DNA from: a virus
Length of the DNA stretch: 64,000 bases
Virus record (IMG/VR): IMGVR_UViG_3300025425_000010
Location: 1 to 64,000 of that record
Reading direction: 5' to 3' (one strand)
Below the pieces are notes generated by a model that had not been told where the DNA came from, searched no databases, and saw nothing but the letters and a program-made list of their open reading frames with translations. A program made the position numbers and the translations under genes. Of the stretch, positions 1 through 64,000 are shown one piece after another (the first letter of the stretch is position 1; each line of letters begins with the position of its first letter).

Positions 1-179
1 ATTTGTGTGTTTCAACGTTTCATAGACTTCTCCAACGAGAACGCCTCACCGCCTTTTTGTTTAAAGTCCGAAATTGGTCCCTCAACCCAGACATATTATA
101 TTACCATCCTCCCCTTTTTGTTTATTTCACTTACATCACACAAGCTAAAGACTTGTGTGTTTTACGTTCCGTCATATAA
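1..179 (-). mobile_element. IS200/IS605-type remnant, internally deleted
   Basis: The minus strand from about 100 down to 20 reads as the C-terminal tail of a TnpB-like protein (WVEGPISDFKQKGGEAF, then a stop). It is followed on the other side by a left-end hairpin at 137-159 (CACACAAG, loop, CTTGTGTG) and the edge sequence TTTTACGTTCCGTCATATAAA. The same arrangement recurs at 5120-5367 and, inverted, at 11443-11620. The body of tnpB is missing, so this is a non-autonomous derivative. The right-end hairpin lies before position 1, so the element is cut by the window edge. Confidence 0.6.
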
Positions 180-301
180 ATTTGTTCTACAAAGATATGT
201 ATTATATATGAACTGACAAGGGAAAAGTTTATTTTTTTCGAAAATTAATTGATTTGTTCTTAATAAAGTGTTCAAATTATAAAAATACACTTTTGTAAAA
301 C

Positions 302-310
302 AATATATAG
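302..310 (+). promoter_or_regulatory. AATATATAG start-proximal box
   Basis: AATATATAG, then exactly three bases, then the ATG at 314. The identical box at the identical distance precedes 14058, 14972, 15474, 24142 (minus), 59761 and 63807. It is either a -10-like element giving a near-leaderless transcript or a translation signal. Confidence 0.45.
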
Positions 311-313
311 TTT

Positions 314-625
314 ATGAAATACTTAAAATTATTTGAAAAATTCGATGATGAAGACTTTGATGATGATGAAGACTTTGATGATGATGATATGGAAAATTTT
401 GATGGTTTTACACTTGATGGATTATATGAACTGGGATCTGAAGAAATCACAACAGGGGCTACTATATTATTTCCTGAAGGTGAGGGTTCTGAATGGGAAA
501 AAAATAGAGATAGTATGCCACAAGAAATGATTATTAAACTCAGAGAGAATGGATCAGAAGAAGCTATTGAGCAGGTTAAGTCTATAGAAGAAGTAGAGGA
601 AAGAATAGCTAAATTCCCCAATTGA
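314..625 (+). CDS. Acidic protein with capsid-targeting-like N-terminus
   Basis: This 103-residue protein starts MKYLKLFEKF, which resembles the capsid targeting peptide of T4 internal head proteins. A run of Asp and Glu follows (about residues 11-29, almost every residue acidic). The rest is a small acidic alpha/beta-looking region with no recognised domain. The start is fixed by the AATATATAG box ending three bases upstream. It stands alone between an IS remnant and a leftward gene block. The inferred role is packaging inside the head followed by injection; the biochemical function is unknown. Confidence 0.7.
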   Translation: MKYLKLFEKFDDEDFDDDEDFDDDDMENFDGFTLDGLYELGSEEITTGATILFPEGEGSEWEKNRDSMPQEMIIKLRENGSEEAIEQVKSIEEVEERIAKFPN

Positions 626-639
626 TTTTAAGTTCAAGT

Positions 640-951
640 TTATTTTTTGAATATCGATATTTCATCATTCATATCCAGTAAGTATTCTAATTTCGGACCT
701 CTCATCAAGTTCATAAGGGTTCTTTCTGTTTCCACCACTGGTACCTGACTATCATATCTGAATTTAACTTCACACTGTTCATTGCCTATATGTCCCATAA
801 TAACTTCGACACTCATTACTACACAATTATTAAATATACGAAGTGTTCCACCAAGCCTACCACCCATATACACTAGTGTATCAATTTCATCACCAGTTTC
901 TAATTCTTTCGCCTGTGGTATTATACACTCACCTTTGTTCTGATTGCTCAT
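640..951 (-). CDS. Hypothetical protein
   Basis: A 103-residue protein starting MSNQNKGEC; a start four codons upstream is also possible. It contains predicted beta strands and no recognised motif. Its start lies inside the end of the next gene upstream (929-1135), so the two are probably translated together in a leftward set with 1122-1544. Function unknown. Confidence 0.55.
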   Translation of the reverse strand: MSNQNKGECIIPQAKELETGDEIDTLVYMGGRLGGTLRIFNNCVVMSVEVIMGHIGNEQCEVKFRYDSQVPVVETERTLMNLMRGPKLEYLLDMNDEISIFKK

Positions 952-1135
952 ACTCCTTACCACGATATCCTATTGAATATTTATTCATGTATTTATTGAT
1001 TTTAATCTCAACCATATCAAATAGTTTATCATCTATATCACTATCCGGATATGGCATCCATGCTGGTATTATATATCCCTTGTTTATTAATTTCCAAAGA
1101 ACTTCATATTTCTTCGATGTGTCAAATCCTTTCAC
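929..1135 (-). CDS. Small hypothetical protein
   Basis: A 68-residue protein starting MKGFDTSKKYEVLWKLINKG. It overlaps the upstream gene by 14 bases and the downstream gene by about 23, the tight packing typical of phage operons. No domain was recognised. Confidence 0.55.
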   Translation of the reverse strand: MKGFDTSKKYEVLWKLINKGYIIPAWMPYPDSDIDDKLFDMVEIKINKYMNKYSIGYRGKEYEQSEQR

Positions 1136-1544
1136 CTATTATTCCTTTAATTTTTTGTGATCTACTATAACCTTTATAAAAAGATTTAAATTCATCAATA
1201 GACATATCTTTATATGGATTAAATCCTTTTATGTTTTCACATCTAATCATATAATTCCATTCCAAATCGATATCCTCTTCTTGTACACATATACATAGAG
1301 TTAGTGATGATAATGGTACATGGTAATCCACACCCCAGGATAATACAATAGGTAAACTATCTCTAGCTATTTCCTTAAATTCTTTAAAATCTACGACATT
1401 GAATATATGTGGAGACATATTTAAAACATGTTGGGTATCCATGAACGAGTAACCTATATTAACTGCAACAATCATATCATTTATTATATCAAAAAAAATC
1501 CGAAAGTCCTTTTGTGTGAGAAAAGTTCTTTCGGATTTAAACAT
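1122..1544 (-). CDS. Hypothetical protein with RxxKIxxII C-terminal tail
   Basis: A 140-residue protein of unknown function. Its last residues (SRSQKIKGIIGERI) fit the tail R-x-x-K-[LI]-x-x-[IL]-[LI] found at the C-terminus of 16 other proteins in this window. It is the first gene of a leftward group of three overlapping genes. The body has no recognised domain. Confidence 0.65.
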   Translation of the reverse strand: MFKSERTFLTQKDFRIFFDIINDMIVAVNIGYSFMDTQHVLNMSPHIFNVVDFKEFKEIARDSLPIVLSWGVDYHVPLSSLTLCICVQEEDIDLEWNYMIRCENIKGFNPYKDMSIDEFKSFYKGYSRSQKIKGIIGERI

Positions 1545-1589
1545 GTTTGAGAATTCACAAATTCTATAACACTAACACTTTCTTGTTTA

Positions 1590-1770
1590 ATGTGTGTCAG
1601 ACATTACCTGCGGTGTCACAGGGTGGTTTTTTACCCAAACCACATCCCTAAATGTGGAACTCTGGTTTCCTTCACTCCCGTTAGGGATGGAAATGATTAT
1701 CCAGAGTATTATTTTTTATTTCAAGGTCATTAGGTAAGACGGCTTTCACAGCTTCCGTTTTGACATACAC
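1590..1770 (-). other. Structured non-coding region, possible TnpB/omega-RNA remnant
   Basis: The region has nested complementary segments: ACTCTGG (1659-1665) with CCAGAGT (1701-1707), inside them TTTCC (1666-1670) with GGAAA (1689-1693) and TCCC/GGGA (1676-1679/1684-1687). CATCCCTAA (1643-1651) can pair with TTAGGGATG (1681-1689), giving a pseudoknot-like alternative. GTGGTTT (1623-1629) pairs with AAACCAC (1637-1643) and competes with CCACAT/ATGTGG (1640-1645/1652-1657). The minus strand at about 1770-1690 can be read as a short open stretch ending LDNHFHP-stop that resembles a TnpB tail. IS605 right ends overlap guide-RNA scaffolds, so that is one explanation; a phage regulatory RNA is the other. 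Confidence 0.4.
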
Positions 1771-1785
1771 AAATATACGGATAAA

Positions 1786-3729
1786 TTATTTAAGTTTTAC
1801 AAACATTTCATGTTTTGTTTTACCACAGTCCCAAATCCTATAATATCCAAGACCCGACATATGTTCTCTCTCCGTTATCTTTTGGTTGTGTATACCCATA
1901 TTAGATTTCTTATAGTTTTGTTTGTTTCTTCTAACACCACCAACAACATATTTATAATCCGGATTTGATTTATTAATTGTTTCAAATCCTAGTTTTTTGT
2001 AAAGATTACCAACAGACCAATCATTATCAGAATAACTTATTATTCGAGTTACATTATTATCTTTTATGAAATTGGTTAGTAGTTTAGATGCTCCACCAAC
2101 AACAGATATATTTATTTTATTACAAAATCTAGATAAATTCCACTCACTACCCGGTAATTTCTTACGACCTTCTAATTTATTAAAGGTCATTATAGATACG
2201 ATTTCACCCAAATAGATTAGTCCTACCTTTATATTACTCCTATCCATACCCTGAATATGATTCGTATTCATAAATTCAGTACAATTATCAATATACACAA
2301 TTTCACACTTCCTAGCATATATTTTATTTTTGGTTTTCCCAACGATGTTGTTTATTTGACTCTCAATTATTATTCGATTATTTACCCAATTGTCTTCCCA
2401 AATGTGTATTATACGAATTCCTCTATCATCAAAATATTTGGTCTTATTTAAATGATAATTTTTATCCTTATATTTCTCGGAATGCCAATACAATCCATTA
2501 AATTCAAATCCAATATTTAATCCCGGTAAGTAAATATCTATTTCCAAACCATCACTATAAGATTGTATAATCTCACCATCATAAATCGATGAGATATATT
2601 CCAATAATTCATTCTCGCGTATTGAATAAATACCATTTATTGGATTACAAACCGTACACAACGAAAGGTCACTGGAAGACCTACTTATATAATTACTAGA
2701 TTTAATTGAAAATGTATGACCTTTACCACATAAATAAATAGACTCTTTTACACTCCGGTCATAATTTATATAATTATCCGTTTGACAATTGTTGAAATTT
2801 AATTTTCTTATATTTTCAGATTGTGATACGAATTCAACACCATACTTTTCAATTATTGTATCTTTGGAACTAATTTTAAAATCAGGTGTTTTCATATAAG
2901 AATCCACACCATATTTTTTCAAACATGTTTGTTTTATTTTATCTTTAATTTCTTCGGATTGTGATACGAATTCAACACCATATTTTTCAATTATTCTATC
3001 TTTGGATTGAATTTTAAATTCAATCGTCTTCATATAAGAATCTACACCATATTTTTTCAAACATGTTTGTTTTATTTTATCATGTATATGAGTATAACCA
3101 ACACCATACCTATCTATTTTGGTTTGTTTTGATTTCTCTTTAATATCAGTAAATTTCATGGGGTGATCCACACCATACCTATACATAAATATCTCTTTAA
3201 TTACTTTCTTAATACTATCAGACTGGAATACATTTTCAACACCATATTTTTCAATTATTGATTGTTTAAGATTCTCCTGTACTATATTTGATTTCATAGC
3301 GTGGGTAAAACCATATTTTTCAAGACATGTTTTTTTTGACTTCTCTCGGAATTCATCCGTTTTCATATAATAATCTACACCATATTTTTCGAAATTTGTT
3401 TTTTTGTTTTTTTGTTTTATAGAATCAAGTTTAGAAGGACTATCCACACCATGTTTAATTATTGATAATTCTTTTTTTTTCATAGACCCACACACATTTG
3501 AACAAGCAAATTTCCCATTATGACTCACATTCCGGAAATATTCACAATAGGCTATCACTTTATTTGAATCACAATAATCACAATCAACATCAATAAACAC
3601 CCTTGATGCCTTCGGTAAATCCTCAACAGAGACATCAAAAAAGCCATTATCTAAATCATATCCTAGATTCAAATAATGGCTTTTTGTTTTATTATTAATT
3701 TTAACTTTTACACTTTTAGTATTCAACAT
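1786..3729 (-). CDS. Repeat-containing Vsr-like (Hef-type) homing endonuclease, copy 1
   Basis: A 647-residue protein, one of five paralogues here. Residues about 50-80 hold a Cys-rich zinc-binding-like region (CDYC...C...C). About ten tandem units of 20-37 residues follow with core K/R-Y-G-V-[DE]-x-x-x-[KQ]-[ST] (about residues 90-305). After a CTVCNPI knuckle comes a Vsr/PD-(D/E)XK-like nuclease region (DGLEIDIYLP, GFEFNGLYWHSE, IIHIWEDNW). The C-terminal region (NHIQG, SRFCNK, GGASKLL, ISYSDNDWS, LGFE) resembles an acetyltransferase fold. Such proteins cut DNA to copy their own gene. It lies just downstream of, and codirectional with, the isomerase gene and disrupts no recognisable gene. 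Confidence 0.85.
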   Translation of the reverse strand: MLNTKSVKVKINNKTKSHYLNLGYDLDNGFFDVSVEDLPKASRVFIDVDCDYCDSNKVIAYCEYFRNVSHNGKFACSNVCGSMKKKELSIIKHGVDSPSKLDSIKQKNKKTNFEKYGVDYYMKTDEFREKSKKTCLEKYGFTHAMKSNIVQENLKQSIIEKYGVENVFQSDSIKKVIKEIFMYRYGVDHPMKFTDIKEKSKQTKIDRYGVGYTHIHDKIKQTCLKKYGVDSYMKTIEFKIQSKDRIIEKYGVEFVSQSEEIKDKIKQTCLKKYGVDSYMKTPDFKISSKDTIIEKYGVEFVSQSENIRKLNFNNCQTDNYINYDRSVKESIYLCGKGHTFSIKSSNYISRSSSDLSLCTVCNPINGIYSIRENELLEYISSIYDGEIIQSYSDGLEIDIYLPGLNIGFEFNGLYWHSEKYKDKNYHLNKTKYFDDRGIRIIHIWEDNWVNNRIIIESQINNIVGKTKNKIYARKCEIVYIDNCTEFMNTNHIQGMDRSNIKVGLIYLGEIVSIMTFNKLEGRKKLPGSEWNLSRFCNKINISVVGGASKLLTNFIKDNNVTRIISYSDNDWSVGNLYKKLGFETINKSNPDYKYVVGGVRRNKQNYKKSNMGIHNQKITEREHMSGLGYYRIWDCGKTKHEMFVKLK

Positions 3730-3741
3730 ACTATATATATA

Positions 3742-4155
3742 TTAAAAACTAACCACCTCGATTTCAAATGTTAGTTTTTTACCAGCTAGTGGATGATTTG
3801 CATCTAATGTCGCACTATCTTCTGTTATACTTTTAATAACAACATTAACTGGCTGACCTTCTTGATTCTGACCTTGTAATTGTGATCCTACTTGTGCATC
3901 CTCCGGTACTTGATCCTTCGGTACAGTAACAATCATTTCTTCATTGATTGTACCATAACCTTCTTCTGGAGTCAGATTAATTGTTTTTGATTCCCCGGTA
4001 TTCATACCAAGAACGGCATTTTCGAATCCTGGGATAACTTGTCCTTTACCAACTTCAAATTCAATTGGTTCTCTTTTTTCTGATGTGTCGAATACATCAC
4101 CGTTTTCAAATTTTCCGGTGTAATGTACACGTACTTTACTTCCTTTTTCTATCAT
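3742..4155 (-). CDS. slyD: FKBP-type peptidyl-prolyl isomerase, SlyD-like
   Basis: A 137-residue single-domain protein. It starts with the FKBP strand VRVHYTGKFENGDVFDTS, has the GQVIPGFENAVLGM active-site segment and the SlyD-type TPEEGYG and NHPLAGKKLTFEIEV motifs, with the chaperone-like flap inserted between them. The length matches short SlyD/archaeal FKBPs. No His-rich tail is present. It catalyses proline isomerisation in the cytoplasm and may help fold phage proteins. It has its own leader on the minus strand, divergent from 4217. Confidence 0.9.
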   Translation of the reverse strand: MIEKGSKVRVHYTGKFENGDVFDTSEKREPIEFEVGKGQVIPGFENAVLGMNTGESKTINLTPEEGYGTINEEMIVTVPKDQVPEDAQVGSQLQGQNQEGQPVNVVIKSITEDSATLDANHPLAGKKLTFEIEVVSF

Positions 4156-4216
4156 TTTTAATCCTTTACTTTCATTTTATACATAAATAATGGTTAAAAG
4201 TTTTAATATATAAATA

Positions 4217-5143
4217 ATGGATTACTTAAAATCTTTTAAATTGTTCGAAACCGTATTCTTTAAGATGGATATTTTCACTGATAAAATAGAATCGATTTGT
4301 CACAACTTCGATTTTTATTATATCGAACAAAAAAAAATTACAAATAATATTCTATTAAGTATGTGTAAACATAACTACAATGGTATAATGTGTCTACATA
4401 TCGAGGAATTCTATCTAAATAATAATAATGATGAGCTCAAATTACAATTTTATATAAATGAGGAGTATTATCAAGAAAATGAAGTAGAGTTGTTAAAGAA
4501 CATAGATTGGATGGGTGAGATATCCAATTATGAATATCTATCATTCGATGATAAACATATGTTGACGAATGTTGAAAATCCAAATATACGAGGTAAAGGC
4601 GAAAATATAATACCGATATCTGTTAAAGAATATCCAAGTGGTGATACAAAATTCGAAGCGAGAATGATATCAGTAGATTTCAAATGTACGGTAATGGATA
4701 TGTTATTCGTTTTATTTTTCAAACCAGAAGTTTATACAACTGATAAAAAACACTTCAATGATATAGTGAGTAGAATACAGACTGATGAACTGGTTAAAGA
4801 TTTACTAAAATTACATGTAGATAATAGAGGTCTTAATATTAATTGGGAGCCAATTAAATCAATAAATGGGAAAGGTGTGGTATCACACCTAGACATAGAA
4901 CACTTTACTAGTTTATATGTTTCGGAACAAGATGTATATAATATGTTTCCTGGGTTCTTCGATGAATTGTATGAGAATAGTGGTATTGTTTGTAACATAG
5001 GTGTTGTTGATGAAGAGTGTCTAGACTTCTATAATGGATTATACACACCAAGAGAGGAAATGAGTAGAGTGCTCAGTAAACACAATATAGATATTGCTTT
5101 TGAGAATATAATGATTATGAACTACACATCAGCTAAAGACTGA
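4217..5143 (+). CDS. Tagged protein, 3' end replaced by IS605-derived element
   Basis: A 308-residue protein with the N-terminus MDYLKSFKLFE, like the T4 capsid targeting peptide. The start is preceded by AATATATAA with a three-base gap. No domain was recognised in the body. The last residues (about MNYTSAKD) are read from the right-end hairpin of the IS605-like element that starts at 5120, so the original C-terminus has been lost or altered. The inferred role is an internal head protein. Confidence 0.65.
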   Translation: MDYLKSFKLFETVFFKMDIFTDKIESICHNFDFYYIEQKKITNNILLSMCKHNYNGIMCLHIEEFYLNNNNDELKLQFYINEEYYQENEVELLKNIDWMGEISNYEYLSFDDKHMLTNVENPNIRGKGENIIPISVKEYPSGDTKFEARMISVDFKCTVMDMLFVLFFKPEVYTTDKKHFNDIVSRIQTDELVKDLLKLHVDNRGLNINWEPIKSINGKGVVSHLDIEHFTSLYVSEQDVYNMFPGFFDELYENSGIVCNIGVVDEECLDFYNGLYTPREEMSRVLSKHNIDIAFENIMIMNYTSAKD

Positions 5144-5367
5144 TGTGTTTCTACGTCACAAGCACGATGTAACCATCCACTTTGTGTGACGCTGGGTTTG
5201 TTCCTCAACCCAAAATTTCTTATATTTTTAGCAGCATTCTATATTTAAAGGATTTTAACATTTCTTCAAACCATATATTAAAAGCACCAAGCCTCTTTTT
5301 AAATGGTTATGGTGTCACTTACATCACACAAGCTAAAGACTTGTGTGTTTTACATTCCGTTATATAA
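5120..5367 (-). mobile_element. Miniature IS605-derived element with tnpB 3' remnant
   Basis: The right end starts AACTACACATCAG with the hairpin CACATCAG-loop-CTGATGTG (5125-5147). The minus strand 5237-5126 is almost identical to the 3' end of the tnpB piece at 32757 (NIRNFGLRNKPS...). Identity stops at 5237. The left end is the hairpin at 5325-5347 followed by TTTTACATTCCGTTATATAAA. The element is about 250 bases with the tnpB body deleted. No transposase gene is in the window. Confidence 0.7.
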
Positions 5368-5382
5368 ATTAATATATACGAA

Positions 5383-5679
5383 ATGAACAACATTAAATAT
5401 TTTAATAAATCCAATGAAGAATTGTTGGATAAATTCTTACCAAAGAAGAGTATAACCAAGTTGGATGTAGAGAAAACAGGTAATGTTAATGCAGAAACTA
5501 TGAAACATCACGACTATTCATCAACAATAAGATATGCTCTATCCAATATTAATAATGGCGTAATTAATAACCGTGACGAGGTTGTTGGTAAAGTTGTTAC
5601 GTGGATAAATAAAATCACCAATGATTTTAAAAATATAAATAACTCCACGATGTCAAATTCGTATATGGACACTTTTTAG
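5383..5679 (+). CDS. Small tagged protein
   Basis: A 98-residue protein starting MNNIKYFNKSNEELLDKF, a loose match to the capsid-targeting-like N-terminus. AATATATAC ends three bases before the ATG. The body is polar and probably helical, without a recognised domain. It lies right after the IS-derived element, whose left end is about 15 bases upstream of the start. Confidence 0.6.
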   Translation: MNNIKYFNKSNEELLDKFLPKKSITKLDVEKTGNVNAETMKHHDYSSTIRYALSNINNGVINNRDEVVGKVVTWINKITNDFKNINNSTMSNSYMDTF

Positions 5680-5780
5680 AACAGAGAACAACAAACTTCA
5701 TATATACAATACTAACTGTTCAATCAGCTTGTGTCGAGTAACCTTATGTTACTTTAAGGATTTTGAAAGGAATTTAAGAT

Positions 5781-6677
5781 ATGGGAATAAAAAAAAAGAA
5801 TAGTAATATGAAAGTTAAAACTAAAAAGAACGCAATACCGGGAGCGTGGATTGTAGATCCGAAAGACCGTGGACGAAGACCTATCAAAAAAGGTAATGTT
5901 TATCTAAAAAACGGGGAAGAATTTGAAATCGAAATATTCAACCCACTCAAAACAAATATATTGGCTGATATAAGAATCAATGGTGATTCAATATCTGAAG
6001 GTGGTTTAATAATTAAACCTGGTCAAAGAGAGTATTTGGATTGTTTTATAAATGATGGACGTAAATTCAAATTCGAAACTTATACAGTAGAGAATTCGGA
6101 AGAGGCTAAAGAAGCCATCTCAGAAAATGGAATGATGGAAATTTTCTTCTATAAAGAAGATGTTCTTAGATTTAGTAATTGGAGAAATAGAATAAACACT
6201 ATACAACCAATTATAATCAGAGATAGAAATTGGTACACATATCAATCAATACCATTAGTACCGAATATTTGGTGTGGTAACCACTATTCAAATACTGGCG
6301 GGTATAGTGGTACACTAACAACAACCTTTGTGTCACCACAATCGTATGTTGCTCCTACCAATGTAGATGCATCAGTCAGTAGTTATAGTGCTCAATTGAG
6401 TAATGATATCGAAACTGGTAGAGTTGAAATGGGTGAGAAATCAAAACAAACTTTTCATGAGGTTGATATGGATTTTGAAGAATTACAAATACACTCAATT
6501 ATTTACAACTTGTTACCAGAATCTCAACAACCAACAGAGGTTAAGAAAATTAAGAAGACCAACAATAATGACGGTGTTCTCACACTCTTGACCGAACTGG
6601 CTGATATGAATAAAAAAGGTATATTAACCGAGAAAGAATTCACAGATAAGAAGAAAGAACTTCTATCCCGAATTTAA
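5781..6677 (+). CDS. Beta-rich protein with C-terminal SHOCT domain
   Basis: A 298-residue protein. Residues about 35-125 look like a beta sandwich with IKPGQREYLDCFIND, FKFETYTVEN and MMEIFFYKE, a pattern found in uncharacterised phage and cellular proteins. A Ser/Thr/Gly-rich linker follows (about 170-205). The last 35 residues (LTELADMNKKGILTEKEFTDKK) match the SHOCT short C-terminal domain, an oligomerisation module. It stands alone with 100 bases of leader. A virion or surface role is possible but not shown. Confidence 0.7.
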   Translation: MGIKKKNSNMKVKTKKNAIPGAWIVDPKDRGRRPIKKGNVYLKNGEEFEIEIFNPLKTNILADIRINGDSISEGGLIIKPGQREYLDCFINDGRKFKFETYTVENSEEAKEAISENGMMEIFFYKEDVLRFSNWRNRINTIQPIIIRDRNWYTYQSIPLVPNIWCGNHYSNTGGYSGTLTTTFVSPQSYVAPTNVDASVSSYSAQLSNDIETGRVEMGEKSKQTFHEVDMDFEELQIHSIIYNLLPESQQPTEVKKIKKTNNNDGVLTLLTELADMNKKGILTEKEFTDKKKELLSRI

Positions 6678-6743
6678 TATTAAAAGATTGAATAGAAAAA
6701 AAAAGAGGAGCATTTAGATTTTCTTTTTTTTTATATATACCTT

Positions 6744-8075
6744 ATGTTGAAAAATTATTGGGATTTCATATCAGAGCGAATTGCTTTCATTGATGAGAGT
6801 AAGGTTATATCAGAAGATGATATTCTAACACACTTTGAACCATTAACAGATAATAGATATGATATTGAAATATACCAGTTTCTAAAATCCGATTTATTGG
6901 ATTATTTTAGAACTGGTGAGATATCTGAGCATGAGCTGTCCAGTGAAAGAGAGTATCATAATTGTTATAGTGTGATGATAAAACCCGTTAAAATAAATCC
7001 GTTAAAAGAAGACATAACATTGGACCTAAAATCATCAATTCAACTAGTTGAGTCTCTGGGTTTACACTTACTCGATAAGGATAATTCATTACCATATGTG
7101 TATGACCAAGATGATGTGGAATACCACCATAATATAGTAGATATAAAGAATGTTATATTAGACGAAGGGTATATAATAGAATGGTTAAGATTAGACAAAT
7201 ATGTTTCGGGTAGATATGATTTAGTTGGGGAAGAACATTCAAATAGAGGTTATACACTATTAGATGGATTGGATATATTATTTGTGGATTTAAATAAACA
7301 TAAATTTACTATAAAGGAAATAGCCAAAAAACTCGAATGGAGAGATTATGAAGTTGATGGTGAAAACATATATTTTGATATCGATATGGAAAATTTACGA
7401 GATCGTGTAATAAATAAAAACGATAATTATTATGATATGTTGGTTGATGGTATTGATTGGGACCATTATTATGATAATTCTTATCAGAATAATCCAACGA
7501 CCGAATCACTATTCCAATACCACCTCGATAATAGCAATGCTAGGATGTTAGTAACAAAAATTATCAAAAATTTTGGTGGTATTGATGTCATAAGACAAGA
7601 AATTGATGATGTCGAAATTTTACATGCTCTCGAAACCGATGTTAAAACTGATGAAAGTTTGGTAGATTTCTTCTTAGTCGGTGATAATTACTCAGAACTA
7701 GATGAAATAGGGGAAGAACTATTAGATGAAGTTAAGAATTTAATTGGTGATGCCTATACAGGAGATTTAGCTTCTGAAACATTAGAGGCTGTCATTAGTT
7801 CATTTGATAGTAAATTAACTGATGAAGGTATTAAATTTCATAGTAAACGTGAGGATGAGGATGGTAATTGGACTTACCGATTCTATTATAGTAATGATTG
7901 GTTGGATGATATATCTTTCGATTACGGGGAAACACGGGGATTGTCATTAGAAGGTATATTTATTGAGTTCGTTGATACTTTCGGATCATTTTACTTAAGT
8001 CCAAACATACCTGATTATGGTGATCCTGATAGTCATTCATATAATGCTGACATAAAACAACACCTGAGTAACTAA
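6744..8075 (+). CDS. Large acidic tagged protein
   Basis: A 443-residue protein starting MLKNYWDFISE, a good match to the T4 capsid targeting peptide with a predicted cleavage after I-S-E. TATATATAC ends three bases before the ATG. The body is acidic and rich in Asp, Tyr and Ile, with no recognised domain. The stop overlaps the end of the convergent gene at 8072. The inferred role is a head-packaged protein of unknown activity. Confidence 0.7.
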   Translation: MLKNYWDFISERIAFIDESKVISEDDILTHFEPLTDNRYDIEIYQFLKSDLLDYFRTGEISEHELSSEREYHNCYSVMIKPVKINPLKEDITLDLKSSIQLVESLGLHLLDKDNSLPYVYDQDDVEYHHNIVDIKNVILDEGYIIEWLRLDKYVSGRYDLVGEEHSNRGYTLLDGLDILFVDLNKHKFTIKEIAKKLEWRDYEVDGENIYFDIDMENLRDRVINKNDNYYDMLVDGIDWDHYYDNSYQNNPTTESLFQYHLDNSNARMLVTKIIKNFGGIDVIRQEIDDVEILHALETDVKTDESLVDFFLVGDNYSELDEIGEELLDEVKNLIGDAYTGDLASETLEAVISSFDSKLTDEGIKFHSKREDEDGNWTYRFYYSNDWLDDISFDYGETRGLSLEGIFIEFVDTFGSFYLSPNIPDYGDPDSHSYNADIKQHLSN

Positions 8076-8254
8076 AAGTTTGACCTGGCTGCTTCGTACT
8101 GGCGATCAGACAATATCTTATAAGTCTTCTCACCAACCTTAACCTTATCACACCACTTAGAATTAAGTGAAGTTTTTAATGATTTAACGAATGTGTTTTC
8201 ACCCTCATACTTACGTATCAATTTATTCAGTTCTAATTTCTCTTTTATTTCCAT
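8072..8254 (-). CDS. Small hypothetical protein
   Basis: About 60 residues starting MEIKEKLELNKLIRKYEG; a start four codons earlier is possible. It is basic and helical in appearance, with no recognised domain. It is the last gene of the leftward block that begins near 10860. Confidence 0.45.
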   Translation of the reverse strand: MEIKEKLELNKLIRKYEGENTFVKSLKTSLNSKWCDKVKVGEKTYKILSDRQYEAARSNF

Positions 8255-8350
8255 CACCAAAACCATTTTTTATTCTTCTTCTTCTTCTCTCTTTTCTCAG
8301 ATACTCGTTTATTAGCACTACACACATCATTTCCAAGGAAGAAATTTTGA

Positions 8351-8578
8351 TCAATCATCCTTATTATATTCATCTATTGTCTCAATAACGAACGGCTCAT
8401 TAGTAGAGATTAGATAGAATGATTTGAAAAATTTTCTATTACCATCCACATCAACCCAATCTTCTGATGTAGTCCATGGTCCGTAAATATCAGGATTATC
8501 CCAATTTTCTATCAATCCTACCCAAAATGGATTAGGTTTTCTTGTACTTCTAATTTTCTCAATTAATCTCTTAAACAT
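8351..8578 (-). CDS. Small hypothetical protein
   Basis: About 75 residues starting MFKRLIEKIRSTRKPNPFWVG; the longer upstream start would add a low-complexity basic stretch and is less likely. Trp-rich middle (ENWDNPDIYGPWTTSEDWVDVDG). No domain recognised. Confidence 0.5.
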   Translation of the reverse strand: MFKRLIEKIRSTRKPNPFWVGLIENWDNPDIYGPWTTSEDWVDVDGNRKFFKSFYLISTNEPFVIETIDEYNKDD

Positions 8579-8589
8579 TATTTTTATTT

Positions 8590-8814
8590 TTATTTTGTAA
8601 ATCCTTCTTCTTTTCCTAATTCTCCCCATATATCCGATTCAAGTTCTTTTGAATTTGATATCAGATTACTGTTATCTTTCTCTGGGTACCCTCTATACAA
8701 ACGACCTCTGGTCTGACTACATAATCGATAATCAAAACAAAATGTTCCTCTATTGGTATCAACTAAAATTGAACCACCATCTAAATACATCTTATAACTA
8801 TTTATTTTAATCAT
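8590..8814 (-). CDS. Small hypothetical protein
   Basis: About 74 residues, start overlapping the stop of the upstream gene at 8807. The sequence suggests a small beta-rich fold (MYLDGGSILVDTNRGTFCFDY). Function unknown. Confidence 0.5.
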   Translation of the reverse strand: MIKINSYKMYLDGGSILVDTNRGTFCFDYRLCSQTRGRLYRGYPEKDNSNLISNSKELESDIWGELGKEEGFTK

Positions 8815-9139
8815 CAAAGTATTTTATCATATATTTATAAAATGATAACTTCTCTTCTTTTTTAACAAGAGGTCTACTAAAATTACCATATATCACAGGG
8901 GAAACAATTTGGTCTTTAATAGATTCTAGTTTTGTTAATATATCCACCCAAATATCATCAAATGTAACTAAGTTCATATCAGCATCTCCCTGTATATTGA
9001 ATGATACTGGAATATCATTTATATAAACAACCATATACCGCTCAGCGCCAATACGAACTCGATTAGATATTCGGATTTCATCATTTATGAATATCTTTGA
9101 TAGATTTTCCACAATCTTATTTAAGTTTATATTATCCAT
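8807..9139 (-). CDS. Hypothetical protein downstream of clpP
   Basis: A 110-residue protein starting MDNINLNKIVENLSKIF. The start overlaps the end of clpP by eight bases, so the two are probably translationally coupled. No domain was recognised. It could modify ClpP specificity, but only its position suggests this. Confidence 0.55.
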   Translation of the reverse strand: MDNINLNKIVENLSKIFINDEIRISNRVRIGAERYMVVYINDIPVSFNIQGDADMNLVTFDDIWVDILTKLESIKDQIVSPVIYGNFSRPLVKKEEKLSFYKYMIKYFDD

Positions 9140-9878
9140 ACTTGGCTAATTCTTTTGTGTGATACTCATCGAATCCCTCCAATAGAGCTGAGATACTATT
9201 ATCTTTCTTCTTATTAAGTCCAACGATTTCATCAATCAAACCGAATTCAAGAGCTTCATCAGAATTATACCATCTGTCTCTATCTGAGAATTCAAGTACT
9301 TCTTGGAAAGTCTTACCACTGTTCTGAGCCAATAGTTTGAATAGAATGTAGTTATACTTCTCAGCTTCTAATTGAGTTATACGAGTATCTTGTACCGGTC
9401 CTTGTGATCCATGACTCACCTGGTGTGTCATAACCTTCGAATAAATCAAAGATGACCTCTTACCCTTAGCACCAGAAGATAAGATTATAGAACCCATGGA
9501 TGCACACATACCGAGGTTCATAGTCGATACATCTGATTTGATGTAGTCCATAACATCTACGATACCCAATCCACACAGAACTGATCCACCCGGTGAATTA
9601 AGGTAAAGGTTAATGTCTTTCTTATTATCTGCTTGGTCGAGATAAAGTAATTGTGCTTGTACAACGTCAGACATTTGTTGATTAACAGCTCCTGACACCC
9701 AGAGAATACGATCTCTCATCAACCGTGAGAATATATCCATCTGTGTTACTTGCATCTGTCTTTCTTCAAGAATATAAGGTGTCATTGACCCCTCAATCGA
9801 ATCTCCAATAGATTCTAGTGTAGTTGTTGGAATGCCTACACTGGTAGCATATTTTTTAAAATCTTTTCCGTAATCCAT
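9132..9878 (-). CDS. clpP: ClpP serine protease
   Basis: A 248-residue protein. The catalytic triad is visible: Ser127 in MCASMGS, His152 in MTHQVSHG, and Asp201 in SDRDRW. The oxyanion-hole segment NSPGGSV precedes it and SDEALEFGLIDEIV closes the fold. It has an N-terminal extension of about 35 residues relative to E. coli ClpP and a short C-terminal tail. ClpP needs an AAA+ partner (ClpX or ClpA type); none is encoded in the window, so it probably works with a host unfoldase or with a phage one elsewhere. A role in head maturation or host takeover is an inference. Confidence 0.93.
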   Translation of the reverse strand: MDYGKDFKKYATSVGIPTTTLESIGDSIEGSMTPYILEERQMQVTQMDIFSRLMRDRILWVSGAVNQQMSDVVQAQLLYLDQADNKKDINLYLNSPGGSVLCGLGIVDVMDYIKSDVSTMNLGMCASMGSIILSSGAKGKRSSLIYSKVMTHQVSHGSQGPVQDTRITQLEAEKYNYILFKLLAQNSGKTFQEVLEFSDRDRWYNSDEALEFGLIDEIVGLNKKKDNSISALLEGFDEYHTKELAKYG

Positions 9879-9901
9879 TTAATTTATTTTTAATAGTTCT
9901 C

Positions 9902-10297
9902 TCAGTATATTCCGTTTTCATCAAATAGTTTATCTAATTGTTGCCAATCTACCATTTTAGAGTCAACATGAAACCCATCTCTCAATGGAATACCAGGTGA
10001 AATATCATCTATATACATGGAAATCATGTTTTTATGAGGAGTCTTCCACGGCAAAGGCATTATCTTAGAAGATTGTATAGAATCTAATTTTAAATCATAG
10101 TATGGATTTCTTTCAATGAAATATACTGATAATTCAAGAGTCCCATCATCACAATCGGCTCTATATGTATTCAATACAATAGTGTGTCCGGCATTTTTAA
10201 GTTTTTCGACTACATTAAATGATCTAGGGTTTATTTTACCGATTAATGGATAACAATGTTCTACCAACGTACCATCGAAGTCTAGGTATATTATCAT
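9902..10297 (-). CDS. HAD-superfamily hydrolase-like protein
   Basis: A 131-residue protein with HAD motif I (YLDFDGTLVEH, nucleophile Asp6 and acid Asp8), a motif II-like LNTYR and a motif III/IV-like MYIDDIS. The size and the YLDFDGTL start resemble small cap-less HAD proteins common in Bacteroidota. It is probably a phosphatase; the substrate is unknown. It sits directly upstream of clpP. Confidence 0.75.
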   Translation of the reverse strand: MIIYLDFDGTLVEHCYPLIGKINPRSFNVVEKLKNAGHTIVLNTYRADCDDGTLELSVYFIERNPYYDLKLDSIQSSKIMPLPWKTPHKNMISMYIDDISPGIPLRDGFHVDSKMVDWQQLDKLFDENGIY

Positions 10298-10329
10298 ATA
10301 ACATTATAGATAGTAACGCCCGATAAGTT

Positions 10330-10860
10330 TTAAATAAGATTATTAAATTTAGATTGAATGAATTTTAAATCACTATAGTGTTTACGATTACCAATATCAC
10401 CAATTATCTTCTTATTTTCCATTATTGATAATGGATTATCAATAACAAGGTCTTTATAGACAATTTTCTCAATTTCAGTTTCTTCAAATATATCTATATG
10501 GAAATTTTCAAAGAATTGATACCATTTTGGTATATACATAACAGAACCCAAATACCCACTGTCGTTTTCTATAAAATCATAACTATCTCTATGTGAGAAG
10601 TTGAATTTTTTAATATCAGAATTCATTATATCTAAATCACCAACCGTTCTATCTAAAAGACCGAATAAGTATAATGCCATCGAGCCAGTTATAGCTTTAC
10701 CATTATGTGTTTCCTTATAAACTTTATACTCTCTGGACTTTTTAAATTTCTCATATCTCTCATTTTCAACACCTATCACATATTCACCAAGTGCCAGTTT
10801 TATCTTGATATTACGCATGGTCATTTCATATCCACTATCATATTCATTATCAGTACTCAT
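10330..10860 (-). CDS. Nucleotidyltransferase-fold protein
   Basis: About 176 residues starting MSTDNEYD. ITGSMALYLFGLLDRTVGDLDI matches the GS...DxD motif of Pol-beta-like nucleotidyltransferases, and FHIDIFE supplies a possible third carboxylate. It resembles the AbiEii/MNT-type group, which transfer nucleotides to proteins or RNA. A second such protein is at 20129. Substrate unknown. Confidence 0.6.
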   Translation of the reverse strand: MSTDNEYDSGYEMTMRNIKIKLALGEYVIGVENERYEKFKKSREYKVYKETHNGKAITGSMALYLFGLLDRTVGDLDIMNSDIKKFNFSHRDSYDFIENDSGYLGSVMYIPKWYQFFENFHIDIFEETEIEKIVYKDLVIDNPLSIMENKKIIGDIGNRKHYSDLKFIQSKFNNLI

Positions 10861-10910
10861 AATCATTTATATTGTTCAAGGTATTTATCAAATTCTCTTA
10901 TTATAAAATA

Positions 10911-11255
10911 TTAGTCGAGTATGTCCTTCAGTTGCATATCTCTAACTTTCTGTCTTATTACCTCATCACCCAAACCATCTTCTATTAATTTCAAAACTAT
11001 GTTAAGTTTGTCTTTAACTATTTTATAACGATCCGAATTAATAATTTGTGACTCAATAGAATTACCCCTCCAAAGAACTTCCATTCGAGTTTCCTGAGCA
11101 CCATCAACCGGAAAAATTATAGAATTAATATTCTTCATATAGGCATCCATAAATCCTTTTATTTTTTCCTCGGCTTTAAGACGACCAAGACCATTCACAT
11201 TTATGTATACGACAAATATTGGTTTTTCTAAATTTAACTCTGTTTCTTCATTCAT
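10911..11255 (-). CDS. Hypothetical protein with C-terminal tail
   Basis: A 114-residue protein. The body (FVVYINVNGLGRLKAEEKI) looks alpha/beta. It ends KVRDMQLKDILD, a version of the shared R-x-x-K-L-x-x-I-L tail with Gln for Lys. The start overlaps the end of 11248-11469 by eight bases. Confidence 0.6.
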   Translation of the reverse strand: MNEETELNLEKPIFVVYINVNGLGRLKAEEKIKGFMDAYMKNINSIIFPVDGAQETRMEVLWRGNSIESQIINSDRYKIVKDKLNIVLKLIEDGLGDEVIRQKVRDMQLKDILD

Positions 11256-11469
11256 TTAATATCTCAATTAATTTTTTATTCCTATCACATCTATCAAATA
11301 GTATTTTACCGAATAACGTTAGTGATGCATTTGCCTTACTACCAATTATTATACCCTTATCGTGTAGTTTATCAGCAATGTCAGGCCACTGTTCTTTCAT
11401 TTCCATGAAGTTCAAAGTACCATCTATAGATTTTCTAAAAATTTTTATATGACGGAACGTAAAACACAC
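11248..11469 (-). CDS. Protein with shared C-terminal tail, 5' end altered by IS element
   Basis: 73 residues as an open frame. The first codons (MCFTFRHI) are read from the left end of the IS605-like element at 11443-11620, so the native start is lost or the gene now starts at MEMKEQWPD (11406). The C-terminus DRNKKLIEILNE fits the shared tail. The intact middle suggests a formerly longer gene; function unknown. Confidence 0.5.
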   Translation of the reverse strand: MCFTFRHIKIFRKSIDGTLNFMEMKEQWPDIADKLHDKGIIIGSKANASLTLFGKILFDRCDRNKKLIEILNE

Positions 11470-11620
11470 AAGTCTTTAGCTTGTGTGATGTAAGTGACAT
11501 AAAAAATAAACAAAAAGGGGAGGATGTTAATATAATATATAATATGTCTGGGTTGAGGGACCAATTTCGGACTTTAAACAAAAAGGCGTTCTCGTTCAAA
11601 TCTTTAGTTTGTGTGTAGTT
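11443..11620 (+). mobile_element. Miniature IS605-derived element, inverted copy
   Basis: Left end TTTATATGACGGAACGTAAAA with the hairpin at 11465-11487, then a tnpB 3' remnant on the plus strand (VWVEGPISDFKQKG) and a right end TGTGTAGTT at 11612-11620, the reverse complement of the AACTACACA edge of the other copies. It is almost the reverse complement of positions 20-179, with a small deletion in the tnpB remnant. It cuts the start of the gene at 11248. Confidence 0.7.
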
Positions 11621-11676
11621 CATATATAGTGATATAATTTTAATTTGTAAAGGTTTATAAAAAAGTACTAAATAAT

Positions 11677-11946
11677 ATGGATATTAAGAAGTTTAAACAG
11701 TTTTTCGAAGACGGTGACGGTGGTGGCGGTGATGGGGGTGGTGTTGGTATGGCCAATGCTACAACTGCTGGTATGGGCCCTATTGTATCAGCACAGCCAG
11801 GTACACTTCCCGGAACAACTGGAACGGAAGGATCAGGTGATATAGGAGTAACATTTAAGAAAAAGAAGAGAAAAAAGGGTGATGTTGGTGAAGTTTCTGA
11901 TTTAAGAGATTTAAAGGATGAGGAAGGTATTGAGGAAGTAGATTAA
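11677..11946 (+). CDS. Gly-rich tagged protein
   Basis: An 89-residue protein starting MDIKKFKQFFEDGDGG, matching the capsid-targeting-like N-terminus. A Gly-rich stretch follows (residues 13-25), then a Gly/Thr/Pro-rich linker, a basic cluster FKKKKRKKG and an acidic tail. It has no globular domain. The composition fits a prohead core or internal DNA-associated protein; this is an inference. Confidence 0.65.
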   Translation: MDIKKFKQFFEDGDGGGGDGGGVGMANATTAGMGPIVSAQPGTLPGTTGTEGSGDIGVTFKKKKRKKGDVGEVSDLRDLKDEEGIEEVD

Positions 11947-11955
11947 ACGAAAGAA

Positions 11956-12018
11956 ATGAAACATTTAAAGAAATTTAACGAAACGAATATTGTTATGAGT
12001 GTGGATTATCTCCGATAA
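11956..12018 (+). CDS. Orphan tag micro-ORF
   Basis: 20 codons encoding MKHLKKFNETNIVMSVDYLR and then a stop. The first ten residues match the tag of the proteins at 33943 (MKHLRKFNEE) and 34230 (MEHLRKFNED). It lies 9 bases after the previous gene. It is probably the remains of a tagged gene whose body was lost, or a very short internal peptide as in T4. Confidence 0.4.
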   Translation: MKHLKKFNETNIVMSVDYLR

Positions 12019-12050
12019 TAGGTTATGTATTTGGATAAAGTTGGTTTATC

Positions 12051-12713
12051 TCAGAAACACTTGATTCCGGGAATTTTCAATTCTTCACCCAATATAAGTA
12101 ACATTCGGATAGAATATTGTACAATGCCAAGGTCGTGTGTGAATGGGAAGTGTCCATCACATCCATCATATACAGGTGAGTATGATGAGACCTCTTTATC
12201 ATTTATATCAGATATGAGTCTTTGTAATGTTGGTCTTTCACAAACAGTGTGTTTGCCAATTTTCTGTGGATGTTTGGTAACGTCAGTGAATGTATTAGTA
12301 ACCAATCCTGCTTTAGTTGCTATACTCTCACCATCTTTCAATCCCCATGATTTTGTTATACACTCAACATCAAGTTCTGAATAAGTTCTATATATTCTCA
12401 CACCAGGACGTACCTCATTACGATATTTATCAACATATTTCTTTTCATTGAAGAATATAACGAAGTCAGCGTTTTCGGCCTGTATGTATATTATTTTACC
12501 TCTTTTACATCCATCAACTACACCAGCAGTTGCATTATGTAATTCCAGTGTCGTTTTGTAATTTTCTTGACGGGTTTTGTTTGGATCAAAAACATATCCG
12601 GCTTTTTTTAAAATTGCATGAATATCTCCCAGAGAATCTGTTATCTCTTTTACTTGTTTTTTCAAACTGTTGTGAAATATTCGGATTGTTCTTTCTATGT
12701 CGTAATAGTCCAT
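12051..12713 (-). CDS. Hypothetical protein
   Basis: A 220-residue protein starting MDYYDIERTIRIFHNSLKKQ with a helical N-terminus, then a mixed region with KIIYIQAENADFVIFFNEKKY. No domain recognised. It is downstream of and codirectional with the nuclease-like gene 12734. Confidence 0.6.
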   Translation of the reverse strand: MDYYDIERTIRIFHNSLKKQVKEITDSLGDIHAILKKAGYVFDPNKTRQENYKTTLELHNATAGVVDGCKRGKIIYIQAENADFVIFFNEKKYVDKYRNEVRPGVRIYRTYSELDVECITKSWGLKDGESIATKAGLVTNTFTDVTKHPQKIGKHTVCERPTLQRLISDINDKEVSSYSPVYDGCDGHFPFTHDLGIVQYSIRMLLILGEELKIPGIKCF

Positions 12714-12733
12714 ATATCAAATGTACGAATAAT

Positions 12734-13657
12734 TTATGTAATATACCAACCAACTTTGGCATCTTGATTTATTCTGAAATAGTCGGCTAGTAACGGAATC
12801 TCCTCACTATCAATTTTATCATTAAATTTCTCACAATCACTACTTATTATAACAGCTTTACTCCCATCACCAAGTATAACCATCTTATCGAATGACCTAT
12901 CACTAACCATGTAAGAGTATAATATCTTAACTATTTCCTTTCTAAGTTTGTGAAAGTCTAAATAGGCAAAATCAAATAGGTGTTCTACATCGTGTCTATT
13001 ATCATCAAGAGCTCTTAAATAATCACCAATGAATAATTTTCGATCTTCCAATGAAAGTTTCATAAGTTCTTCTTGCCAGTGTTCTTGGTGTCGGGCCTTT
13101 TCTAACTCAACGGCTGGGATATTTACTTTATGTGCTATGTTTGGTTTGAGCCCATATTGTAAAACCAGTTTATTAGTTCGTCTTAGGAATTCGGTACCAG
13201 TTACTTTACCATTTATCCTGACCTCTTGGCCTTTTATCTCAACGTTTTCACCATCTATAAGTAAATCGCCTCGTGAGGCTTTATATATCAGTGGTGATAT
13301 GAAGATGAACATTAACTCACCCTCACCAGAAGCTGAGTTAGGTGTTCCTAATCCAACACTCCTCAATCTCCAAAGTGATTTAGTAAAATCTATCCACTTG
13401 GGTGTTATGTAATCATCTATATTCCCGCCTTCTTTGAAAAATGATATATCGAAAACTTTATTGTTTTCTACATCAGATATGAAGTTTTTTATTTGAAATA
13501 GTGTATCTTCTGATACTTCGCCATAAAACCTTACTATGGATCCAATTAAGGAATCTATTATACTATCTTTCTTCTTTTCATGTGAAACTTCTTTTAATAT
13601 CGACATATTGTAACAGTGTTCGAGAAGAGTATTTTCAAGTTCTTTTACTATATTCAT
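12734..13657 (-). CDS. PD-(D/E)XK-like nuclease candidate
   Basis: A 307-residue protein. The central segment GEGELMFIF (Glu near 112) followed by RGDLLIDGENVEIKG (about 128-142) matches the E...D...ExK pattern of PD-(D/E)XK nucleases. The SASGEGE start of this region resembles nucleases that act on DNA ends or branches. No DNA-binding partner domain was recognised. The start overlaps the end of 13635-14003 by 23 bases. The assignment rests on the motif alone. Confidence 0.5.
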   Translation of the reverse strand: MNIVKELENTLLEHCYNMSILKEVSHEKKKDSIIDSLIGSIVRFYGEVSEDTLFQIKNFISDVENNKVFDISFFKEGGNIDDYITPKWIDFTKSLWRLRSVGLGTPNSASGEGELMFIFISPLIYKASRGDLLIDGENVEIKGQEVRINGKVTGTEFLRRTNKLVLQYGLKPNIAHKVNIPAVELEKARHQEHWQEELMKLSLEDRKLFIGDYLRALDDNRHDVEHLFDFAYLDFHKLRKEIVKILYSYMVSDRSFDKMVILGDGSKAVIISSDCEKFNDKIDSEEIPLLADYFRINQDAKVGWYIT

Positions 13658-14003
13658 ATAAATCTCCGAGTGTAGGCTTAGTTTCTTTTTCTACTCCCAA
13701 CACTCTTTCTATCTGTTTTTTTCGAAAAGTTTGCTTATCGTATATAGAATCCATATCAATCTCTGATAACCTAGGGTGTCTTGGGTTCCGCAATCGTCTT
13801 CCTCCCCATTTATCATTTTCGTATGATGGACTAATATTTTTATCAACATATTTATATCTAATTTCACGACAAAGTGAATCGTTTTCATCATCTAAAGACC
13901 AAGCCGCATAATCATAAGGACCATCACGATAACCATCATATATATTACCGTATTCGTCTATTCCCTCGTCAATAATTTCACGGATTTTCACTTTATACTT
14001 CAT
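13635..14003 (-). CDS. Hypothetical protein
   Basis: A 122-residue Tyr- and Asp-rich protein (EYGNIYDGYRDGPYDYAAW) with a basic patch KWGGRRLRNPRHPR. First gene of a leftward set of three. Function unknown. Confidence 0.55.
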   Translation of the reverse strand: MKYKVKIREIIDEGIDEYGNIYDGYRDGPYDYAAWSLDDENDSLCREIRYKYVDKNISPSYENDKWGGRRLRNPRHPRLSEIDMDSIYDKQTFRKKQIERVLGVEKETKPTLGDLYEYSKRT

Positions 14004-14045
14004 AATAAATACAAATATAAATAAAACATTTGACTTATATATTTA

Positions 14046-14054
14046 AATATATAG
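14046..14054 (+). promoter_or_regulatory. AATATATAG start-proximal box
   Basis: AATATATAG, TAT, then ATG at 14058. Same element and spacing as at 302, 14960, 15462, 59749 and 63795. Confidence 0.45.
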
Positions 14055-14057
14055 TAT

Positions 14058-14961
14058 ATGTTGTATAATTACAAACAATTCATAAATGAGTCCAGACAAG
14101 ATATAGATTCTATATGTCAGAAGTATGGTATAAAGAACTACACGATTAATGAGGATGGATCAATTGATGTTGACGGAGATGTTAATATACCTAATTGGGA
14201 ATTGGTAGAATTACCCATCAAATTTGGAAATGTTAGTGGTGGTTTCAATTGTTCTAATAATAAATTGGTTTTGTTAGAGGGTGCTCCATCTAGTGTTGAT
14301 GGTGCTTTTTAGTTGTTATAATAATGAATTGACTTCGTTAGAGGGTTGTCCATCTAGTGTAGGTGGTGGTTTCTTTTGTTCTCGTAATAAATTGATTTTG
14401 TTAGAGGGAGCTCCATCTAGTGTTGATGGTGATTTCTATTGTTATAATAATGAATTAACTTCGTTAGAGGGAGGACCATCAACTGTAGGTGGTGATTTCC
14501 ATTGTTCTGATAATGAATTGACTTCGTTAGAGGGAGGACCATCAACTGTTGGTGGTAATTTCTATTGTTCTGGTAATAAATTAACTTCGTTAGAGGGAGC
14601 TCCATCTAGTGTTGATGGTCATTTCGGTTGTGCTTATAATAAATTGACTTCGTTAGAGGGAGGACCATCAACTGTTGGTGGTGATTTCCTTTGTTCTGAT
14701 AATAAATTAATCACATTAGAAGGATTCCCAACCTTGTTTAGACTAACAACAAAAATTAATATTTCTCATAACCCAGTTAGAGAGGTGTATGAATTGTTCA
14801 GTGATTTGAAGGCAATTGAATATATGAACGAGACTGGTTGTATAAATACTGACACAATGGAGGTATATTACATTGCTCTATTGGATGTTTGGGAATACAG
14901 CGGTATGGAAATAGTAAAACCAGAGAATATTAAACTTAGACATTATACATTGGTCTATTAA
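14058..14961 (+). pseudogene. Tagged Leu-rich-repeat protein, frameshifted
   Basis: The N-terminus MLYNYKQFINES is the best capsid-targeting match in the window. A short region (DIDSICQKYGIKNYTINEDGS) leads into 20-residue repeats with consensus LTSLEGxPSSVDGxFxCSxN. A fifth T in the run at about 14308-14312 shifts the frame: the first frame stops at 14312, and the remaining repeats and C-terminal cap continue in another frame to 14961. Sister genes have four T at the equivalent place. About eight repeats remain. It may be a true pseudogene, a slippage-switched gene or a sequencing error. Confidence 0.7.
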
Positions 14962-14968
14962 TATATAG
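14960..14968 (+). promoter_or_regulatory. AATATATAG start-proximal box
   Basis: AATATATAG, TGT, then ATG at 14972. It begins inside the stop region of the preceding gene. Confidence 0.45.
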
Positions 14969-14971
14969 TGT

Positions 14972-15463
14972 ATGTTATATAAGTATAGAGAATTCATAAA
15001 TGAGTCCAGACAGGATATAGATTCTATTTGTCAGAAGTATAATATAATAAACTATACAGTTAATGAGGATGGATCCATTGATGTTGATGGAAATGTTGAT
15101 TTATCTAATCGGGAATTGATAGAATTACCGCTTAGATTTAGAAATGTTGGTGGTAATTTCGATTGTTCTGATAATAAATTGACTTCGTTGGAGGGAGCTC
15201 CAACATCTGTTGATGGTAATTTCTATTGTTCTGATAATGAATTGACTTCGTTGGAGGGAGCTCCATCTAGTGTTGATGGTGCTTTCGATTGTTCTGATAA
15301 TGAATTGACTTCGTTAGAGGGAGGTCCATCTAGTGTTGGTGGTAATTTCAATTGTTATAATAATGGATTGACTTCGTTGGATGGTTGCCCATCTAGTGTT
15401 GATGGTGATTTCGATTGTTCTGGTAATAAATTGACTTCGTTGGAGGGAACATTGGTCTATTAA
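14972..15463 (+). CDS. Tagged Leu-rich-repeat protein, C-terminal cap deleted
   Basis: 163 residues. The N-terminus MLYKYREFINESRQ and linker match the flanking copies. Five repeats follow, and the protein then ends SLEGTLVY. The last four residues are those that end gene one (HYTLVY), so a deletion joined a repeat directly to the final codons and removed about 75 residues of cap. It may still be packaged, since the tag is intact. Confidence 0.75.
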   Translation: MLYKYREFINESRQDIDSICQKYNIINYTVNEDGSIDVDGNVDLSNRELIELPLRFRNVGGNFDCSDNKLTSLEGAPTSVDGNFYCSDNELTSLEGAPSSVDGAFDCSDNELTSLEGGPSSVGGNFNCYNNGLTSLDGCPSSVDGDFDCSGNKLTSLEGTLVY

Positions 15464-15470
15464 TATATAG
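15462..15470 (+). promoter_or_regulatory. AATATATAG start-proximal box
   Basis: AATATATAG, TGT, then ATG at 15474. It is identical to the preceding copy, as expected of a duplicated gene and leader. Confidence 0.45.
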
Positions 15471-15473
15471 TGT

Positions 15474-16565
15474 ATGTTATATAAGTATAGAGAATTCATA
15501 AATGAGTCCAGACAGGATATAGATTCTATTTGTCAGAAGTATAATATAAAGAACTACATAATAAATGAAGATGGATCAATTGATGTTGACGGAGATGTTG
15601 ATTTATCTAATCGGGAATTGATAGAATTACCGCTTAAATTTAGAAATGTTAGTGGTTATTTCTATTGTCGAAATAATAAATTGACTTCGTTGGAGGGAGC
15701 TCCAACATCTGTTGATGGTAATTTCTATTGTTATAGGAATAAATTGACTTCGTTGGAAGGAGCTCCATCTAGTGTTGGTGGTGATTTCAATTGTTCTGGT
15801 AATGGATTGACTTCGTTGGAGGGTTGTCCATCTAGTGTTGATGGTAATTTCGATTGTTCTGATAATGAATTGACTTCGTTAGAGGGAGGTCCATCTAGTG
15901 TTGGTGGTAATTTCAATTGTTATAATAATGGATTGACTTCGTTGGATGGTTGCCCATCTAGTGTTGGTGGTGATTTCAATTGTTCTGGTAATGGATTGAC
16001 TTCGTTGGAGGGTTGTCCATCTAGTGTTAGTGGTGATTTTAGTTGTTTTTTCAATAAATTGACTTCGTTGGAGGGAGCTCCATCTACTGTTGATGGTAAT
16101 TTCTATTGTTATAATAATGGATTGACTTCGTTGGAGGGAGCTCCATCTAGTGTTGGTGGTGATTTCTATTGTCGAAATAATGAATTGACTTCGTTGGAGG
16201 GAGCTCCATCTAGTGTTGATGGTAATTTCAATTGTTCTGATAATGAATTGACTTCGTTAGAGGGAGGTCCATCTAGTGTTGGTGGTGATTTCTATTGTTC
16301 TGGTAATAAATTGACTTCGTTGGAGGGATTCCCAACCTTATTTAGACCAACAATGGTAATTGATATTTCTGATAGCCCAGTTAAGGAGGTGTATGATTTA
16401 TTTAGTGATTTGAAGGCAATTGAATATATAAACGAGACTGGTTGTATAAATAAAGATACGATGGAGGTATATTACATTGCTCTATTGGATGTTTGGGAAT
16501 ACAGCGGTATGGAAATAGTAAAACCAGAGAATATTAAACTAGAACATTACACACTGGTTGTGTAG
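15474..16565 (+). CDS. Tagged Leu-rich-repeat protein, full length
   Basis: 363 residues and the intact member of the cluster: tag MLYKYREFINES (1-12), linker to about 65, about 11 repeats of 20 residues (66-285), and a cap of about 75 residues (FPTLFRP...KAIEYINETGC...ALLDVWEYSG). Such repeats usually form a binding surface for a protein partner. With a head-targeting tag, an injected effector that binds a host protein is a reasonable inference. Confidence 0.8.
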   Translation: MLYKYREFINESRQDIDSICQKYNIKNYIINEDGSIDVDGDVDLSNRELIELPLKFRNVSGYFYCRNNKLTSLEGAPTSVDGNFYCYRNKLTSLEGAPSSVGGDFNCSGNGLTSLEGCPSSVDGNFDCSDNELTSLEGGPSSVGGNFNCYNNGLTSLDGCPSSVGGDFNCSGNGLTSLEGCPSSVSGDFSCFFNKLTSLEGAPSTVDGNFYCYNNGLTSLEGAPSSVGGDFYCRNNELTSLEGAPSSVDGNFNCSDNELTSLEGGPSSVGGDFYCSGNKLTSLEGFPTLFRPTMVIDISDSPVKEVYDLFSDLKAIEYINETGCINKDTMEVYYIALLDVWEYSGMEIVKPENIKLEHYTLVV

Positions 16566-16566
16566 A

Positions 16567-16917
16567 TTAGTGATCTAAGTATATCATATACTTCTCCTCA
16601 TCATTCAAATTTATCTGTAATGTTTCTTCCTTGTGTCCAGTAGTGAATCTAATAACTACGAGGTTCATGATACCAACATCTTTATCGGTTTCTCCTAGGA
16701 TATCATCCAATAGAACACTTCGTACATCTGTCTTACTCATTTTAGGACCCACTTCAATAGTTAATTCTATATCAATATTAATCCTCTTATCTACGAATGT
16801 GTGTATAAGGTTTGTGTACATAGACTCGTTACGTCTCTGTGTCTTATATAGAAATAGTGAGAATATAACTAATCGTTTAATGTAGTTATGTCTAATTAGT
16901 TGAAAATTTAAATTCAT
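16567..16917 (-). CDS. Hypothetical protein
   Basis: A 116-residue protein of unknown function. Basic N-terminus (HNYIKRLVIFSLFLYKTQRRN), then beta strands RINIDIELTIEVG and IMNLVVIRFTTG. It converges with the last Leu-rich-repeat gene. An imperfect AATATATGT box precedes the start. Confidence 0.55.
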   Translation of the reverse strand: MNLNFQLIRHNYIKRLVIFSLFLYKTQRRNESMYTNLIHTFVDKRINIDIELTIEVGPKMSKTDVRSVLLDDILGETDKDVGIMNLVVIRFTTGHKEETLQINLNDEEKYMIYLDH

Positions 16918-16955
16918 ATTACATATATTAAATTAATGATCCGTACATTACCAAG

Positions 16956-17312
16956 ATGGGTATGTGTATAATAGATATAATTAATAAAGTAATATACACA
17001 CTCTTTGTGGCTGTGGGTGGTAATTTTTATTTGAATTGGCTGCTGGTAACTAACCCAACATCAAAAAATCCACTTATTAAGTGGTGTTGGGGTGTTATGT
17101 GTTGTAACAGCACATGGAATGTTAGAGATAGATATATTGATGCTTATGTTTATGGTGTAATACACATAATAGGATGTGTTTTTATGATTTATTCTGGTGG
17201 GTTTTGGACAATTTGTAATTTCGTTATAAATGTCTATCCAATACTAGTTCAGTTATATATAGGTTTCAGATGTTATCGAATAATGCAGTATAAGAAATTA
17301 CGATCTAAGTAA
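16956..17312 (+). CDS. Integral membrane protein
   Basis: A 118-residue protein with about three hydrophobic segments (residues 5-30, 65-85, 88-105). It ends with NVYPILVQLYIGFRCYR, similar to the N-x-Y-P-x-x-V-Q-x-Y-x-R signature of a bacterial membrane family that includes carotenoid acyltransferase CrtO. The function in the phage is unknown. The C-terminus overlaps the convergent gene at 17298. Confidence 0.6.
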   Translation: MGMCIIDIINKVIYTLFVAVGGNFYLNWLLVTNPTSKNPLIKWCWGVMCCNSTWNVRDRYIDAYVYGVIHIIGCVFMIYSGGFWTICNFVINVYPILVQLYIGFRCYRIMQYKKLRSK

Positions 17313-17543
17313 TTTCTTCAACCTGAGTTCACGTATCTCTTCCTTATTCATCAATTTCTTATAAGTTTCTGAACAAACAGGACATGTCGATTTCTTTCGG
17401 TGTCTATTGGATCGATTTCGATAAATGTCTGATACATCCCTAAGACATTCTGGACAGAACTTATTATCGGGATTCGTTAATATTGGTAGTGTTGTCCAAG
17501 TATAATTGATACCAAAGTGCCTTTCGAAAATTTTATAATCCAT
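17298..17543 (-). CDS. Zinc-ribbon protein with C-terminal tail
   Basis: 81 residues. Two CxxC pairs (CPECLRD about residue 30 and CPVCSETY about 53) form a zinc ribbon. It ends EEIRELRLKKLLRS, the shared tail. It is the third of three similar small zinc-ribbon genes in a row (17298, 17546, 17740), all with the tail. Probably a small nucleic-acid or protein adaptor. Confidence 0.65.
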   Translation of the reverse strand: MDYKIFERHFGINYTWTTLPILTNPDNKFCPECLRDVSDIYRNRSNRHRKKSTCPVCSETYKKLMNKEEIRELRLKKLLRS

Positions 17544-17545
17544 TT

Positions 17546-17743
17546 TTATTTCTTTAATATTGTTTTTAGTTTTAAATCTCTTACTTCGGATTTTATTAAT
17601 GTGTCTCCTTTGTTAAAATATTTCCGACAGTCCAGACACTGGTAATCCGAAACCATAGAGTATTGATTAAATGACACCACCAAACTATCACGGTAACAAT
17701 GAGGACAATATCTATCTTCTGTACTTAGTGTTTTTGTAATCAT
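17546..17743 (-). CDS. Zinc-ribbon protein with C-terminal tail
   Basis: 65 residues. CPHC and CLDC pairs about 21 residues apart, then the C-terminus EVRDLKLKTILKK. Paralogue of 17740-17955; the stop and start of the two genes overlap by 4 bases. The ribbon type resembles that of small RNA-polymerase or transposase zinc ribbons. Confidence 0.65.
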   Translation of the reverse strand: MITKTLSTEDRYCPHCYRDSLVVSFNQYSMVSDYQCLDCRKYFNKGDTLIKSEVRDLKLKTILKK

Positions 17744-17955
17744 GTCAATAGTTCCTTTAACTTGAATTCTCTCACAGTAGCTTTAGTTAATGATTTATAT
17801 ATGGGAAAACTTATTGAGCAATCCATACACACATAAGCACTAAACAAAGTGAATCCACCATATTCACTAGTTAGGTTATTACTATAACACTCTGGACAAT
17901 ATCTAGATTTCCTTTTATCATCTAAATCACCTTCTGGATATATTCTTCCACTCAT
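17740..17955 (-). CDS. Zinc-ribbon protein with C-terminal tail
   Basis: 71 residues with CPEC (about 20) and CMDC (about 42), then the C-terminus TVREFKLKELLT. Clear paralogue of the next gene, in the same leftward set. Function unknown. Confidence 0.65.
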   Translation of the reverse strand: MSGRIYPEGDLDDKRKSRYCPECYSNNLTSEYGGFTLFSAYVCMDCSISFPIYKSLTKATVREFKLKELLT

Positions 17956-17962
17956 AGGTTTA

Positions 17963-18151
17963 TTACATTCTGTCTAATATAGTAATGGCAATGAAGAAAA
18001 AACCAACAACTATTGTAAATATTGATGCTGATATAAAAGCCAATCGGAAGGTGGCGTATGCATATCCAAAAGGAAGACCTATAAGTGTGAATATAAGGAA
18101 AAATATCACATATATTGAGATAATTCGTAATGTATTTCTTAGTCGTTTCAT
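17963..18151 (-). CDS. Small membrane protein
   Basis: 62 residues with two hydrophobic segments (about residues 10-32 and 36-58) after a basic start MKRLRNTLR. Four-base overlap with the kinase gene upstream, so coupled translation is likely. Function unknown. Confidence 0.55.
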   Translation of the reverse strand: MKRLRNTLRIISIYVIFFLIFTLIGLPFGYAYATFRLAFISASIFTIVVGFFFIAITILDRM

Positions 18152-18669
18152 AGTTTTGTTTTTATTACTTTTAATATCGTATCTATATCATATGGGCTTG
18201 TCAAGACTGTGTGATCTATATTATTCTCTGATAATAAACTCTCATATATTTGATCCACTTTTTTAGCATTTTCTAAGGTTTGTGTTCGGCCATTCTGAAC
18301 ATACTCGAAGCTTCTCTCTAGATAGAAAGCCAAATTATTCATTTTATTATACTCACACAAGACAAGATCTGTGAAATATGGATTGTTTCCGTTGTAATAG
18401 ACAATAGAATTTAATAAAGGTGAGTCAGTTATTATGACATCGACTTTATCAATTAATCGATGTGTTCGTTGATGTTGTTTTCCGAAGATATATAGTTGGT
18501 TTTCAATCTTTTTAAAAGACTCCTCCCATACTACTTCTTTGACATACTCCGGTGCCATCTCAACATCGATTCCGTCCATTTTCATTCTAGCAAATAGATT
18601 TGCACATAGTGTTGATTTTCCAGTACCTGGACCACCGAATAAGCTGATAATAAGTGTTTTTTCATTCAT
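18148..18669 (-). CDS. P-loop NTPase, NadR/AAA_28-like kinase
   Basis: A 173-residue protein with Walker A GGPGTGKST (residues 12-20), a Walker B-like VDVIITDSPL and an APEYVKE motif, typical of the NadR/AAA_28 group found in T4-like phages. It is probably a small-molecule or nucleoside kinase; the substrate cannot be read from the sequence. TATATATAG ends three bases upstream of the start on the minus strand. Confidence 0.75.
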   Translation of the reverse strand: MNEKTLIISLFGGPGTGKSTLCANLFARMKMDGIDVEMAPEYVKEVVWEESFKKIENQLYIFGKQHQRTHRLIDKVDVIITDSPLLNSIVYYNGNNPYFTDLVLCEYNKMNNLAFYLERSFEYVQNGRTQTLENAKKVDQIYESLLSENNIDHTVLTSPYDIDTILKVIKTKL

Positions 18670-18801
18670 ATACTATATATACGATAAATAATGGCATAAG
18701 ATTTTAAAAAACTGAAAAATTATATTTCCGGAAGGTGATTTCATTTAAATTATCAAGAAATATAGTAAAAATATACTAGAGACTGTGTGTTTACTTATAT
18801 A

Positions 18802-18819
18802 TACATGTAAATAAATGTA
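18802..18819. promoter_or_regulatory. Inverted repeat upstream of RHH gene
   Basis: TACAT-8 bases-ATGTA lies 7-24 bases before the start of the ribbon-helix-helix gene at 18826. Self-repressors of this family often bind such sites, so this is a candidate operator. It also lies in the only sizeable intergenic gap here (18670-18825). Confidence 0.35.
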
Positions 18820-18825
18820 CCTATT

Positions 18826-18990
18826 ATGAAGAATAAGTTATTAAATGTAAGAATACCTGAGAAGTTGTTAAATGACTATAAAGAGTTTTGTGAGGAGAAT
18901 ACTTTCACGATGTCTAAGAGAATTCGTAAATTGATGGAGAATGATATTAATAAGTGGAAGGAATATAGAGCGGCTAAACTACTTAAGTAA
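18826..18990 (+). CDS. Ribbon-helix-helix DNA-binding protein
   Basis: 54 residues. LLNVRIPEKLLNDYKEFC (strand and helix A) and TMSKRIRKLMENDI (helix B) fit the ribbon-helix-helix fold of Arc/CopG repressors. It probably dimerises and represses transcription, perhaps its own. The end overlaps the convergent gene at 18979. Confidence 0.7.
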   Translation: MKNKLLNVRIPEKLLNDYKEFCEENTFTMSKRIRKLMENDINKWKEYRAAKLLK

Positions 18991-19257
18991 TTTTTCCAAT
19001 TTTTTGTTACGAAATTCAGATTCACTCAACAGTTCGTCTTCATATACAAATTTTGAATTAGTTGATGTATTGTCTATGGGTATGATGTGATATTCACAAC
19101 ATTTATCACCGGGGTAACATTGAGCACTATGTATGGTATATTTAAAACCACGATAAAAAACCACGGACTTTATTCCGAATTTAACACTAACATACGATTT
19201 TTCATACTCTTCATCACTACCTCCCGTACCAATAAATTTCCTTTGTAACCAACTCAC
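18979..19257 (-). CDS. Small protein with C-terminal tail
   Basis: 92 residues with SVVFYRGFKYTIHSAQCYPGD and CCEYHIIPI strands and the C-terminus SEFRNKKLEKLLK, the shared tail. Similar in layout to 19861-20091 (short beta domain, then FVYEDEL/FVYESEV, then the tail), so the two are probably distant paralogues. Overlaps 19254 by 4 bases. Confidence 0.65.
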   Translation of the reverse strand: MSWLQRKFIGTGGSDEEYEKSYVSVKFGIKSVVFYRGFKYTIHSAQCYPGDKCCEYHIIPIDNTSTNSKFVYEDELLSESEFRNKKLEKLLK

Positions 19258-19874
19258 TTTTTGAGTATGCTATTTAATTTAACATCTCTCATAACTGCTT
19301 TCAACCAACCTTCTGATGGTTTTGGTTCTTCACCATCTACGTCCAATACCCACATATCACCTTCTTTAAAATGATCACACCCATTGGCGTTATATTTACC
19401 AGAAGTTAAACTAGTTTCATCAAATATATCAGCATAACATCCATAATCGGTGGATTCCACGGTGTAGTTGGAGTACCCTCGATCCTGTGAGTAATATCTT
19501 GAGCAATCTTCACAACTTTTTAACGGAGTATTGTTTAATAAATCGATATCGATTTTTATTTGCTCGATTGGATTTATGTTTGATAACTTATCTCTCAATT
19601 TTTTGATGAATAAGATTTTGACTTCTTCATCAACAATTATCGGGGTTTGTAATCTATCCACGGTGTGTATTTCGGTACATAGTGCTCCATTATATTCGGA
19701 AACAGATGCTATGGATTTATACTCATATCTACTCCACCCAGTACCTACACATAAATAACATGACCAAAGACCTTCTTCCAAAGTATCTAGTTCGAATTGA
19801 ACATTGACAGTAGGGTAACCATTTTTAGATGATAAACCCTTTCCCTTTACTCTCTTTGCCTTAATTACTTTCAT
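19254..19874 (-). CDS. Riboflavin-kinase-like domain with Cys-rich extension and C-terminal tail
   Basis: 206 residues. The first 110 match the riboflavin kinase fold: VKGKGLSSKNGYPTVNVQF aligns with the G-x-G...G-[FY]-P-T-x-N motif, and EIHTVDR...VDEEVKILFIKKLRD with the C-terminal strands and helix; the catalytic Glu region is not clear. Residues 115-190 add a Cys-rich segment (CEDCSRYY, YGCYAD, NGCDHF) that could bind zinc. It ends VMRDVKLNSILKK, the shared tail. It may bind flavin or a nucleotide without being a kinase. Confidence 0.6.
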   Translation of the reverse strand: MKVIKAKRVKGKGLSSKNGYPTVNVQFELDTLEEGLWSCYLCVGTGWSRYEYKSIASVSEYNGALCTEIHTVDRLQTPIIVDEEVKILFIKKLRDKLSNINPIEQIKIDIDLLNNTPLKSCEDCSRYYSQDRGYSNYTVESTDYGCYADIFDETSLTSGKYNANGCDHFKEGDMWVLDVDGEEPKPSEGWLKAVMRDVKLNSILKK

Positions 19875-20091
19875 TTAATAATTCGTGTAGTCGTTTGTTA
19901 CGTACATTTTTAACCAATTCTACCTCAGATTCATATACAAATTTAATCCTAACCGTGTCACTGGACATCACAATCTTATACTCAATTATATCATTAACTA
20001 AGAGTACTTCATTTATACACCACTGGGTATTATTATGAAAGACAAAATCTTCCTTAGTATATAATGCTCTTATGTAGGGTATATCATTCAT
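19861..20091 (-). CDS. Small protein with C-terminal tail
   Basis: 76 residues starting MNDIPYIRALYTKEDFVF; ends KNVRNKRLHELLNESN. The layout resembles 18979-19257. It overlaps the start of the riboflavin-kinase-like gene by 14 bases. Confidence 0.6.
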   Translation of the reverse strand: MNDIPYIRALYTKEDFVFHNNTQWCINEVLLVNDIIEYKIVMSSDTVRIKFVYESEVELVKNVRNKRLHELLNESN

Positions 20092-20128
20092 AGTACTTAT
20101 TTAAGTATTCTCTATTGTCGTTGATTAC

Positions 20129-20869
20129 TCATCTTCTAAATACCTCCACTAATTTCATAGAACTTTTCCGAAGTTCAATATATTGAATAAACCTGTGACG
20201 GTGTTCTTCAAGAGCCTCTAAGTCAGAATCACCTATTGTACCTCTCAATAACATATTTTTGAGTTCTGGGTAGTTCTTGATGATACCGTTCTTAGTATAT
20301 GAATCACTTTCATATCCATCAATGAGTGAGAACACTTGTCCAAACTGAAAGCTAAGAACTTTATAGATATCTTCGATTTTATCTTTTTTACCAGGAAAAT
20401 CGGTCATTTTAGTATAGTCAATCTTCTTAATGACTTTCAATTTCATAAGAGCATCACCACGTAGAGCCTTCTTTATTTCGACCCTCATATCAGTTCTCGA
20501 ATAAAATGTTATAAGGAACCGACACACTCGAATTACCTTCTCGTTGATATCCCTCTCAACACTAGATTTTATAGGGTTGTCGAAGTATTGCCTATGGTTG
20601 TCGTAGGTGTAGAATAGAACATTACTCAACTCATCTTTCGTACCTTTAAAACAATCGATTAATTGATTACCATCCACACCACCAAATACACCAATGTTGC
20701 AGTTTAATGGTTTCCCCGTTAATAGCTTTTTAGACAACTTGTCATTCCAGTGTTTACAGATTTCGTGTGCATCATCTATGTTTCGTGGTATCTCATCAAC
20801 GGACACAAGAACATCATAGTCTTGTGAGTTTTCGGATCCAAATAAATAGAAAGGTGTTTTCGTATCCAT
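20129..20869 (-). CDS. Pol-beta-type nucleotidyltransferase
   Basis: A 246-residue protein. FYLFGSENSQDYDVLVSV (residues 7-24) carries the G-S and D-x-D motif of the nucleotidyltransferase fold; the rest is helical. The substrate is unknown. The end (SSMKLVEVFRR) only loosely resembles the shared tail and is not counted. It faces the GNAT gene across a short divergent leader. Confidence 0.65.
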   Translation of the reverse strand: MDTKTPFYLFGSENSQDYDVLVSVDEIPRNIDDAHEICKHWNDKLSKKLLTGKPLNCNIGVFGGVDGNQLIDCFKGTKDELSNVLFYTYDNHRQYFDNPIKSSVERDINEKVIRVCRFLITFYSRTDMRVEIKKALRGDALMKLKVIKKIDYTKMTDFPGKKDKIEDIYKVLSFQFGQVFSLIDGYESDSYTKNGIIKNYPELKNMLLRGTIGDSDLEALEEHRHRFIQYIELRKSSMKLVEVFRR

Positions 20870-20918
20870 TAAACAAATATACTAAATAATACATATAATA
20901 CATAAATTATTATTAACT

Positions 20919-21401
20919 ATGGAAAATTTGAATATTATTGAGATAAATGACACACATAGGGAAGAAGTAATTAACATATTCAAAAATACGTTTGGGGAAA
21001 GTCAATGGAATGGTTGGTTAGAACTTGAATTGAAAGAAGCTGTTTTTAATGGTAATAGCTACTATAAAATTGACCTGTATGGTATAGTCATAAATGGTAG
21101 TATAGTATCGGTGGCTGGAATTGCTGACGGTATGTTCCTGGATAGTATTAAAACACTTAGATTGGGAGCTACATTACCAGAATTTACTAAAAGAGGGTTT
21201 ATGGACACATTGGTTCAATATAGATTGAACTTATTGAAAGCTAAAGGATATGCAGGTGTTTTGGTTAGTACAATGTTTCCACATAGGTATACCAAGTATG
21301 GGTTTTCACTCATACAGAGTAGTGATTCTTACAAGGCGCTATACCTTGATATGGAAAATCTTAATATTTCCCATATATCAAATGTACGGAAAATTATTTA
21401 A
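20919..21401 (+). CDS. GNAT-like acetyltransferase
   Basis: A 160-residue protein. The order of elements (helix 1 THREEVINIFKNTFG, strand GIVINGSIVSVAGI, GATLPEFTKRGFMDTLV as the acetyl-CoA loop, and KYGFSLIQSSDSYKALYL) fits GNAT acetyltransferases. The pyrophosphate loop is a variant of R/Q-x-x-G-x-G/A. Substrate unknown. Confidence 0.65.
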   Translation: MENLNIIEINDTHREEVINIFKNTFGESQWNGWLELELKEAVFNGNSYYKIDLYGIVINGSIVSVAGIADGMFLDSIKTLRLGATLPEFTKRGFMDTLVQYRLNLLKAKGYAGVLVSTMFPHRYTKYGFSLIQSSDSYKALYLDMENLNISHISNVRKII

Positions 21402-21430
21402 TCTCTCAGTATTTTTAAAGACATATTATT

Positions 21431-21751
21431 TCATACGTCTTCGATATTAAACCCCAAAGAATCGATTCGTTTTTCAGAACGTGATTTCAATTCATCATCT
21501 ATGAATTTCTTCTTCTCCTTAAATATACTAATTCTATTCTTTTCTGAATTTTTCAAATCATAATATATACCCTCATCTTCTTCTCTACTATCCCAAACAC
21601 CACCAAGTGATTCTTCACCGGTTTCATCATCAAGTACTACCTCTAAACCAAGTCCGAGTGGATGTAAAAACCTTCTGTTCAATTCTTGAAGATATCCCTT
21701 CTCACGGAATTCTTTAATATCTATGCGTTTAATATCTGTTGATTTTCTCAT
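21431..21751 (-). CDS. Conserved phage protein of unknown function
   Basis: A 106-residue protein. IKEFREKGYLQELNRRFLHPLGLGLEV and LGGVWDSREEDEGIYYD form a pattern I recognise from hypothetical proteins of many unrelated phages. The function is not known. Codirectional with 21765 and the methyltransferase. Confidence 0.65.
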   Translation of the reverse strand: MRKSTDIKRIDIKEFREKGYLQELNRRFLHPLGLGLEVVLDDETGEESLGGVWDSREEDEGIYYDLKNSEKNRISIFKEKKKFIDDELKSRSEKRIDSLGFNIEDV

Positions 21752-21764
21752 CTTGTTCTATTTT

Positions 21765-22007
21765 TTAGTAATTAATTCTATTCGGCTTCAATTTACCAGA
21801 CATAACATCATCCATCATTTTTGGATGATAATCATCCAGTAATTTTTTTCGTGTAACATTCCATCCAACCGGTGGTATTGTATAATCTTCAAAATATGTG
21901 TATCTGATCATGCCACAAAGGCTTTCACCAGCACCCTTAATATCACCATTAAGTTCTACTTCAAACTCACCATCACCAATATGTTTTACTATGTAGTTAT
22001 CTTCCAT
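21765..22007 (-). CDS. Small hypothetical protein
   Basis: 80 residues starting MEDNYIVKHIGDGEFEVELNG with strand-rich start and helical end. It lies between the Dam-type methyltransferase and a conserved phage protein. Function unknown. Confidence 0.5.
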   Translation of the reverse strand: MEDNYIVKHIGDGEFEVELNGDIKGAGESLCGMIRYTYFEDYTIPPVGWNVTRKKLLDDYHPKMMDDVMSGKLKPNRINY

Positions 22008-22017
22008 TAGTAGTTCA

Positions 22018-22878
22018 TTAGTAGTTCATTATAAGTACTTCAGTCGATTTATTGACTGGCTTACCTTTTTTGGCTCCTGATATCTTATGAAATTCTTTCT
22101 CTACCCATCGATACTTATCCTTTGGGAAAAACTCTTCTAGTTCCGGGAAGTAATAGTATGATAATGACCAACGAGCTTCTAGTTTCTTCATACAGTCAGC
22201 AAGTCTCTCATGTGTGTGTAATCCGAACTCGTGGTTAGAGTAATAATTCTCTTTTGTGAAATATGGTGGGTCAAGGTAAAAATAAGCTCCTGGACCGTCA
22301 TATTGTAACATCAACTTCTCAAAGTCCATACATTCAACATGTGTGATTTTATCAAAGTGACGTTTCAGACTCTTACCGTGATTACTGAAATTCAGTTTTC
22401 TCGAAAAGGCTCCAAACTTACAGTTGTATTTACCCCTAAGATCAATGAACTTAGCCGTCTCAGGTTTTGACCCAGAGAACACTTGACCGAGTACATAAGC
22501 GTACTTCATGGCCGTTTGGAAATCAGGGTTCTCAACATCTAAGATAAGTTCTTTACCGAAAATCTCTTTCTGATACTCATAGAACCACTCAGGGTACTTG
22601 GGATCAGTAACATCTTCATGCCTCTCCTGATACTTCTGATTAGCCAAATGAGGATAAAATTTCTCATACTGCCTAACAGCAGCAAAGATGTTGGCATTTA
22701 ATGGATTGAAATCGTTATAAATAACATCCTTCAAATTTGTGTATTGTTCTAAGTCCATTTCATAATAGAGGTTGAACATGCCACCAAACGGCTCACAGTA
22801 AGTTTCAATATCCTTTGGGATAAACTCATCTATCCATTTGCCGATCTTACCGCGTTTACTACCTATGTATGAAATCAT
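22018..22878 (-). CDS. D12-class N6-adenine DNA methyltransferase (Dam-like)
   Basis: A 286-residue protein. Motif X YIGSKRGKIGKWI at the start, motif I YCEPFGGMF (residues 27-35) binding S-adenosylmethionine, and motif IV DPPY near residue 204 (YLDPPYFTKENYY). This is the order of the Dam/D12 family. It methylates adenine in the phage DNA and may protect from host restriction. The target sequence cannot be read. It is a complete protein despite the homing endonuclease gene that ends on its start codon. Confidence 0.9.
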   Translation of the reverse strand: MISYIGSKRGKIGKWIDEFIPKDIETYCEPFGGMFNLYYEMDLEQYTNLKDVIYNDFNPLNANIFAAVRQYEKFYPHLANQKYQERHEDVTDPKYPEWFYEYQKEIFGKELILDVENPDFQTAMKYAYVLGQVFSGSKPETAKFIDLRGKYNCKFGAFSRKLNFSNHGKSLKRHFDKITHVECMDFEKLMLQYDGPGAYFYLDPPYFTKENYYSNHEFGLHTHERLADCMKKLEARWSLSYYYFPELEEFFPKDKYRWVEKEFHKISGAKKGKPVNKSTEVLIMNY

Positions 22879-23555
22879 TTCTTTCTGTATTTAGTTTTTG
22901 TTATACTTATGTTATATGCTTCTTCAAAGATAAGTTGCTTTCGTTTGAGAAAAAACTTGGAATCTTTATATAAATAATCGTATAGTGTTTCAATATCTTT
23001 ATATCCTGACCAGCCGATGTACTTATAGTTCTCAGGACCATAAGGTTTATTTAAATTTATACTAATTTCTCGATTTAAGTGTGTATTTAAGTCATTTATG
23101 AATGGAAAACTAGCTGATATTATCCGAACATCACCTCTTTTATGACCTTCACGACCCTTTCTATTTTCTTTCTTTATCCTAACACAACCATCTCCATCGA
23201 AATATCCTCGGATGAAATGACGATATAATGTTTTGTCTTTTAGTTTGGGAAATTGTAATGTGAATGTCTTATTAGAATGTACTCCTAAATTAATAAGATC
23301 GGATTTCATCTTCTTACTCGATATACCTATCTCACATATATCTTTCCGTTTGGAGCTATGCCATATATCACCCTCGAATTCCACACACTTTGAGAAGGAT
23401 TCCAATACTTCGATATCTTTGTTATTTATTTTAATTGTCAATTTGTTACGATTCTTAGCAACACTCCCATCAGCCATTAAGAACCCAAGGAAGTATGCCT
23501 TATGTTCTGAATCGATATTTTCGAAGTAATTTTGGTTAAATTCTATTCTCTTCAT
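22875..23555 (-). CDS. LAGLIDADG homing endonuclease
   Basis: A 226-residue protein with two LAGLIDADG-type motifs: AYFLGFLMADGSV (about residues 20-32) and FIRGYFDGDGCV (about 113-124), the acidic catalytic residue at each end. Monomeric two-motif enzymes make a double-strand break. The stop overlaps the methyltransferase start by 4 bases, so it is free-standing and cotranscribed with it. Confidence 0.85.
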   Translation of the reverse strand: MKRIEFNQNYFENIDSEHKAYFLGFLMADGSVAKNRNKLTIKINNKDIEVLESFSKCVEFEGDIWHSSKRKDICEIGISSKKMKSDLINLGVHSNKTFTLQFPKLKDKTLYRHFIRGYFDGDGCVRIKKENRKGREGHKRGDVRIISASFPFINDLNTHLNREISINLNKPYGPENYKYIGWSGYKDIETLYDYLYKDSKFFLKRKQLIFEEAYNISITKTKYRKK

Positions 23556-23630
23556 AAAGTAACCTTTGTTCTTTTTTTGTATATAACGTATATATAGAAA
23601 GAATCCCGGCCCCTTTAGGTGCCAATAATT

Positions 23631-23822
23631 ATGAGTAGAGAAAGGAAAATAACAGATACGCAGGCCACTCAGTATGCTGAGGGCCGAAAACAGTACAACA
23701 GTGATAAGTCGTTAGTTCAGATACGTAAGGAGACTCACGTTAGGTTGAAGGCTTATTGTAAGGAGAATGGTATATCGATTATCGATTATTTGGATGAGTT
23801 GATTGGTAAGGGAATCTCTTAG
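23631..23822 (+). CDS. Ribbon-helix-helix DNA-binding protein
   Basis: About 63 residues starting MSRERKITDTQATQY. SLVQIRKETHVRLKAYCKENG and IIDYLDELIGKGI fit the ribbon-helix-helix fold. A GC-rich imperfect palindrome (GGCCCCTTTAGGTGCC, about 23608-23623) lies just before the start and could be its operator. The start at 23619 is also open but less likely. Confidence 0.65.
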   Translation: MSRERKITDTQATQYAEGRKQYNSDKSLVQIRKETHVRLKAYCKENGISIIDYLDELIGKGIS

Positions 23823-23862
23823 TCGTGGTACTGTTTACTCTTACGGTTGATTACGGCCAATA

Positions 23863-24054
23863 TCATATTATATTCAATGAACATGACATCCCTGGTCCTT
23901 CTGAGGCATTATCGAGTCTGGAAGGTTTGTAAAAATCTCTAACCATTTGGATGGCTTCATCGAAGTTACCTTCTGTTAATAGAGGTTCAATTTGGTCGGC
24001 AATTATTTTGTTCAATTTCACACCAATTTCATCAATGTGATTATAGTACTCCAA
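23863..24054 (-). CDS. Small helical protein
   Basis: 63 residues from a TTG start that overlaps the end of the tagged micro-gene at 24041. Helical: HIDEIGVKLNKIIADQIEPLL. No domain recognised. Confidence 0.4.
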   Translation of the reverse strand: MEYYNHIDEIGVKLNKIIADQIEPLLTEGNFDEAIQMVRDFYKPSRLDNASEGPGMSCSLNII

Positions 24055-24142
24055 ACATTTTTTTCATTTCATCGACAATGTTTAAGTCTTCGATTGGTTC
24101 ATCTGATTCGTTGAATCTTTTTATATGTTTTCTCTCTGCCAT
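24041..24142 (-). CDS. Tagged micro-protein
   Basis: 33 residues, MAERKHIKRFNES followed by an acidic helix (EPIEDLNIVDEMKKMFG). The HIKRFNES segment matches the tag of 33943 and 34230. AATATATAG (24146-24154, minus strand) ends exactly three bases before the ATG, as for other tagged genes, which supports it as real despite its size. Confidence 0.55.
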   Translation of the reverse strand: MAERKHIKRFNESDEPIEDLNIVDEMKKMFGVL

Positions 24143-24145
24143 GTT

Positions 24146-24154
24146 CTATATATT
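24146..24154 (-). promoter_or_regulatory. AATATATAG start-proximal box
   Basis: AATATATAG, AAC, then ATG of the 33-residue tagged gene. A minus-strand example with the same spacing. Confidence 0.45.
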
Positions 24155-24187
24155 AAAAGAATTTTACTTATTTTCTTTACGACTGGT

Positions 24188-24658
24188 TTAGGTCAATATT
24201 TTACTAATATGATTGAAGCATTCCTTAACCTCCGGTCTATTCATAATTTCAGACTTGTTATTTTCCCATAATTCGTCACATTGTCTTTTTACTTGTGGAA
24301 CACGGGTGTAGACTTCCATTATATAGTCGGTGTATTCGGATTCTTTCTTATGTAATGTGAATAAATGGTTTATATGGTAATTCAGATAGCTAGCTAATAT
24401 TTCCTGTTCGTAAAGTCGTTGTGAGAGTTTATCTATTGTGTATTCAGTACCAATTTCTGGGTATCCAAGGTTTGGTAGTTGTCTTTCTTCTTCAGTAGCA
24501 ACTAACCAATGGCATATCTCGTGTGTTAGTGATGTCCAATTACCAGCGTATATTTTATCATCGGTTTGTTTAAAACATATATCGCCAAGTCTGGTCCTTT
24601 TACCAGTAGTGTAATATACGAGAGGTATTAGTAGTTCGAGATATGTACCTACTAGTTT
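24188..24658 (-). pseudogene. HExxH metalloprotease-like frame without a start codon
   Basis: 156 open codons in the same frame as 24659-24856, separated only by a TAA at 24659-24661. It has no ATG, GTG or TTG near its start. SLTHEICHWLVA contains the zinc-protease motif HExxH; the C-terminal half is helical (LSQRLYEQEILASYLNYHINHLF). It is either the second half of a gene broken by a nonsense mutation, or is translated by readthrough or from an unusual start. Confidence 0.5.
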
Positions 24659-24856
24659 TTAATTGAAATTGTTATCGGCCTTAATTAATGTGAGCTTATC
24701 TGATTCGACTTTCCACATCCCGGCACAAAAGTATTCTTCTAAATTTGATTCGTATAATTCTTCGGCTTTTTCTAAACTGAGGAATGTTAAGTCAATAATG
24801 TCGAGTAGGTCTATACCATACTCATTTCCGGGTAATACGAGGTATTTGTCTTCCAT
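24659..24856 (-). CDS. Small protein upstream of HExxH frame
   Basis: 65 residues, MEDKYLVLPGNEYGIDLLDIIDLTF..., ending KADNNFN. The downstream HExxH frame continues in phase after its stop. A 22-residue partial copy of its first 15 codons lies at 25031-25096. Function unknown. Confidence 0.5.
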   Translation of the reverse strand: MEDKYLVLPGNEYGIDLLDIIDLTFLSLEKAEELYESNLEEYFCAGMWKVESDKLTLIKADNNFN

Positions 24857-25030
24857 GTCGTTATTTCAAAGACTTCGTATAATTCCCTCCTTTTATGTGG
24901 AAGTAACATGCGGGTATAGCAAGTAGTAGAACGACAAACGTGAAGAAAATTGTATATTGTGTAGTAAATTCCAATATTAAAAATATAATTTGTAATGTGT
25001 TGAAAAAGAATCCTATTTTTTTGTATTTAT

Positions 25031-25096
25031 TCATTTTATCATATTTAATTTTATACCATACTTATTTCCGGGTAATACGAGGTATTTGTCTCTCAT
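25031..25096 (-). pseudogene. Truncated duplicate of the 24659 gene start
   Basis: MRDKYLVLPGNKYGI followed by six unrelated codons and a stop. The DNA from the ATG through the GNxYG codons is almost identical to the start of the gene at 24856, so this is a fragment of a duplication. The stretch 24857-25030 between them holds nothing else I can support. Confidence 0.5.
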
Positions 25097-25099
25097 TAT

Positions 25100-25678
25100 C
25101 TATTCACCTTCTTGAACTTCTTTAATCTTATCTCGGTACATAGCAGCAGTTACATAATCTTCGATAAGAAGTGCTTCATCCAACATTCGTTGCATGTCTT
25201 CTATTGAGAGTATATTACCTTTTTTTGTAGAACTGTTTGATGTTTGTTCTTCCGGAATAATATTACCATCAGTATCTATTTCCATACCAATTTGGTCGAG
25301 TACTTCTTCTTGTGCGTATAAAGGACACTCGAATGCTAGTGATAAGGCAATGCCGTCACCAGCGGTGCAATCTATAATTCTAGACTCGATGCCATTAGAG
25401 ACAACTATTCTAGCGTAAAAAATACCAGCTAGTAATTTATAAATTTCAACCTCTTGGCAATCCATATCGAATTCTACACAGACGGATTGTACGAGTTCGT
25501 GAGTGAAAGGTCTTGGTGATTCCATACCCTCTACTTTAAGAGCTATAAATTGAGCATCATTTGTTTTTATGATAATTGGTAATTTACGTGATCCATTTTG
25601 TTCAGCAAGAATACATATATATGATCCTATTTGACTCTGTGAGTATTGTAGTCCGAAAACTTTAACTTCTCTTTTCAT
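25100..25678 (-). CDS. Bifunctional nuclease (BFN/DUF151) with UVR motif
   Basis: A 192-residue protein. The BFN domain covers residues 1-130 (LPIIIKTNDAQFIALKVEG, RPFTHELVQSV, GIESRIIDCTAGDGIALSLAFECPLY). A UVR-like helix pair at the end (MQRMLDEALLIEDYVTAAMYRDKI) completes the architecture found in Bacteroidota BFN proteins. Plant homologues have DNase and RNase activity; the bacterial role is unclear. It looks acquired from the host lineage. Confidence 0.85.
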   Translation of the reverse strand: MKREVKVFGLQYSQSQIGSYICILAEQNGSRKLPIIIKTNDAQFIALKVEGMESPRPFTHELVQSVCVEFDMDCQEVEIYKLLAGIFYARIVVSNGIESRIIDCTAGDGIALSLAFECPLYAQEEVLDQIGMEIDTDGNIIPEEQTSNSSTKKGNILSIEDMQRMLDEALLIEDYVTAAMYRDKIKEVQEGE

Positions 25679-25746
25679 GTCTGTTCTATATTATATTAAT
25701 CTATTAGTTTTACAAATATACGAATTAATCTCGTACATACAATGTT

Positions 25747-26409
25747 TTAATCTTGTAAGAGTAAATCAGCAGCACTCGTGCTACAAAATCCCAGTGGCTT
25801 ACAAAACACTCGATAGTCAAGCCCTCTCAGCCATGGAGCATAAGCCTTGTATGTAGCATAAGATTTATTTACTTGTTTCTTACCTCTTTGGTTTATAGTA
25901 AATTCTTTGGGATTATAGTCCAAGTGTATATCAACTAGTTTGAATTCTTTCTCCTTTTCGAATGGTGTGAGAGCCATATTATCTATAAATTTCTCTACTT
26001 GATGTCCTTCAACCCAATCGTTTTCACCCTCACATTTCTGTAAATGGAACTTATATCTCTTTCTTTCGGTTTCATCTAAATCTTCTCGTATGTACTCACC
26101 GGTTAATTCTTCGTTCAAATATTCAGCAATTTCATAAGCATAAACTGATTCTTGATAGAGTCTTTCTTCATTATCTCGTATCTTATCTTTTCTTTCTCTG
26201 AAGAAAACAACATGAGCACCGTTACGGATATCTTTGTTGTGCATCATTATAGTACATGCATAGACTGTCTTTCTACGTTTCTGTATGGAATCACATCCAA
26301 CGGATATGGTTGTACCAGGCTCGTTCTTTAGGAAGTCTTTCAAGTACTCTACTATGTCAGTGATTTTATCTCCTCCAAATTTCTTAAAACTGTCTTTATA
26401 CCTACTCAT
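25747..26409 (-). CDS. RNase H-like protein, YkuK-type
   Basis: A 220-residue protein. ISVGCDSIQKRRKTVYACTIMMHNK gives the first strand with its acidic residue, VVFFRERKDK and LVDIHLDYNPKE the later ones, and a conserved C-terminus KPLGFCSTSAADLL. This matches the RNase H-like YkuK family. Nuclease activity is plausible but unproven. One-base overlap with the gene upstream. Confidence 0.65.
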   Translation of the reverse strand: MSRYKDSFKKFGGDKITDIVEYLKDFLKNEPGTTISVGCDSIQKRRKTVYACTIMMHNKDIRNGAHVVFFRERKDKIRDNEERLYQESVYAYEIAEYLNEELTGEYIREDLDETERKRYKFHLQKCEGENDWVEGHQVEKFIDNMALTPFEKEKEFKLVDIHLDYNPKEFTINQRGKKQVNKSYATYKAYAPWLRGLDYRVFCKPLGFCSTSAADLLLQD

Positions 26410-26615
26410 TACATTACATCTATTTTTAATATAGAATTACTAATTACTTGTGGTGGTATTACAACATGACCACCATCTTCTGTTACCATCTCGAATCCAC
26501 TTTTATAGTAGTCTTTCGATGCTTCGGTGAGTCCATCAAGTTCGGGTTTTGTCATTTCAAGAACGTCACCTTTAAACTCACCGAGTTCAGAAATAATTCT
26601 AATTCTAACTTTCAT
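26409..26615 (-). CDS. Small hypothetical protein
   Basis: 68 residues with strands KVRIRIISELGEFKG and GHVVIPPQVISNSILKIDVM. First gene after the strong terminator at 26632, coupled to the RNase H-like gene. Function unknown. Confidence 0.55.
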   Translation of the reverse strand: MKVRIRIISELGEFKGDVLEMTKPELDGLTEASKDYYKSGFEMVTEDGGHVVIPPQVISNSILKIDVM

Positions 26616-26631
26616 TTAGAAGTATACTAAA

Positions 26632-26663
26632 AAAGGGGGTCTTTGTTTACAAAGACCCCCTTT
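26632..26663. terminator. Strong hairpin terminator
   Basis: AAAGGGGGTCTTTG, loop TTTA, CAAAGACCCCCTTT: a perfect 14-base-pair stem with a T run on one side and an A run on the other. It lies between the MoxR gene and the next leftward gene. Confidence 0.85.
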
Positions 26664-26685
26664 AATTCGATATGTTACGAGTAGA

Positions 26686-27813
26686 TTACTTATTGTTAAT
26701 CTCGTGGATTGTTTTAAGAACTTCACGGAAATTCAAAAGGAATTTTCTCAACTTATTACCAGTTACATCGTAGTTGTTATCTACAAGGAACAAAAGGTAA
26801 CCAGTCAATTCATCTTCACCAACTGTATTCAAGAACTCAACACAATTTTCAAGTTGTTTGGGGGTGAGTTCATTGAGATCCAACTCTTTAAGTGAGTTAA
26901 GAAGTTCTGATTTCTTATCTCGGTTGTATCTCTCAATGTCTTTCTTAACCTTTTTGTAGTTGTTCAAAACATCTTGGATGCTGATGTTCAACATATCCTC
27001 ACAGTACTGGATGTATTTCATTGCGGAAACTCCAACATAAGAACCAGCGAGGTTTTTCAACATCGGAAGGAAAGTTCGTGCCGAAGCGTCTTTTCCATAG
27101 TTCTTAATGATAAACTCACTCATCATCGTCCAAGATCGTGGAGATGCGTAAGCTGTATAGGTTGAATCATCGGTCGGATCAACATACAACTTCTCAGGGT
27201 GAGCTTTCAAATAACTAACAATTGTACTATGTACATTGTTCTCAGCAAAATTCTCAATCCACTCAAGGATTCCCAGTGTGTGTTTAACGTGAATCAATCG
27301 GTTGTTAAGAGCTGAATCGAACTCTTCAACATCAGTACCATCTTCGTCACCAAGGTTACCTGATGCCATCATAAGAACGTTATTATTGAACGAGAAGTTC
27401 GTACCAATCTCACGTTCAAGTAAGATTTGAAGAGCTGCGTTACGAACGGCTTGTGTAGCTCTGTTCAACTCTTCAAAGTGTATGATAGTTGGTTGCTTGT
27501 TAGCATCATCAGCCCATCGTGGAACAACGTGGTCAAGAACCTTCTTACCATCGATTTCACTCACATTTGGAAACAGACCTACATCAGTCTCATCAACCAT
27601 TGACAATCTAATGTCCATGTATCGAAATCCCATTTTTTCAGCAATTGATCGAGCAATTGCTGATTTTGCTACACCAGGTTTTGCCGTGATGAAAAGTACA
27701 CCATACTTAGCCCACATTGTACGAAAATACAACTCTTCTTTTTGGGTTAGTGTTTTCAAGTGTTCAGCGAACGGTTGTTCTTCAATCATTGTTTTATCTT
27801 TTTCTTCACTCAT
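26686..27813 (-). CDS. MoxR-type AAA+ ATPase
   Basis: A 375-residue protein. Walker A AKPGVAKSA (residues about 44-52), Walker B IIHFEELNRA (about 108-117), sensor 1 MMASGNLGD and an arginine-finger region NNRLIHVKHT. This is the MoxR/RavA-like order. Such ATPases act with a VWA-domain partner as chaperones or metal-insertion machines. The likely partner is the VWA/HExxH protein at 38613, although it lies 11 kb away. The terminator at 26632 ends its transcript. Confidence 0.85.
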   Translation of the reverse strand: MSEEKDKTMIEEQPFAEHLKTLTQKEELYFRTMWAKYGVLFITAKPGVAKSAIARSIAEKMGFRYMDIRLSMVDETDVGLFPNVSEIDGKKVLDHVVPRWADDANKQPTIIHFEELNRATQAVRNAALQILLEREIGTNFSFNNNVLMMASGNLGDEDGTDVEEFDSALNNRLIHVKHTLGILEWIENFAENNVHSTIVSYLKAHPEKLYVDPTDDSTYTAYASPRSWTMMSEFIIKNYGKDASARTFLPMLKNLAGSYVGVSAMKYIQYCEDMLNISIQDVLNNYKKVKKDIERYNRDKKSELLNSLKELDLNELTPKQLENCVEFLNTVGEDELTGYLLFLVDNNYDVTGNKLRKFLLNFREVLKTIHEINNK

Positions 27814-27934
27814 CTTTTTTTTGTTTAGTGATTGTTATTAATTATTACTTTACAAATATTACTTTATTATTAAACTACTTATTTTTGTTAGAATATTTCC
27901 ATTTTATTTTTTTGTGGGTTAGTATTTGTTTATT

Positions 27935-28132
27935 TTAATTATCTTGTGATATTATATCCTCATGAAGTTCTTTCACCAATTTCATATATGTCTTCATAAT
28001 ATCATAGACCTCTTTTGGTATATCGCTAACTGTATTGTGGTCGATGATTTCCAACAGAATGACTTTTCTTTCTTCGTCATTGGATGCTGTTTCTAATTTC
28101 TCAGTGTATTCTTTAACGTTTAATTTTTCCAT
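27935..28132 (-). CDS. Small helical protein
   Basis: 65 residues, charged and helical (YTEKLETASNDEERKVILLEIID). It stands alone between intergenic gaps, downstream of the 28192 gene. Function unknown. Confidence 0.5.
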   Translation of the reverse strand: MEKLNVKEYTEKLETASNDEERKVILLEIIDHNTVSDIPKEVYDIMKTYMKLVKELHEDIISQDN

Positions 28133-28191
28133 ATTGTTTGAATTAATTCTTTACAAATATACGGATAACTTTTCGTTACGGCCAAACTTTT

Positions 28192-28569
28192 TTATAATTT
28201 ATTTTCCAGTATGTATATTTTGACATCATTTGTGTGTAAAATATCATATTTCACACCATCAACATCGGTTTCATTTAGTGTCCAATTGGGTTGTGTAGTT
28301 GGATTATATTTAATCTCTTGGTCTTTTTCGTCAGTTAATGACTCTTTATTGACCACATCTACGATATTACATTCAATCCAAGCACAAACTGTCTTGTGTG
28401 CTCCTTTGAAAATATTCTTAGCGGTTTTCTTATTATTATGTAGTTTACAATCAAACATAATAAGTGTTACTTCGGAAGGGTTGTGATATGTGGGTTTATT
28501 ATTATCATCTCGTATCTGCCATTTCTTATAATTGGCTCCTCGACCTAGATTAAATCTCACTTTATACAT
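28192..28569 (-). CDS. Conserved phage protein of unknown function
   Basis: A 125-residue protein: MYKVRFNLGRGANYKKWQI, SEVTLIMFDCKLHNNKKTAKNIFKG, KTVCAWIEC. I recognise this pattern from hypothetical proteins of several large phages. Its start overlaps the end of the Cys-rich protein 28557 by 13 bases. Function unknown. Confidence 0.6.
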   Translation of the reverse strand: MYKVRFNLGRGANYKKWQIRDDNNKPTYHNPSEVTLIMFDCKLHNNKKTAKNIFKGAHKTVCAWIECNIVDVVNKESLTDEKDQEIKYNPTTQPNWTLNETDVDGVKYDILHTNDVKIYILENKL

Positions 28570-28907
28570 TGTGGTTTTGGTCCTTTACCGTGTTTTTTGA
28601 AGAAATCTAGAGCTTCTTCTCCATAAATTGTAATACCATCGCTCGCATGTTCTGAGAATGATGCATATGGTTCTGATGTTGGTTCATCGATGCCGTGTCC
28701 ACAACAAGCGTGAAATACTCCGGGAAGGTTATTGATGCATGGATCGTGTTTATCATCAGTCATTAAAAATTTACAAGATGGACAATATCGTTTATCATCT
28801 CTACTAATGGGTTCGTGTGTGTCTTGGTAACGCCATATACATTCCTCACAATCAGCATCAATGTATATTTTGTGGCCGAAATAGTGTGCTTTGGCTTTAT
28901 ATTCCAT
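28557..28907 (-). CDS. Cys-rich conserved phage protein
   Basis: About 116 residues with CEEC, CPSC and the segment DPCINNLPGVFHACCGHG, which occurs in hypothetical proteins of many phages. Seven or more Cys and His suggest metal binding. Overlaps its neighbours on both sides, so it belongs to one leftward operon (29095 to 28192). Confidence 0.65.
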   Translation of the reverse strand: MEYKAKAHYFGHKIYIDADCEECIWRYQDTHEPISRDDKRYCPSCKFLMTDDKHDPCINNLPGVFHACCGHGIDEPTSEPYASFSEHASDGITIYGEEALDFFKKHGKGPKPQCIK

Positions 28908-29095
28908 CACCTATTTTTTAGAATTTCTTTATATTCTGTCATTATCTTATCAAATAATGGTTCGTCTAAATCCTTAAGTGAATTTATTAATTTACCAATT
29001 CTTGATTTTTTAGGAGTTAATTTACCCTCACCGATACTTACCATTTTCTGACGTATTGTGGATTCGAGCTTAATTAGTTGTTTTTCGTTTGACAT
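28907..29095 (-). CDS. Small helical protein
   Basis: 62 residues, basic and helical (KLTPKKSRIGKLINSLKDLD). The stop overlaps the start of the Cys-rich gene. Function unknown. Confidence 0.5.
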   Translation of the reverse strand: MSNEKQLIKLESTIRQKMVSIGEGKLTPKKSRIGKLINSLKDLDEPLFDKIMTEYKEILKNR

Positions 29096-29136
29096 ATTTC
29101 TTCTAAGTGAAAATGTCCTAAAAGTTTATTTATTAA

Positions 29137-29610
29137 TTACTTGATTAAATTCTGATCTATTTTGGATATTTCACTTAGAATTGGATTTCTCTGTAATGTT
29201 ATTTCAAATTCCCTAGGAAAATTAAGTCTACTATCTATTGTATGTTGCCATTGAACCATATCATAATTAGCATCTACTTCTACTAGGAATAACTCTTCAT
29301 AATCATTTAACTCTATACCAATTGATTCATACCAAGGCTTTTCGTATAATCTTTCTATATATGATGTGTCTAAATAGTGATTACCAAGTTTATCAACATC
29401 AATATCATCTATTGATTCTACTTGTAGGACACGATATAACTTGAAATCCCCAAAGAATTCGAAGAATTCGTGTTGGAAGAAATAATCTAACTCATCAACA
29501 GCATCTACATAATAATTATGACCAGCGTGATGGTCTTTAGCATGTTCATATGCCCAATCTTTCAATGCCTGTTGTTCTATATGGTTCTCAAAAAATTGAA
29601 GATGTTTCAT
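29137..29610 (-). CDS. Tagged protein, possible ADP-ribosyltransferase
   Basis: 157 residues from MKHLQFFENHIEQQ, chosen over an upstream Met because it restores the capsid-targeting-like tag. FKLYRVLQV (about 54-62), GNHYLDTSY (about 74-82) and PREFEITLQ (about 139-147) are in the order and spacing of the R, S-T-S and E-x-E motifs of ADP-ribosyltransferases, with FLVEV strands between. T4 packages the ADP-ribosyltransferase Alt in its head, so tag and fold would agree. The motif match is loose and the assignment is an inference. Confidence 0.5.
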   Translation of the reverse strand: MKHLQFFENHIEQQALKDWAYEHAKDHHAGHNYYVDAVDELDYFFQHEFFEFFGDFKLYRVLQVESIDDIDVDKLGNHYLDTSYIERLYEKPWYESIGIELNDYEELFLVEVDANYDMVQWQHTIDSRLNFPREFEITLQRNPILSEISKIDQNLIK

Positions 29611-29626
29611 ACGTGTGTATATAATT

Positions 29627-29872
29627 TTAGTAATCTGAGAAATAATCTCCCATATCATCATCATCTTCGAAGTCTGATGATGGTATTACGTTCTTTTCGT
29701 GGAAAAATTCGATTAGTAATCGTTCATCGTATTCTGATATGTCCGAAATACTCAGTTCGAAAGTGTATTGGTCCATCATACTCCACATAACTTCTAATTC
29801 ATCTAGGTATTCGATAACACCCTCTTCATCTAAACACTCATCAAGTGAATAATATCTGTATAATCTCTTCAT
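29627..29872 (-). CDS. Acidic hypothetical protein
   Basis: 81 residues starting MKRLYRYYSLDECLDEEG, ending in an acidic tail (FEDDDDMGDYFSDY). It could be an immunity-like or antagonist partner of the adjacent candidate ADP-ribosyltransferase, but only its position and charge suggest this. Confidence 0.5.
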   Translation of the reverse strand: MKRLYRYYSLDECLDEEGVIEYLDELEVMWSMMDQYTFELSISDISEYDERLLIEFFHEKNVIPSSDFEDDDDMGDYFSDY

Positions 29873-29884
29873 AACTCAATCTCC

Positions 29885-30634
29885 TCAATTTTTTTCACGT
29901 AGAAACTCGATAATATCAGTCATTGGTAGTCTTTTTCGGTTATCCTCATCGATGTATCGATTGGTAACTGTCATTTTAACACCGGATTGACCCTCAATAA
30001 GACCTACTCGTATTAGGTTATCATCTACCTTAATAAGTATGTGATCATCCTTCAATGAGATTGGTATTATATCTTTATCTGGATTCTCGTCCCAGTTATC
30101 TATTTCTTTTAAAAAGTGGAAATTTTCTTTTTCCATGAATTTTTGCTTAAACATGTCAATGAACTTGCTTCTTTTTTTCATAACCTTGTCTTTTGGTTGT
30201 CCGAAAACATCTTTGTGCTTGAATCCGATTGTTATGTGGAAATCGTGTTTTTTCAAAGCATATCGGTTTCTGATGGCAGTAAGTTTATCAGATTTACCCA
30301 CAACAAAGTAAGTAGTGTTAGTTCCGTTCGTTGCTGTACCGAGGCCCATAAGTTTAAGATCATCAATTTCATAGGTGAATAACTTACTTACTTGTTCGAC
30401 AAATTCGGACATACCAATCTCTTTACCAAGTGCTACATAGTCACCAGCATTGATTATGGTCATGTGGTGTCCATTTTCATCACGTTTTTGTTGGTTTCCA
30501 ACATATTCGTCATAATCATCACCGAGGTGTTCTTTTAATTCGCTCAAAAATGTTTGTATAAGACTTTTATCGAATTTAATTCCAATATAATTAAATCCTA
30601 TTACGTCTTTAACGTGTGTTAAGTAAGTTACCAT
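29885..30634 (-). CDS. 2H phosphoesterase-like protein
   Basis: About 249 residues starting MVTYLTHVKD. Two H-x-T motifs, HHMTIINA (about 78-85) and HDFHITIGF (about 150-158), define the 2H phosphoesterase fold. The C-terminal part (ISLKDDHILIKVDDN) is an extra domain. Members open cyclic phosphates in RNA or signalling nucleotides; T4 Acb1, which destroys CBASS signals, is one. It sits beside the split CCA-enzyme gene, so tRNA repair is an alternative role. Confidence 0.65.
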   Translation of the reverse strand: MVTYLTHVKDVIGFNYIGIKFDKSLIQTFLSELKEHLGDDYDEYVGNQQKRDENGHHMTIINAGDYVALGKEIGMSEFVEQVSKLFTYEIDDLKLMGLGTATNGTNTTYFVVGKSDKLTAIRNRYALKKHDFHITIGFKHKDVFGQPKDKVMKKRSKFIDMFKQKFMEKENFHFLKEIDNWDENPDKDIIPISLKDDHILIKVDDNLIRVGLIEGQSGVKMTVTNRYIDEDNRKRLPMTDIIEFLREKN

Positions 30635-30638
30635 ATTA

Positions 30639-31244
30639 TTATTTATTAGAAATGAAAGTTCGAAAATCGGCAATATTACGTTTGGATATCTCTTGACCAA
30701 GTTCTCTACCCTGTTCCCACCCCTGATCGATGAGTTTTTTACCCCAATTTGTTGGTTGGTATTTTAAGAAATTCTTGTGTAAATCACCAAATCCTTCTAC
30801 TCTAATCCATTCGATTAAGTCAGATTCCTTGATATTCTCTACGTCCAAGTTCTTCTTATTTAGTTCATTTTTAAGTTTAACAGCGTTATCCTCTGTTAGA
30901 TTACTTAATTTTAACAGGAATTCAATCGTATCGGCCGTGTCACCATCAATCTTGTAATTCTTAGTCAGTTTCTTACTGAGACCATTAGTGTCCTCATTTT
31001 TGAATAGGTTAGTAAGACAAACATTAAAACTAGTTGTTTCGATGAGGTCGGTGTTTATGTTTGATCCTGGAAATACAAATTCAAACAATCCGAAATCGGT
31101 AAAATATTGTAAGTACTTGTTGTAATCGTTAGCTTGTACCCATGCCTTTTTCATCTCATCATAAATACGCTCACTGGATAATCCAGTTATCATGTAACCA
31201 TATTTCTTTATAGCTGTTTTGGTATCTCTGTTAATTTCTCCCAT
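30639..31244 (-). CDS. C-terminal part of split CCA/poly(A) polymerase-like enzyme
   Basis: 201 residues from an ATG created near the split point. INRDTKTAIKKYGYMITGLSSERIYDEM is the segment that follows the catalytic head in tRNA nucleotidyltransferases (usual form DEETKEAI...I..IS.ERI.DEL), then the helical neck and body. The head is encoded at 32158-32751 and ends exactly where this part begins. The 31208 homing endonuclease gene lies between. The two chains could assemble into one enzyme, as known for split ribonucleotide reductase in phage Aeh1. Confidence 0.75.
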   Translation of the reverse strand: MGEINRDTKTAIKKYGYMITGLSSERIYDEMKKAWVQANDYNKYLQYFTDFGLFEFVFPGSNINTDLIETTSFNVCLTNLFKNEDTNGLSKKLTKNYKIDGDTADTIEFLLKLSNLTEDNAVKLKNELNKKNLDVENIKESDLIEWIRVEGFGDLHKNFLKYQPTNWGKKLIDQGWEQGRELGQEISKRNIADFRTFISNK

Positions 31245-32083
31245 ATTATCTTATCGAGTATTTTTTTATCCTTATGTATTTCATTTTCCCACAAAAATAG
31301 GAATTTTATTTCATTTTCGTTTAGATATGATATTTTTACTTTATCACGTTTTACATTTTTCAATTGCACTTCATTTAATTCATTAAAAAATTCTGTGTTC
31401 CCGTGCCAATAGTCTCCCTGACATTCAATTACAAAATTAAATTGGGGTATAAAGAAATCGAATACAAATTTTTTGAATCTTAATTGTTTTATATATTCAA
31501 TATTCATTTTTTTGAGTGTGTTTTCAACTATTATTTCAATTTTGGTATCTTTTTTAATTTTATTAGCAGCTAATGTCATCCTACCAATTACTTCGTCTTG
31601 TTCATCTTTTGTATATGAATTCCAAATTTTTTTTCGAGTTTTTGATTGATTTAGACTCATTTCATATATCTTTTTTGAGGAATATTTATCTAATCCTTTA
31701 TTCCAAGGGGTCTTACCATACATACCATTATTTTTACCCTTAGTGTCCAAATCTCCATTATTGTGGCGGTTTTTCATAATTTTAGATAATTTAATGGATG
31801 CTTTCTTAATACGTTCACTATTTTTCTTAGTAAGACCTATATTTGGTCCTTTTCTACCATACATACCATTCTTTGTTCCAGAATTTAACCGGCTTTTGAT
31901 AATGTATTTTTGTTCTGGTGAGTGCCTAAGTTTCAATTTATTGATTTTTAGTCGAATTGCTGATTTAGTTCTATGATGAAATTTTTCAACATACTTCCCA
32001 AATAGTTCAGATAATGATAACCCATTAAATTCATAGCACAATCTAAGATAATCTTCTTCCTCTTTGGTCCAATAAATTCTCAT
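31208..32083 (-). CDS. NUMOD3 / Vsr-like homing endonuclease splitting the CCA-enzyme gene
   Basis: 291 residues. The N-terminus (YWTKEEEDYLRLCYEFNG) is a SANT/Myb-like helix-turn-helix; NUMOD3-type repeats GTKNGMYGRKG and GKNNGMYGKTPWNKG follow at about 90-130. The nuclease domain at about 190-280 is Vsr/DUF559-like (FVFDFFIPQFNFVIECQGDYWHGN, KFLFLWENEI). It fills the gap in the CCA-enzyme gene and its last codons overlap the start of the downstream part in another frame. Confidence 0.85.
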   Translation of the reverse strand: MRIYWTKEEEDYLRLCYEFNGLSLSELFGKYVEKFHHRTKSAIRLKINKLKLRHSPEQKYIIKSRLNSGTKNGMYGRKGPNIGLTKKNSERIKKASIKLSKIMKNRHNNGDLDTKGKNNGMYGKTPWNKGLDKYSSKKIYEMSLNQSKTRKKIWNSYTKDEQDEVIGRMTLAANKIKKDTKIEIIVENTLKKMNIEYIKQLRFKKFVFDFFIPQFNFVIECQGDYWHGNTEFFNELNEVQLKNVKRDKVKISYLNENEIKFLFLWENEIHKDKKILDKIIWEKLTEIPKQL

Positions 32084-32157
32084 ATTTATAAATCATTTCC
32101 TTATATATTAAAATAATATACCAGAAAACCCATTACATACACAATGCCTCTTAATTA

Positions 32158-32751
32158 CTATCTACAAGCAAATCGTAGAGTTCTTAATATTCGAAGGGGG
32201 TCTTCTTCTATTCTAAGTTTTGGATCACCAATCATTCGTATAACTCCATTTTTCAAATCAGTATATCCACCAACAAGGTCTATTATCTTTCGAGTTCTTA
32301 GATCAAAAAACATCCCATTTATGGTCAAATCTCTTCGAGTAACGTCTTCTTCGATAGTAACACCCAGTTTAACCTCAGGGTTTCTACCTTTTGATATATC
32401 TTGTCTGAATGTAGCTATCTCAACACCCTCTGGTTGATCATCTGTGAATACTACAACGACACCAAATGCCTCACCTTGTAGTTGTGTTCTATATCCTTTG
32501 AGAATCGCCATAACTTCATCTGGTAGAGCATCTGTTGCAACGTCAAAGTCTTTGGGGTCATGTCCTGTAATGAAATCTCGTACTGATCCACCTACGAGGT
32601 ATAGATTCTTACCAGCTTTGGTGAATAGTTTCGTAATCTCTTTTATGGAGTTTGGTACAATTTCATAAAGGCCATCAGCCTCGATTGGAATAAGAGCTAC
32701 ATTATTTTCCATAGATTCAACAAATATATGAAAATTATTTATCATCTTCAT
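32158..32751 (-). CDS. N-terminal catalytic part of split CCA/poly(A) polymerase-like enzyme, tagged
   Basis: 197 residues. After a tag-like start MKMINNFHIFVES comes the class II nucleotidyltransferase head: LYLVGGSVRDFI, KDFDVATDA (DxD), VEIATFRQD, TRRDLTINGMFFD and EEDPLRILRTLRFACR. The frame stops right after RFACR, where a normal enzyme continues into its neck; that part is at 30639-31244. The likely reaction is addition of CCA or A residues to RNA 3' ends. The tag suggests it may be carried in the head. Confidence 0.8.
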   Translation of the reverse strand: MKMINNFHIFVESMENNVALIPIEADGLYEIVPNSIKEITKLFTKAGKNLYLVGGSVRDFITGHDPKDFDVATDALPDEVMAILKGYRTQLQGEAFGVVVVFTDDQPEGVEIATFRQDISKGRNPEVKLGVTIEEDVTRRDLTINGMFFDLRTRKIIDLVGGYTDLKNGVIRMIGDPKLRIEEDPLRILRTLRFACR

Positions 32752-32756
32752 ATTAA

Positions 32757-33194
32757 CTACACATCAGCTAAAGGCTGATGTGTTTCTACGTCACAAGCAC
32801 GATGTAACCATCCACTTTGTGTGACGCTGGGTTTGTTCCTCAACCCAAAATTTCTTATATTTTTAGCAGCATTTATATCTCTATCGTGATTGGTTCCACA
32901 TTTACAAGTCCATTCCCGGTCATTTAAAGATAATTCTTTATTGATAACTCCACAATTAGAACACGTTTTACTGGATGGGTCAAATCTACCAATAACGGAT
33001 AGATTTTTACCATACAATTTACATTTATATTCCAACATTGACCTGAAATCAAACCAACCCATATCTTTAGCTCCTTCTGTTTCTATTTTATCTGCTCTAC
33101 GACCATGTTTTATTTTACGAGCATATTCAGATGCTTTAACTAATTTCTCTGGTGATAACTCCTCATATGTCTTTATATATCTTAAATTGTCCAT
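32757..33194 (-). CDS. tnpB: Chimera: tagged N-terminus fused to truncated TnpB
   Basis: 145 residues. Residues 1-45 (MDNLRYIKTYEELSPEKLVK...) look like a tagged phage protein related to the one at 33943. From about residue 47 (GWFDFRSMLEYKCKLYGKN) it is the C-terminus of TnpB: zinc finger CSNCG...CKCG and the RuvC-III segment HDRDINAAKNI. RuvC-I and RuvC-II are absent, so it cannot be an active RNA-guided nuclease. The 3' end holds the hairpin 32760-32782. No left end is present, so an insertion with deletion replaced the 3' part of a tagged gene. Confidence 0.75.
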   Translation of the reverse strand: MDNLRYIKTYEELSPEKLVKASEYARKIKHGRRADKIETEGAKDMGWFDFRSMLEYKCKLYGKNLSVIGRFDPSSKTCSNCGVINKELSLNDREWTCKCGTNHDRDINAAKNIRNFGLRNKPSVTQSGWLHRACDVETHQPLADV

Positions 33195-33943
33195 TTTAAT
33201 TTGTTTATATTTAATTTATCTATTAGTTTGGAAACATCTTTTGGATCCATTCCATAATCAATAAGTATATCTAATTCACTGAATGCATTTTCTATGTGAG
33301 AAGTTTCGTCATTTTTATATGAGTTTATAGACAGATAATGTATTCTTCTACCGAAAATATTAGCTAGTGTTGATTTGAATTTCTTAGCTTCTTTTCGGCT
33401 GCTGAATTTAACAGAACCATATTCACCGTCAAAGATATCGATTCCACTTAGATTGAAATGGTCAATACCAACTTTAAAATCGATTGTAAATGTGTTTATG
33501 TTATGATATCCCAATTCTAAATCATCCATTAGAAATTCAGCATCATCACCTTTATAATCATCAAATAGGTGATTTATATATTTTTCGGTTGGAATAAGTA
33601 ATAGATGGAAATATAGATTGATATATTCTCTAAAATCATCTTCTGTATCATATTGTTCAACGGTCATATCCTTATCAAATATAATTATGAAATTAAAATT
33701 ACCGTTATCTTCGAAGTCATAATCTGCCAATCCGTCCGGGATGGTAACTCCTAATGTACCGAATTGTGCATATTTTTTCCTAAGTTTTTCTGATTCTACT
33801 AGTACTTTTTTCTTAATTTCTATGTATGAATGTGAAATCAATCTAGCGCCTCTTTCTTGATGTCCAAGTTCTCGAAGTTGCCTACCAGCTTTCCTATAAA
33901 TACCAGAACTAATTTCTTCGTTGAATTTTCTAAGGTGTTTCAT
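33182..33943 (-). CDS. Tagged protein of unknown function
   Basis: About 253 residues from MKHLRKFNEEISSG; the open frame extends upstream but this Met restores the tag. Residues 17-33 (YRKAGRQLRELGHQERG) resemble residues 20-40 of the TnpB chimera (KASEYARKIKHGRRADK), hinting at a shared second module after the tag. The body is acidic with no recognised domain. It is divergent from 33978. Confidence 0.65.
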   Translation of the reverse strand: MKHLRKFNEEISSGIYRKAGRQLRELGHQERGARLISHSYIEIKKKVLVESEKLRKKYAQFGTLGVTIPDGLADYDFEDNGNFNFIIIFDKDMTVEQYDTEDDFREYINLYFHLLLIPTEKYINHLFDDYKGDDAEFLMDDLELGYHNINTFTIDFKVGIDHFNLSGIDIFDGEYGSVKFSSRKEAKKFKSTLANIFGRRIHYLSINSYKNDETSHIENAFSELDILIDYGMDPKDVSKLIDKLNINKLKWTI

Positions 33944-33977
33944 GTTTTCAATATCTATTTTCAATATATATATTAAT

Positions 33978-34217
33978 ATGAGATTCTTAAAAACGTTTGA
34001 AGGCTTTAAAGTAAATAATATAGAACACAGTGATATCATAAAGGTTATTAAAAACAGAGGTCGTTTGTATGCAAGTTCGATAAAGGATTTATCAGATGCT
34101 GACCCGAAAGAGCCATTGGTACCTGTGAGTGTTGATAATGATGGACTTATAACTGTTTTATACGATAGTGGTGAGTATGAGGTTAGTCTTGATAATGTGG
34201 ATAGGATTGAATTTTAA
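33978..34217 (+). CDS. Small tagged protein
   Basis: 79 residues from MRFLKTFEGFKVNN; the upstream Met at 33921 would place the tag internally. After the tag, a small beta-rich domain (PLVPVSVDNDGLITVLYDSGEYEVSLDNV) that looks like an SH3-type barrel. The start lies downstream of AATATATATAT. Confidence 0.6.
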   Translation: MRFLKTFEGFKVNNIEHSDIIKVIKNRGRLYASSIKDLSDADPKEPLVPVSVDNDGLITVLYDSGEYEVSLDNVDRIEF

Positions 34218-34229
34218 ATAATAATAATA

Positions 34230-34597
34230 TGGAACACCTGAGAAAATTTAATGAAGATAATGGTATATCTGAAAGAAACTCGTTATTATTCTCCGATTGA
34301 GATGAATTGATTTCTGAGGATTTCGATAAGATACATAGTAGTGGTAGAAATGTATATATGGTCGATACTGATTATAAAATAAAAGTAGTTCCTGATTATA
34401 AAGCACTGAAAAATTTCACAGTTTTTGGTGGGAAAAATGTAGAACCAGCTGAACTATTTAAATATTTACTTTTTGTTGAGAGTAGTAAAATTGAGAATAT
34501 GCAGAAGATGATTGATAGTGTAATGGATATTAAGAAAGCTTATGATGATAAAATCAGAGAACAGCTTAATCACGTATTATACCTATCACAACAATAA
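34230..34597 (+). pseudogene. Tagged protein with in-frame TGA
   Basis: MEHLRKFNEDNGIS is the tag; the frame stops at TGA 34298-34300 after 23 residues and then continues open in the same frame for 99 codons (ISEDFDKIHSSGRNVYMVDTDY...). TGA ends other genes here, so it is not reassigned. The downstream part could also start at TTG 34307. It is a nonsense-mutated gene, a readthrough gene or a sequencing error. Confidence 0.55.
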
Positions 34598-34665
34598 TAA
34601 TCTTAACATCAAACCTCTGAAGTAAAGGATATTTTTGTATAAAATATCTAACTGTTAAGATATGG

Positions 34666-36555
34666 TTAATTTGTTAATAATTCAAATTTCATTTTACCAC
34701 AATCATATATTCTTAGGTGTCCTGACTCTTTCATATATTGTGATTCCGTCATACTCACTTCTAATTTTAATTTGGATTTCCGGTATGAGGATTTGTGTTT
34801 TCTTTTCCCATTAATTATGTAGGAATAATCTGGTTTGGATTCAGATATTTTATCGAATCCCAGTTTTTTATATAGGTTACCGTTACTCCAGCTCATATCG
34901 GCATAACTTATAATACGTTCAGCTTTATTCATATCTATGAAATGTTTGAGTAGTTTTGATGCACCACCAACTATAGTATGTTCCGATTTATTACAGAAAC
35001 GTGAAAGATTCCACCCACTTTCTAACATTTTTTTGCGGCCTTCTGATTTATCGAATGTCATTATACTAACCAACTCACCATCACAAATTAACCCCAGTGA
35101 TTTCTTAATAGTCTTGTTATATCCCTGTATATGGTTGTTATTCAAGAATTCACGTATGATATTGTTATCGAATAATTCGATAATATCACATTTCCTGGCA
35201 AATATTCGGGTTGTTGTCTTGATTAACATATTGGATATCATTGACTTTTGTATAACATTCTTATATATCCACTCATCTTCCCATATATGTATTATGCGTA
35301 TGTCCCTATCTAGAAAATGTTTAGTCTTTTTTTGGTGATAGTTCCTGTCCTTATTCGCCTCTGAATGCCAGTATAATCCATTATACTCAAAACCTATTTT
35401 AAGTGCTGGTAGGTAAATATCTATCTCCAAACCATCACGATATGATTGTATGATTTCACCGTCATAAATTGATGATATAAATTCAAATAGTTCCTGTTCT
35501 CTGATGGATATAGTATTCTTAATAGGATGGCACACCGTACACATTGGTAAATTTTGTTTTTTTCTACTGAAATAGTTATCAGTGTGTATTTCAAAATTGT
35601 GTTCCTTATCACAACGAAAAAGAGAAATTCTACTTCCTATATAGGAAATATATACATCATCACTACCTATTATGGTATTTTCTTTACGGAAAATATCACT
35701 TGATGTGTTGTTTGTTGTGCCAAATTTTTCTACATTATTTACTTCTCGTATATTTTTAATATCGTTGTTCTGTATTGGATATTCAAATCCATACCTTTCT
35801 AGATTTGTTACACGTATCCGTTTCTTTATGATGTCTGACTTTAATGGGTTATCTACATTATAATTACTCAGTAGTGTTTCTTTGGATTTTTTCTGTATCT
35901 CATTGGATAATAGTGGTGATCTATATCCATACCTTTCTAAATTGGTTTCAATAATCTTTTGCTTGACCTCATCGGATTTTGATGGGGTTTCAAAACCATA
36001 CCTTTCTAGATTAGTTTTCTTAGATTTATCTCTAACTACATCAGATTGTAGTGACCACTCAACACCATATTTACCCAGGTTAGTTTTTTTCACTTTGTCT
36101 TTATATTCATCTGTTTTAGTGAAATTATCAACACCATACCTTTCTAGATTAGTTTCAATTATTTTATCCTTCACCATATCACTCTGAAACGAGTGACTAA
36201 CTCCATACCTTTCTACATTTGTATTTATTCGATTTTTTTTAACAGATTCTAATTGTGATATGTTGTTAGCACCAGTAGTTTCCCTGAGGATTTGTCTTCT
36301 TTTAACATCACCACATTTATGAGAACAACAGAACAAACCCCCTTTTAAAATGCTTCTATTGTATAATTTGTATGTGATGTCTACATCATTCTCACAAATA
36401 TCACACTTGGCTCTTATAATTGAATTTGATCCGTGTGTGAGTTCTTCGACTTTAACTTCGATAATATCACCAGAAACAACAATATATCCGATATTATTAA
36501 AATGTTTTTTGTTTTGTGGGAATATCTTAATGTGTATTGTTTTGGTTAATATCAT
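34666..36555 (-). CDS. Repeat-containing Vsr-like (Hef-type) homing endonuclease, copy 2
   Basis: 629 residues, same architecture as 1786-3729: Cys-rich region (CDICENDVDIT...C), about eight to nine repeats such as ERYGVDNFTKTDEYKDKVKKT (about 95-270), CTVCHPI knuckle, nuclease core (DGLEIDIYLP, GFEYNGLYWHSE, IIHIWEDEW) and the acetyltransferase-like C-terminus (NHIQGYN, SRFCNKS, ISYADMSWS). It is divergent from copy 3, which starts 112 bases away. Confidence 0.85.
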   Translation of the reverse strand: MILTKTIHIKIFPQNKKHFNNIGYIVVSGDIIEVKVEELTHGSNSIIRAKCDICENDVDITYKLYNRSILKGGLFCCSHKCGDVKRRQILRETTGANNISQLESVKKNRINTNVERYGVSHSFQSDMVKDKIIETNLERYGVDNFTKTDEYKDKVKKTNLGKYGVEWSLQSDVVRDKSKKTNLERYGFETPSKSDEVKQKIIETNLERYGYRSPLLSNEIQKKSKETLLSNYNVDNPLKSDIIKKRIRVTNLERYGFEYPIQNNDIKNIREVNNVEKFGTTNNTSSDIFRKENTIIGSDDVYISYIGSRISLFRCDKEHNFEIHTDNYFSRKKQNLPMCTVCHPIKNTISIREQELFEFISSIYDGEIIQSYRDGLEIDIYLPALKIGFEYNGLYWHSEANKDRNYHQKKTKHFLDRDIRIIHIWEDEWIYKNVIQKSMISNMLIKTTTRIFARKCDIIELFDNNIIREFLNNNHIQGYNKTIKKSLGLICDGELVSIMTFDKSEGRKKMLESGWNLSRFCNKSEHTIVGGASKLLKHFIDMNKAERIISYADMSWSNGNLYKKLGFDKISESKPDYSYIINGKRKHKSSYRKSKLKLEVSMTESQYMKESGHLRIYDCGKMKFELLTN

Positions 36556-36666
36556 GGTATTTACGTGAGTGTTTTAACCTATATATATAAAAGTGGATGA
36601 TTAGTTTCCATTTATGTCCTAGGTGGAACGATAGTATCTAATATATAAAGAAAATGTATATGTATT

Positions 36667-38553
36667 ATGATATTAGATGAATATGTGAAAGTAGAGTTGG
36701 TGAATAGGAACTATAAAAAATTATCAAGTAAGTATGGTCTCAAAGATGTATCAGTTGGTGATATTGTTGAAATACCAATTAATAAATTATCTAAATCATC
36801 ACACTACATGGTTAATGTATCCTGTGATTATTGTGATATTAATTTAGAGGTTCCGTTTAAACGGTATAATAAGAGTACTGAGGTTATTGATAAATACTCA
36901 TGTTCGAATAAGGATTGCTCAAACCAAAAGATTAAAGATGTCTGTCAAGAAAAATATGGTGTCGATAATCCCTTCCAATCCAAAAATGTTAAAAAGAAGA
37001 TTAAAGAAACCATGTTGTATAAATATGGAGTTGAACACCCAATGTTTTTAGAAGAAACAAAAGGGAAAATAAAAGATACTTGTTTGGAAAGGTATGGTGT
37101 TGATAACTATACTAAAACCGATGAATATAAAGTAAAAACAAAGGAAACAAATTTGGAGAGATATGGTGTGGAGTGGGCTATGCAATCGGATGTTATCAAA
37201 GAACGATCCAAGAAGTCCAGTCTGAAGATATATGGAGTAGACCACCCACACAAATCGAAAGTGGTAAGGGATAAATTTATAGAAACCAACATGAATAATT
37301 GTGGGTTTCCTACAAATCTAATGTGTCCAGATAATATTGAACAAGTTAAACATACAAACTTGGATAGATATGGGGTTGAGTATCCACTACAGTCGGAAGA
37401 AATTAAAGATAAAATAAAAATTACTTGTTTAGAAAGATATGGGGTTGATAATCCATTAAAAAGTAAATTGGTTAGAGATAAAATGTATAATACAAATATT
37501 GAAAGATATGGTAATAAATATGTAAGTATGAGTCCTGTTGTACGTAGTAATTTTAAAATGTGTTGTGATGATAATTATATTAAATACCTCGGTAATAATT
37601 ATTCTTCATTTAAATGTTATAAAGGTCATAATTTCAAAATATCAACAAATAATTACTACGGTAGGATGAGTTATGGAACTGTACTTTGTACTGAATGTTA
37701 TCCAATCGGTGATACTGTTTCTATAAATGAGCAAGAAGTTTATAATTATATCAAAGAAATTTATGATGGTGAAATCATACAATCATATCGTGATGGTTTG
37801 GAGATAGATATTTACCTACCAGCACTTAAAATAGGTTTTGAGTATAATGGATTATACTGGCATTCGGATAAATACAAAGATAAAAACTACCATTCGGATA
37901 AAACCAAGTTTTTCAAAGAACGAGGAATACGTATAATACACATCTGGGAAGATGATTGTGTGTTGAAACGTAATATTATAAAGAGTCAAATATCCAATAT
38001 GGTAGGTTTAGTTGTTAATAAGGTATATGGTAGGACGTGTGTAATAAAGGAGTTAGTGGATATTAAGATGTGTAGGAAGTTTTTGGATGATAACCATATA
38101 CAAGGATTTGTACCATCCACACTGAAACTTGGACTATTTTATAGTGGTGAATTGGTTAGTATAATGACATTTGATAAGTTTGAAGGGCGGAAGAAAATGG
38201 AAGAAAATGGGTGGACATTATCCCGGTTTTGTTCTAAAATTGATTATAGTGTAATTGGTGGGTTTACAAAATTACTCAATAATTTTATAAAAATATATAA
38301 CCCAATTAGAATTGTGAGTTATTCTGATAATGATTGGAGTCTGGGTGGTATATATGAAACATCTGGTTTCTCAAAAGTGTCTGATGTACCCATAGACTAT
38401 AAATACATAATAGATGGTGTTCGTGTGAATAAGTCAAAATTTAGAAAATCTAACTTACCAGGGGATTTATCGGAATCTCAGTACATGTCTAGTAATGGTA
38501 TTCTACGAGTCTATAATTGTGGTAAAAGTAAATATGAGATGATATTATCTTAA
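36667..38553 (+). CDS. Repeat-containing Vsr-like (Hef-type) homing endonuclease, copy 3
   Basis: 628 residues: CDYCDINLEV...C...C region, about nine repeats (LERYGVDNPLKSKLVRDKM and the like), CTECYPI knuckle, the same nuclease core with IWEDDC in place of IWEDDW, and the C-terminal region to NCGKSKYEM. A terminator at 38558 ends it. The back-to-back pair with copy 2 suggests duplication with inversion or two separate insertions. Confidence 0.85.
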   Translation: MILDEYVKVELVNRNYKKLSSKYGLKDVSVGDIVEIPINKLSKSSHYMVNVSCDYCDINLEVPFKRYNKSTEVIDKYSCSNKDCSNQKIKDVCQEKYGVDNPFQSKNVKKKIKETMLYKYGVEHPMFLEETKGKIKDTCLERYGVDNYTKTDEYKVKTKETNLERYGVEWAMQSDVIKERSKKSSLKIYGVDHPHKSKVVRDKFIETNMNNCGFPTNLMCPDNIEQVKHTNLDRYGVEYPLQSEEIKDKIKITCLERYGVDNPLKSKLVRDKMYNTNIERYGNKYVSMSPVVRSNFKMCCDDNYIKYLGNNYSSFKCYKGHNFKISTNNYYGRMSYGTVLCTECYPIGDTVSINEQEVYNYIKEIYDGEIIQSYRDGLEIDIYLPALKIGFEYNGLYWHSDKYKDKNYHSDKTKFFKERGIRIIHIWEDDCVLKRNIIKSQISNMVGLVVNKVYGRTCVIKELVDIKMCRKFLDDNHIQGFVPSTLKLGLFYSGELVSIMTFDKFEGRKKMEENGWTLSRFCSKIDYSVIGGFTKLLNNFIKIYNPIRIVSYSDNDWSLGGIYETSGFSKVSDVPIDYKYIIDGVRVNKSKFRKSNLPGDLSESQYMSSNGILRVYNCGKSKYEMILS

Positions 38554-38557
38554 TAAA

Positions 38558-38589
38558 AAGTGGATGGTCAGTTACCCGACCATCCACTT
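38558..38589. terminator. Hairpin terminator between convergent genes
   Basis: AAGTGGATGGTC (38558-38569), loop AGTTACCC, GACCATCCACTT (38578-38589): a 12-base-pair stem between the convergent endonuclease and VWA genes. It can serve both strands. Confidence 0.75.
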
Positions 38590-38612
38590 ACAAACAAACA
38601 CAAACCAAATTC

Positions 38613-40097
38613 TTAGTGAGTTTCTTCGAGTACGATTTGTTTAACACCCTTCTTGGAGTTATGTGAGATTGGCATCTCAACACCCACAGAGATCATAAGT
38701 ACTCGACCATTTACTTTGGAAAGGTCCAAAGTGTCAGTATATCCGTCACTCAAAACTACAGTGTTGAACTCGTTGTAGTGTTCAACTACGTAATCTATTG
38801 AAGGTTGAATTACAGTACCACCAAGACCTTTAATCTTCATAGTTTCAAGTTGTCTTTTCTTCTTGAACTTCTGTACCCATTTGACATCGGTATCACCTTG
38901 GATGAAGTTAATTTCGATATCGTTTTGGTACACATAATTCAATACTCGTTCAAAAGTACCTTGACCACCCATTGATCCTGATGTATCAAGTATAACGTTG
39001 ATAGTAGTCTTTACTTTACGGTTACCTTTAAGACCATTGATACCTCTTCTGTTAATTTTGGTAATAGTCTTATGTTTCTTGGTACCGAAGATTTGGTTAG
39101 AGATGGTACGTTTGATTTCTTTCAAGTAATCTTTACGTTTCTTCTGAAGTCTATTCAGAGTTGTTTCGATATTACCGGAAGCCAATCCACGAGCTGCTAA
39201 TCGATCCATTACATCACGTACCATTGTCTCTCTCATTTCTTCTGGAACTTCGTCAGTCATGTGTGAATCGAGGTATTGTCCTTCATTCTTCTCCATGTCT
39301 GAGAAGATTTGTTCTTTCGACCAAGTATCCATTGAACCATTACCTGATGGATTCTGACCATAAGGACCATATGATGGTTTTCCTTTGGAGTCTTTACCAC
39401 CCTCGTTACCAGTTCCGTTACAGTCTGGACATGGTGATCCACTACCTTCTCCTTGTCCTTCACCACCTTCTCCTTGTCCTTCACCTTTTTCGCCAGAATC
39501 AGATGGTTTCTCACCACTACCATCACAAGTTTCACACTTGGCTTGATCCTCATCTTTTTCGTTCTGTTCTTGTTCCCACTTGTCTTTTTCTTCTCTCAAC
39601 CAAGTGTAAAGTTCTTCAAAGATAAGTTTACCAGTATATTCTTTTGGTAGAAACAAAGCCATGTTCTTACCTGATTCATCTTTTGGAACTTCAACGAAGT
39701 TGTGTGAGATATCTTCCCAAATGATGTGATTGATAATCATATCCTGAGCGATGTTCGACAACTTGTGATCATACTGACCAGTAATCGTTCTTCGTGGGTG
39801 TCTAAACAATAAGTGGAAATCTTCGTGTAATGTTACGAAATTAACTTCTTTCTGTGACATGTTCTGTAAGAACTTCGGTGAGTAGTAGAAGTTCATACCT
39901 TTTGTAGTAACATTCACACCACATGTTGGTATGCTGTTAGTTTCGTGAAAATTGACATTCAAGTTAAACTCACCGTAGTAAGGTAGATTGACTTTCGTAT
40001 CAATTAACATTTCTTGAATCGATGTTAAAAGTTTTTCGTGGATGTTTTTGTTTATAATCATATCTTTCTTATTATGTTTTATTGATTTGTTTAACAA
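38613..40097 (-). CDS. VWA-domain protein with HExxH motif, probable MoxR partner
   Basis: 494 residues. TLHEDFHLLF (about 92-101) is an HExxH motif of the putative metallopeptidase type that precedes VWA domains. A Gly/Glu-rich linker (about 190-255) holds two CxxCxGxG knuckles (CETCDGSG, CPDCNGTG) as in DnaJ. The VWA domain begins at NVILDTSGSMGG (about 370), with the metal-binding DxSxS. This architecture pairs with MoxR ATPases, one of which is at 26686. The target is unknown. Confidence 0.8.
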   Translation of the reverse strand: MLNKSIKHNKKDMIINKNIHEKLLTSIQEMLIDTKVNLPYYGEFNLNVNFHETNSIPTCGVNVTTKGMNFYYSPKFLQNMSQKEVNFVTLHEDFHLLFRHPRRTITGQYDHKLSNIAQDMIINHIIWEDISHNFVEVPKDESGKNMALFLPKEYTGKLIFEELYTWLREEKDKWEQEQNEKDEDQAKCETCDGSGEKPSDSGEKGEGQGEGGEGQGEGSGSPCPDCNGTGNEGGKDSKGKPSYGPYGQNPSGNGSMDTWSKEQIFSDMEKNEGQYLDSHMTDEVPEEMRETMVRDVMDRLAARGLASGNIETTLNRLQKKRKDYLKEIKRTISNQIFGTKKHKTITKINRRGINGLKGNRKVKTTINVILDTSGSMGGQGTFERVLNYVYQNDIEINFIQGDTDVKWVQKFKKKRQLETMKIKGLGGTVIQPSIDYVVEHYNEFNTVVLSDGYTDTLDLSKVNGRVLMISVGVEMPISHNSKKGVKQIVLEETH

Positions 40098-40187
40098 AGA
40101 TAGTTAATATTACCAACTATCATAATTTATATACAACTATTACGGAGAATTTATATTTAATATATATTAAAAAGTAATTATGTTAAT

Positions 40188-41870
40188 ATGATATTTGATA
40201 ATAGTATTGAAATTAAAATAACTAAGCGTAATATTGAACACTTCTCTATGTACTACAGAGATATAAAATTAAGGGATATAATTGATGTTTCTCCGGAAAA
40301 TTTACAGAAAAATAGTAATATAAGAATAAATGTTTTATGTGATGTGTGTGGTATCTCTAATAACATTAAGAACCAGGCGTATACTAAGAATATAAATTCA
40401 TGTAAATCTAATCCAATTTATACATGTGATAAATGTTCACATATTAAAAATAAAGCCAGTTGTTTGGAGGTTTATGGTGAGGACCATTATTCTAAAACTG
40501 ATGAGTGGAAGGATCGGACAAGAAAGACTTGTTTGGAAAAATATGGTGAGGATCATTATTCTAAAACTGATGAGTGGTCTAAGAGATTTGAAGAGACTTG
40601 TTTGGAGAAGTATGGGGTTGAAAACCCATTTATGGATTCTAAAAAAATAAGAGAATCTTTCAATAGTAAGTATGGAGTTGACCACCCATCACAGGTTACT
40701 GAAATACATGAACGTATTAAGAGTAGTAATAAAACATCAACCGGGTATGAGAGTCCGTTATCCTCCCCAGAGATAAGGAGTCGTATTAATACTACAATGT
40801 TGCGTAAGTATGGTTCTATAATACCATATAAGTCGGAAGATATTAGGTCAAGGTTAGTGGTGTGTAAGAATAAAAATTATTTAAATTATATAAGTGATAA
40901 TATATCACTGTTTAAGTGTGATAATGGATGTGATCACAATTTTGAAATGGAATCTTATATGTATCATAATCGTTTACGTGGTGGTGTTCATTTATGTACA
41001 GTATGTAACCCAATTGGGGATTCGGTGTCAATAAAGGAGAAGGAGTTGTTTGAGTATATATCATCAATATATAGTGGTGAAATTATAAGATCATATCGAG
41101 ATGGTTTGGAGATTGATATCTATTTGCCGGAATTGAATATTGGATTTGAATTTAATGGATTGTACTGGCACTCTGAAAAATATAAAGATAAAAATTACCA
41201 CCTAGATAAAACTAACCATTTCAAGGAAAAGGGTATTCGTATAATACACATCTGGGAAGATGATTGGGTGAATAAGACAGATATACTTAAAAGCCAAATA
41301 TCTAATATGGTTGGTGAGACAAATACTAGGATATTTGCTAGAAAATGTGAAGTCCGTGTGGTAGGTAGTAAATTATCTAATATTTTTCTATATGATAACC
41401 ACATACAGGGTGGTGATAAGAGTGTTGTTAAATTGGGTTTGTTTTGTGATGGTGATATGGTATCTATTATGACATTTAATAAATTCGAGGGTAGAAACAA
41501 GATGGGTTTTGGTGAATGGAACCTGTCGAGGTTTTGTAATGTGAAAAATTATTCGGTTGTTGGTGGATCGTCTAAATTATTATCATATTTCATAAAGGAG
41601 AATGTAGTTTCCCGTATAATAAGTTATGCTGATGCTGATTGGTCAGTTGGTAATTTATATAAGGTAATGTGTTTTGAAAAATCTCATCATAGTAACCCAG
41701 ATTATAAATATGTTATTGATGGTGTTCGTAATCACAAACAGAATTATAAGAAGAAGAACCTTGGTATATCAGGTCAAGCCATAACCGAGTCAGTATATAT
41801 GAGAAGTAAAGGTTATTACCGAATATGGGATTGTGGGAAAATAAAATTTACAAAACATGTATCTACATAA
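40188..41870 (+). CDS. Repeat-containing Vsr-like (Hef-type) homing endonuclease, copy 4
   Basis: 560 residues, the shortest full copy, with about six repeats (two nearly identical GEDHYSKTDEW units at about 95-140). CDVCG...CDKC at the N-terminus, CTVCNPI knuckle, nuclease core (DGLEIDIYLPELNIGFEFNG, IIHIWEDDW) and C-terminus DCGKIKF. The lower repeat number with an intact nuclease shows the array length varies freely. Confidence 0.85.
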   Translation: MIFDNSIEIKITKRNIEHFSMYYRDIKLRDIIDVSPENLQKNSNIRINVLCDVCGISNNIKNQAYTKNINSCKSNPIYTCDKCSHIKNKASCLEVYGEDHYSKTDEWKDRTRKTCLEKYGEDHYSKTDEWSKRFEETCLEKYGVENPFMDSKKIRESFNSKYGVDHPSQVTEIHERIKSSNKTSTGYESPLSSPEIRSRINTTMLRKYGSIIPYKSEDIRSRLVVCKNKNYLNYISDNISLFKCDNGCDHNFEMESYMYHNRLRGGVHLCTVCNPIGDSVSIKEKELFEYISSIYSGEIIRSYRDGLEIDIYLPELNIGFEFNGLYWHSEKYKDKNYHLDKTNHFKEKGIRIIHIWEDDWVNKTDILKSQISNMVGETNTRIFARKCEVRVVGSKLSNIFLYDNHIQGGDKSVVKLGLFCDGDMVSIMTFNKFEGRNKMGFGEWNLSRFCNVKNYSVVGGSSKLLSYFIKENVVSRIISYADADWSVGNLYKVMCFEKSHHSNPDYKYVIDGVRNHKQNYKKKNLGISGQAITESVYMRSKGYYRIWDCGKIKFTKHVST

Positions 41871-41934
41871 ACAATCCATGTTATTATTTGTGTAATTCGT
41901 ATGTAAGATATATAAAAATAAACAAAAACAAATT

Positions 41935-42450
41935 ATGGAACAAAGTAAAAAAGACAGGTTAAGTGAAATTGGTGAATTGTTGTTTAAAGAAGGAGCATTC
42001 TTCTCAAAAATGCCAGAAGATGAGCAGGATTTATTCGCTGAGGGTCTTGAATTATTCGCTAGGTTGGGAGCTGAGAGAGTTTGGTATGAGAAAAATTGTG
42101 AAGGTGGTTCTACTGAATCAGATAATGGTTCTACTGAATCAGATAATTTATCTGATGCTCTCAAAGAAGCTATTCAGTTTGTTAGAGGTGGATTTAACAT
42201 AAATGTTAATGTTACACCGAATTCTAATTATCCAGAAAATAATTCTGAATGTGGTGGTGATGTATATGATAAAGAAGAGATGATTAATGATGGTTCTTAC
42301 GACCCGATATATAAAACTGAAGAAGAGTTTATGTATGGTGATGTTGGTAAGATGTATAATATCAATGATGAATTTTTGAGCCCAGATGAGGAATTTGCTG
42401 ATAAAAAACCATTGGATGATAAGTCTATTGATGAGGTTAAGGGTGAATAA
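41935..42450 (+). CDS. Acidic hypothetical protein
   Basis: 171 residues. A helical first half (KKDRLSEIGELLFKEGAFFSKMPEDEQDLF), a duplicated GSTESDN segment, and a low-complexity acidic second half. No domain recognised. Followed by a strong terminator. Confidence 0.6.
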   Translation: MEQSKKDRLSEIGELLFKEGAFFSKMPEDEQDLFAEGLELFARLGAERVWYEKNCEGGSTESDNGSTESDNLSDALKEAIQFVRGGFNINVNVTPNSNYPENNSECGGDVYDKEEMINDGSYDPIYKTEEEFMYGDVGKMYNINDEFLSPDEEFADKKPLDDKSIDEVKGE

Positions 42451-42490
42451 CCATTGGATGATAAACTTTAATCTGTAGAAAAATTGTTAA

Positions 42491-42524
42491 AAAAAAGGGG
42501 ATTCTATTTTGAATCCCCTTTTTT
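42491..42524. terminator. Hairpin terminator between convergent genes
   Basis: AAAAAAGGGGATTC, loop TATTTT, GAATCCCCTTTTTT: a 14-base-pair stem with A and T runs, between the convergent genes ending at 42450 and 42547. Confidence 0.85.
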
Positions 42525-42546
42525 GTTTTTATATAATTGAGAGTTT

Positions 42547-44637
42547 TTATGCCTTGTCTACTTCAAGGATATTATCCAGTTTGATATTTCTGATAGCTTG
42601 TAGTGGGTAACTGAAGTCTTCGTTCAGGCTAACGATGTTAGTACCTTCTGGGAAGTTAAGACCCACAGCCACATCTTGGTCACCAAACTTAACATTCTGA
42701 TGATTGATGAAATTAGTCTCATCGAAGTCAATGAAGTATTCTCCGGTATCTAATCCACGAGCCAGTACTTGAACATCACCAGTGAAGTTTGGAATGATTA
42801 CACCCGTTAAGAATCCCTCACAATCTACAAATTCATTTTTATGGGTAATAAGCATCTTATCGTACTCATCAAGTGATAGAATATTAATAAACCCGGATGT
42901 GTATATTTCTCTTAATGGAACACCACCAACATATAAATCACAACTGGTTTCATCATCATCAATCTCAATATCTGATGATCCAATTGGACCACAAGCATCA
43001 ATAATAACAATTGTTTCTTTTTCATAAGTACGAAATTTTCTAGCATCAAACCTAGGATTTTTAACTTCACTGGGAACTTCTAAATATTCAACAGTGTCTT
43101 CGGTTGGTGTTTCATCAACTGGATCAGGACCACTTGTTTCACTGTTGTAAGAAGGAGAACCACATAGTTCATCATACTCAGGACTCTGTTTGAACCCAAG
43201 TTTAATCATTTTATCAACTAGTAAGTGCCATTCCATTTCACCCTGATAAGTGAATTCGTTTTTTTCACTCAATTGAATTTGACCATTGCCACTGTTATCG
43301 ATTCCCATTACGAGTCTGATTATATCATCAGCAACCATTGATGTGTTTTCGTATACATCTTCGTAGTCGATTTTTATTGTATAAGAACCTTGTTTAAGTG
43401 CTTCAATCACACCCGGTAGATTCAATTTTAGAATCGGTGCCAGTTTGGTAAGAACTTCAATGGTCTTATCATCCATATCAATATCTGTTTTACTCTGTGT
43501 TGATACGTAGAATACACATCCATTTTCTTCCAATGGTGGTTCGAGTGAGTCAAGTCTAGCGTTGAGTATCGATAAATCCTCATCACCTTTATCTAATTGA
43601 CTCTGTGCTGTTTTTATTGTGAAGTTGTGTTTCTGCTTGTCTTTTAGTAACTTATCAACTCTGTTCTTCAGTTCAAGTAGTTTGTTGTCTTTGTTTTCTT
43701 GAAACGACTCATCGATCATTTCTTGATAGACAGTTTTTGGTTTTTCTTCAACAACTGTTTCTTCAACAACTGTTTCTTCATCAGCTACTGTTTCTTCATC
43801 AGCTACTGTTTCTTTCACTTCTTCGGTATCGGTTGATTCATCATCAAATAAATCCAACAAGTTAGATAAATTACTCTTAGCTTTTGTTGATACTACTGGC
43901 TCTTCTTCATTGAATAGTGCTTGAAGTGCATCGTATGGTTTTTCTTCTGTGGTAACTTCCAAATACACAAACTGATTCTTGTGTTCTTCACCAGCAGTGA
44001 ATTTCAATGATGGGATAACCGTTTTATCAGTATATAGTGTAGTTTTTCTTTCAACAATATCGATTAGAAGTCTTCCCAACATTGCCTCATCACATAAGTT
44101 TGTACCTTCAACTTCTTCGAAATCAACAGTACTATTATCACGAATTGTCAATTTGAGTACTACATCTTCTAACATACCGCTCAACTCTTTACCTTCGATA
44201 TAGGCAATTTTTGTGTGAAGTCTTCGGTTACCTTGTTTTGCTACGATAAAGTTGATCAACTCTTTATTTGTTGTGAATTGACCAATAACTGGTTCTTTTA
44301 CTTCTTCAACCTCATCATTTGTGATTAGTTCTCGTGAATGACCTTCTGACGTTTCTCCTCTCATTTCAAACAACTGACACATTTCGTCAGTTCCGGGAAC
44401 TTTGAAGTTTTCCTCAGATTCAGCAACACTGAGAGCATCTTTGAGGTATTTAACTGTATCGAATTTCTCGAAGTGTTCTTTATCCTTATCAGATATTTCA
44501 ACTTTCAACGTCCTATCCTTCTGTATAGTAACGTTAAATGTTTTACCTTTAAGGTTTTTCTTTCTAACAAGAGCCCCATCCATTTCGGCTGTCATTAGTG
44601 TTTGACCTTTTTGTGTTTGAAAATTTTTGTATTCCAT
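42547..44637 (-). CDS. Large coiled-coil protein with C-terminal tail
   Basis: 696 residues. N-terminal beta-rich region, then an acidic repeat segment (ETVADEETVADEETVVEE, about 275-300), a charged coiled coil (LLELKNRVDKLLKDKQ...DLSILNARLDSL, about 315-365), and a C-terminal beta-rich region. It ends LQAIRNIKLDNILEVDKA, the shared tail. By far the largest protein with this tail. Codirectional with 44679. Function unknown; a scaffold role is possible. Confidence 0.7.
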   Translation of the reverse strand: MEYKNFQTQKGQTLMTAEMDGALVRKKNLKGKTFNVTIQKDRTLKVEISDKDKEHFEKFDTVKYLKDALSVAESEENFKVPGTDEMCQLFEMRGETSEGHSRELITNDEVEEVKEPVIGQFTTNKELINFIVAKQGNRRLHTKIAYIEGKELSGMLEDVVLKLTIRDNSTVDFEEVEGTNLCDEAMLGRLLIDIVERKTTLYTDKTVIPSLKFTAGEEHKNQFVYLEVTTEEKPYDALQALFNEEEPVVSTKAKSNLSNLLDLFDDESTDTEEVKETVADEETVADEETVVEETVVEEKPKTVYQEMIDESFQENKDNKLLELKNRVDKLLKDKQKHNFTIKTAQSQLDKGDEDLSILNARLDSLEPPLEENGCVFYVSTQSKTDIDMDDKTIEVLTKLAPILKLNLPGVIEALKQGSYTIKIDYEDVYENTSMVADDIIRLVMGIDNSGNGQIQLSEKNEFTYQGEMEWHLLVDKMIKLGFKQSPEYDELCGSPSYNSETSGPDPVDETPTEDTVEYLEVPSEVKNPRFDARKFRTYEKETIVIIDACGPIGSSDIEIDDDETSCDLYVGGVPLREIYTSGFINILSLDEYDKMLITHKNEFVDCEGFLTGVIIPNFTGDVQVLARGLDTGEYFIDFDETNFINHQNVKFGDQDVAVGLNFPEGTNIVSLNEDFSYPLQAIRNIKLDNILEVDKA

Positions 44638-44678
44638 GTATTTTTTTAGTTTTCTTGTTTAGACTACGAATGTATGGA

Positions 44679-45023
44679 TTATTTCTCGGTATTCAATACT
44701 TTACTTAGTTTTATTTGCCTTATTTCTTGTAGTGTGTATATTTTGGGTATTCTTTCATCTGATTGTGATTCTCTAGAAAGTTCATTATATATTTCCTCAT
44801 TTTCACTACTGGCATTCATTTCGTCTATGTAATGAGAAAGGTTCCTGAAGTTCTTTTCAACAGCATAATTCCATTCTCCATCATATTTAGATATACAGAT
44901 TACTAATAATGTTTTTATTTCTGTGTCGGTTAATTCTAACTTAATATCCTTTATTTCTTCGATTGACCAGTTCTTATATAAGTGTAGGTAATTTTCAACT
45001 ATATTCTCGTATTCAGTATTCAT
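44679..45023 (-). CDS. Hypothetical protein with C-terminal tail
   Basis: 114 residues, helical (NYLHLYKNWSIEEIKDIKLELTD), ending LQEIRQIKLSKVLNTEK, the shared tail. Note the similarity of its ending to LQAIRNIKLDNIL in the next gene downstream. Function unknown. Confidence 0.65.
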   Translation of the reverse strand: MNTEYENIVENYLHLYKNWSIEEIKDIKLELTDTEIKTLLVICISKYDGEWNYAVEKNFRNLSHYIDEMNASSENEEIYNELSRESQSDERIPKIYTLQEIRQIKLSKVLNTEK

Positions 45024-45317
45024 CTATTTTACTTTTTTTGTGTATCTAAATCGGAAATCATGCATGTATAATTTACTACCATCTATACCCTCACCAAAGA
45101 AGAAACTTCTTTCTGAGTTGAATTTAACAATTACGGAAGGTTCGTGTACTCTTTTTTCGATTACCGTCAAATCTGTTGATATTTTGTGTTTATGAAAGAA
45201 TTTAACATAATCACCATCAAACCAACAATGTGTCAGTATATCTCCAACATTTATTTCTTCTCCATTAAAATCTTTCGGTTTAACTATACCATCACCGCCT
45301 TTAAAACGCATTTTCAT
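45024..45317 (-). CDS. Small beta-rich hypothetical protein
   Basis: 97 residues; IVKPKDFNGEEINVGDILTHCWF suggests an SH3-like barrel of the YopX type. Adjacent to 44679 with no gap. Function unknown. Confidence 0.55.
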   Translation of the reverse strand: MKMRFKGGDGIVKPKDFNGEEINVGDILTHCWFDGDYVKFFHKHKISTDLTVIEKRVHEPSVIVKFNSERSFFFGEGIDGSKLYMHDFRFRYTKKVK

Positions 45318-45360
45318 TTTTAAAATTTTTAAGTAAATTCATGTAACATCATGATAACTT

Positions 45361-45825
45361 TTATAACTCTAATAATATAAGAAGTTTTATTTTCCTTTGC
45401 ATTTCTTCATTGGATAACATTTTTTCGATGTATTTATTAATTACTGGATGTACTACACACTTAATATCTTTCAATTCGACCATTGGACAAATAATATTCT
45501 CAAATTCTTTTTTGAAATTATCAAAACTATTACTCTGTAAAATTATCTTCCAATTATACATCCAATAGATAACATTCCAACCCAAGGATTCAATTTCTGC
45601 TTCTTCTATCAACCATAAATTAATCCATTTCTGTATTTTTTCATTCTCAAGACATTTTAACTTATATTTCTTCGATAAATCTTTATTGTAGACTCCGATT
45701 ATGTAGTCGAATTTTTCAACTATGTAATGTAAGGAATGTGTATTTTCACAATCCTCAAATACTAGACCGAACCTAAATACATTATTTAATTGTTCTCTTG
45801 TCAAAACCAGTAATCTCGTTTCCAT
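45361..45825 (-). CDS. Hypothetical protein with C-terminal tail
   Basis: 154 residues, Trp-rich helical middle (WINLWLIEEAEIESLGWNVIYWMYNWK). Ends EEMQRKIKLLILLEL, which fits the shared tail. The start overlaps the end of the rhomboid gene by 25 bases. Confidence 0.6.
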   Translation of the reverse strand: METRLLVLTREQLNNVFRFGLVFEDCENTHSLHYIVEKFDYIIGVYNKDLSKKYKLKCLENEKIQKWINLWLIEEAEIESLGWNVIYWMYNWKIILQSNSFDNFKKEFENIICPMVELKDIKCVVHPVINKYIEKMLSNEEMQRKIKLLILLEL

Positions 45826-46388
45826 CGTTTAGCATTGAATCCGTATAATTTTATGAATAAACATAATCCGAGAAATGCTCCTGATAAGTGTGCAATGTGT
45901 CCGATACCATCAAATCCTTGAAATGTGTGAAATATTTCTAATACAACAATTATATAGAATATTAGTTTAAATGGTATTCCAAAGAAGAATTTCATTGTTG
46001 GTTGTAGTAACACAGCCATTGTCAAAATTCCAAATAATGCTCCTGATGCTCCAATAAGACCTATACCAGTAGAGTTGAATAGTAACTGAACTATTCCTGA
46101 TAATGCACCGAATATTAAATAAGTAATTAAGAATTTTCTTGATCCAAGAGCCTGTTCGACAACGGGAGCAAAAAATAGTAATGTTAGCATATTACCAAAA
46201 AGATGCATCCATCCACCATGTAAGAAAACATGACCAACCCATTGTATTGGATTCAGTAATTGTGAAAGTGTAAATGTTCCGTATAGTAAGGCTCCGAGTG
46301 TAGTGAAGTGTGATAGTAAAAAGAGTATAATATTCAAATAGAATAACCTCTTGACATAATAAGTTCCTGTAAAGTAACCTGTTCTCAT
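45801..46388 (-). CDS. Rhomboid-family intramembrane serine protease
   Basis: 195 residues with about six membrane segments. HGGWMHLFGNM (about 58-68) is the conserved loop/TM2 motif, GASGALFG (about 113-120) carries the catalytic Ser, and HIAHLSGAFLG (about 163-173) the catalytic His. It cleaves membrane-spanning substrates within the bilayer. Phage-borne rhomboids are uncommon; a role in host envelope control is an inference. Confidence 0.9.
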   Translation of the reverse strand: MRTGYFTGTYYVKRLFYLNIILFLLSHFTTLGALLYGTFTLSQLLNPIQWVGHVFLHGGWMHLFGNMLTLLFFAPVVEQALGSRKFLITYLIFGALSGIVQLLFNSTGIGLIGASGALFGILTMAVLLQPTMKFFFGIPFKLIFYIIVVLEIFHTFQGFDGIGHIAHLSGAFLGLCLFIKLYGFNAKRWKRDYWF

Positions 46389-46450
46389 ATTTTTGTTTGT
46401 TAATAATTAGTTAGGGACACATTAAAACGATGTGCTAACACGTAATATAA

Positions 46451-46663
46451 TTAATGCTTAGTTATGTACGCACCAAATAGTTTTAAGCCAATAGCCCAAT
46501 AACCCCATCTGAAACCAATTGCATAAGCAAAACCCAAGTTGTTCATTTGTTCTTTGTCAGCCTGTCCAAATACTAAACTTGGTGTTATTCCAAAATCTAA
46601 GTCTTTAGGTTTTTGCTTTAATCCGTTTAGGTAAAATGGGCTTATTTTGTATTTCGTTTTCAT
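46451..46663 (-). CDS. Small hypothetical protein next to IS left-end relic
   Basis: About 70 residues from MKTKYKISPFYLNGL; the open frame extends upstream, but those codons come from the IS605-like left end at 46664-46696. Aromatic C-terminal half (GFAYAIGFRWGYWAIGLKLFG), perhaps membrane associated. Confidence 0.5.
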   Translation of the reverse strand: MKTKYKISPFYLNGLKQKPKDLDFGITPSLVFGQADKEQMNNLGFAYAIGFRWGYWAIGLKLFGAYITKH

Positions 46664-46696
46664 GAACTTGTGTGTTTTACGTTCCGTCATATAAAG
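46664..46696 (-). mobile_element. IS605-type left-end relic
   Basis: GAACTTGTGTGTTTTACG followed by TTCCGTCATATAAA, identical to the edge at 152-180 but with only one arm of the hairpin and no right end nearby. It is a fossil of an excised or deleted element. Confidence 0.5.
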
Positions 46697-46860
46697 TTTT
46701 GTATTTTTAATCCGCACTAATCATATTACTATTCGTATTAGACATAAGGCATTGTGCATTTATTGACCGTCAATGTATCATCTGTTTTGATATGTTCTTC
46801 TATTTTTCTGTATCATACTCACAAATATAGTCGATTATATCTTAATTACCAAAACCTAAA

Positions 46861-48630
46861 TCACCATTTCTTAATAAAATCAGACAATTCTTCAATATAG
46901 ATGTCTTTGGGTTTCTTCTTTTTCATTTCTACCAGTTCAATCTTCTTCAGTTTGATATTTTCCTTTATCTTATCATAGTTCTCTTTGGTTAAGTTATGTA
47001 TAGGAATTCGTAAAAGATAGTCATATGATCCATCTATTTTATCTAACTTGTTTTTTGATATCATCTTCTCAATATCTACCTTCTTTCGGTTGTTAACAAT
47101 TATATCACCTTTGATTATCAATGAAATGAATTTAGACCTATTATCCATAACCCTCAACTCACTAGTTAATTCACTAACGATGTTTTTCTTACGAACATCA
47201 TACCATTTTAATCGAAAATCTACGAAATATGTGATAATATCTTTAACATTCTCGAATATAAGTAATTTACCATGTTCATCTAGTGTATTGTATAATTCGT
47301 GAAAACTTTCTTCTAATTTGAAAACTTTAATCAATTTTATATCAGATAATTCGGCCAAATCTTTACGGCTCATCTTTATAACATAGTTGATATTATCCTT
47401 ACAATTATCTTCATAAGATAGTATAATTCCATCAGATATAAGCTTTTCTAAGATATTTTCATATTTTTCATAAGTCATAGAGGGTGGTAACTCTGTTATA
47501 TTCAATGTGGTCGTGTTAACTTTTTGATATGTACCTCTAACAATCCATGATTTATGTTTCTCTGGATCATTTTCATATGTACCTTTAAACCCATTAATAC
47601 TTGGAGGTATATTCTTAACCTTACCTTTTTTCAAGTAGTTTAAGCAAGCCTTAGACACATCAATTATATCACGATTTAGTATCATTGATTTAAAACCAAC
47701 GGCTATACCACCCCCACCATTAACGAGAATCATTGGTATTATAGGTAGTAAGTATTTTGGCTCAATTTTCTCACCTTCTTCTATCTGATTATCTAATAGA
47801 TTATTATCTCTGTATATTTTTCGATAATTACCATTGAGCTTAGTACCGATATATCTCGGTGCTCCAGCATCAGGTGATCTCAATGAACCAAATTGTCCAT
47901 CTTCGTCCAGTAAGGGAGCATTGTTTTTAAAACTCTGAGCCATGCTGGTGATGGCACTAGATAGTGATGAATTATGAGTTATTATCATTGATTTTTTACC
48001 AATGATGAAATTGTGATGTTCATCAACTGTTATATCATAAAATTTTTCTGGTTTATTTAATTTTATTCTGTTAATTTTATTTATTCGGCATAGGTTTTCT
48101 TTCTTGAAATTTTCAATATTATCAGTTTCTATCAGATTTTTGGCCTCCACCCATCCTCTATCCGTTAGAAATGGGTGATTTGATGTACATGATATTATTT
48201 CACCGGATTCTAATTCAATTTCATATTTATCATTGGTTATATTCCCTACCCTTGGGGAGTGTCCCCTACCTTCACAAAATATTTTCCTCACCTCATCATA
48301 GCAAGTTACATTAAATGATTGGTTTGGGTAATTCTCAAACCAATCACCAATAGTTATATATGTACCATCAGTTAATAATATCTCAGTTGAAAAATCTAAA
48401 CAATCACCATGATGGTACATACAATCACTGGCTACTTTACCAGCCAACTGAAATATCTTGAGTGGTTTCTCCAACCCTGATTTCCACACTTTTGATGAGA
48501 TGTATATTATCTTTCTCTGTACAGGCTTTAATCCATCGACCATTGATGCAATGGCTCTTGATTCGAGAGAATACATTGCAAATTCTTTATATTCCTCACT
48601 TAAGAAGTTTTCTATTTTCTTATTTTTCAT
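46861..48630 (-). CDS. Type II topoisomerase subunit A (T4 gp52/GyrA-like) containing an intein
   Basis: 589 residues. SRAIASMVDGLKPVQRKIIY (about 24-43) is the conserved GyrA/ParC start. The DNA-cleavage region is MYHHGD...SSLSSAITSMAQ, interrupted by a 144-residue intein. The catalytic Tyr lies in DAGAPRYIGTKL after the intein. GGGGIAVGFKSMIL follows. Without the intein it is about 445 residues, the size of T4 gp52. It works with subunit B at 50711 to relax or segregate phage DNA. Confidence 0.9.
   Translation of the reverse strand: MKNKKIENFLSEEYKEFAMYSLESRAIASMVDGLKPVQRKIIYISSKVWKSGLEKPLKIFQLAGKVASDCMYHHGDCLDFSTEILLTDGTYITIGDWFENYPNQSFNVTCYDEVRKIFCEGRGHSPRVGNITNDKYEIELESGEIISCTSNHPFLTDRGWVEAKNLIETDNIENFKKENLCRINKINRIKLNKPEKFYDITVDEHHNFIIGKKSMIITHNSSLSSAITSMAQSFKNNAPLLDEDGQFGSLRSPDAGAPRYIGTKLNGNYRKIYRDNNLLDNQIEEGEKIEPKYLLPIIPMILVNGGGGIAVGFKSMILNRDIIDVSKACLNYLKKGKVKNIPPSINGFKGTYENDPEKHKSWIVRGTYQKVNTTTLNITELPPSMTYEKYENILEKLISDGIILSYEDNCKDNINYVIKMSRKDLAELSDIKLIKVFKLEESFHELYNTLDEHGKLLIFENVKDIITYFVDFRLKWYDVRKKNIVSELTSELRVMDNRSKFISLIIKGDIIVNNRKKVDIEKMISKNKLDKIDGSYDYLLRIPIHNLTKENYDKIKENIKLKKIELVEMKKKKPKDIYIEELSDFIKKW
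47971..48402 (-). other. Mini-intein in topoisomerase A
   Basis: Residues 77-220. Block A begins CLDFSTEILLTDGTYITIGDW, block B is SCTSNHPFLTDRGWVEAKNL (T-x-x-H form), block F FYDITVDEHHNFII and block G ends IITHN followed by Ser. N-terminal Cys1, penultimate His and terminal Asn with Ser+1 are all present, so splicing is expected. No endonuclease domain fits between blocks B and F. It interrupts the conserved H-x-x-G-D-S/[AS]-L motif. Confidence 0.9.
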
Positions 48631-48685
48631 ATTTAGGTATCACATCCATTATAGACATATTGTTTATTTATATATATAATATAGT

Positions 48686-50512
48686 ATGTTACTTAATTTA
48701 AAAATGAAAATCATTGTAAATCCGAATTCAAGGATATATTATAATTCTATTGGTTATGAGTGTGTTAATTATGAGGAGATTGAAATCAATATCATTGAAT
48801 TACCGAAAGGGTCTAATATTGAAATTGATGTATGTTGTGATATATGTAATTTTGGTAAAAAATTAAAATATAATAGTTATTATAAAAATACTAATGGAAA
48901 TACTACTATTTATACTTGTAAGAAATGTTCACATATAAAATCGAAAAAAACCTGTTTAGAACGATATGGTGATGAAAATTATACAAATAAGGAACAATCG
49001 AAAAAAACCTGTTTAGAACGATATGGTGATGAAAATTATACAAATAGGAAACAATCGAAAAAAACCTGTTTAGAACGATATGGTGTGGATAATGTCTCTA
49101 AATTGGATAATGTGAAAAAAAAGAAGATAGAATCGAATCTCATTAATTGGGGTGTTGAGAATGTTTTCCAATCAAATATCATAAAACTTAAAATATACAA
49201 TACTATACAAGACAAATATGGAACAGATACATATATAAAATCATTGGATTTTAAACAGAAATATATGAAATTCTGTGATAAACATGGAGTTGATCATTAT
49301 TCACAAACAGATGAATTCAAACGGAAGTTCGAAAAAACATGTTTATATAGATGGGGGTATAAGACTAATTTAATGAATGATGATATTAAAAAAAGAATTG
49401 CTTTGACAAATACAATGAAATATGGATTTGAAAATCACATGATGAATACAACTCAATCATTTAAGGTAGCACAGACCATGATAAATAAGAGGAAAACTTA
49501 TTATGAATCGTTGGGGTATGAAATGATTGATTATAATTTCGAAAGTAGAAATTATACATTAATAAAAAAAGATTGTGGTCATGAGTTTAATATAACACAT
49601 GATTTATTTAGGAGTCGTATAAAATATGGAAATAATTCTTGTTTACAATGTTATCCAAAAAATGATATGTCTTCTATTAAAGAGAAAAAATTGGGGGAAT
49701 TTATCAGTACTATTTCAGATAACGTAATTTATAATTCGAGGAAAATATTAAATGGTAAAGAATTGGATGCTTATTTACCAAATAATGGATTGGCTATTGA
49801 GTTTAATGGACTTTATTGGCATTCTGATGTTTTTAAGGGAAAATCATATCATTATGATAAAACTATATCATGTAATGATATAGGGGTTGATCTCATGCAT
49901 ATTTGGGAAGATGATTGGGATAATAGAACTGAAATCGTTAAATCAATAATAAGATATAGAACTGGTAATATTCATAATAAGATATATGCGAGGAAATGTG
50001 AAATTATTGAAATATCAAATAAAGAGAGTAACGTTTTTTTAAATAAAAATCATATACAGGGTGGTGTGAATGCTGGTAAATGTATATCTCTTAAATATAA
50101 GGGTGATATTGTATCTGTCATGACTTTTGGAAAAAGGAATATAAATTCAAAGCCAAACACTGAATTATTGAGATTTTGTAATAGGATAAATTGTAATGTT
50201 GTTGGATCATCTTCTAAAATGTTTAAACATTTTATAAAGAATAATGATTTTTCGAAAATAATTTCGTACTCGGATATTTCACTATTTAATGGGGGTGTAT
50301 ATGAGAAATTGGGATTTGAAAATTGTGGAAAGACTTCCTTGAATTATTATTGGACAGATTTATATAAAAGGTATCATAGGTTCAATTTTAATAAGAAAAA
50401 ATTAATAAAAAGGGGATATGATAAAAACAAAACGGAAAATGAAATAATGTCTTCATTGGGATATTATAAAATATGGTCTTGTGGTCAAATAAGATGGGAA
50501 TATAGTAAATGA
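48686..50512 (+). CDS. Repeat-containing Vsr-like (Hef-type) homing endonuclease, copy 5
   Basis: 608 residues, the most diverged copy. N-terminal CDICNFG...CKKC, about eight repeats, the first three nearly identical at DNA level (57-60 bases each, about 48945-49090). Nuclease core differs slightly (GKELDAYLPNNGLAIEFNGLYWHSD, LMHIWEDDW). The start at MLLNLKMKII aligns in length with the other copies. It lies between the two topoisomerase genes and overlaps the relic at 50509. Confidence 0.85.
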   Translation: MLLNLKMKIIVNPNSRIYYNSIGYECVNYEEIEINIIELPKGSNIEIDVCCDICNFGKKLKYNSYYKNTNGNTTIYTCKKCSHIKSKKTCLERYGDENYTNKEQSKKTCLERYGDENYTNRKQSKKTCLERYGVDNVSKLDNVKKKKIESNLINWGVENVFQSNIIKLKIYNTIQDKYGTDTYIKSLDFKQKYMKFCDKHGVDHYSQTDEFKRKFEKTCLYRWGYKTNLMNDDIKKRIALTNTMKYGFENHMMNTTQSFKVAQTMINKRKTYYESLGYEMIDYNFESRNYTLIKKDCGHEFNITHDLFRSRIKYGNNSCLQCYPKNDMSSIKEKKLGEFISTISDNVIYNSRKILNGKELDAYLPNNGLAIEFNGLYWHSDVFKGKSYHYDKTISCNDIGVDLMHIWEDDWDNRTEIVKSIIRYRTGNIHNKIYARKCEIIEISNKESNVFLNKNHIQGGVNAGKCISLKYKGDIVSVMTFGKRNINSKPNTELLRFCNRINCNVVGSSSKMFKHFIKNNDFSKIISYSDISLFNGGVYEKLGFENCGKTSLNYYWTDLYKRYHRFNFNKKKLIKRGYDKNKTENEIMSSLGYYKIWSCGQIRWEYSK

Positions 50513-50724
50513 ACTACAGTATTGTGTATAATGGACTACAACATTATGAATCGTGTGACTTTTTCGGAGGTGATACTGGATTTAAAAAAAGGAAAATTCT
50601 AGATAATATAAAAAGAGAATATTGTAATAATAATAATATACGATTGGAGGTAATATCATATTATTATAATAGCATTAAAAGAATTAAAGAAAAATTAATT
50701 AAGATATTTAATGAAAAAAATTGA
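50509..50724 (+). CDS. Truncated homing endonuclease (nuclease core only)
   Basis: 71 residues. YNGLQHYESCDFFGGDTGFKK and LDNIKREYCNNNNIRLEVISYY match the last part of Vsr/DUF559-type endonucleases (Y-N-G-x-Q-H-Y, F-F-G-G, R-D-x-I-K-x-x-Y-C). The rest of the gene is missing. It overlaps copy 5 by 4 bases and the topoisomerase B gene by 14, marking this junction as a repeated insertion site. Confidence 0.65.
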   Translation: MNYSIVYNGLQHYESCDFFGGDTGFKKRKILDNIKREYCNNNNIRLEVISYYYNSIKRIKEKLIKIFNEKN

Positions 50725-52555
50725 AGACAGATATAAAAAATTAGATGAAATATCACATCTACTATTAAGACCATCCATGTATATTGGATCAATTAAAACA
50801 CAAACTTTAAAGAAATATGTTTTGGATGATGGTAAAATGATTCAAAAAGAAATTACCTATAGTCCTGGATTTTTAAAATTATTTGATGAAATTATAATGA
50901 ACTCAATCGATGAGAGTAAGAGAATTCGAACCAAACTGAATATTATAAAAATAAATATAGATTTGGATACTAATAATATATCTATATATGATAATGGTGG
51001 AATGCCTGTCGTAAAACACAAGGAATATAAGGAATGGATACCTGAACTTGTATTTTCTTCATTTAGGGCTGGATCCAACTTTAATGAAGATGAATCAAGA
51101 ACTTGGGCAGGAACTAACGGTGTTGGATCAGTTATTACTAATGTATTTTCCAAAAAATTCAAAATAACAACATGTGATGGTAAGAATAAATTCTCACAAA
51201 CATTCTCAGATAACATGGGAAAGAGGTCAAAACCATCAGTATCCAAGTCCAAAAAGGGACACACTGAAATATCATATATTACAGATTTTGAAAAATTCGG
51301 AATGAAGAAGATTGACCAATATCATTTACTTATTATACAAAAAAGGATAATTGATATTGCTGGATGTAATCCCAAACTCAAAATATATTTCAATGGTGAT
51401 CTATTTCCAATAAAAACCTTTGAGGATTATATAAAGTTATATAATAGTGATGTGTTATTTGAGGAGAATAAACAGAAAACATGGTCTATCGGGTTGTGTG
51501 TATCGGGAGAAGGATTTCAACAAATATCATTCGTCAATTCCATTGAAACGTATGATGGTGGGTCACATGTGGATTATGTATTGAACCAGATATTATCAAA
51601 GGTTCGAGAACATTTCAAGAAAAAATACAAAGTCGATGTAAAGCCATCTGAAATAAAAAATCATCTAATGTTTTTTCTTGATGCGGAGGTTATTAATCCA
51701 AGTTTTAATTCACAAACAAAAGAGAAATTAATTACAGAGTCTAAAGATTTTGGAACAGAATATATAGTTAGTGATAAGTTAATTAAATCAATACTTGATT
51801 CAGAGATAGTTGAATCAATACTAGACTGGATATCACGTAAGAAAATAGCTGATGAAAATAAATTAGCTAGGAATTTGAATAAGAGTCTTCTTAAGAAGAA
51901 AGTAGATAAACTCATCGATGCTAAGGGTAAAACTCGTTGGAAATGTAGTCTTGGAATTTTTGAGGGGGATTCAGCCACCTCGGCATTTCGTAAATATAGA
52001 ACACCCGAAACGATGGGTGCTTTCGCCTTGAAGGGTAAGTTTATGAATGTTACTGACATATCGAGTGATAAATTCGTTAATAATGCCGAGGTAGTCAATT
52101 TGATGGGTGCTATTGGGTTGAAATTGGGTAAAGAGCCAGAACTTAAAAATCTTAGGTATGGTAGAATATTGATATATTCTGATGCTGATGTTGATGGTAG
52201 TTCGATTACAGCACTACTTATTAACTTTTTTTACCGTTACTGGCCCAAACTATTTGACATGAATATGATATATAAAGTAGAAACTCCCATAGTAGTTGCT
52301 AGTAAGAAAGGTAGTAAAACGAAATCTTTATTCTACACACAAGATGAATACAAATCTTGGTTGAAGAAGGTTAATATTTCGAACTGGGAGGTTAAGTATA
52401 AGAAGGGTCTGGCTGCATTGGTTGATGATGAGTATAATGAAATTATAAACAAACCTCGATTAGTCAGAATAGATTCAACTAAGAAGTCAGAGGATTATTT
52501 GGACATTTGGTTCGGTAAAGACTCTGACCTTAGAAAAAAAGAAATGTTGAAATAA
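50711..52555 (+). CDS. Type II topoisomerase subunit B (T4 gp39/GyrB-like)
   Basis: 614 residues. GHKL ATPase motifs: DEIIMNSIDES (about 55-65), IYDNGGMPV (about 95-103) and TNGVGSVITNVFS (about 136-148). TOPRIM motifs: GIFEGDSATSAF (about 415-426) and YSDADVDGSSI (about 488-498). ATP-driven partner of subunit A. The stop overlaps the next gene by one base, at the head of a plus-strand operon reaching 54793. Confidence 0.93.
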   Translation: MKKIEDRYKKLDEISHLLLRPSMYIGSIKTQTLKKYVLDDGKMIQKEITYSPGFLKLFDEIIMNSIDESKRIRTKLNIIKINIDLDTNNISIYDNGGMPVVKHKEYKEWIPELVFSSFRAGSNFNEDESRTWAGTNGVGSVITNVFSKKFKITTCDGKNKFSQTFSDNMGKRSKPSVSKSKKGHTEISYITDFEKFGMKKIDQYHLLIIQKRIIDIAGCNPKLKIYFNGDLFPIKTFEDYIKLYNSDVLFEENKQKTWSIGLCVSGEGFQQISFVNSIETYDGGSHVDYVLNQILSKVREHFKKKYKVDVKPSEIKNHLMFFLDAEVINPSFNSQTKEKLITESKDFGTEYIVSDKLIKSILDSEIVESILDWISRKKIADENKLARNLNKSLLKKKVDKLIDAKGKTRWKCSLGIFEGDSATSAFRKYRTPETMGAFALKGKFMNVTDISSDKFVNNAEVVNLMGAIGLKLGKEPELKNLRYGRILIYSDADVDGSSITALLINFFYRYWPKLFDMNMIYKVETPIVVASKKGSKTKSLFYTQDEYKSWLKKVNISNWEVKYKKGLAALVDDEYNEIINKPRLVRIDSTKKSEDYLDIWFGKDSDLRKKEMLK

Positions 52556-53004
52556 TGTCATTACTACACCATGGCGGTTCATTTTTTTCTCCGCTAGTAC
52601 ATAATAATCAATATGAGTTTGACCTTATCGATACGGATAATGATATTTTTATATCTAGTATGTGGCCGAATAAGATAAAGTATGTGTCTAGAAAAAAAAG
52701 AGACCGAATAAAACTATCATACCTCATAAAAGAGAAAGATTTACAAAAATCACCAATATCAACTCTATTTAAGAATATATTTTCTGGATTATTAAGCATA
52801 TGTGATGATAAAGGATTAGTAATTCATCATGAATTATTATACATGGAGTTCCATAGTTCCGAAGTGAATATGTTTGGTGATCATATTGGTATTCTGACCT
52901 TTGATGTAATCTTCGAAATAACGAAAACTGAATTAATTGATTTAGATTATAAACTTAATCGTGAAAAACTCATAAGAAAGTATAAATTAGATAAGTTAAT
53001 TTGA
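52555..53004 (+). CDS. Hypothetical protein with C-terminal tail
   Basis: 149 residues starting MSLLHHGGSFFSPLVHNNQYEF. Ends KLIRKYKLDKLI, the shared tail. Directly coupled to topoisomerase B (one-base overlap). No domain recognised. Confidence 0.6.
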   Translation: MSLLHHGGSFFSPLVHNNQYEFDLIDTDNDIFISSMWPNKIKYVSRKKRDRIKLSYLIKEKDLQKSPISTLFKNIFSGLLSICDDKGLVIHHELLYMEFHSSEVNMFGDHIGILTFDVIFEITKTELIDLDYKLNREKLIRKYKLDKLI

Positions 53005-53014
53005 TTATCACTAA

Positions 53015-53335
53015 ATGATCAGAGACCGACAGTGGAGAAGACATATTAAAGAGATGTCACAAAGGCGTAATTATACGGTATATAGACGCTTTTATAACTA
53101 TTATGATATTAATGGTGTTAGGCGAGAACACCCTCATTGGTTTGAGTGTATAGGTGATAAATCCTTTCATGGTAGTCCACACAGTAGGTATAATGTTAAA
53201 TATTCACCAAATACACTTGGGAAATATAGAGATTATAAAAAAAAGAATGGTGGGTTTTCTACTGGGTTGAGGGAGAAAGATAAAATTATGTATAAGAATA
53301 TTATAGAAGACATACTTTATGAAATGGGAAGATAG
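53015..53335 (+). CDS. Basic hypothetical protein
   Basis: 106 residues, rich in Arg, Lys and Tyr (RDRQWRRHIKEMSQRRNYTVYRRFYNYY). Nucleic-acid contact is possible from composition. The end overlaps the next gene by 17 bases. Confidence 0.55.
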   Translation: MIRDRQWRRHIKEMSQRRNYTVYRRFYNYYDINGVRREHPHWFECIGDKSFHGSPHSRYNVKYSPNTLGKYRDYKKKNGGFSTGLREKDKIMYKNIIEDILYEMGR

Positions 53336-53864
53336 ATATGTAGATGGACCTGATTACACCATTAAAGACGATGTTGTTTTTGTTCTTAAGAATTTCGTAC
53401 AGATAACCTTGTTCCGTAAAATTGATGATAAACGTGTTCAGGTTTCTTTTGATAGAAGAGTAGTAAATTTTATTAAGAGAGAGATTTTACACCTTATTAA
53501 ACACGATGTAGAATTTGAATTTATATCACCTATGATGTTTGATCCTAAGTTTATGAGAAGAGATTATGATATTATATACAGGGAAAATTTGAGAAATATG
53601 TTAGAGAACTATCGATTCAAAACATTCTTTCTATTTTTCAAAAAGCATAATATTAATTTTATGTCAAAATTAGTAATTTATGTAAATGAAACAGACACTC
53701 ATCAAATATTTGATGAGGAATTTGATAAGGTCAACAAGTCAGTACAAAAAGCCCATCAGGATTGGTTTTATAATGGTCCTGTTACCTATTTGGATTCGGA
53801 AGAAATCCGTGATTTTTTTTCATCGTTTAAACGGAATATGAAATTAACACAGATACTTTTATGA
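53319..53864 (+). CDS. Hypothetical protein with C-terminal tail
   Basis: 181 residues. Body with VVFVLKNFVQITLFRKI strands and helices, unknown fold. Ends FKRNMKLTQILL, the shared tail, with its last codons overlapping the degenerate terminase by 4 bases, so the two are probably translated together. Confidence 0.6.
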   Translation: MKWEDRYVDGPDYTIKDDVVFVLKNFVQITLFRKIDDKRVQVSFDRRVVNFIKREILHLIKHDVEFEFISPMMFDPKFMRRDYDIIYRENLRNMLENYRFKTFFLFFKKHNINFMSKLVIYVNETDTHQIFDEEFDKVNKSVQKAHQDWFYNGPVTYLDSEEIRDFFSSFKRNMKLTQILL

Positions 53865-54793
53865 AATGGAATACGAATTTAGTTGAGTTATGGAATGATG
53901 ATATTCGGTTGCGAAGAGATGGAAAACTTCGTGATTTACTCGATAAGGGTAGTCTTGAATTACCCAAGGGTAGTCCATACATCGACCAAACCACTTTAAG
54001 ATCAACAGATAATTTCGAATATAATGAGTTGGAAGTTGATGAGATGCTTAAAGTATTTAGTAATTTCGATAGATTGATTGAGAACCATATAACCATAGAA
54101 AATTCTAAAATTAAACTAAGGGGATATCAGAAGGATATGCTTGATAAATTACACTTATCTTCGTTTGAAATTGTATGTCATTCTCGACAACTTGGTATGT
54201 CTATGATGTTGAGGTTATATATATTACGTTGTGTGTGTGTGGGAAAAGATGTTGTGGTTATATGTAATAATAATTTTGTGAGAGTTGATGATATAAAGAA
54301 ATTTAAAGAATTATTAGAAAGCCTACCATATTACATGCAACCGGCTTTGAAATCTCGTAGTAAGAATAATTTCATATTTTATAAATCGAAGGTTGTTTTT
54401 ACGAACAGTACCCTTGGGCATGAGGAAACGACTGTTATGATATTTTCAGATGCTGCTTTCAATACTAAATTTCAACTACAATTTGAGAAAACCGTGACAA
54501 TTAGAAGGGTTTCTATTAAAAAAGATTTACAAACAATGGTATTTTCCGGATCGAACATAGGTTCGTATTTCAATAAGTTTTTCCTTTTTGAAAAAAATAA
54601 TCCGTGGAATACTAGCTATTCAAATTTCAATAGAACAATTTTAACACATAACGTAGTTACTCGTAAAGAAAATTGGGAAGATAATCTACGTGGAATCATT
54701 GGTGATAAACAGTTTCTCATTCAATATTCTTGTTGTATGGATGAAAAAATATTAAATAGATACGATGTGCTTAGAAATATCTTAAACAAATGA
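53861..54793 (+). CDS. Degenerate terminase-like ATPase domain without nuclease
   Basis: 310 residues. The region 90-250 aligns by eye with T4 gp17: LRGYQKDMLDKL, HSRQLGMSM in place of SRQLGKTT, LPYYMQPAL, and MIFSDAAF in place of MIYIDECAF, then MVFSGSNIGSYFNKF (coupling motif region). The Walker A Lys is Met and the catalytic Glu is Ala, so ATP hydrolysis is not expected. The C-terminal nuclease domain is absent. It is a pseudo-enzyme paralogue of the packaging motor rather than the active TerL. Confidence 0.7.
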   Translation: MKWNTNLVELWNDDIRLRRDGKLRDLLDKGSLELPKGSPYIDQTTLRSTDNFEYNELEVDEMLKVFSNFDRLIENHITIENSKIKLRGYQKDMLDKLHLSSFEIVCHSRQLGMSMMLRLYILRCVCVGKDVVVICNNNFVRVDDIKKFKELLESLPYYMQPALKSRSKNNFIFYKSKVVFTNSTLGHEETTVMIFSDAAFNTKFQLQFEKTVTIRRVSIKKDLQTMVFSGSNIGSYFNKFFLFEKNNPWNTSYSNFNRTILTHNVVTRKENWEDNLRGIIGDKQFLIQYSCCMDEKILNRYDVLRNILNK

Positions 54794-54809
54794 CTTAAAA
54801 TACCTTATG

Positions 54810-54935
54810 AACTACACCAGTATATACTTCTCCCTTTTAAACTTTTTTCAAAAACTAATATATAATTAATCAATTGTGTCTTTTATCACACACACACTTC
54901 GTGATGAGTGTGTTTTACGACACGTTATATAAAAA
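54810..54935 (-). mobile_element. Miniature IS605-type end pair
   Basis: AACTACACC at 54810 matches the right-end edge of the other elements, and the hairpin CACACT-loop-AGTGTG (54893-54912) followed by TTTTACGACACGTTATATAAA matches the left end. Nothing of tnpB remains. The element is about 125 bases and fills the gap before the flap nuclease gene. Confidence 0.5.
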
Positions 54936-54950
54936 GAAAACATAATTGAT

Positions 54951-55928
54951 ATGTTACTTAATTTAATATTAGATGGAAACTACATTTTATCAAAACTAGT
55001 GTTCACATTACACAAAAATAACCTATTATATGGAGCTCTTGACCAAGCGTTGGAGAATTCATTTAAAAACTACCGTAAATGGTATCCATTTCATCAAATC
55101 TACTTGGTTAGTGATTCAAAAGAGAAGTCATGGAGAAAACAACTTAATAACAAATATAAAGATACTCGTAAGAAAGATTCCGCCATCGATTGGGGGTTTG
55201 TATATGATACATATAATGCCTTTAAAGAAAGGCGTAATTTGATAAAAGTACTTGAATATCCTAGAGTTGAGGGTGATGATTGGATTGCTTTGATTTGTGA
55301 AAAAACTAACCTAAGAGGAGAATCAAATCTTATTGTAACAAATGACCATGATATAAAACAATTATTAAGATTTAATTTGAATGAGGGTTGGATGAATTTT
55401 ATGTCAAATGAAATGTATAATAATAAGAATATTTTCATGCCTAAGAACTACAAGATGTTGTTATCACAAGTCCGTGATAAGCCAAATGAAGATATATTCA
55501 ATATGAATGATGATTCTACATTTTTAAAATTATGTGAAGATTTATCAAAGAAATACAAAACAAACGAAGTTGATTGGACTCAATCACTAGTCACTAAGAT
55601 AATTTCTGGTGATGTATCTGATAATATAAAATCGGTGTATGTTTCTAAAACCTCCACTGGGAAGGTGAGAGGTATCGGTGCAACTGGTGCTCAGACTATA
55701 TTTGGTCAGTATATTAGAGAGTTTGGTGAAATAGATATGGAAGACCCAGACTTGGCTGAGAACATAGGTGACATAATCTGTGAGAAGAAGAAGATATCAA
55801 AAACTGAGATTGTTAATATATCAAAAAGAGTTGAAGAGAACAGGAAAATGGTTCAGTTGAGAACTGAATTCTTCCCAGTTGATATTAGAGATGTGTTAGA
55901 AGAAAAATGGACCAATGTAGATGCTTAA
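54951..55928 (+). CDS. 5'-3' flap exonuclease, T4 RNase H-like
   Basis: 325 residues. Acidic metal-binding residues of the FEN/PIN-like fold are visible: LDGNYIL (Asp8), YKDTRK, VEGDDWIALI (about 104-113), VTNDHDIKQL (about 125-134) and ISGDVSDNIKSV (about 216-227), followed by the helix-hairpin-helix GIGATGAQTIF. It removes RNA primers and flaps during replication. Overlaps 55921 by 8 bases. Confidence 0.85.
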   Translation: MLLNLILDGNYILSKLVFTLHKNNLLYGALDQALENSFKNYRKWYPFHQIYLVSDSKEKSWRKQLNNKYKDTRKKDSAIDWGFVYDTYNAFKERRNLIKVLEYPRVEGDDWIALICEKTNLRGESNLIVTNDHDIKQLLRFNLNEGWMNFMSNEMYNNKNIFMPKNYKMLLSQVRDKPNEDIFNMNDDSTFLKLCEDLSKKYKTNEVDWTQSLVTKIISGDVSDNIKSVYVSKTSTGKVRGIGATGAQTIFGQYIREFGEIDMEDPDLAENIGDIICEKKKISKTEIVNISKRVEENRKMVQLRTEFFPVDIRDVLEEKWTNVDA

Positions 55929-56247
55929 CATTGATAGCTGGGAACAATTTGTCACACAATTGTATGGACTCACCAATACTAAATTGATTAAATTTACAGC
56001 ATATTATATAAGTTCATCAAGTGGTTTTACTAAAGGTAATATGATTCTACTACATAGTAAATTTGATATGATTAGAAAGACTCCTATACCACTAGATGGT
56101 GAGGTGTTGGAGAGTTCTGAGTTGTTAGAATGGGATTCTTTTATAACATATGACCAACTTTTTGATATTTTTCCAATAGAATTCCTTGAAAAGTATGATA
56201 TGATGATGGTACGTAACTGGAAGATTAAAAAACTTATTGATGAGTAA
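55921..56247 (+). CDS. Hypothetical protein with C-terminal tail
   Basis: 108 residues. Ends MMMVRNWKIKKLIDE, the shared tail. It lies between the flap nuclease and a candidate clamp-loader subunit, with overlaps on both sides, so it may act in replication. No domain recognised. Confidence 0.6.
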   Translation: MLNIDSWEQFVTQLYGLTNTKLIKFTAYYISSSSGFTKGNMILLHSKFDMIRKTPIPLDGEVLESSELLEWDSFITYDQLFDIFPIEFLEKYDMMMVRNWKIKKLIDE

Positions 56248-56632
56248 TTTACTAGAAATAACAAATTCTATATTCAAATATAGATCAAATTGGTCTAAAA
56301 TAACCGATGAGGATAAAGAAAAGAACGCTTTCATAATTAATAGGTTTCTGTCGAAGACATACCCTAGACGAGCTATGATGCTCAATCTCAAAACACAAAA
56401 TCTAGTAAGTACTATGAATATATGGTACTACTTCATGGCTGATGAACGATATCCAAAAGATTTTTGGTCTAAATCACCTAAAATAAAGGATAATATTGTT
56501 GGGAAAGATAAACAGTTATTGATTGAAAAATTACAACTGGATAAGAAAGAAGACCTTGAATACTTAATCGAACATCATCCAGACCTAATTAAAGAAGAAC
56601 TTAAATGGTTAAAGAAAAATAAAAGAAATTAA
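56240..56632 (+). CDS. Possible clamp-loader small subunit (gp62-like)
   Basis: About 130 residues. NAFIINRFLSKTYP, MMLNLKTQNLVSTMNIWYYFM and RYPKDFWSKSPK follow the pattern of T4-type clamp-loader small subunits (F-x-x-N-R-x-L-S...M-N...Y-x-x-L...R-x-x-K-W-x-K). It lies among replication genes. The match is weak and gp44-like or clamp genes are not in the window. Confidence 0.4.
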   Translation: MSNLLEITNSIFKYRSNWSKITDEDKEKNAFIINRFLSKTYPRRAMMLNLKTQNLVSTMNIWYYFMADERYPKDFWSKSPKIKDNIVGKDKQLLIEKLQLDKKEDLEYLIEHHPDLIKEELKWLKKNKRN

Positions 56633-56661
56633 ACTAAAATTATAAACTGAATAGAAGAAAT

Positions 56662-57204
56662 ATGGATAATACAAGAAATATGCAATGGTACGCCATTAAG
56701 ACACAAAATAGTAAAGAAGTATTTGTACTCGAAAGAATCAAATCCGAACTTGATGGAGATGGATTGGCTTATGTGCTGGGTGAATCAATAATACCTATGG
56801 AGAAAAACCTATCTATTAAAGGTGGTAAAAAGGTTATTAAAGATAAAATCGTGATGCCAGGATACATTTTCTTAGAGACTACGGCAACCGGAGAAGTTAA
56901 TAGGGTTATGAGAAACATCACTGGTGCTGGTGGATTTTTAAAGGGTAGAGATGGTCGAATTGAAAGGATGAGACAGATAGAGGTTGATAAACTTTTCAAA
57001 GACCACAAAGAAGAACAAGAATTAGACATCTCTAGTCTTTACATCGTTGATGAGAAAGTGAAAGTAACAGACGGAGCTTTTTCAACATTCATAGGTAAAG
57101 TAACCGATGTTGATTCTAATCAACAGAAATTGAAACTACAAATTGAGATTTTTGGTAGAGTAACTGATATTGAGTTAAATTTTGAACAAGTAGAGAAAAC
57201 ATAA
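56662..57204 (+). CDS. nusG: NusG-type transcription elongation factor
   Basis: 180 residues. The NGN domain (MQWYAIKTQNSKEVFVLERI...MPGYIFLET...GFLKG) covers residues 1-110 and the KOW domain (VDEKVKVTDGAFSTFIGKVTDVD) residues 125-180. It binds RNA polymerase and regulates pausing or termination; a phage copy could redirect host polymerase on late genes. Confidence 0.92.
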   Translation: MDNTRNMQWYAIKTQNSKEVFVLERIKSELDGDGLAYVLGESIIPMEKNLSIKGGKKVIKDKIVMPGYIFLETTATGEVNRVMRNITGAGGFLKGRDGRIERMRQIEVDKLFKDHKEEQELDISSLYIVDEKVKVTDGAFSTFIGKVTDVDSNQQKLKLQIEIFGRVTDIELNFEQVEKT

Positions 57205-57248
57205 ATGTGTCTAAAATTTAATATGTAAACATAAATAGAAATTGTGTT

Positions 57249-57590
57249 ATGTTGATTATTAAAAAGAAGCAAGATTTGAGAGGTCGTAGATTTGGTAGAC
57301 TTGAGGTTATTGAATTAATTGAGTTTGATGAAAGTCATAAACGTAACCATAAATGGCTTACTAATTGTGATTCCAAACCGTCATGTGTTAAAAAAACAAG
57401 AACTAAGAATACTCAGGAAATTATCTATAATGGTATTGATAGGGTAGATAATGAAATTGGTTATGAAATTGGGAATGTCGTGCCTTGTTGTAAAATGTGT
57501 AATATATCGAAACATGCGTATCATGTTGATGAATTTTATGAATGGGTAGTTAGTGTATATAATAATTTGAAGAGTAAAGAAATAATATGA
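57249..57590 (+). CDS. HNH endonuclease with internal deletion
   Basis: 113 residues. The start (LRGRRFGRLEVIELIEFD) is the usual N-terminus of phage HNH homing endonucleases, and NGIDRVDNEIGYEIGNVVPCC...CNISKHAYHVDEFYEWV the usual C-terminal nuclease half. About 50-60 residues that normally connect them (including the CGC motif and the N-terminal part of the HNH) are missing. Probably inactive. Confidence 0.65.
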   Translation: MLIIKKKQDLRGRRFGRLEVIELIEFDESHKRNHKWLTNCDSKPSCVKKTRTKNTQEIIYNGIDRVDNEIGYEIGNVVPCCKMCNISKHAYHVDEFYEWVVSVYNNLKSKEII

Positions 57591-58348
57591 TGTTGGTATC
57601 TATTAATAAAGTATATGGTAATTGTAAGGTATTATCACCTGATGGTGAACTTATGTTTCTGTGTCGTGAGAAAAAGGTTAATTGGTATTTGAAAAGGGAA
57701 TTGGCTTATACGGTTGATGATAATCCTATCACAATACAATTGAATTTTGAGCCGAATGGTAAAGGTTACCATGGTAGTGATTGGGGTTTGTCCGAAATGC
57801 ATAACAGATGTGTTAATTGTGGTGAAGGTGATAAAATTAATAGACATCATGTGGTGCCTTATTGCTATCGTAAATTCTTCACAACTAAATTAAAGTCACA
57901 TAATTCACATGATGTATTACTGATGTGCCCGGATTGCCATGATGCGTATGAGAGAAAGGCTGATGTTCTAAAATTGAAGTTATCTAAGATATATGATTCT
58001 CCTTTATCGGGATCGAATATTTTTGATAGAGAGAGTTCAAAGATGAAAAGATTGGTTAGTTGTATCGTAAATCACTCTAATGATATTCCTGATGAAAAAC
58101 TAAAAGAGATAAAACAAAATATACTAAATAACTACGGTTGGAAACGACTTACAAATAAGAGAATTGATTGGATTAATTCAATAAAGACTCATCGGAATTT
58201 AAAGACTCATGGTGAGATGGTGTGTGAGAAGATAGATGATTATCAAGTATTTATAAAAATGTGGAGAACTCATTTTGTGAATAATAATACTTGTGAGTAT
58301 TTGCCAGAGAATTGGTCAATAGATTATGAACATATTGTACAGAAATGA
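57587..58348 (+). CDS. HNH-domain protein, EXD2-like HNH
   Basis: 253 residues. CVNCGEGDKINRHHVVPYCYRKFF (about 74-97) and SHDVLLMCPDCHDAYERKAD (about 106-125) form an HNH motif with two CxxC zinc knuckles. This arrangement (R-H-H-V-V-P...H-D-x-x-x-x-C-x-x-C-H) is shared with the HNH region of the eukaryotic nuclease EXD2 and related phage proteins. Overlaps both neighbours by 4 bases. Confidence 0.75.
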   Translation: MMLVSINKVYGNCKVLSPDGELMFLCREKKVNWYLKRELAYTVDDNPITIQLNFEPNGKGYHGSDWGLSEMHNRCVNCGEGDKINRHHVVPYCYRKFFTTKLKSHNSHDVLLMCPDCHDAYERKADVLKLKLSKIYDSPLSGSNIFDRESSKMKRLVSCIVNHSNDIPDEKLKEIKQNILNNYGWKRLTNKRIDWINSIKTHRNLKTHGEMVCEKIDDYQVFIKMWRTHFVNNNTCEYLPENWSIDYEHIVQK

Positions 58349-58881
58349 AAAAAAAAGAAAAAAAAGAAAAATTGTTAGTATCGTCTCTCGATAGTTATAG
58401 AGAGAAACGAATACATAGAGTTGATAGAAATTGTTTAAGTTCGTTGAAGATACTGTTTTATAATTCGAAACTTGATAGTAATACATCGATTGCTTGTCTT
58501 CACCCAAAGTACTGGTGGGATAGTATAATCGATGTTTTTTATGATAACGTTACTTATGTCCAGTGTGACTTCGATGTGGCTATGGAAAAATTAGTACCAG
58601 ATACTAAATCATCTGAAGTATATTATCGACAGGTTACTACTAATTATGTCTGTGAAAATATTGATTTCGATACAATCGATGAGATGTGTCTATGGTTCAA
58701 AAAGAACAAATTTAACAACATATCTTTATATCGGATGGTTAAAAAAGTTGATATGCAGATATTGAAAGAATGGTATAGTGTAACGTATACATTCATAGTA
58801 GATAAACAAGAATCTAGAAATAATAAGATAGAACACATTATGGATAATGGTGAAGCTGATTATGAAAATTTACCATTTTAA
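58345..58881 (+). CDS. Hypothetical protein
   Basis: 178 residues with a Lys/Glu-rich start and a body rich in Tyr and Cys. No domain recognised. Third gene of the HNH group; four-base overlap with 57587. Confidence 0.55.
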   Translation: MKKKEKKEKLLVSSLDSYREKRIHRVDRNCLSSLKILFYNSKLDSNTSIACLHPKYWWDSIIDVFYDNVTYVQCDFDVAMEKLVPDTKSSEVYYRQVTTNYVCENIDFDTIDEMCLWFKKNKFNNISLYRMVKKVDMQILKEWYSVTYTFIVDKQESRNNKIEHIMDNGEADYENLPF

Positions 58882-58948
58882 TAAAATAAAAATAAAATGG
58901 AATTAAATCAAAATTATCCTTACATTTACAAAAACTAAAACAATAAAT

Positions 58949-59065
58949 ATGAAAAATTTATTAATAGTACTAGCATTAACATCATTCACGTTCATAGGGT
59001 GTGAGGAAAGAGAGATGGGAACACCTAATCAGAATCAACAAAATTATAGTATCACCCGGTGTTGA
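58949..59065 (+). CDS. Small lipoprotein
   Basis: 38 residues: MKNLLIVLALTSFTFIGCEER is a signal peptide with lipobox F-I-G-C (Cys18), followed by a polar 20-residue tail. It should be exported and lipid-anchored in the host envelope, where phage lipoproteins often act in superinfection exclusion. Its own leader precedes it. Confidence 0.6.
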   Translation: MKNLLIVLALTSFTFIGCEEREMGTPNQNQQNYSITRC

Positions 59066-59083
59066 TATCAATATCTAACATAT

Positions 59084-59191
59084 ATGAGTTCGTTCTTATA
59101 TGCTCGTTCATCGAATAATTATAAGGGTAATAGTACGAACGCTAGTAGATTGAGAGCTATTGTGAATGATATTAAGATAATAGACGTTTAA
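59084..59191 (+). CDS. Very small hypothetical protein
   Basis: 35 residues (MSSFLYARSSNNYKGN...IVNDIKIIDV) after the lipoprotein. It could be a decayed end of that gene. The stop touches the end of the convergent gene at 59188. Low support. Confidence 0.3.
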   Translation: MSSFLYARSSNNYKGNSTNASRLRAIVNDIKIIDV

Positions 59192-59703
59192 ATAATCTTG
59201 TCAAGTTTATTGTTTCTGCTTGATTTAAGGTCTATACATCCATCCCACTCATTAACATTTTCTATTTTACTCATTAATATTTGTTTATCATTAACATAGT
59301 CTTTTATTTTCTCACTTATTAGTTTTTGGAAATCCGTATCGTCTGTATATTTTGATGAGTTGCTAATAACTTTAGACGTAAATAATCCTATTTTAATGAT
59401 ACTAAACGTATATTTTGTGTAGACCATCCATAAATCATCACACGAATCGCCTTTTATTTTCTTAAATCTATTTTTGAGAATTATGGCTTGTAAAAACAGG
59501 AAAGGTGTTCCGTAACCTTTGGGTCCAGCAGGTAAGATGGCAATACCAGTTAATATGAGAAATATTACAAGATATGATATAATACCTACAATTAACTGAG
59601 ATGCTAATGGTATTTCTAGTTGAGCCATTAGATAACTAATCCATATTATGTGTGTTAAATAGTATAGTAGGGATGTGAGCATATGTATGTTTAAATCTTT
59701 CAT
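59188..59703 (-). CDS. Membrane protein with C-terminal tail
   Basis: 171 residues with hydrophobic segments at about 8-28 and 33-58 and a cytoplasmic helical domain. It ends SSRNNKLDKII, the shared tail. It is the only membrane protein with this ending, which would place the tail in the cytoplasm. Confidence 0.6.
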   Translation of the reverse strand: MKDLNIHMLTSLLYYLTHIIWISYLMAQLEIPLASQLIVGIISYLVIFLILTGIAILPAGPKGYGTPFLFLQAIILKNRFKKIKGDSCDDLWMVYTKYTFSIIKIGLFTSKVISNSSKYTDDTDFQKLISEKIKDYVNDKQILMSKIENVNEWDGCIDLKSSRNNKLDKII

Positions 59704-59748
59704 CTTGTAAATATAGTGGAAAATTTCAAAATATAGTAATTTATTTTC

Positions 59749-59757
59749 AATATATAG
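59749..59757 (+). promoter_or_regulatory. AATATATAG start-proximal box
   Basis: AATATATAG, TAT, then ATG at 59761. Confidence 0.45.
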
Positions 59758-59760
59758 TAT

Positions 59761-60345
59761 ATGGATATTTTAAAATATAGTGAATTTATTACTGAGAATT
59801 ACCAAGACTCACCAGAAGAGTATATAAAAAATGCTCTTGTTAAAATCCAGAAACGGGTCGAAGGTCTTTTTGCCGAGCAAGAGGATGATGGTACCGAAGA
59901 TGGTGATGAAGAGAATGATGAGGAAGTAATGACTATTGGTCAGGCAATGAAAAAAGGTGAGGAGAAAGAAAAAAAGAATTCCAAAATGTCATTAACTGAT
60001 ATGGGTCTTCGGTTAGAGTCTTCGGAATCTAGTAATTATTCTGCTATTTTAGATAATGTTAGTATGAAATTCTCTGATGAGGATGGATGGTATAGTCTGT
60101 TCATAGGTATCTCACTCGAAGAAGCAAAGCCAGAAGATAGTGAGAAAGATTTCTCTGATGAAGATATAAAGGAATGTTCGGTTAAATTTAAGAAGTATAA
60201 TCTCGATGATAATCTTGTTGGTGTAATTGGACCAAGAACTGTTAAATGTGATGATGTGAATGAGGAAATGCTTGTAAATCTAAAAATTGAATTGGATGAA
60301 GATTCTGGTGGTGAGAATGAAGGCATAGGAATAGAGACTGAGTAA
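59761..60345 (+). CDS. Acidic tagged protein
   Basis: 194 residues starting MDILKYSEFITENYQ, an excellent capsid-targeting match with a predicted cleavage after I-T-E. A helical stretch leads into an acidic segment (residues 40-57) and a compact C-terminal region. Acidic segments in packaged proteins of T4 are often prohead-core derived; its function is unknown. Confidence 0.7.
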   Translation: MDILKYSEFITENYQDSPEEYIKNALVKIQKRVEGLFAEQEDDGTEDGDEENDEEVMTIGQAMKKGEEKEKKNSKMSLTDMGLRLESSESSNYSAILDNVSMKFSDEDGWYSLFIGISLEEAKPEDSEKDFSDEDIKECSVKFKKYNLDDNLVGVIGPRTVKCDDVNEEMLVNLKIELDEDSGGENEGIGIETE

Positions 60346-60362
60346 CGATACATATATATTAC

Positions 60363-60854
60363 ATGAGTTATAATGTAGTGACAAATACTAAGGTAATGAG
60401 AGACTTCAAAAAGAGTCCAAATTTCAGAACCAATCTTGGTCTTGTAAATACTGTTGAGAAAAATGGTGATCGGGTTTATAATGAACGAGATAAATTCTCT
60501 TATTTCTACAATACTAGATATTCGACAACTACATTCGGTCAGGGTAATGTTGGTGATATAATGTTTTATGTTGACCATTATATCAAAAAGGATCAAATCG
60601 CCATTTATAAAAACTCAGAAGAATTCATATTTGATTACAATCCTGTGATTGTTATGGAAAAGGGTATTAATTTTTATTTAGGACATCTATTGAAAGAGAT
60701 AGAAACTAAATTAGATAAGAAATCAATTAAGGATGAGGAAGAAAGGTTGGAAAAACTTAAAGATAAAACTGACGCTGGTAAATTGACTATGAATCCGGGC
60801 CAAGTCAAGTATGCTGACTTAGAAGCATATATAAAAGAGAAAAGAAATTTATAA
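60363..60854 (+). CDS. Hypothetical protein following tagged gene
   Basis: 163 residues, body rich in Tyr and Asn, helical Lys/Glu-rich C-terminus (KDEEERLEKLKDKTDAGKLTM). CATATATAT ends three bases before the ATG. No tag at either end. Function unknown; a virion protein is possible from its leader. Confidence 0.55.
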   Translation: MSYNVVTNTKVMRDFKKSPNFRTNLGLVNTVEKNGDRVYNERDKFSYFYNTRYSTTTFGQGNVGDIMFYVDHYIKKDQIAIYKNSEEFIFDYNPVIVMEKGINFYLGHLLKEIETKLDKKSIKDEEERLEKLKDKTDAGKLTMNPGQVKYADLEAYIKEKRNL

Positions 60855-60890
60855 GTAGTATTCTACTCGGTTACCTTAAAAGGTTCCATT

Positions 60891-61142
60891 TCATATAACT
60901 AACATTCTTAGTAGGTGGTTGTGTAATTCTTCTTTAACATCGTCTTCCAGGGAATCTAAATCATACTCTATATTTAGAGTTCTTTCGAAGGTATGTAAGT
61001 ATACCTCATCAACATCTCTATCCCACTCAATTGAATCAAATCTATATTCTCCTATTTGTACCTCAATGACAACTTCATCGAAAGTTATTCCTAACATAAG
61101 GACGAGAGCTTTTATTTTGGTTTTTAAGTTAGTTTTTTCCAT
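60891..61142 (-). CDS. Small hypothetical protein
   Basis: 83 residues with beta strands in the middle (EVVIEVQIGEYRFDSIEWD) and an acidic helix at the end. Function unknown. The gap 61143-61260 holds nothing I can support. Confidence 0.5.
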   Translation of the reverse strand: MEKTNLKTKIKALVLMLGITFDEVVIEVQIGEYRFDSIEWDRDVDEVYLHTFERTLNIEYDLDSLEDDVKEELHNHLLRMLVI

Positions 61143-61260
61143 AATTAAGATAAAGTCCTTATATTTGTATATATTATATAAATGAAGTCAAATTTAAACA
61201 TATCTAATCATACGTATAACTTTTACTTTATAGAAATTGTATGTACTAAATAACCAATAA

Positions 61261-62184
61261 TTAAACGGCACCAATACCACCACATTTCATTCTATTCAAT
61301 TTGTCCCATCCATTTGAGATGTAAGATTCAAGTATTTTACCTTCTAGTATAGAGGCATCATGAACATCTATATAATTTGTTAGTTTTTTGAAGGTGGGTA
61401 ATTTACCAATTTTCTCAATATGTTTATAGACAGCACTTTTTTTAATATTTTTTGAGTGAGTGTGTTCTTTTATACGCATTTCATAATTATATGTTAATCC
61501 GATATAAACATAATTATCATCAAATTCCGCGGAATATATACACCTTAGATGTCTATTACCTCTTTTTATCATATGTGAGCATATATCATCTATCCAATTA
61601 TTTTTAACACTACACCTAAATATACTACCAGAATTATCTCTAAACTCAGTTCGGTTTTTGTATCTCAAAGCTTCTTCTACACATACTTCCTTTGTGTAAT
61701 TATAATATCTACTTGGTAAGTAATTCAGAAAATCCCAATTATTTTTGATACTCACCGCATATGCTGTTGGAGAACTATTTTTAAAATCTATCCTTTTCAC
61801 ATACTTCTCAGCTTCCTCTTTACATTTTTCATATGTCCAATATCCAAGATGTTTCGTATGTCGTCTATTCATATGAGATGTTAATTCAGTATACCAACCA
61901 TGTTTTTTAGAAGCATTATGTGCTGAAATGGAATCATTTCTGAAACTTACTAAATTCGAATATTTAGAAGCCTCCTCTTTACATTTTTCATATGTCCAGT
62001 ACCCATAACTTTTAATATTATTGGAATTAATTATCATATGTGAGCAGATTTCGGAGAACCAATTATTATTCCGAGAACTATTGTATGCTCCTTTACCTAG
62101 TTTCTGAAACTCTGTTTTACTTTTATATTTCAAAGCTTCTTCTTTACATTTTTCATGTGTCCAGTACCCTTTACATTTCCTCAT
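61261..62184 (-). CDS. GIY-YIG homing endonuclease with DNA-binding-like repeats
   Basis: About 307 residues from MRKCKGYWTHEKC; the longer frame runs back into the RNA ligase leader and is unlikely. Four to five units of about 50 residues with G-Y-W-T-Y-E-K-C-K-E-E-A...W-x-x-x-x-x-S-H-M fill residues 1-210. The C-terminal domain (CIYSAEFDDNYVYIGLTYNYEMRIKEH, ILEGKILE) is GIY-YIG. AATATATAT ends three bases before the start. Confidence 0.85.
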   Translation of the reverse strand: MRKCKGYWTHEKCKEEALKYKSKTEFQKLGKGAYNSSRNNNWFSEICSHMIINSNNIKSYGYWTYEKCKEEASKYSNLVSFRNDSISAHNASKKHGWYTELTSHMNRRHTKHLGYWTYEKCKEEAEKYVKRIDFKNSSPTAYAVSIKNNWDFLNYLPSRYYNYTKEVCVEEALRYKNRTEFRDNSGSIFRCSVKNNWIDDICSHMIKRGNRHLRCIYSAEFDDNYVYIGLTYNYEMRIKEHTHSKNIKKSAVYKHIEKIGKLPTFKKLTNYIDVHDASILEGKILESYISNGWDKLNRMKCGGIGAV

Positions 62185-62295
62185 ATGATATATATTGAAT
62201 TTCAAATACATATTTTTGATAAGTGTTATTAATAACCCATCTTCTTTATATTTTAAAAAATTTGGTATTGTGTGTGAAATACATATCTTTGTAGT

Positions 62296-63444
62296 ATGTT
62301 TAGATTGAGAATTCCTACATATGATGATGCTAAAAATATAGTCAGTGAAAAGGGTAATACTATTTTTTACGAAATTAAACACAAGATAAATGGTGTTAAT
62401 TTATCAGTATTTAATTATAGATATCCATCATACACTGATTTTTTAGATAATGATGTGGATTTCCGAGAAATGAGGGGGCTTACCTTTGTTTTTAATGATG
62501 ATGGGTCGTATAAAAGGTACGTATTGTTGAAAAAGTTCTGGAACATAAATCAAGTCCCGGAGTCAATGTATGATATGGTTAAGGATTATAAACTACTATC
62601 ATCATATAATAAAGAGGATGGTTCTGTTATATCTTTTATAAAAATAAATGAGGAGATTATACCAAAGTCAAAAATGGGATTTGATAATGATCAAGTAATA
62701 AAATCAGGTATTGTGTATAATTCGAATAGAAATATCAAACAATTTGTGGAATATTGCTTCGATAATGATATTGTATCTATCTGGGAATATGTTTCGTTTA
62801 AAAATAAAATAGTACTTGATTATGATAAAGATAACTTGATATTATTGAGATTGAGGGATAATAAAACCGGTGATTATATAGATATAGAGGAATATCGAAA
62901 TATGGGGTTTGATGTCGCTGAACAAGACAATATCACTATTGAAGATGCTATGTTAACATTTCCAAACATTGTTGATAAAGAGGGTACAGTTTTTACTTTA
63001 CAATCTCCTAATGGTGAAAAGGTAATGGTGAAGAAGAAAACTGATTGGTATTTACTAAGGCATAATTTATTAACAAATGATATTAACAAAGAGAACTATG
63101 TTATACACTCTATTTTAGACAACACCATTGATGATATAATATCTCAGTTAGAAACAACCGATATTACTAAAAGAGAATTTATAGAAGATATACAAAATAT
63201 TGTTAATTTCAAAATATCTATGACGGTGCGTGAAGTGAAAGAATTTCTCAAAAAATACGAGGGTGATAAGAAGTCGTTTTCCTTAGAATATGGAAAGCAT
63301 CCATTATTTCACTTTGCTATTGGTTATGTTAATGGTATCGACCTTTTTGAGATGGTAACACTTTTCTTTTCTAAGAAGACAAGTAAATTACACAATGCTC
63401 AGAAATGGTTAGAAAAATCAAGAGATGAATATGAGAAAAGCTAA
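62296..63444 (+). CDS. rnlA: T4 Rnl1-type RNA ligase
   Basis: 382 residues. Motif I SYNKEDGSVISFI (Lys near 111), motif Ia-like EMRGLTFVFNDDGS, motif IV KEGTVFTL and motif V VMVKKKTDWYLLRH. The order and length match T4 RnlA. It seals breaks in RNA, classically tRNA cut by host anticodon nucleases. The 2H phosphoesterase and CCA-like enzyme in the window could supply companion repair steps. Confidence 0.88.
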   Translation: MFRLRIPTYDDAKNIVSEKGNTIFYEIKHKINGVNLSVFNYRYPSYTDFLDNDVDFREMRGLTFVFNDDGSYKRYVLLKKFWNINQVPESMYDMVKDYKLLSSYNKEDGSVISFIKINEEIIPKSKMGFDNDQVIKSGIVYNSNRNIKQFVEYCFDNDIVSIWEYVSFKNKIVLDYDKDNLILLRLRDNKTGDYIDIEEYRNMGFDVAEQDNITIEDAMLTFPNIVDKEGTVFTLQSPNGEKVMVKKKTDWYLLRHNLLTNDINKENYVIHSILDNTIDDIISQLETTDITKREFIEDIQNIVNFKISMTVREVKEFLKKYEGDKKSFSLEYGKHPLFHFAIGYVNGIDLFEMVTLFFSKKTSKLHNAQKWLEKSRDEYEKS

Positions 63445-63778
63445 TTTCAATTTGATAACTTCCGAAACCTGTAAAGATTGTAGGAATTTCATTTGGTATA
63501 AATCCAATCGGGATTTCAATGTACCATATAATCATTTTGAGGAAGGTAGAATTAACAGTGGGATAGTTGAAATAGTTTGTGGTGATGTGTTTGGTATGGC
63601 TCAAATGGATTTCCAAATATACTCATCTGTTGTGGAATGTTCAGAAGTGATGTTATTCAATGATAAGTTATCACCTGTATTTTTATCGAGGGATCTTCTT
63701 GAATTAAATAGTAGTCATTTTACAGATATTACTAAAGTGTATCTACGTAACCATAAGTTAGACCAGTTGTTGAGGTAA
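63425..63778 (+). CDS. Hypothetical protein with C-terminal tail
   Basis: 117 residues with CKDCRNF near residue 16 and other Cys. Ends KVYLRNHKLDQLLR, the shared tail. Overlaps the RNA ligase gene by 20 bases, so it is coexpressed with it. Confidence 0.6.
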   Translation: MNMRKANFNLITSETCKDCRNFIWYKSNRDFNVPYNHFEEGRINSGIVEIVCGDVFGMAQMDFQIYSSVVECSEVMLFNDKLSPVFLSRDLLELNSSHFTDITKVYLRNHKLDQLLR

Positions 63779-63794
63779 TCCGTAGTGTCCTATT

Positions 63795-63803
63795 AATATA
63801 TAG
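63795..63803 (+). promoter_or_regulatory. AATATATAG start-proximal box
   Basis: AATATATAG, GAT, then ATG at 63807. Confidence 0.45.
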
Positions 63804-63806
63804 GAT

Positions 63807-64000
63807 ATGTACTTAGTTAAATATGATGAATTTTTATTAGAAACCTATCAGAATGAATTTAATATGATAAATGAATCTAAAATTGACTTACGTAGTAAAT
63901 TTATTAAGCTATTGAAATTATCTTTGTCTAAGAGTTATAAATATCGTAGGAAAATACTTGTGTATGGTGTTGCCTCTCTCATTGCTGTTTCCGGTGTTTC
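63807..64000 (+). CDS. Tagged protein with membrane segment, cut by window edge
   Basis: The first 64 codons of a gene running off the window. MYLVKYDEFLLETYQ is the tag. A basic region KSYKYRRK is followed by a hydrophobic segment ILVYGVASLIAVSGVS, probably a membrane helix. A packaged membrane protein would be inserted in the host after injection; that is an inference. Confidence 0.6.
   Translation, partial: MYLVKYDEFLLETYQNEFNMINESKIDLRSKFIKLLKLSLSKSYKYRRKILVYGVASLIAVSGV

Follow-up and report, generated by a model that had tools for sequence, protein, structure and literature searches.

The large terminase subunit (TerL) is among the most conserved phage proteins and a standard marker gene, and immune sensors of bacteria target it. 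Its T4 type (gp17; PF03237 Terminase_6N plus PF17289 Terminase_6C) has a length of 600-770 aa. T4 motors are known to tolerate ATPase-dead subunits: doped with gp17 Q163A, the mixed motor still runs, although DNA is engaged less often and pauses are more frequent (PMC8589836). In some terminases the Walker A lysine is found not at its usual place but where the P-loop begins, according to a passage of PMC5727402 that refers to Mitchell and Rao 2004; the TerL of LR756508 (KARQMGIST) is an example. Our search for a published precedent of dead or duplicated terminases, which covered open-licence papers, found none. A further kind of unusual TerL is the split-intein TerL, for example of the AceL-TerL type. 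The TerL of LR756501 (735 kb) appears to be broken in this way, inside Walker A (SRQVGK / CIDFTSVLT ... YYANDILNLN / TVSASIV), and Campylobacter phage CP81 terL2 has an intein-like sequence right behind its Walker B DE (IDEC VAGDTKITV). We had considered terL2 as a known ATPase-only TerL and rejected it, since by this end it looks like a split-intein half rather than another terminase.

Here we describe a 310-aa ORF of a huge phage which resembles these proteins and yet differs from each of them. It starts with ATG, overlaps the ORF upstream by ATGA, and lies in the window, by which we mean the whole stretch of 64,000 nucleotides analysed (positions 1 to 64,000 of the IMG/VR virus record IMGVR_UViG_3300025425_000010, which is linear and has 73,747 bases). 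With the T4-type TerL it has in common the ATPase-domain fold, the order of the motifs, the adenine-motif Q143, the P-loop residues R162, Q163 and G165 followed by a Ser behind the lysine position, and the LPxxxQP segment. Unlike the T4-type TerL, it has lost K166, D255 and E256, has no nuclease or translocation domain, and gives no match in a Pfam search; in relatives, moreover, the dead copy and terL are at separate loci. The gp17 Q163A subunit is likewise ATPase-dead, but it is a full-length protein with a single engineered change, whereas the copy in the window is natural, truncated and highly diverged. Split-intein halves are likewise short ORFs with a part of the TerL ATPase domain, but their motifs are intact and intein sequence stands at their end or start; our ORF has neither. 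Finally, LR756501 and LR756508, huge phages which also have a TerL, encode ATPase-only paralogues (390 aa, KSRQMGIT, and 288 aa, KSRQLGIT, respectively). These too have the ATPase domain without a nuclease, but with a lysine at the P-loop start and an intact DE, both absent from the window protein, and they may be active. In the TerL of LR756508 itself, a TAG codon lies in frame ahead of the P-loop, which suggests TAG read-through or recoding in this phage. We are highly confident that the ORF in the window derives from TerL, is catalytically dead and is under selection.

Table 1. Coordinates of the features discussed (positions in the window, unless a locus is named)
Feature	Position	Strand	Basis or remark
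Pseudo-TerL, dead ATPase-only terminase paralogue, 310 aa	53861..54793	+	sequence, profile and fold matches
Walker A remnant SRQLGMSM, residues 108-115	54182..54205	+	alignment to T4 numbering
Walker B/catalytic Glu remnant IFSDAAF, residues 194-200	54440..54460	+	alignment to T4 numbering
C-terminal segment YSCCMDEKILNRYDVLRNILNK, residues 289-310	54725..54790	+	family-specific conservation Y-C-MDE-L-K
181-aa neighbour, coupled in translation through an ATGA overlap; last residues are the shared tail RNMKLTQILL	53319..53864	+	
Large (ATPase) subunit of topoisomerase II; the syntenic block begins here	50711..52555	+	phrog_543, 3.6e-181
RNase H-like exonuclease gene, downstream neighbour	54951..55928	+	conserved in 4/4 slot members
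phrog_3339 homing endonuclease ORFs	1786-3729, 34666-36555	-	
phrog_3339 homing endonuclease ORFs	36667-38553, 40188-41870, 48686-50512	+	
Tail-bearing ORFs	53319-53864, 52555-53004, 55921-56247, 63425-63778	+	
Tail-bearing ORFs	10911-11255, 17298-17543, 19254-19874, 59188-59703	-	
LR756501 TerL halves	L107:1372-1917, L104:229-2496	-	~13 kb apart
ATPase-only TerL paralogue, LR756501	L099:1189-2361	-	
ATPase-only TerL paralogue, LR756508	L106:1393-2259	+	
In-frame TAG before P-loop, LR756508 TerL	L103:1300-1800		
CP81 terL2	L192:2339-3055		
CRISPR-like mini-array	L005:7037-7339		

The ancestry can be judged in several ways. The first-pass annotation had noted terminase landmarks, and these are indeed present: RGYQ at residues 87-90, SRQLG in the Walker A remnant and LPYYMQP at residues 155-161. 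PHROG 5989 (terminase large subunit) matches residues 73-185 (E 4e-13), and in a phmmer search the only relevant PDB sequence match is T4 gp17 (E 5e-8, residues 75-170). An AlphaFold model was made from 17 aligned sequences (pLDDT 74, pTM 0.75, with low confidence past about residue 260). Compared by Foldseek, it finds T4 gp17 first (E 2e-14, TM 0.63); the top four PDB matches are gp17 structures and those that follow are mostly other terminases. A second model, whose alignment consisted of five dead homologues and held no intact TerL, again has gp17 as the first match (E 1e-12). Since gp17 comes first even then, the predicted fold is that of the TerL ATPase domain, and the sequence matches and the models together indicate that the protein shares its ancestry with a family of active enzymes.

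Regarding the active site, we agree with the earlier reading in one half and disagree in the other. That reading was of a Lys to Met change in Walker A and a Glu to Ala change in Walker B. In T4 numbering, K166 is indeed Met (and T167 is Ser), and the catalytic Glu is indeed lost. However, a change of Glu to Ala needs a one-residue deletion; the gap-free alignment (window TVMIFSDAAFN, homologue HDVLIFDKVAFN, T4 AMIYIDECAFI) gives D255 as Ser and E256 as Asp, and the window sequence aligns to its relative L006 in the same ungapped manner (VMIFSDAAFN and VLIFDKVAFN). The pair of Walker B Asp and catalytic Glu expected of a functional TerL is thus absent from the window protein. A His precedes its P-loop motif, i.e. 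the shifted lysine of the 'deviant' terminases is absent as well. The ORF stops where the nuclease domain would start, and an RNase H-like nuclease domain is absent at its C-terminus. With both catalytic elements lost, the nuclease absent and a terminase fold predicted, the original description of the ORF as a pseudo-terminase stands.

A scan of viral contigs with the window protein alone returned no relatives. They were found through its neighbours instead: the topoisomerase II large subunit led to L005 and L006, and an alignment of the exonuclease led to 62 loci. We use 'slot' for the position that directly precedes the RNase H-like exonuclease gene. A dead TerL copy occupies it in four contigs, namely the window (G000) and those of L005 (G001), L006 (G002) and L022 (G007), and the ATGA overlap with the preceding ORF is found in the first three. 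Their Walker A motifs read SRQLGMS, ARQFGSS, SRQIGIS and ARGVGVT, and their Walker B motifs FSDAAF, IDDMAY, FDKVAF and VDQFAY, in the same order. K166 and E256 are absent in all four, and none has a Walker A lysine at either the canonical or the shifted position. The first-pass annotation had proposed to look for the same K-to-M and E-to-A changes in related phages; the two residues are lost there as well, but the replacements differ (Met, Ser, Ile and Val for the lysine; Asp, Asp, Lys and Gln for the glutamate). Homologues with intact Walker A and B, which would speak against the whole idea, do not occur in this slot among the four members. A tree built from ATPase domains places these members on long branches in a group of their own, which excludes every intact TerL (support 95-99). 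Judging by these alignments, catalytic loss extends across orthologues. In most other exonuclease loci different genes occupy the slot; the pseudo-TerL gene is therefore accessory, and its function dispensable for the clade.

As to the surroundings, the operon does include a topoisomerase gene as first annotated, in the form of the large (ATPase) subunit of a phage topoisomerase II. Two of the five phrog_3339 homing endonuclease ORFs in the 64 kb window adjoin the two topoisomerase genes. The 181-aa neighbour gave no meaningful match to any known family, and PADLOC gave no matches. One of the relatives, the phage contig L005, carries besides its dead terminase a CRISPR-like mini-array, in which a 36-39 nt repeat (GGTGTTCCTACCTTTGATTTTAGATGTTGTTCCACC) occurs five times with a spacing of exactly 66 nt.

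It could be argued that such a gene is a pseudogene in decay and has no function at all. The protein has lost its two active-site motifs as well as a domain, and the slot members share 25-33% of their residues. Every frame is nevertheless open, in the same slot of four divergent contigs, while a simulation of neutral decay (100 runs) yields 10.7 stops per lineage on average and at least 5 in every run; neutral decay is therefore ruled out at such identity. The termini hold family-specific invariant residues, the ATGA overlap is kept in three phages, and codon position 2 is conserved above positions 1 and 3. We judged purifying selection by this codon-position identity and by the simulation, and on both counts the sequences are under it, in agreement with the first-pass annotation. 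Contradicted by the simulation, the pseudogene is rejected as an explanation and we regard it as highly improbable.

What has been conserved is instructive. Over the three closest of the four slot members, 22 of 82 residues at the ends (27%; residues 1-60 and 289-310) are invariant, compared with 24 of 228 in the core (10%; p 0.0009). Intact TerLs (n=3) have the reverse pattern, with 73 of 222 core positions invariant and 10 of 68 at the ends. On the basis of three sequences, constraint has apparently moved from the ATPase core to both ends, and this shift favours reuse for another task.

The C-terminal end may be relevant in a further respect. Many small and otherwise dissimilar ORFs of these phages, falling into 41 sequence clusters, end in a tail R-[DE]-x-[KQ]-[IL]-x-x-[IL]-[IL] at most 4 residues from the stop. 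It is found in 14 of 95 ORFs in the record of the window (0.8 expected) and 100 of 706 in the exonuclease loci (6.2 expected), and also in L005, L006, L007 and L015-L070; there are none among 382 ORFs in TerL loci and none among 57 in T4, PAU and other controls. The pattern had been noticed before the window protein was scored against it. Among the slot proteins, those of the window (p 0.008) and L006 (p 0.0009) match, that of L005 matches weakly (p 0.04), and in that of L022 the tail is absent (p 0.13). It is possible that the tail is a common docking or sorting signal, or that its bearers are one family diverged past recognition. The matches suggest that the dead terminase became, via the tail, one of a group of proteins sharing a partner.

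An intact terL had been expected elsewhere in the genome. The 73.7 kb fragment that holds the window does not include one, but relatives do: five of them, all large (G028, G029, G031, G032 and G033; 204-476 kb), have one full TerL each (713-715 aa). Its P-loop reads SRQVGKT or SRQIGKT, its DEFAH (YLDEFAH) is intact, and none of the five has a dead copy. These TerLs are related to those of LR745206 and LR756502, phages of 634-642 kb, with one 78% identical. We attribute LR745206 and LR756502 to Al-Shayeb et al. 2020, a survey of huge phages. Outside the slot, the contig of L006 (G002) has a second short dead copy, L008 (287 aa, SRHIGIEN, FLFDMALW), which is ~34% identical to the TerL of the clade. 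A comparable short copy with a wholly degenerate P-loop spans the record end of LR756504 (636 kb), next to an intact TerL of 768 aa, so that in this second dead family an active paralogue is seen in the same genome. Both short copies cluster (support 88) and adjoin the intact TerLs of the clade in the ATPase-domain tree, which makes two or more origins of dead copies probable. As search queries, L008 and L022 each matched only themselves, and 34 TerL-bearing contigs hold no further dead copies. A second match in cyanophage S-RIM12 (E 0.001) is probably another P-loop protein.

Could the protein act on packaging itself? As a regulator or poison subunit it would join the TerL ring or sit on the portal, and slow, pause or time packaging, whether for its own phage or for a competitor in the same cell. 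Its fold and paralogy fit such a role, and by analogy with the T4 motors that contain dead subunits, a natural one could modulate the motor. The identity still seen in L008 and the pairing of dead and intact copies in LR756504 point the same way. In the slot family, however, the core, where the ring contacts are, is poorly conserved, the proteins lack the nuclease domain, to which T4 models assign the movement of DNA, and no intact TerL is seen on the contigs, which are fragments. In our opinion this role is somewhat unlikely. The poor core also bears on the idea of a decoy. Avs1-4 detect conserved features of the large terminase or portal (PMC12931631), and a pseudo-TerL might bind such TerL-sensing Avs (AVAST) receptors without forming the activating complex, and so shield the real terminase. 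The PhiV-1 TerL of the Avs3 complex (8dgc_E) is among the fold matches of the window protein, and the accessory distribution, fast divergence and repeated origin would suit an arms race. A mimic should nonetheless keep the TerL surface, and we consider a decoy quite unlikely. Both ideas are weakened by the loss of core constraint in the slot family, and to a lesser degree in the family of L008.

Two other readings would leave the protein a part of a working enzyme. It might be an ATPase with an unusual motif, with Asp in place of E256 and a lysine supplied from elsewhere; shifted-lysine terminases are real (KARQMGIST in LR756508, KSRQMGIT in LR756501), and Q143, R162, G165 and S/T167 are kept. 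Yet the lysine is at neither known position in any of the four members, Ser stands in place of the Walker B Asp in the window, and E256 is Lys or Gln in two members. Activity is thus very doubtful, and its shifted-lysine form we reject, given the His at the shifted position in the window and no lysine there in any slot member. The remaining reading is one half of a split terminase, completed through a split intein or by a separate nuclease gene, as the real cases in LR756501 and CP81 would allow. Here, the active site is dead, the C-terminus of the ORF has no intein sequence, and the four slot contigs, all fragments, hold no separate nuclease ORF. With neither intein nor complementary half, this too is rejected, and we rate it the most improbable of all.

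The explanation we prefer, to which we would assign a probability of about one half, is that a duplicated and truncated TerL, without ATP hydrolysis and nuclease, has been reused as a pseudoenzyme, a non-catalytic binding protein acting through its ends. The gene for the phage large terminase would have been duplicated and one copy truncated with loss of the nuclease; this copy would then have lost ATP hydrolysis and ceased to be a motor subunit. What remained would be an accessory binding protein on a terminase scaffold, working through its N- and C-terminal segments, co-produced with the 181-aa neighbour, to which it is translationally coupled, and probably brought to a shared partner by the C-terminal tail common to many small proteins of these phages. 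Nucleotide may still be held loosely and unhydrolysed, because the residues listed above for an active ATPase are kept; a point against is that the window and L005 proteins, with Asp for Glu, could retain a trace of activity.

More generally, and quite tentatively, huge phages may repeatedly (at least twice, in the slot family and in that of L008 and the LR756504 copy, L105) make non-catalytic pseudo-terminases that act on the packaging machine or on immune sensors, those of the slot family being addressed by the tail. A natural and selected dead copy of TerL would, if true, be a rare pseudoenzyme of the packaging system, and would offer a direct way to ask what use the packaging-ATPase fold has without ATP. 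It also means that short TerL matches are risky in marker counts, since they include dead paralogues and split-intein halves.
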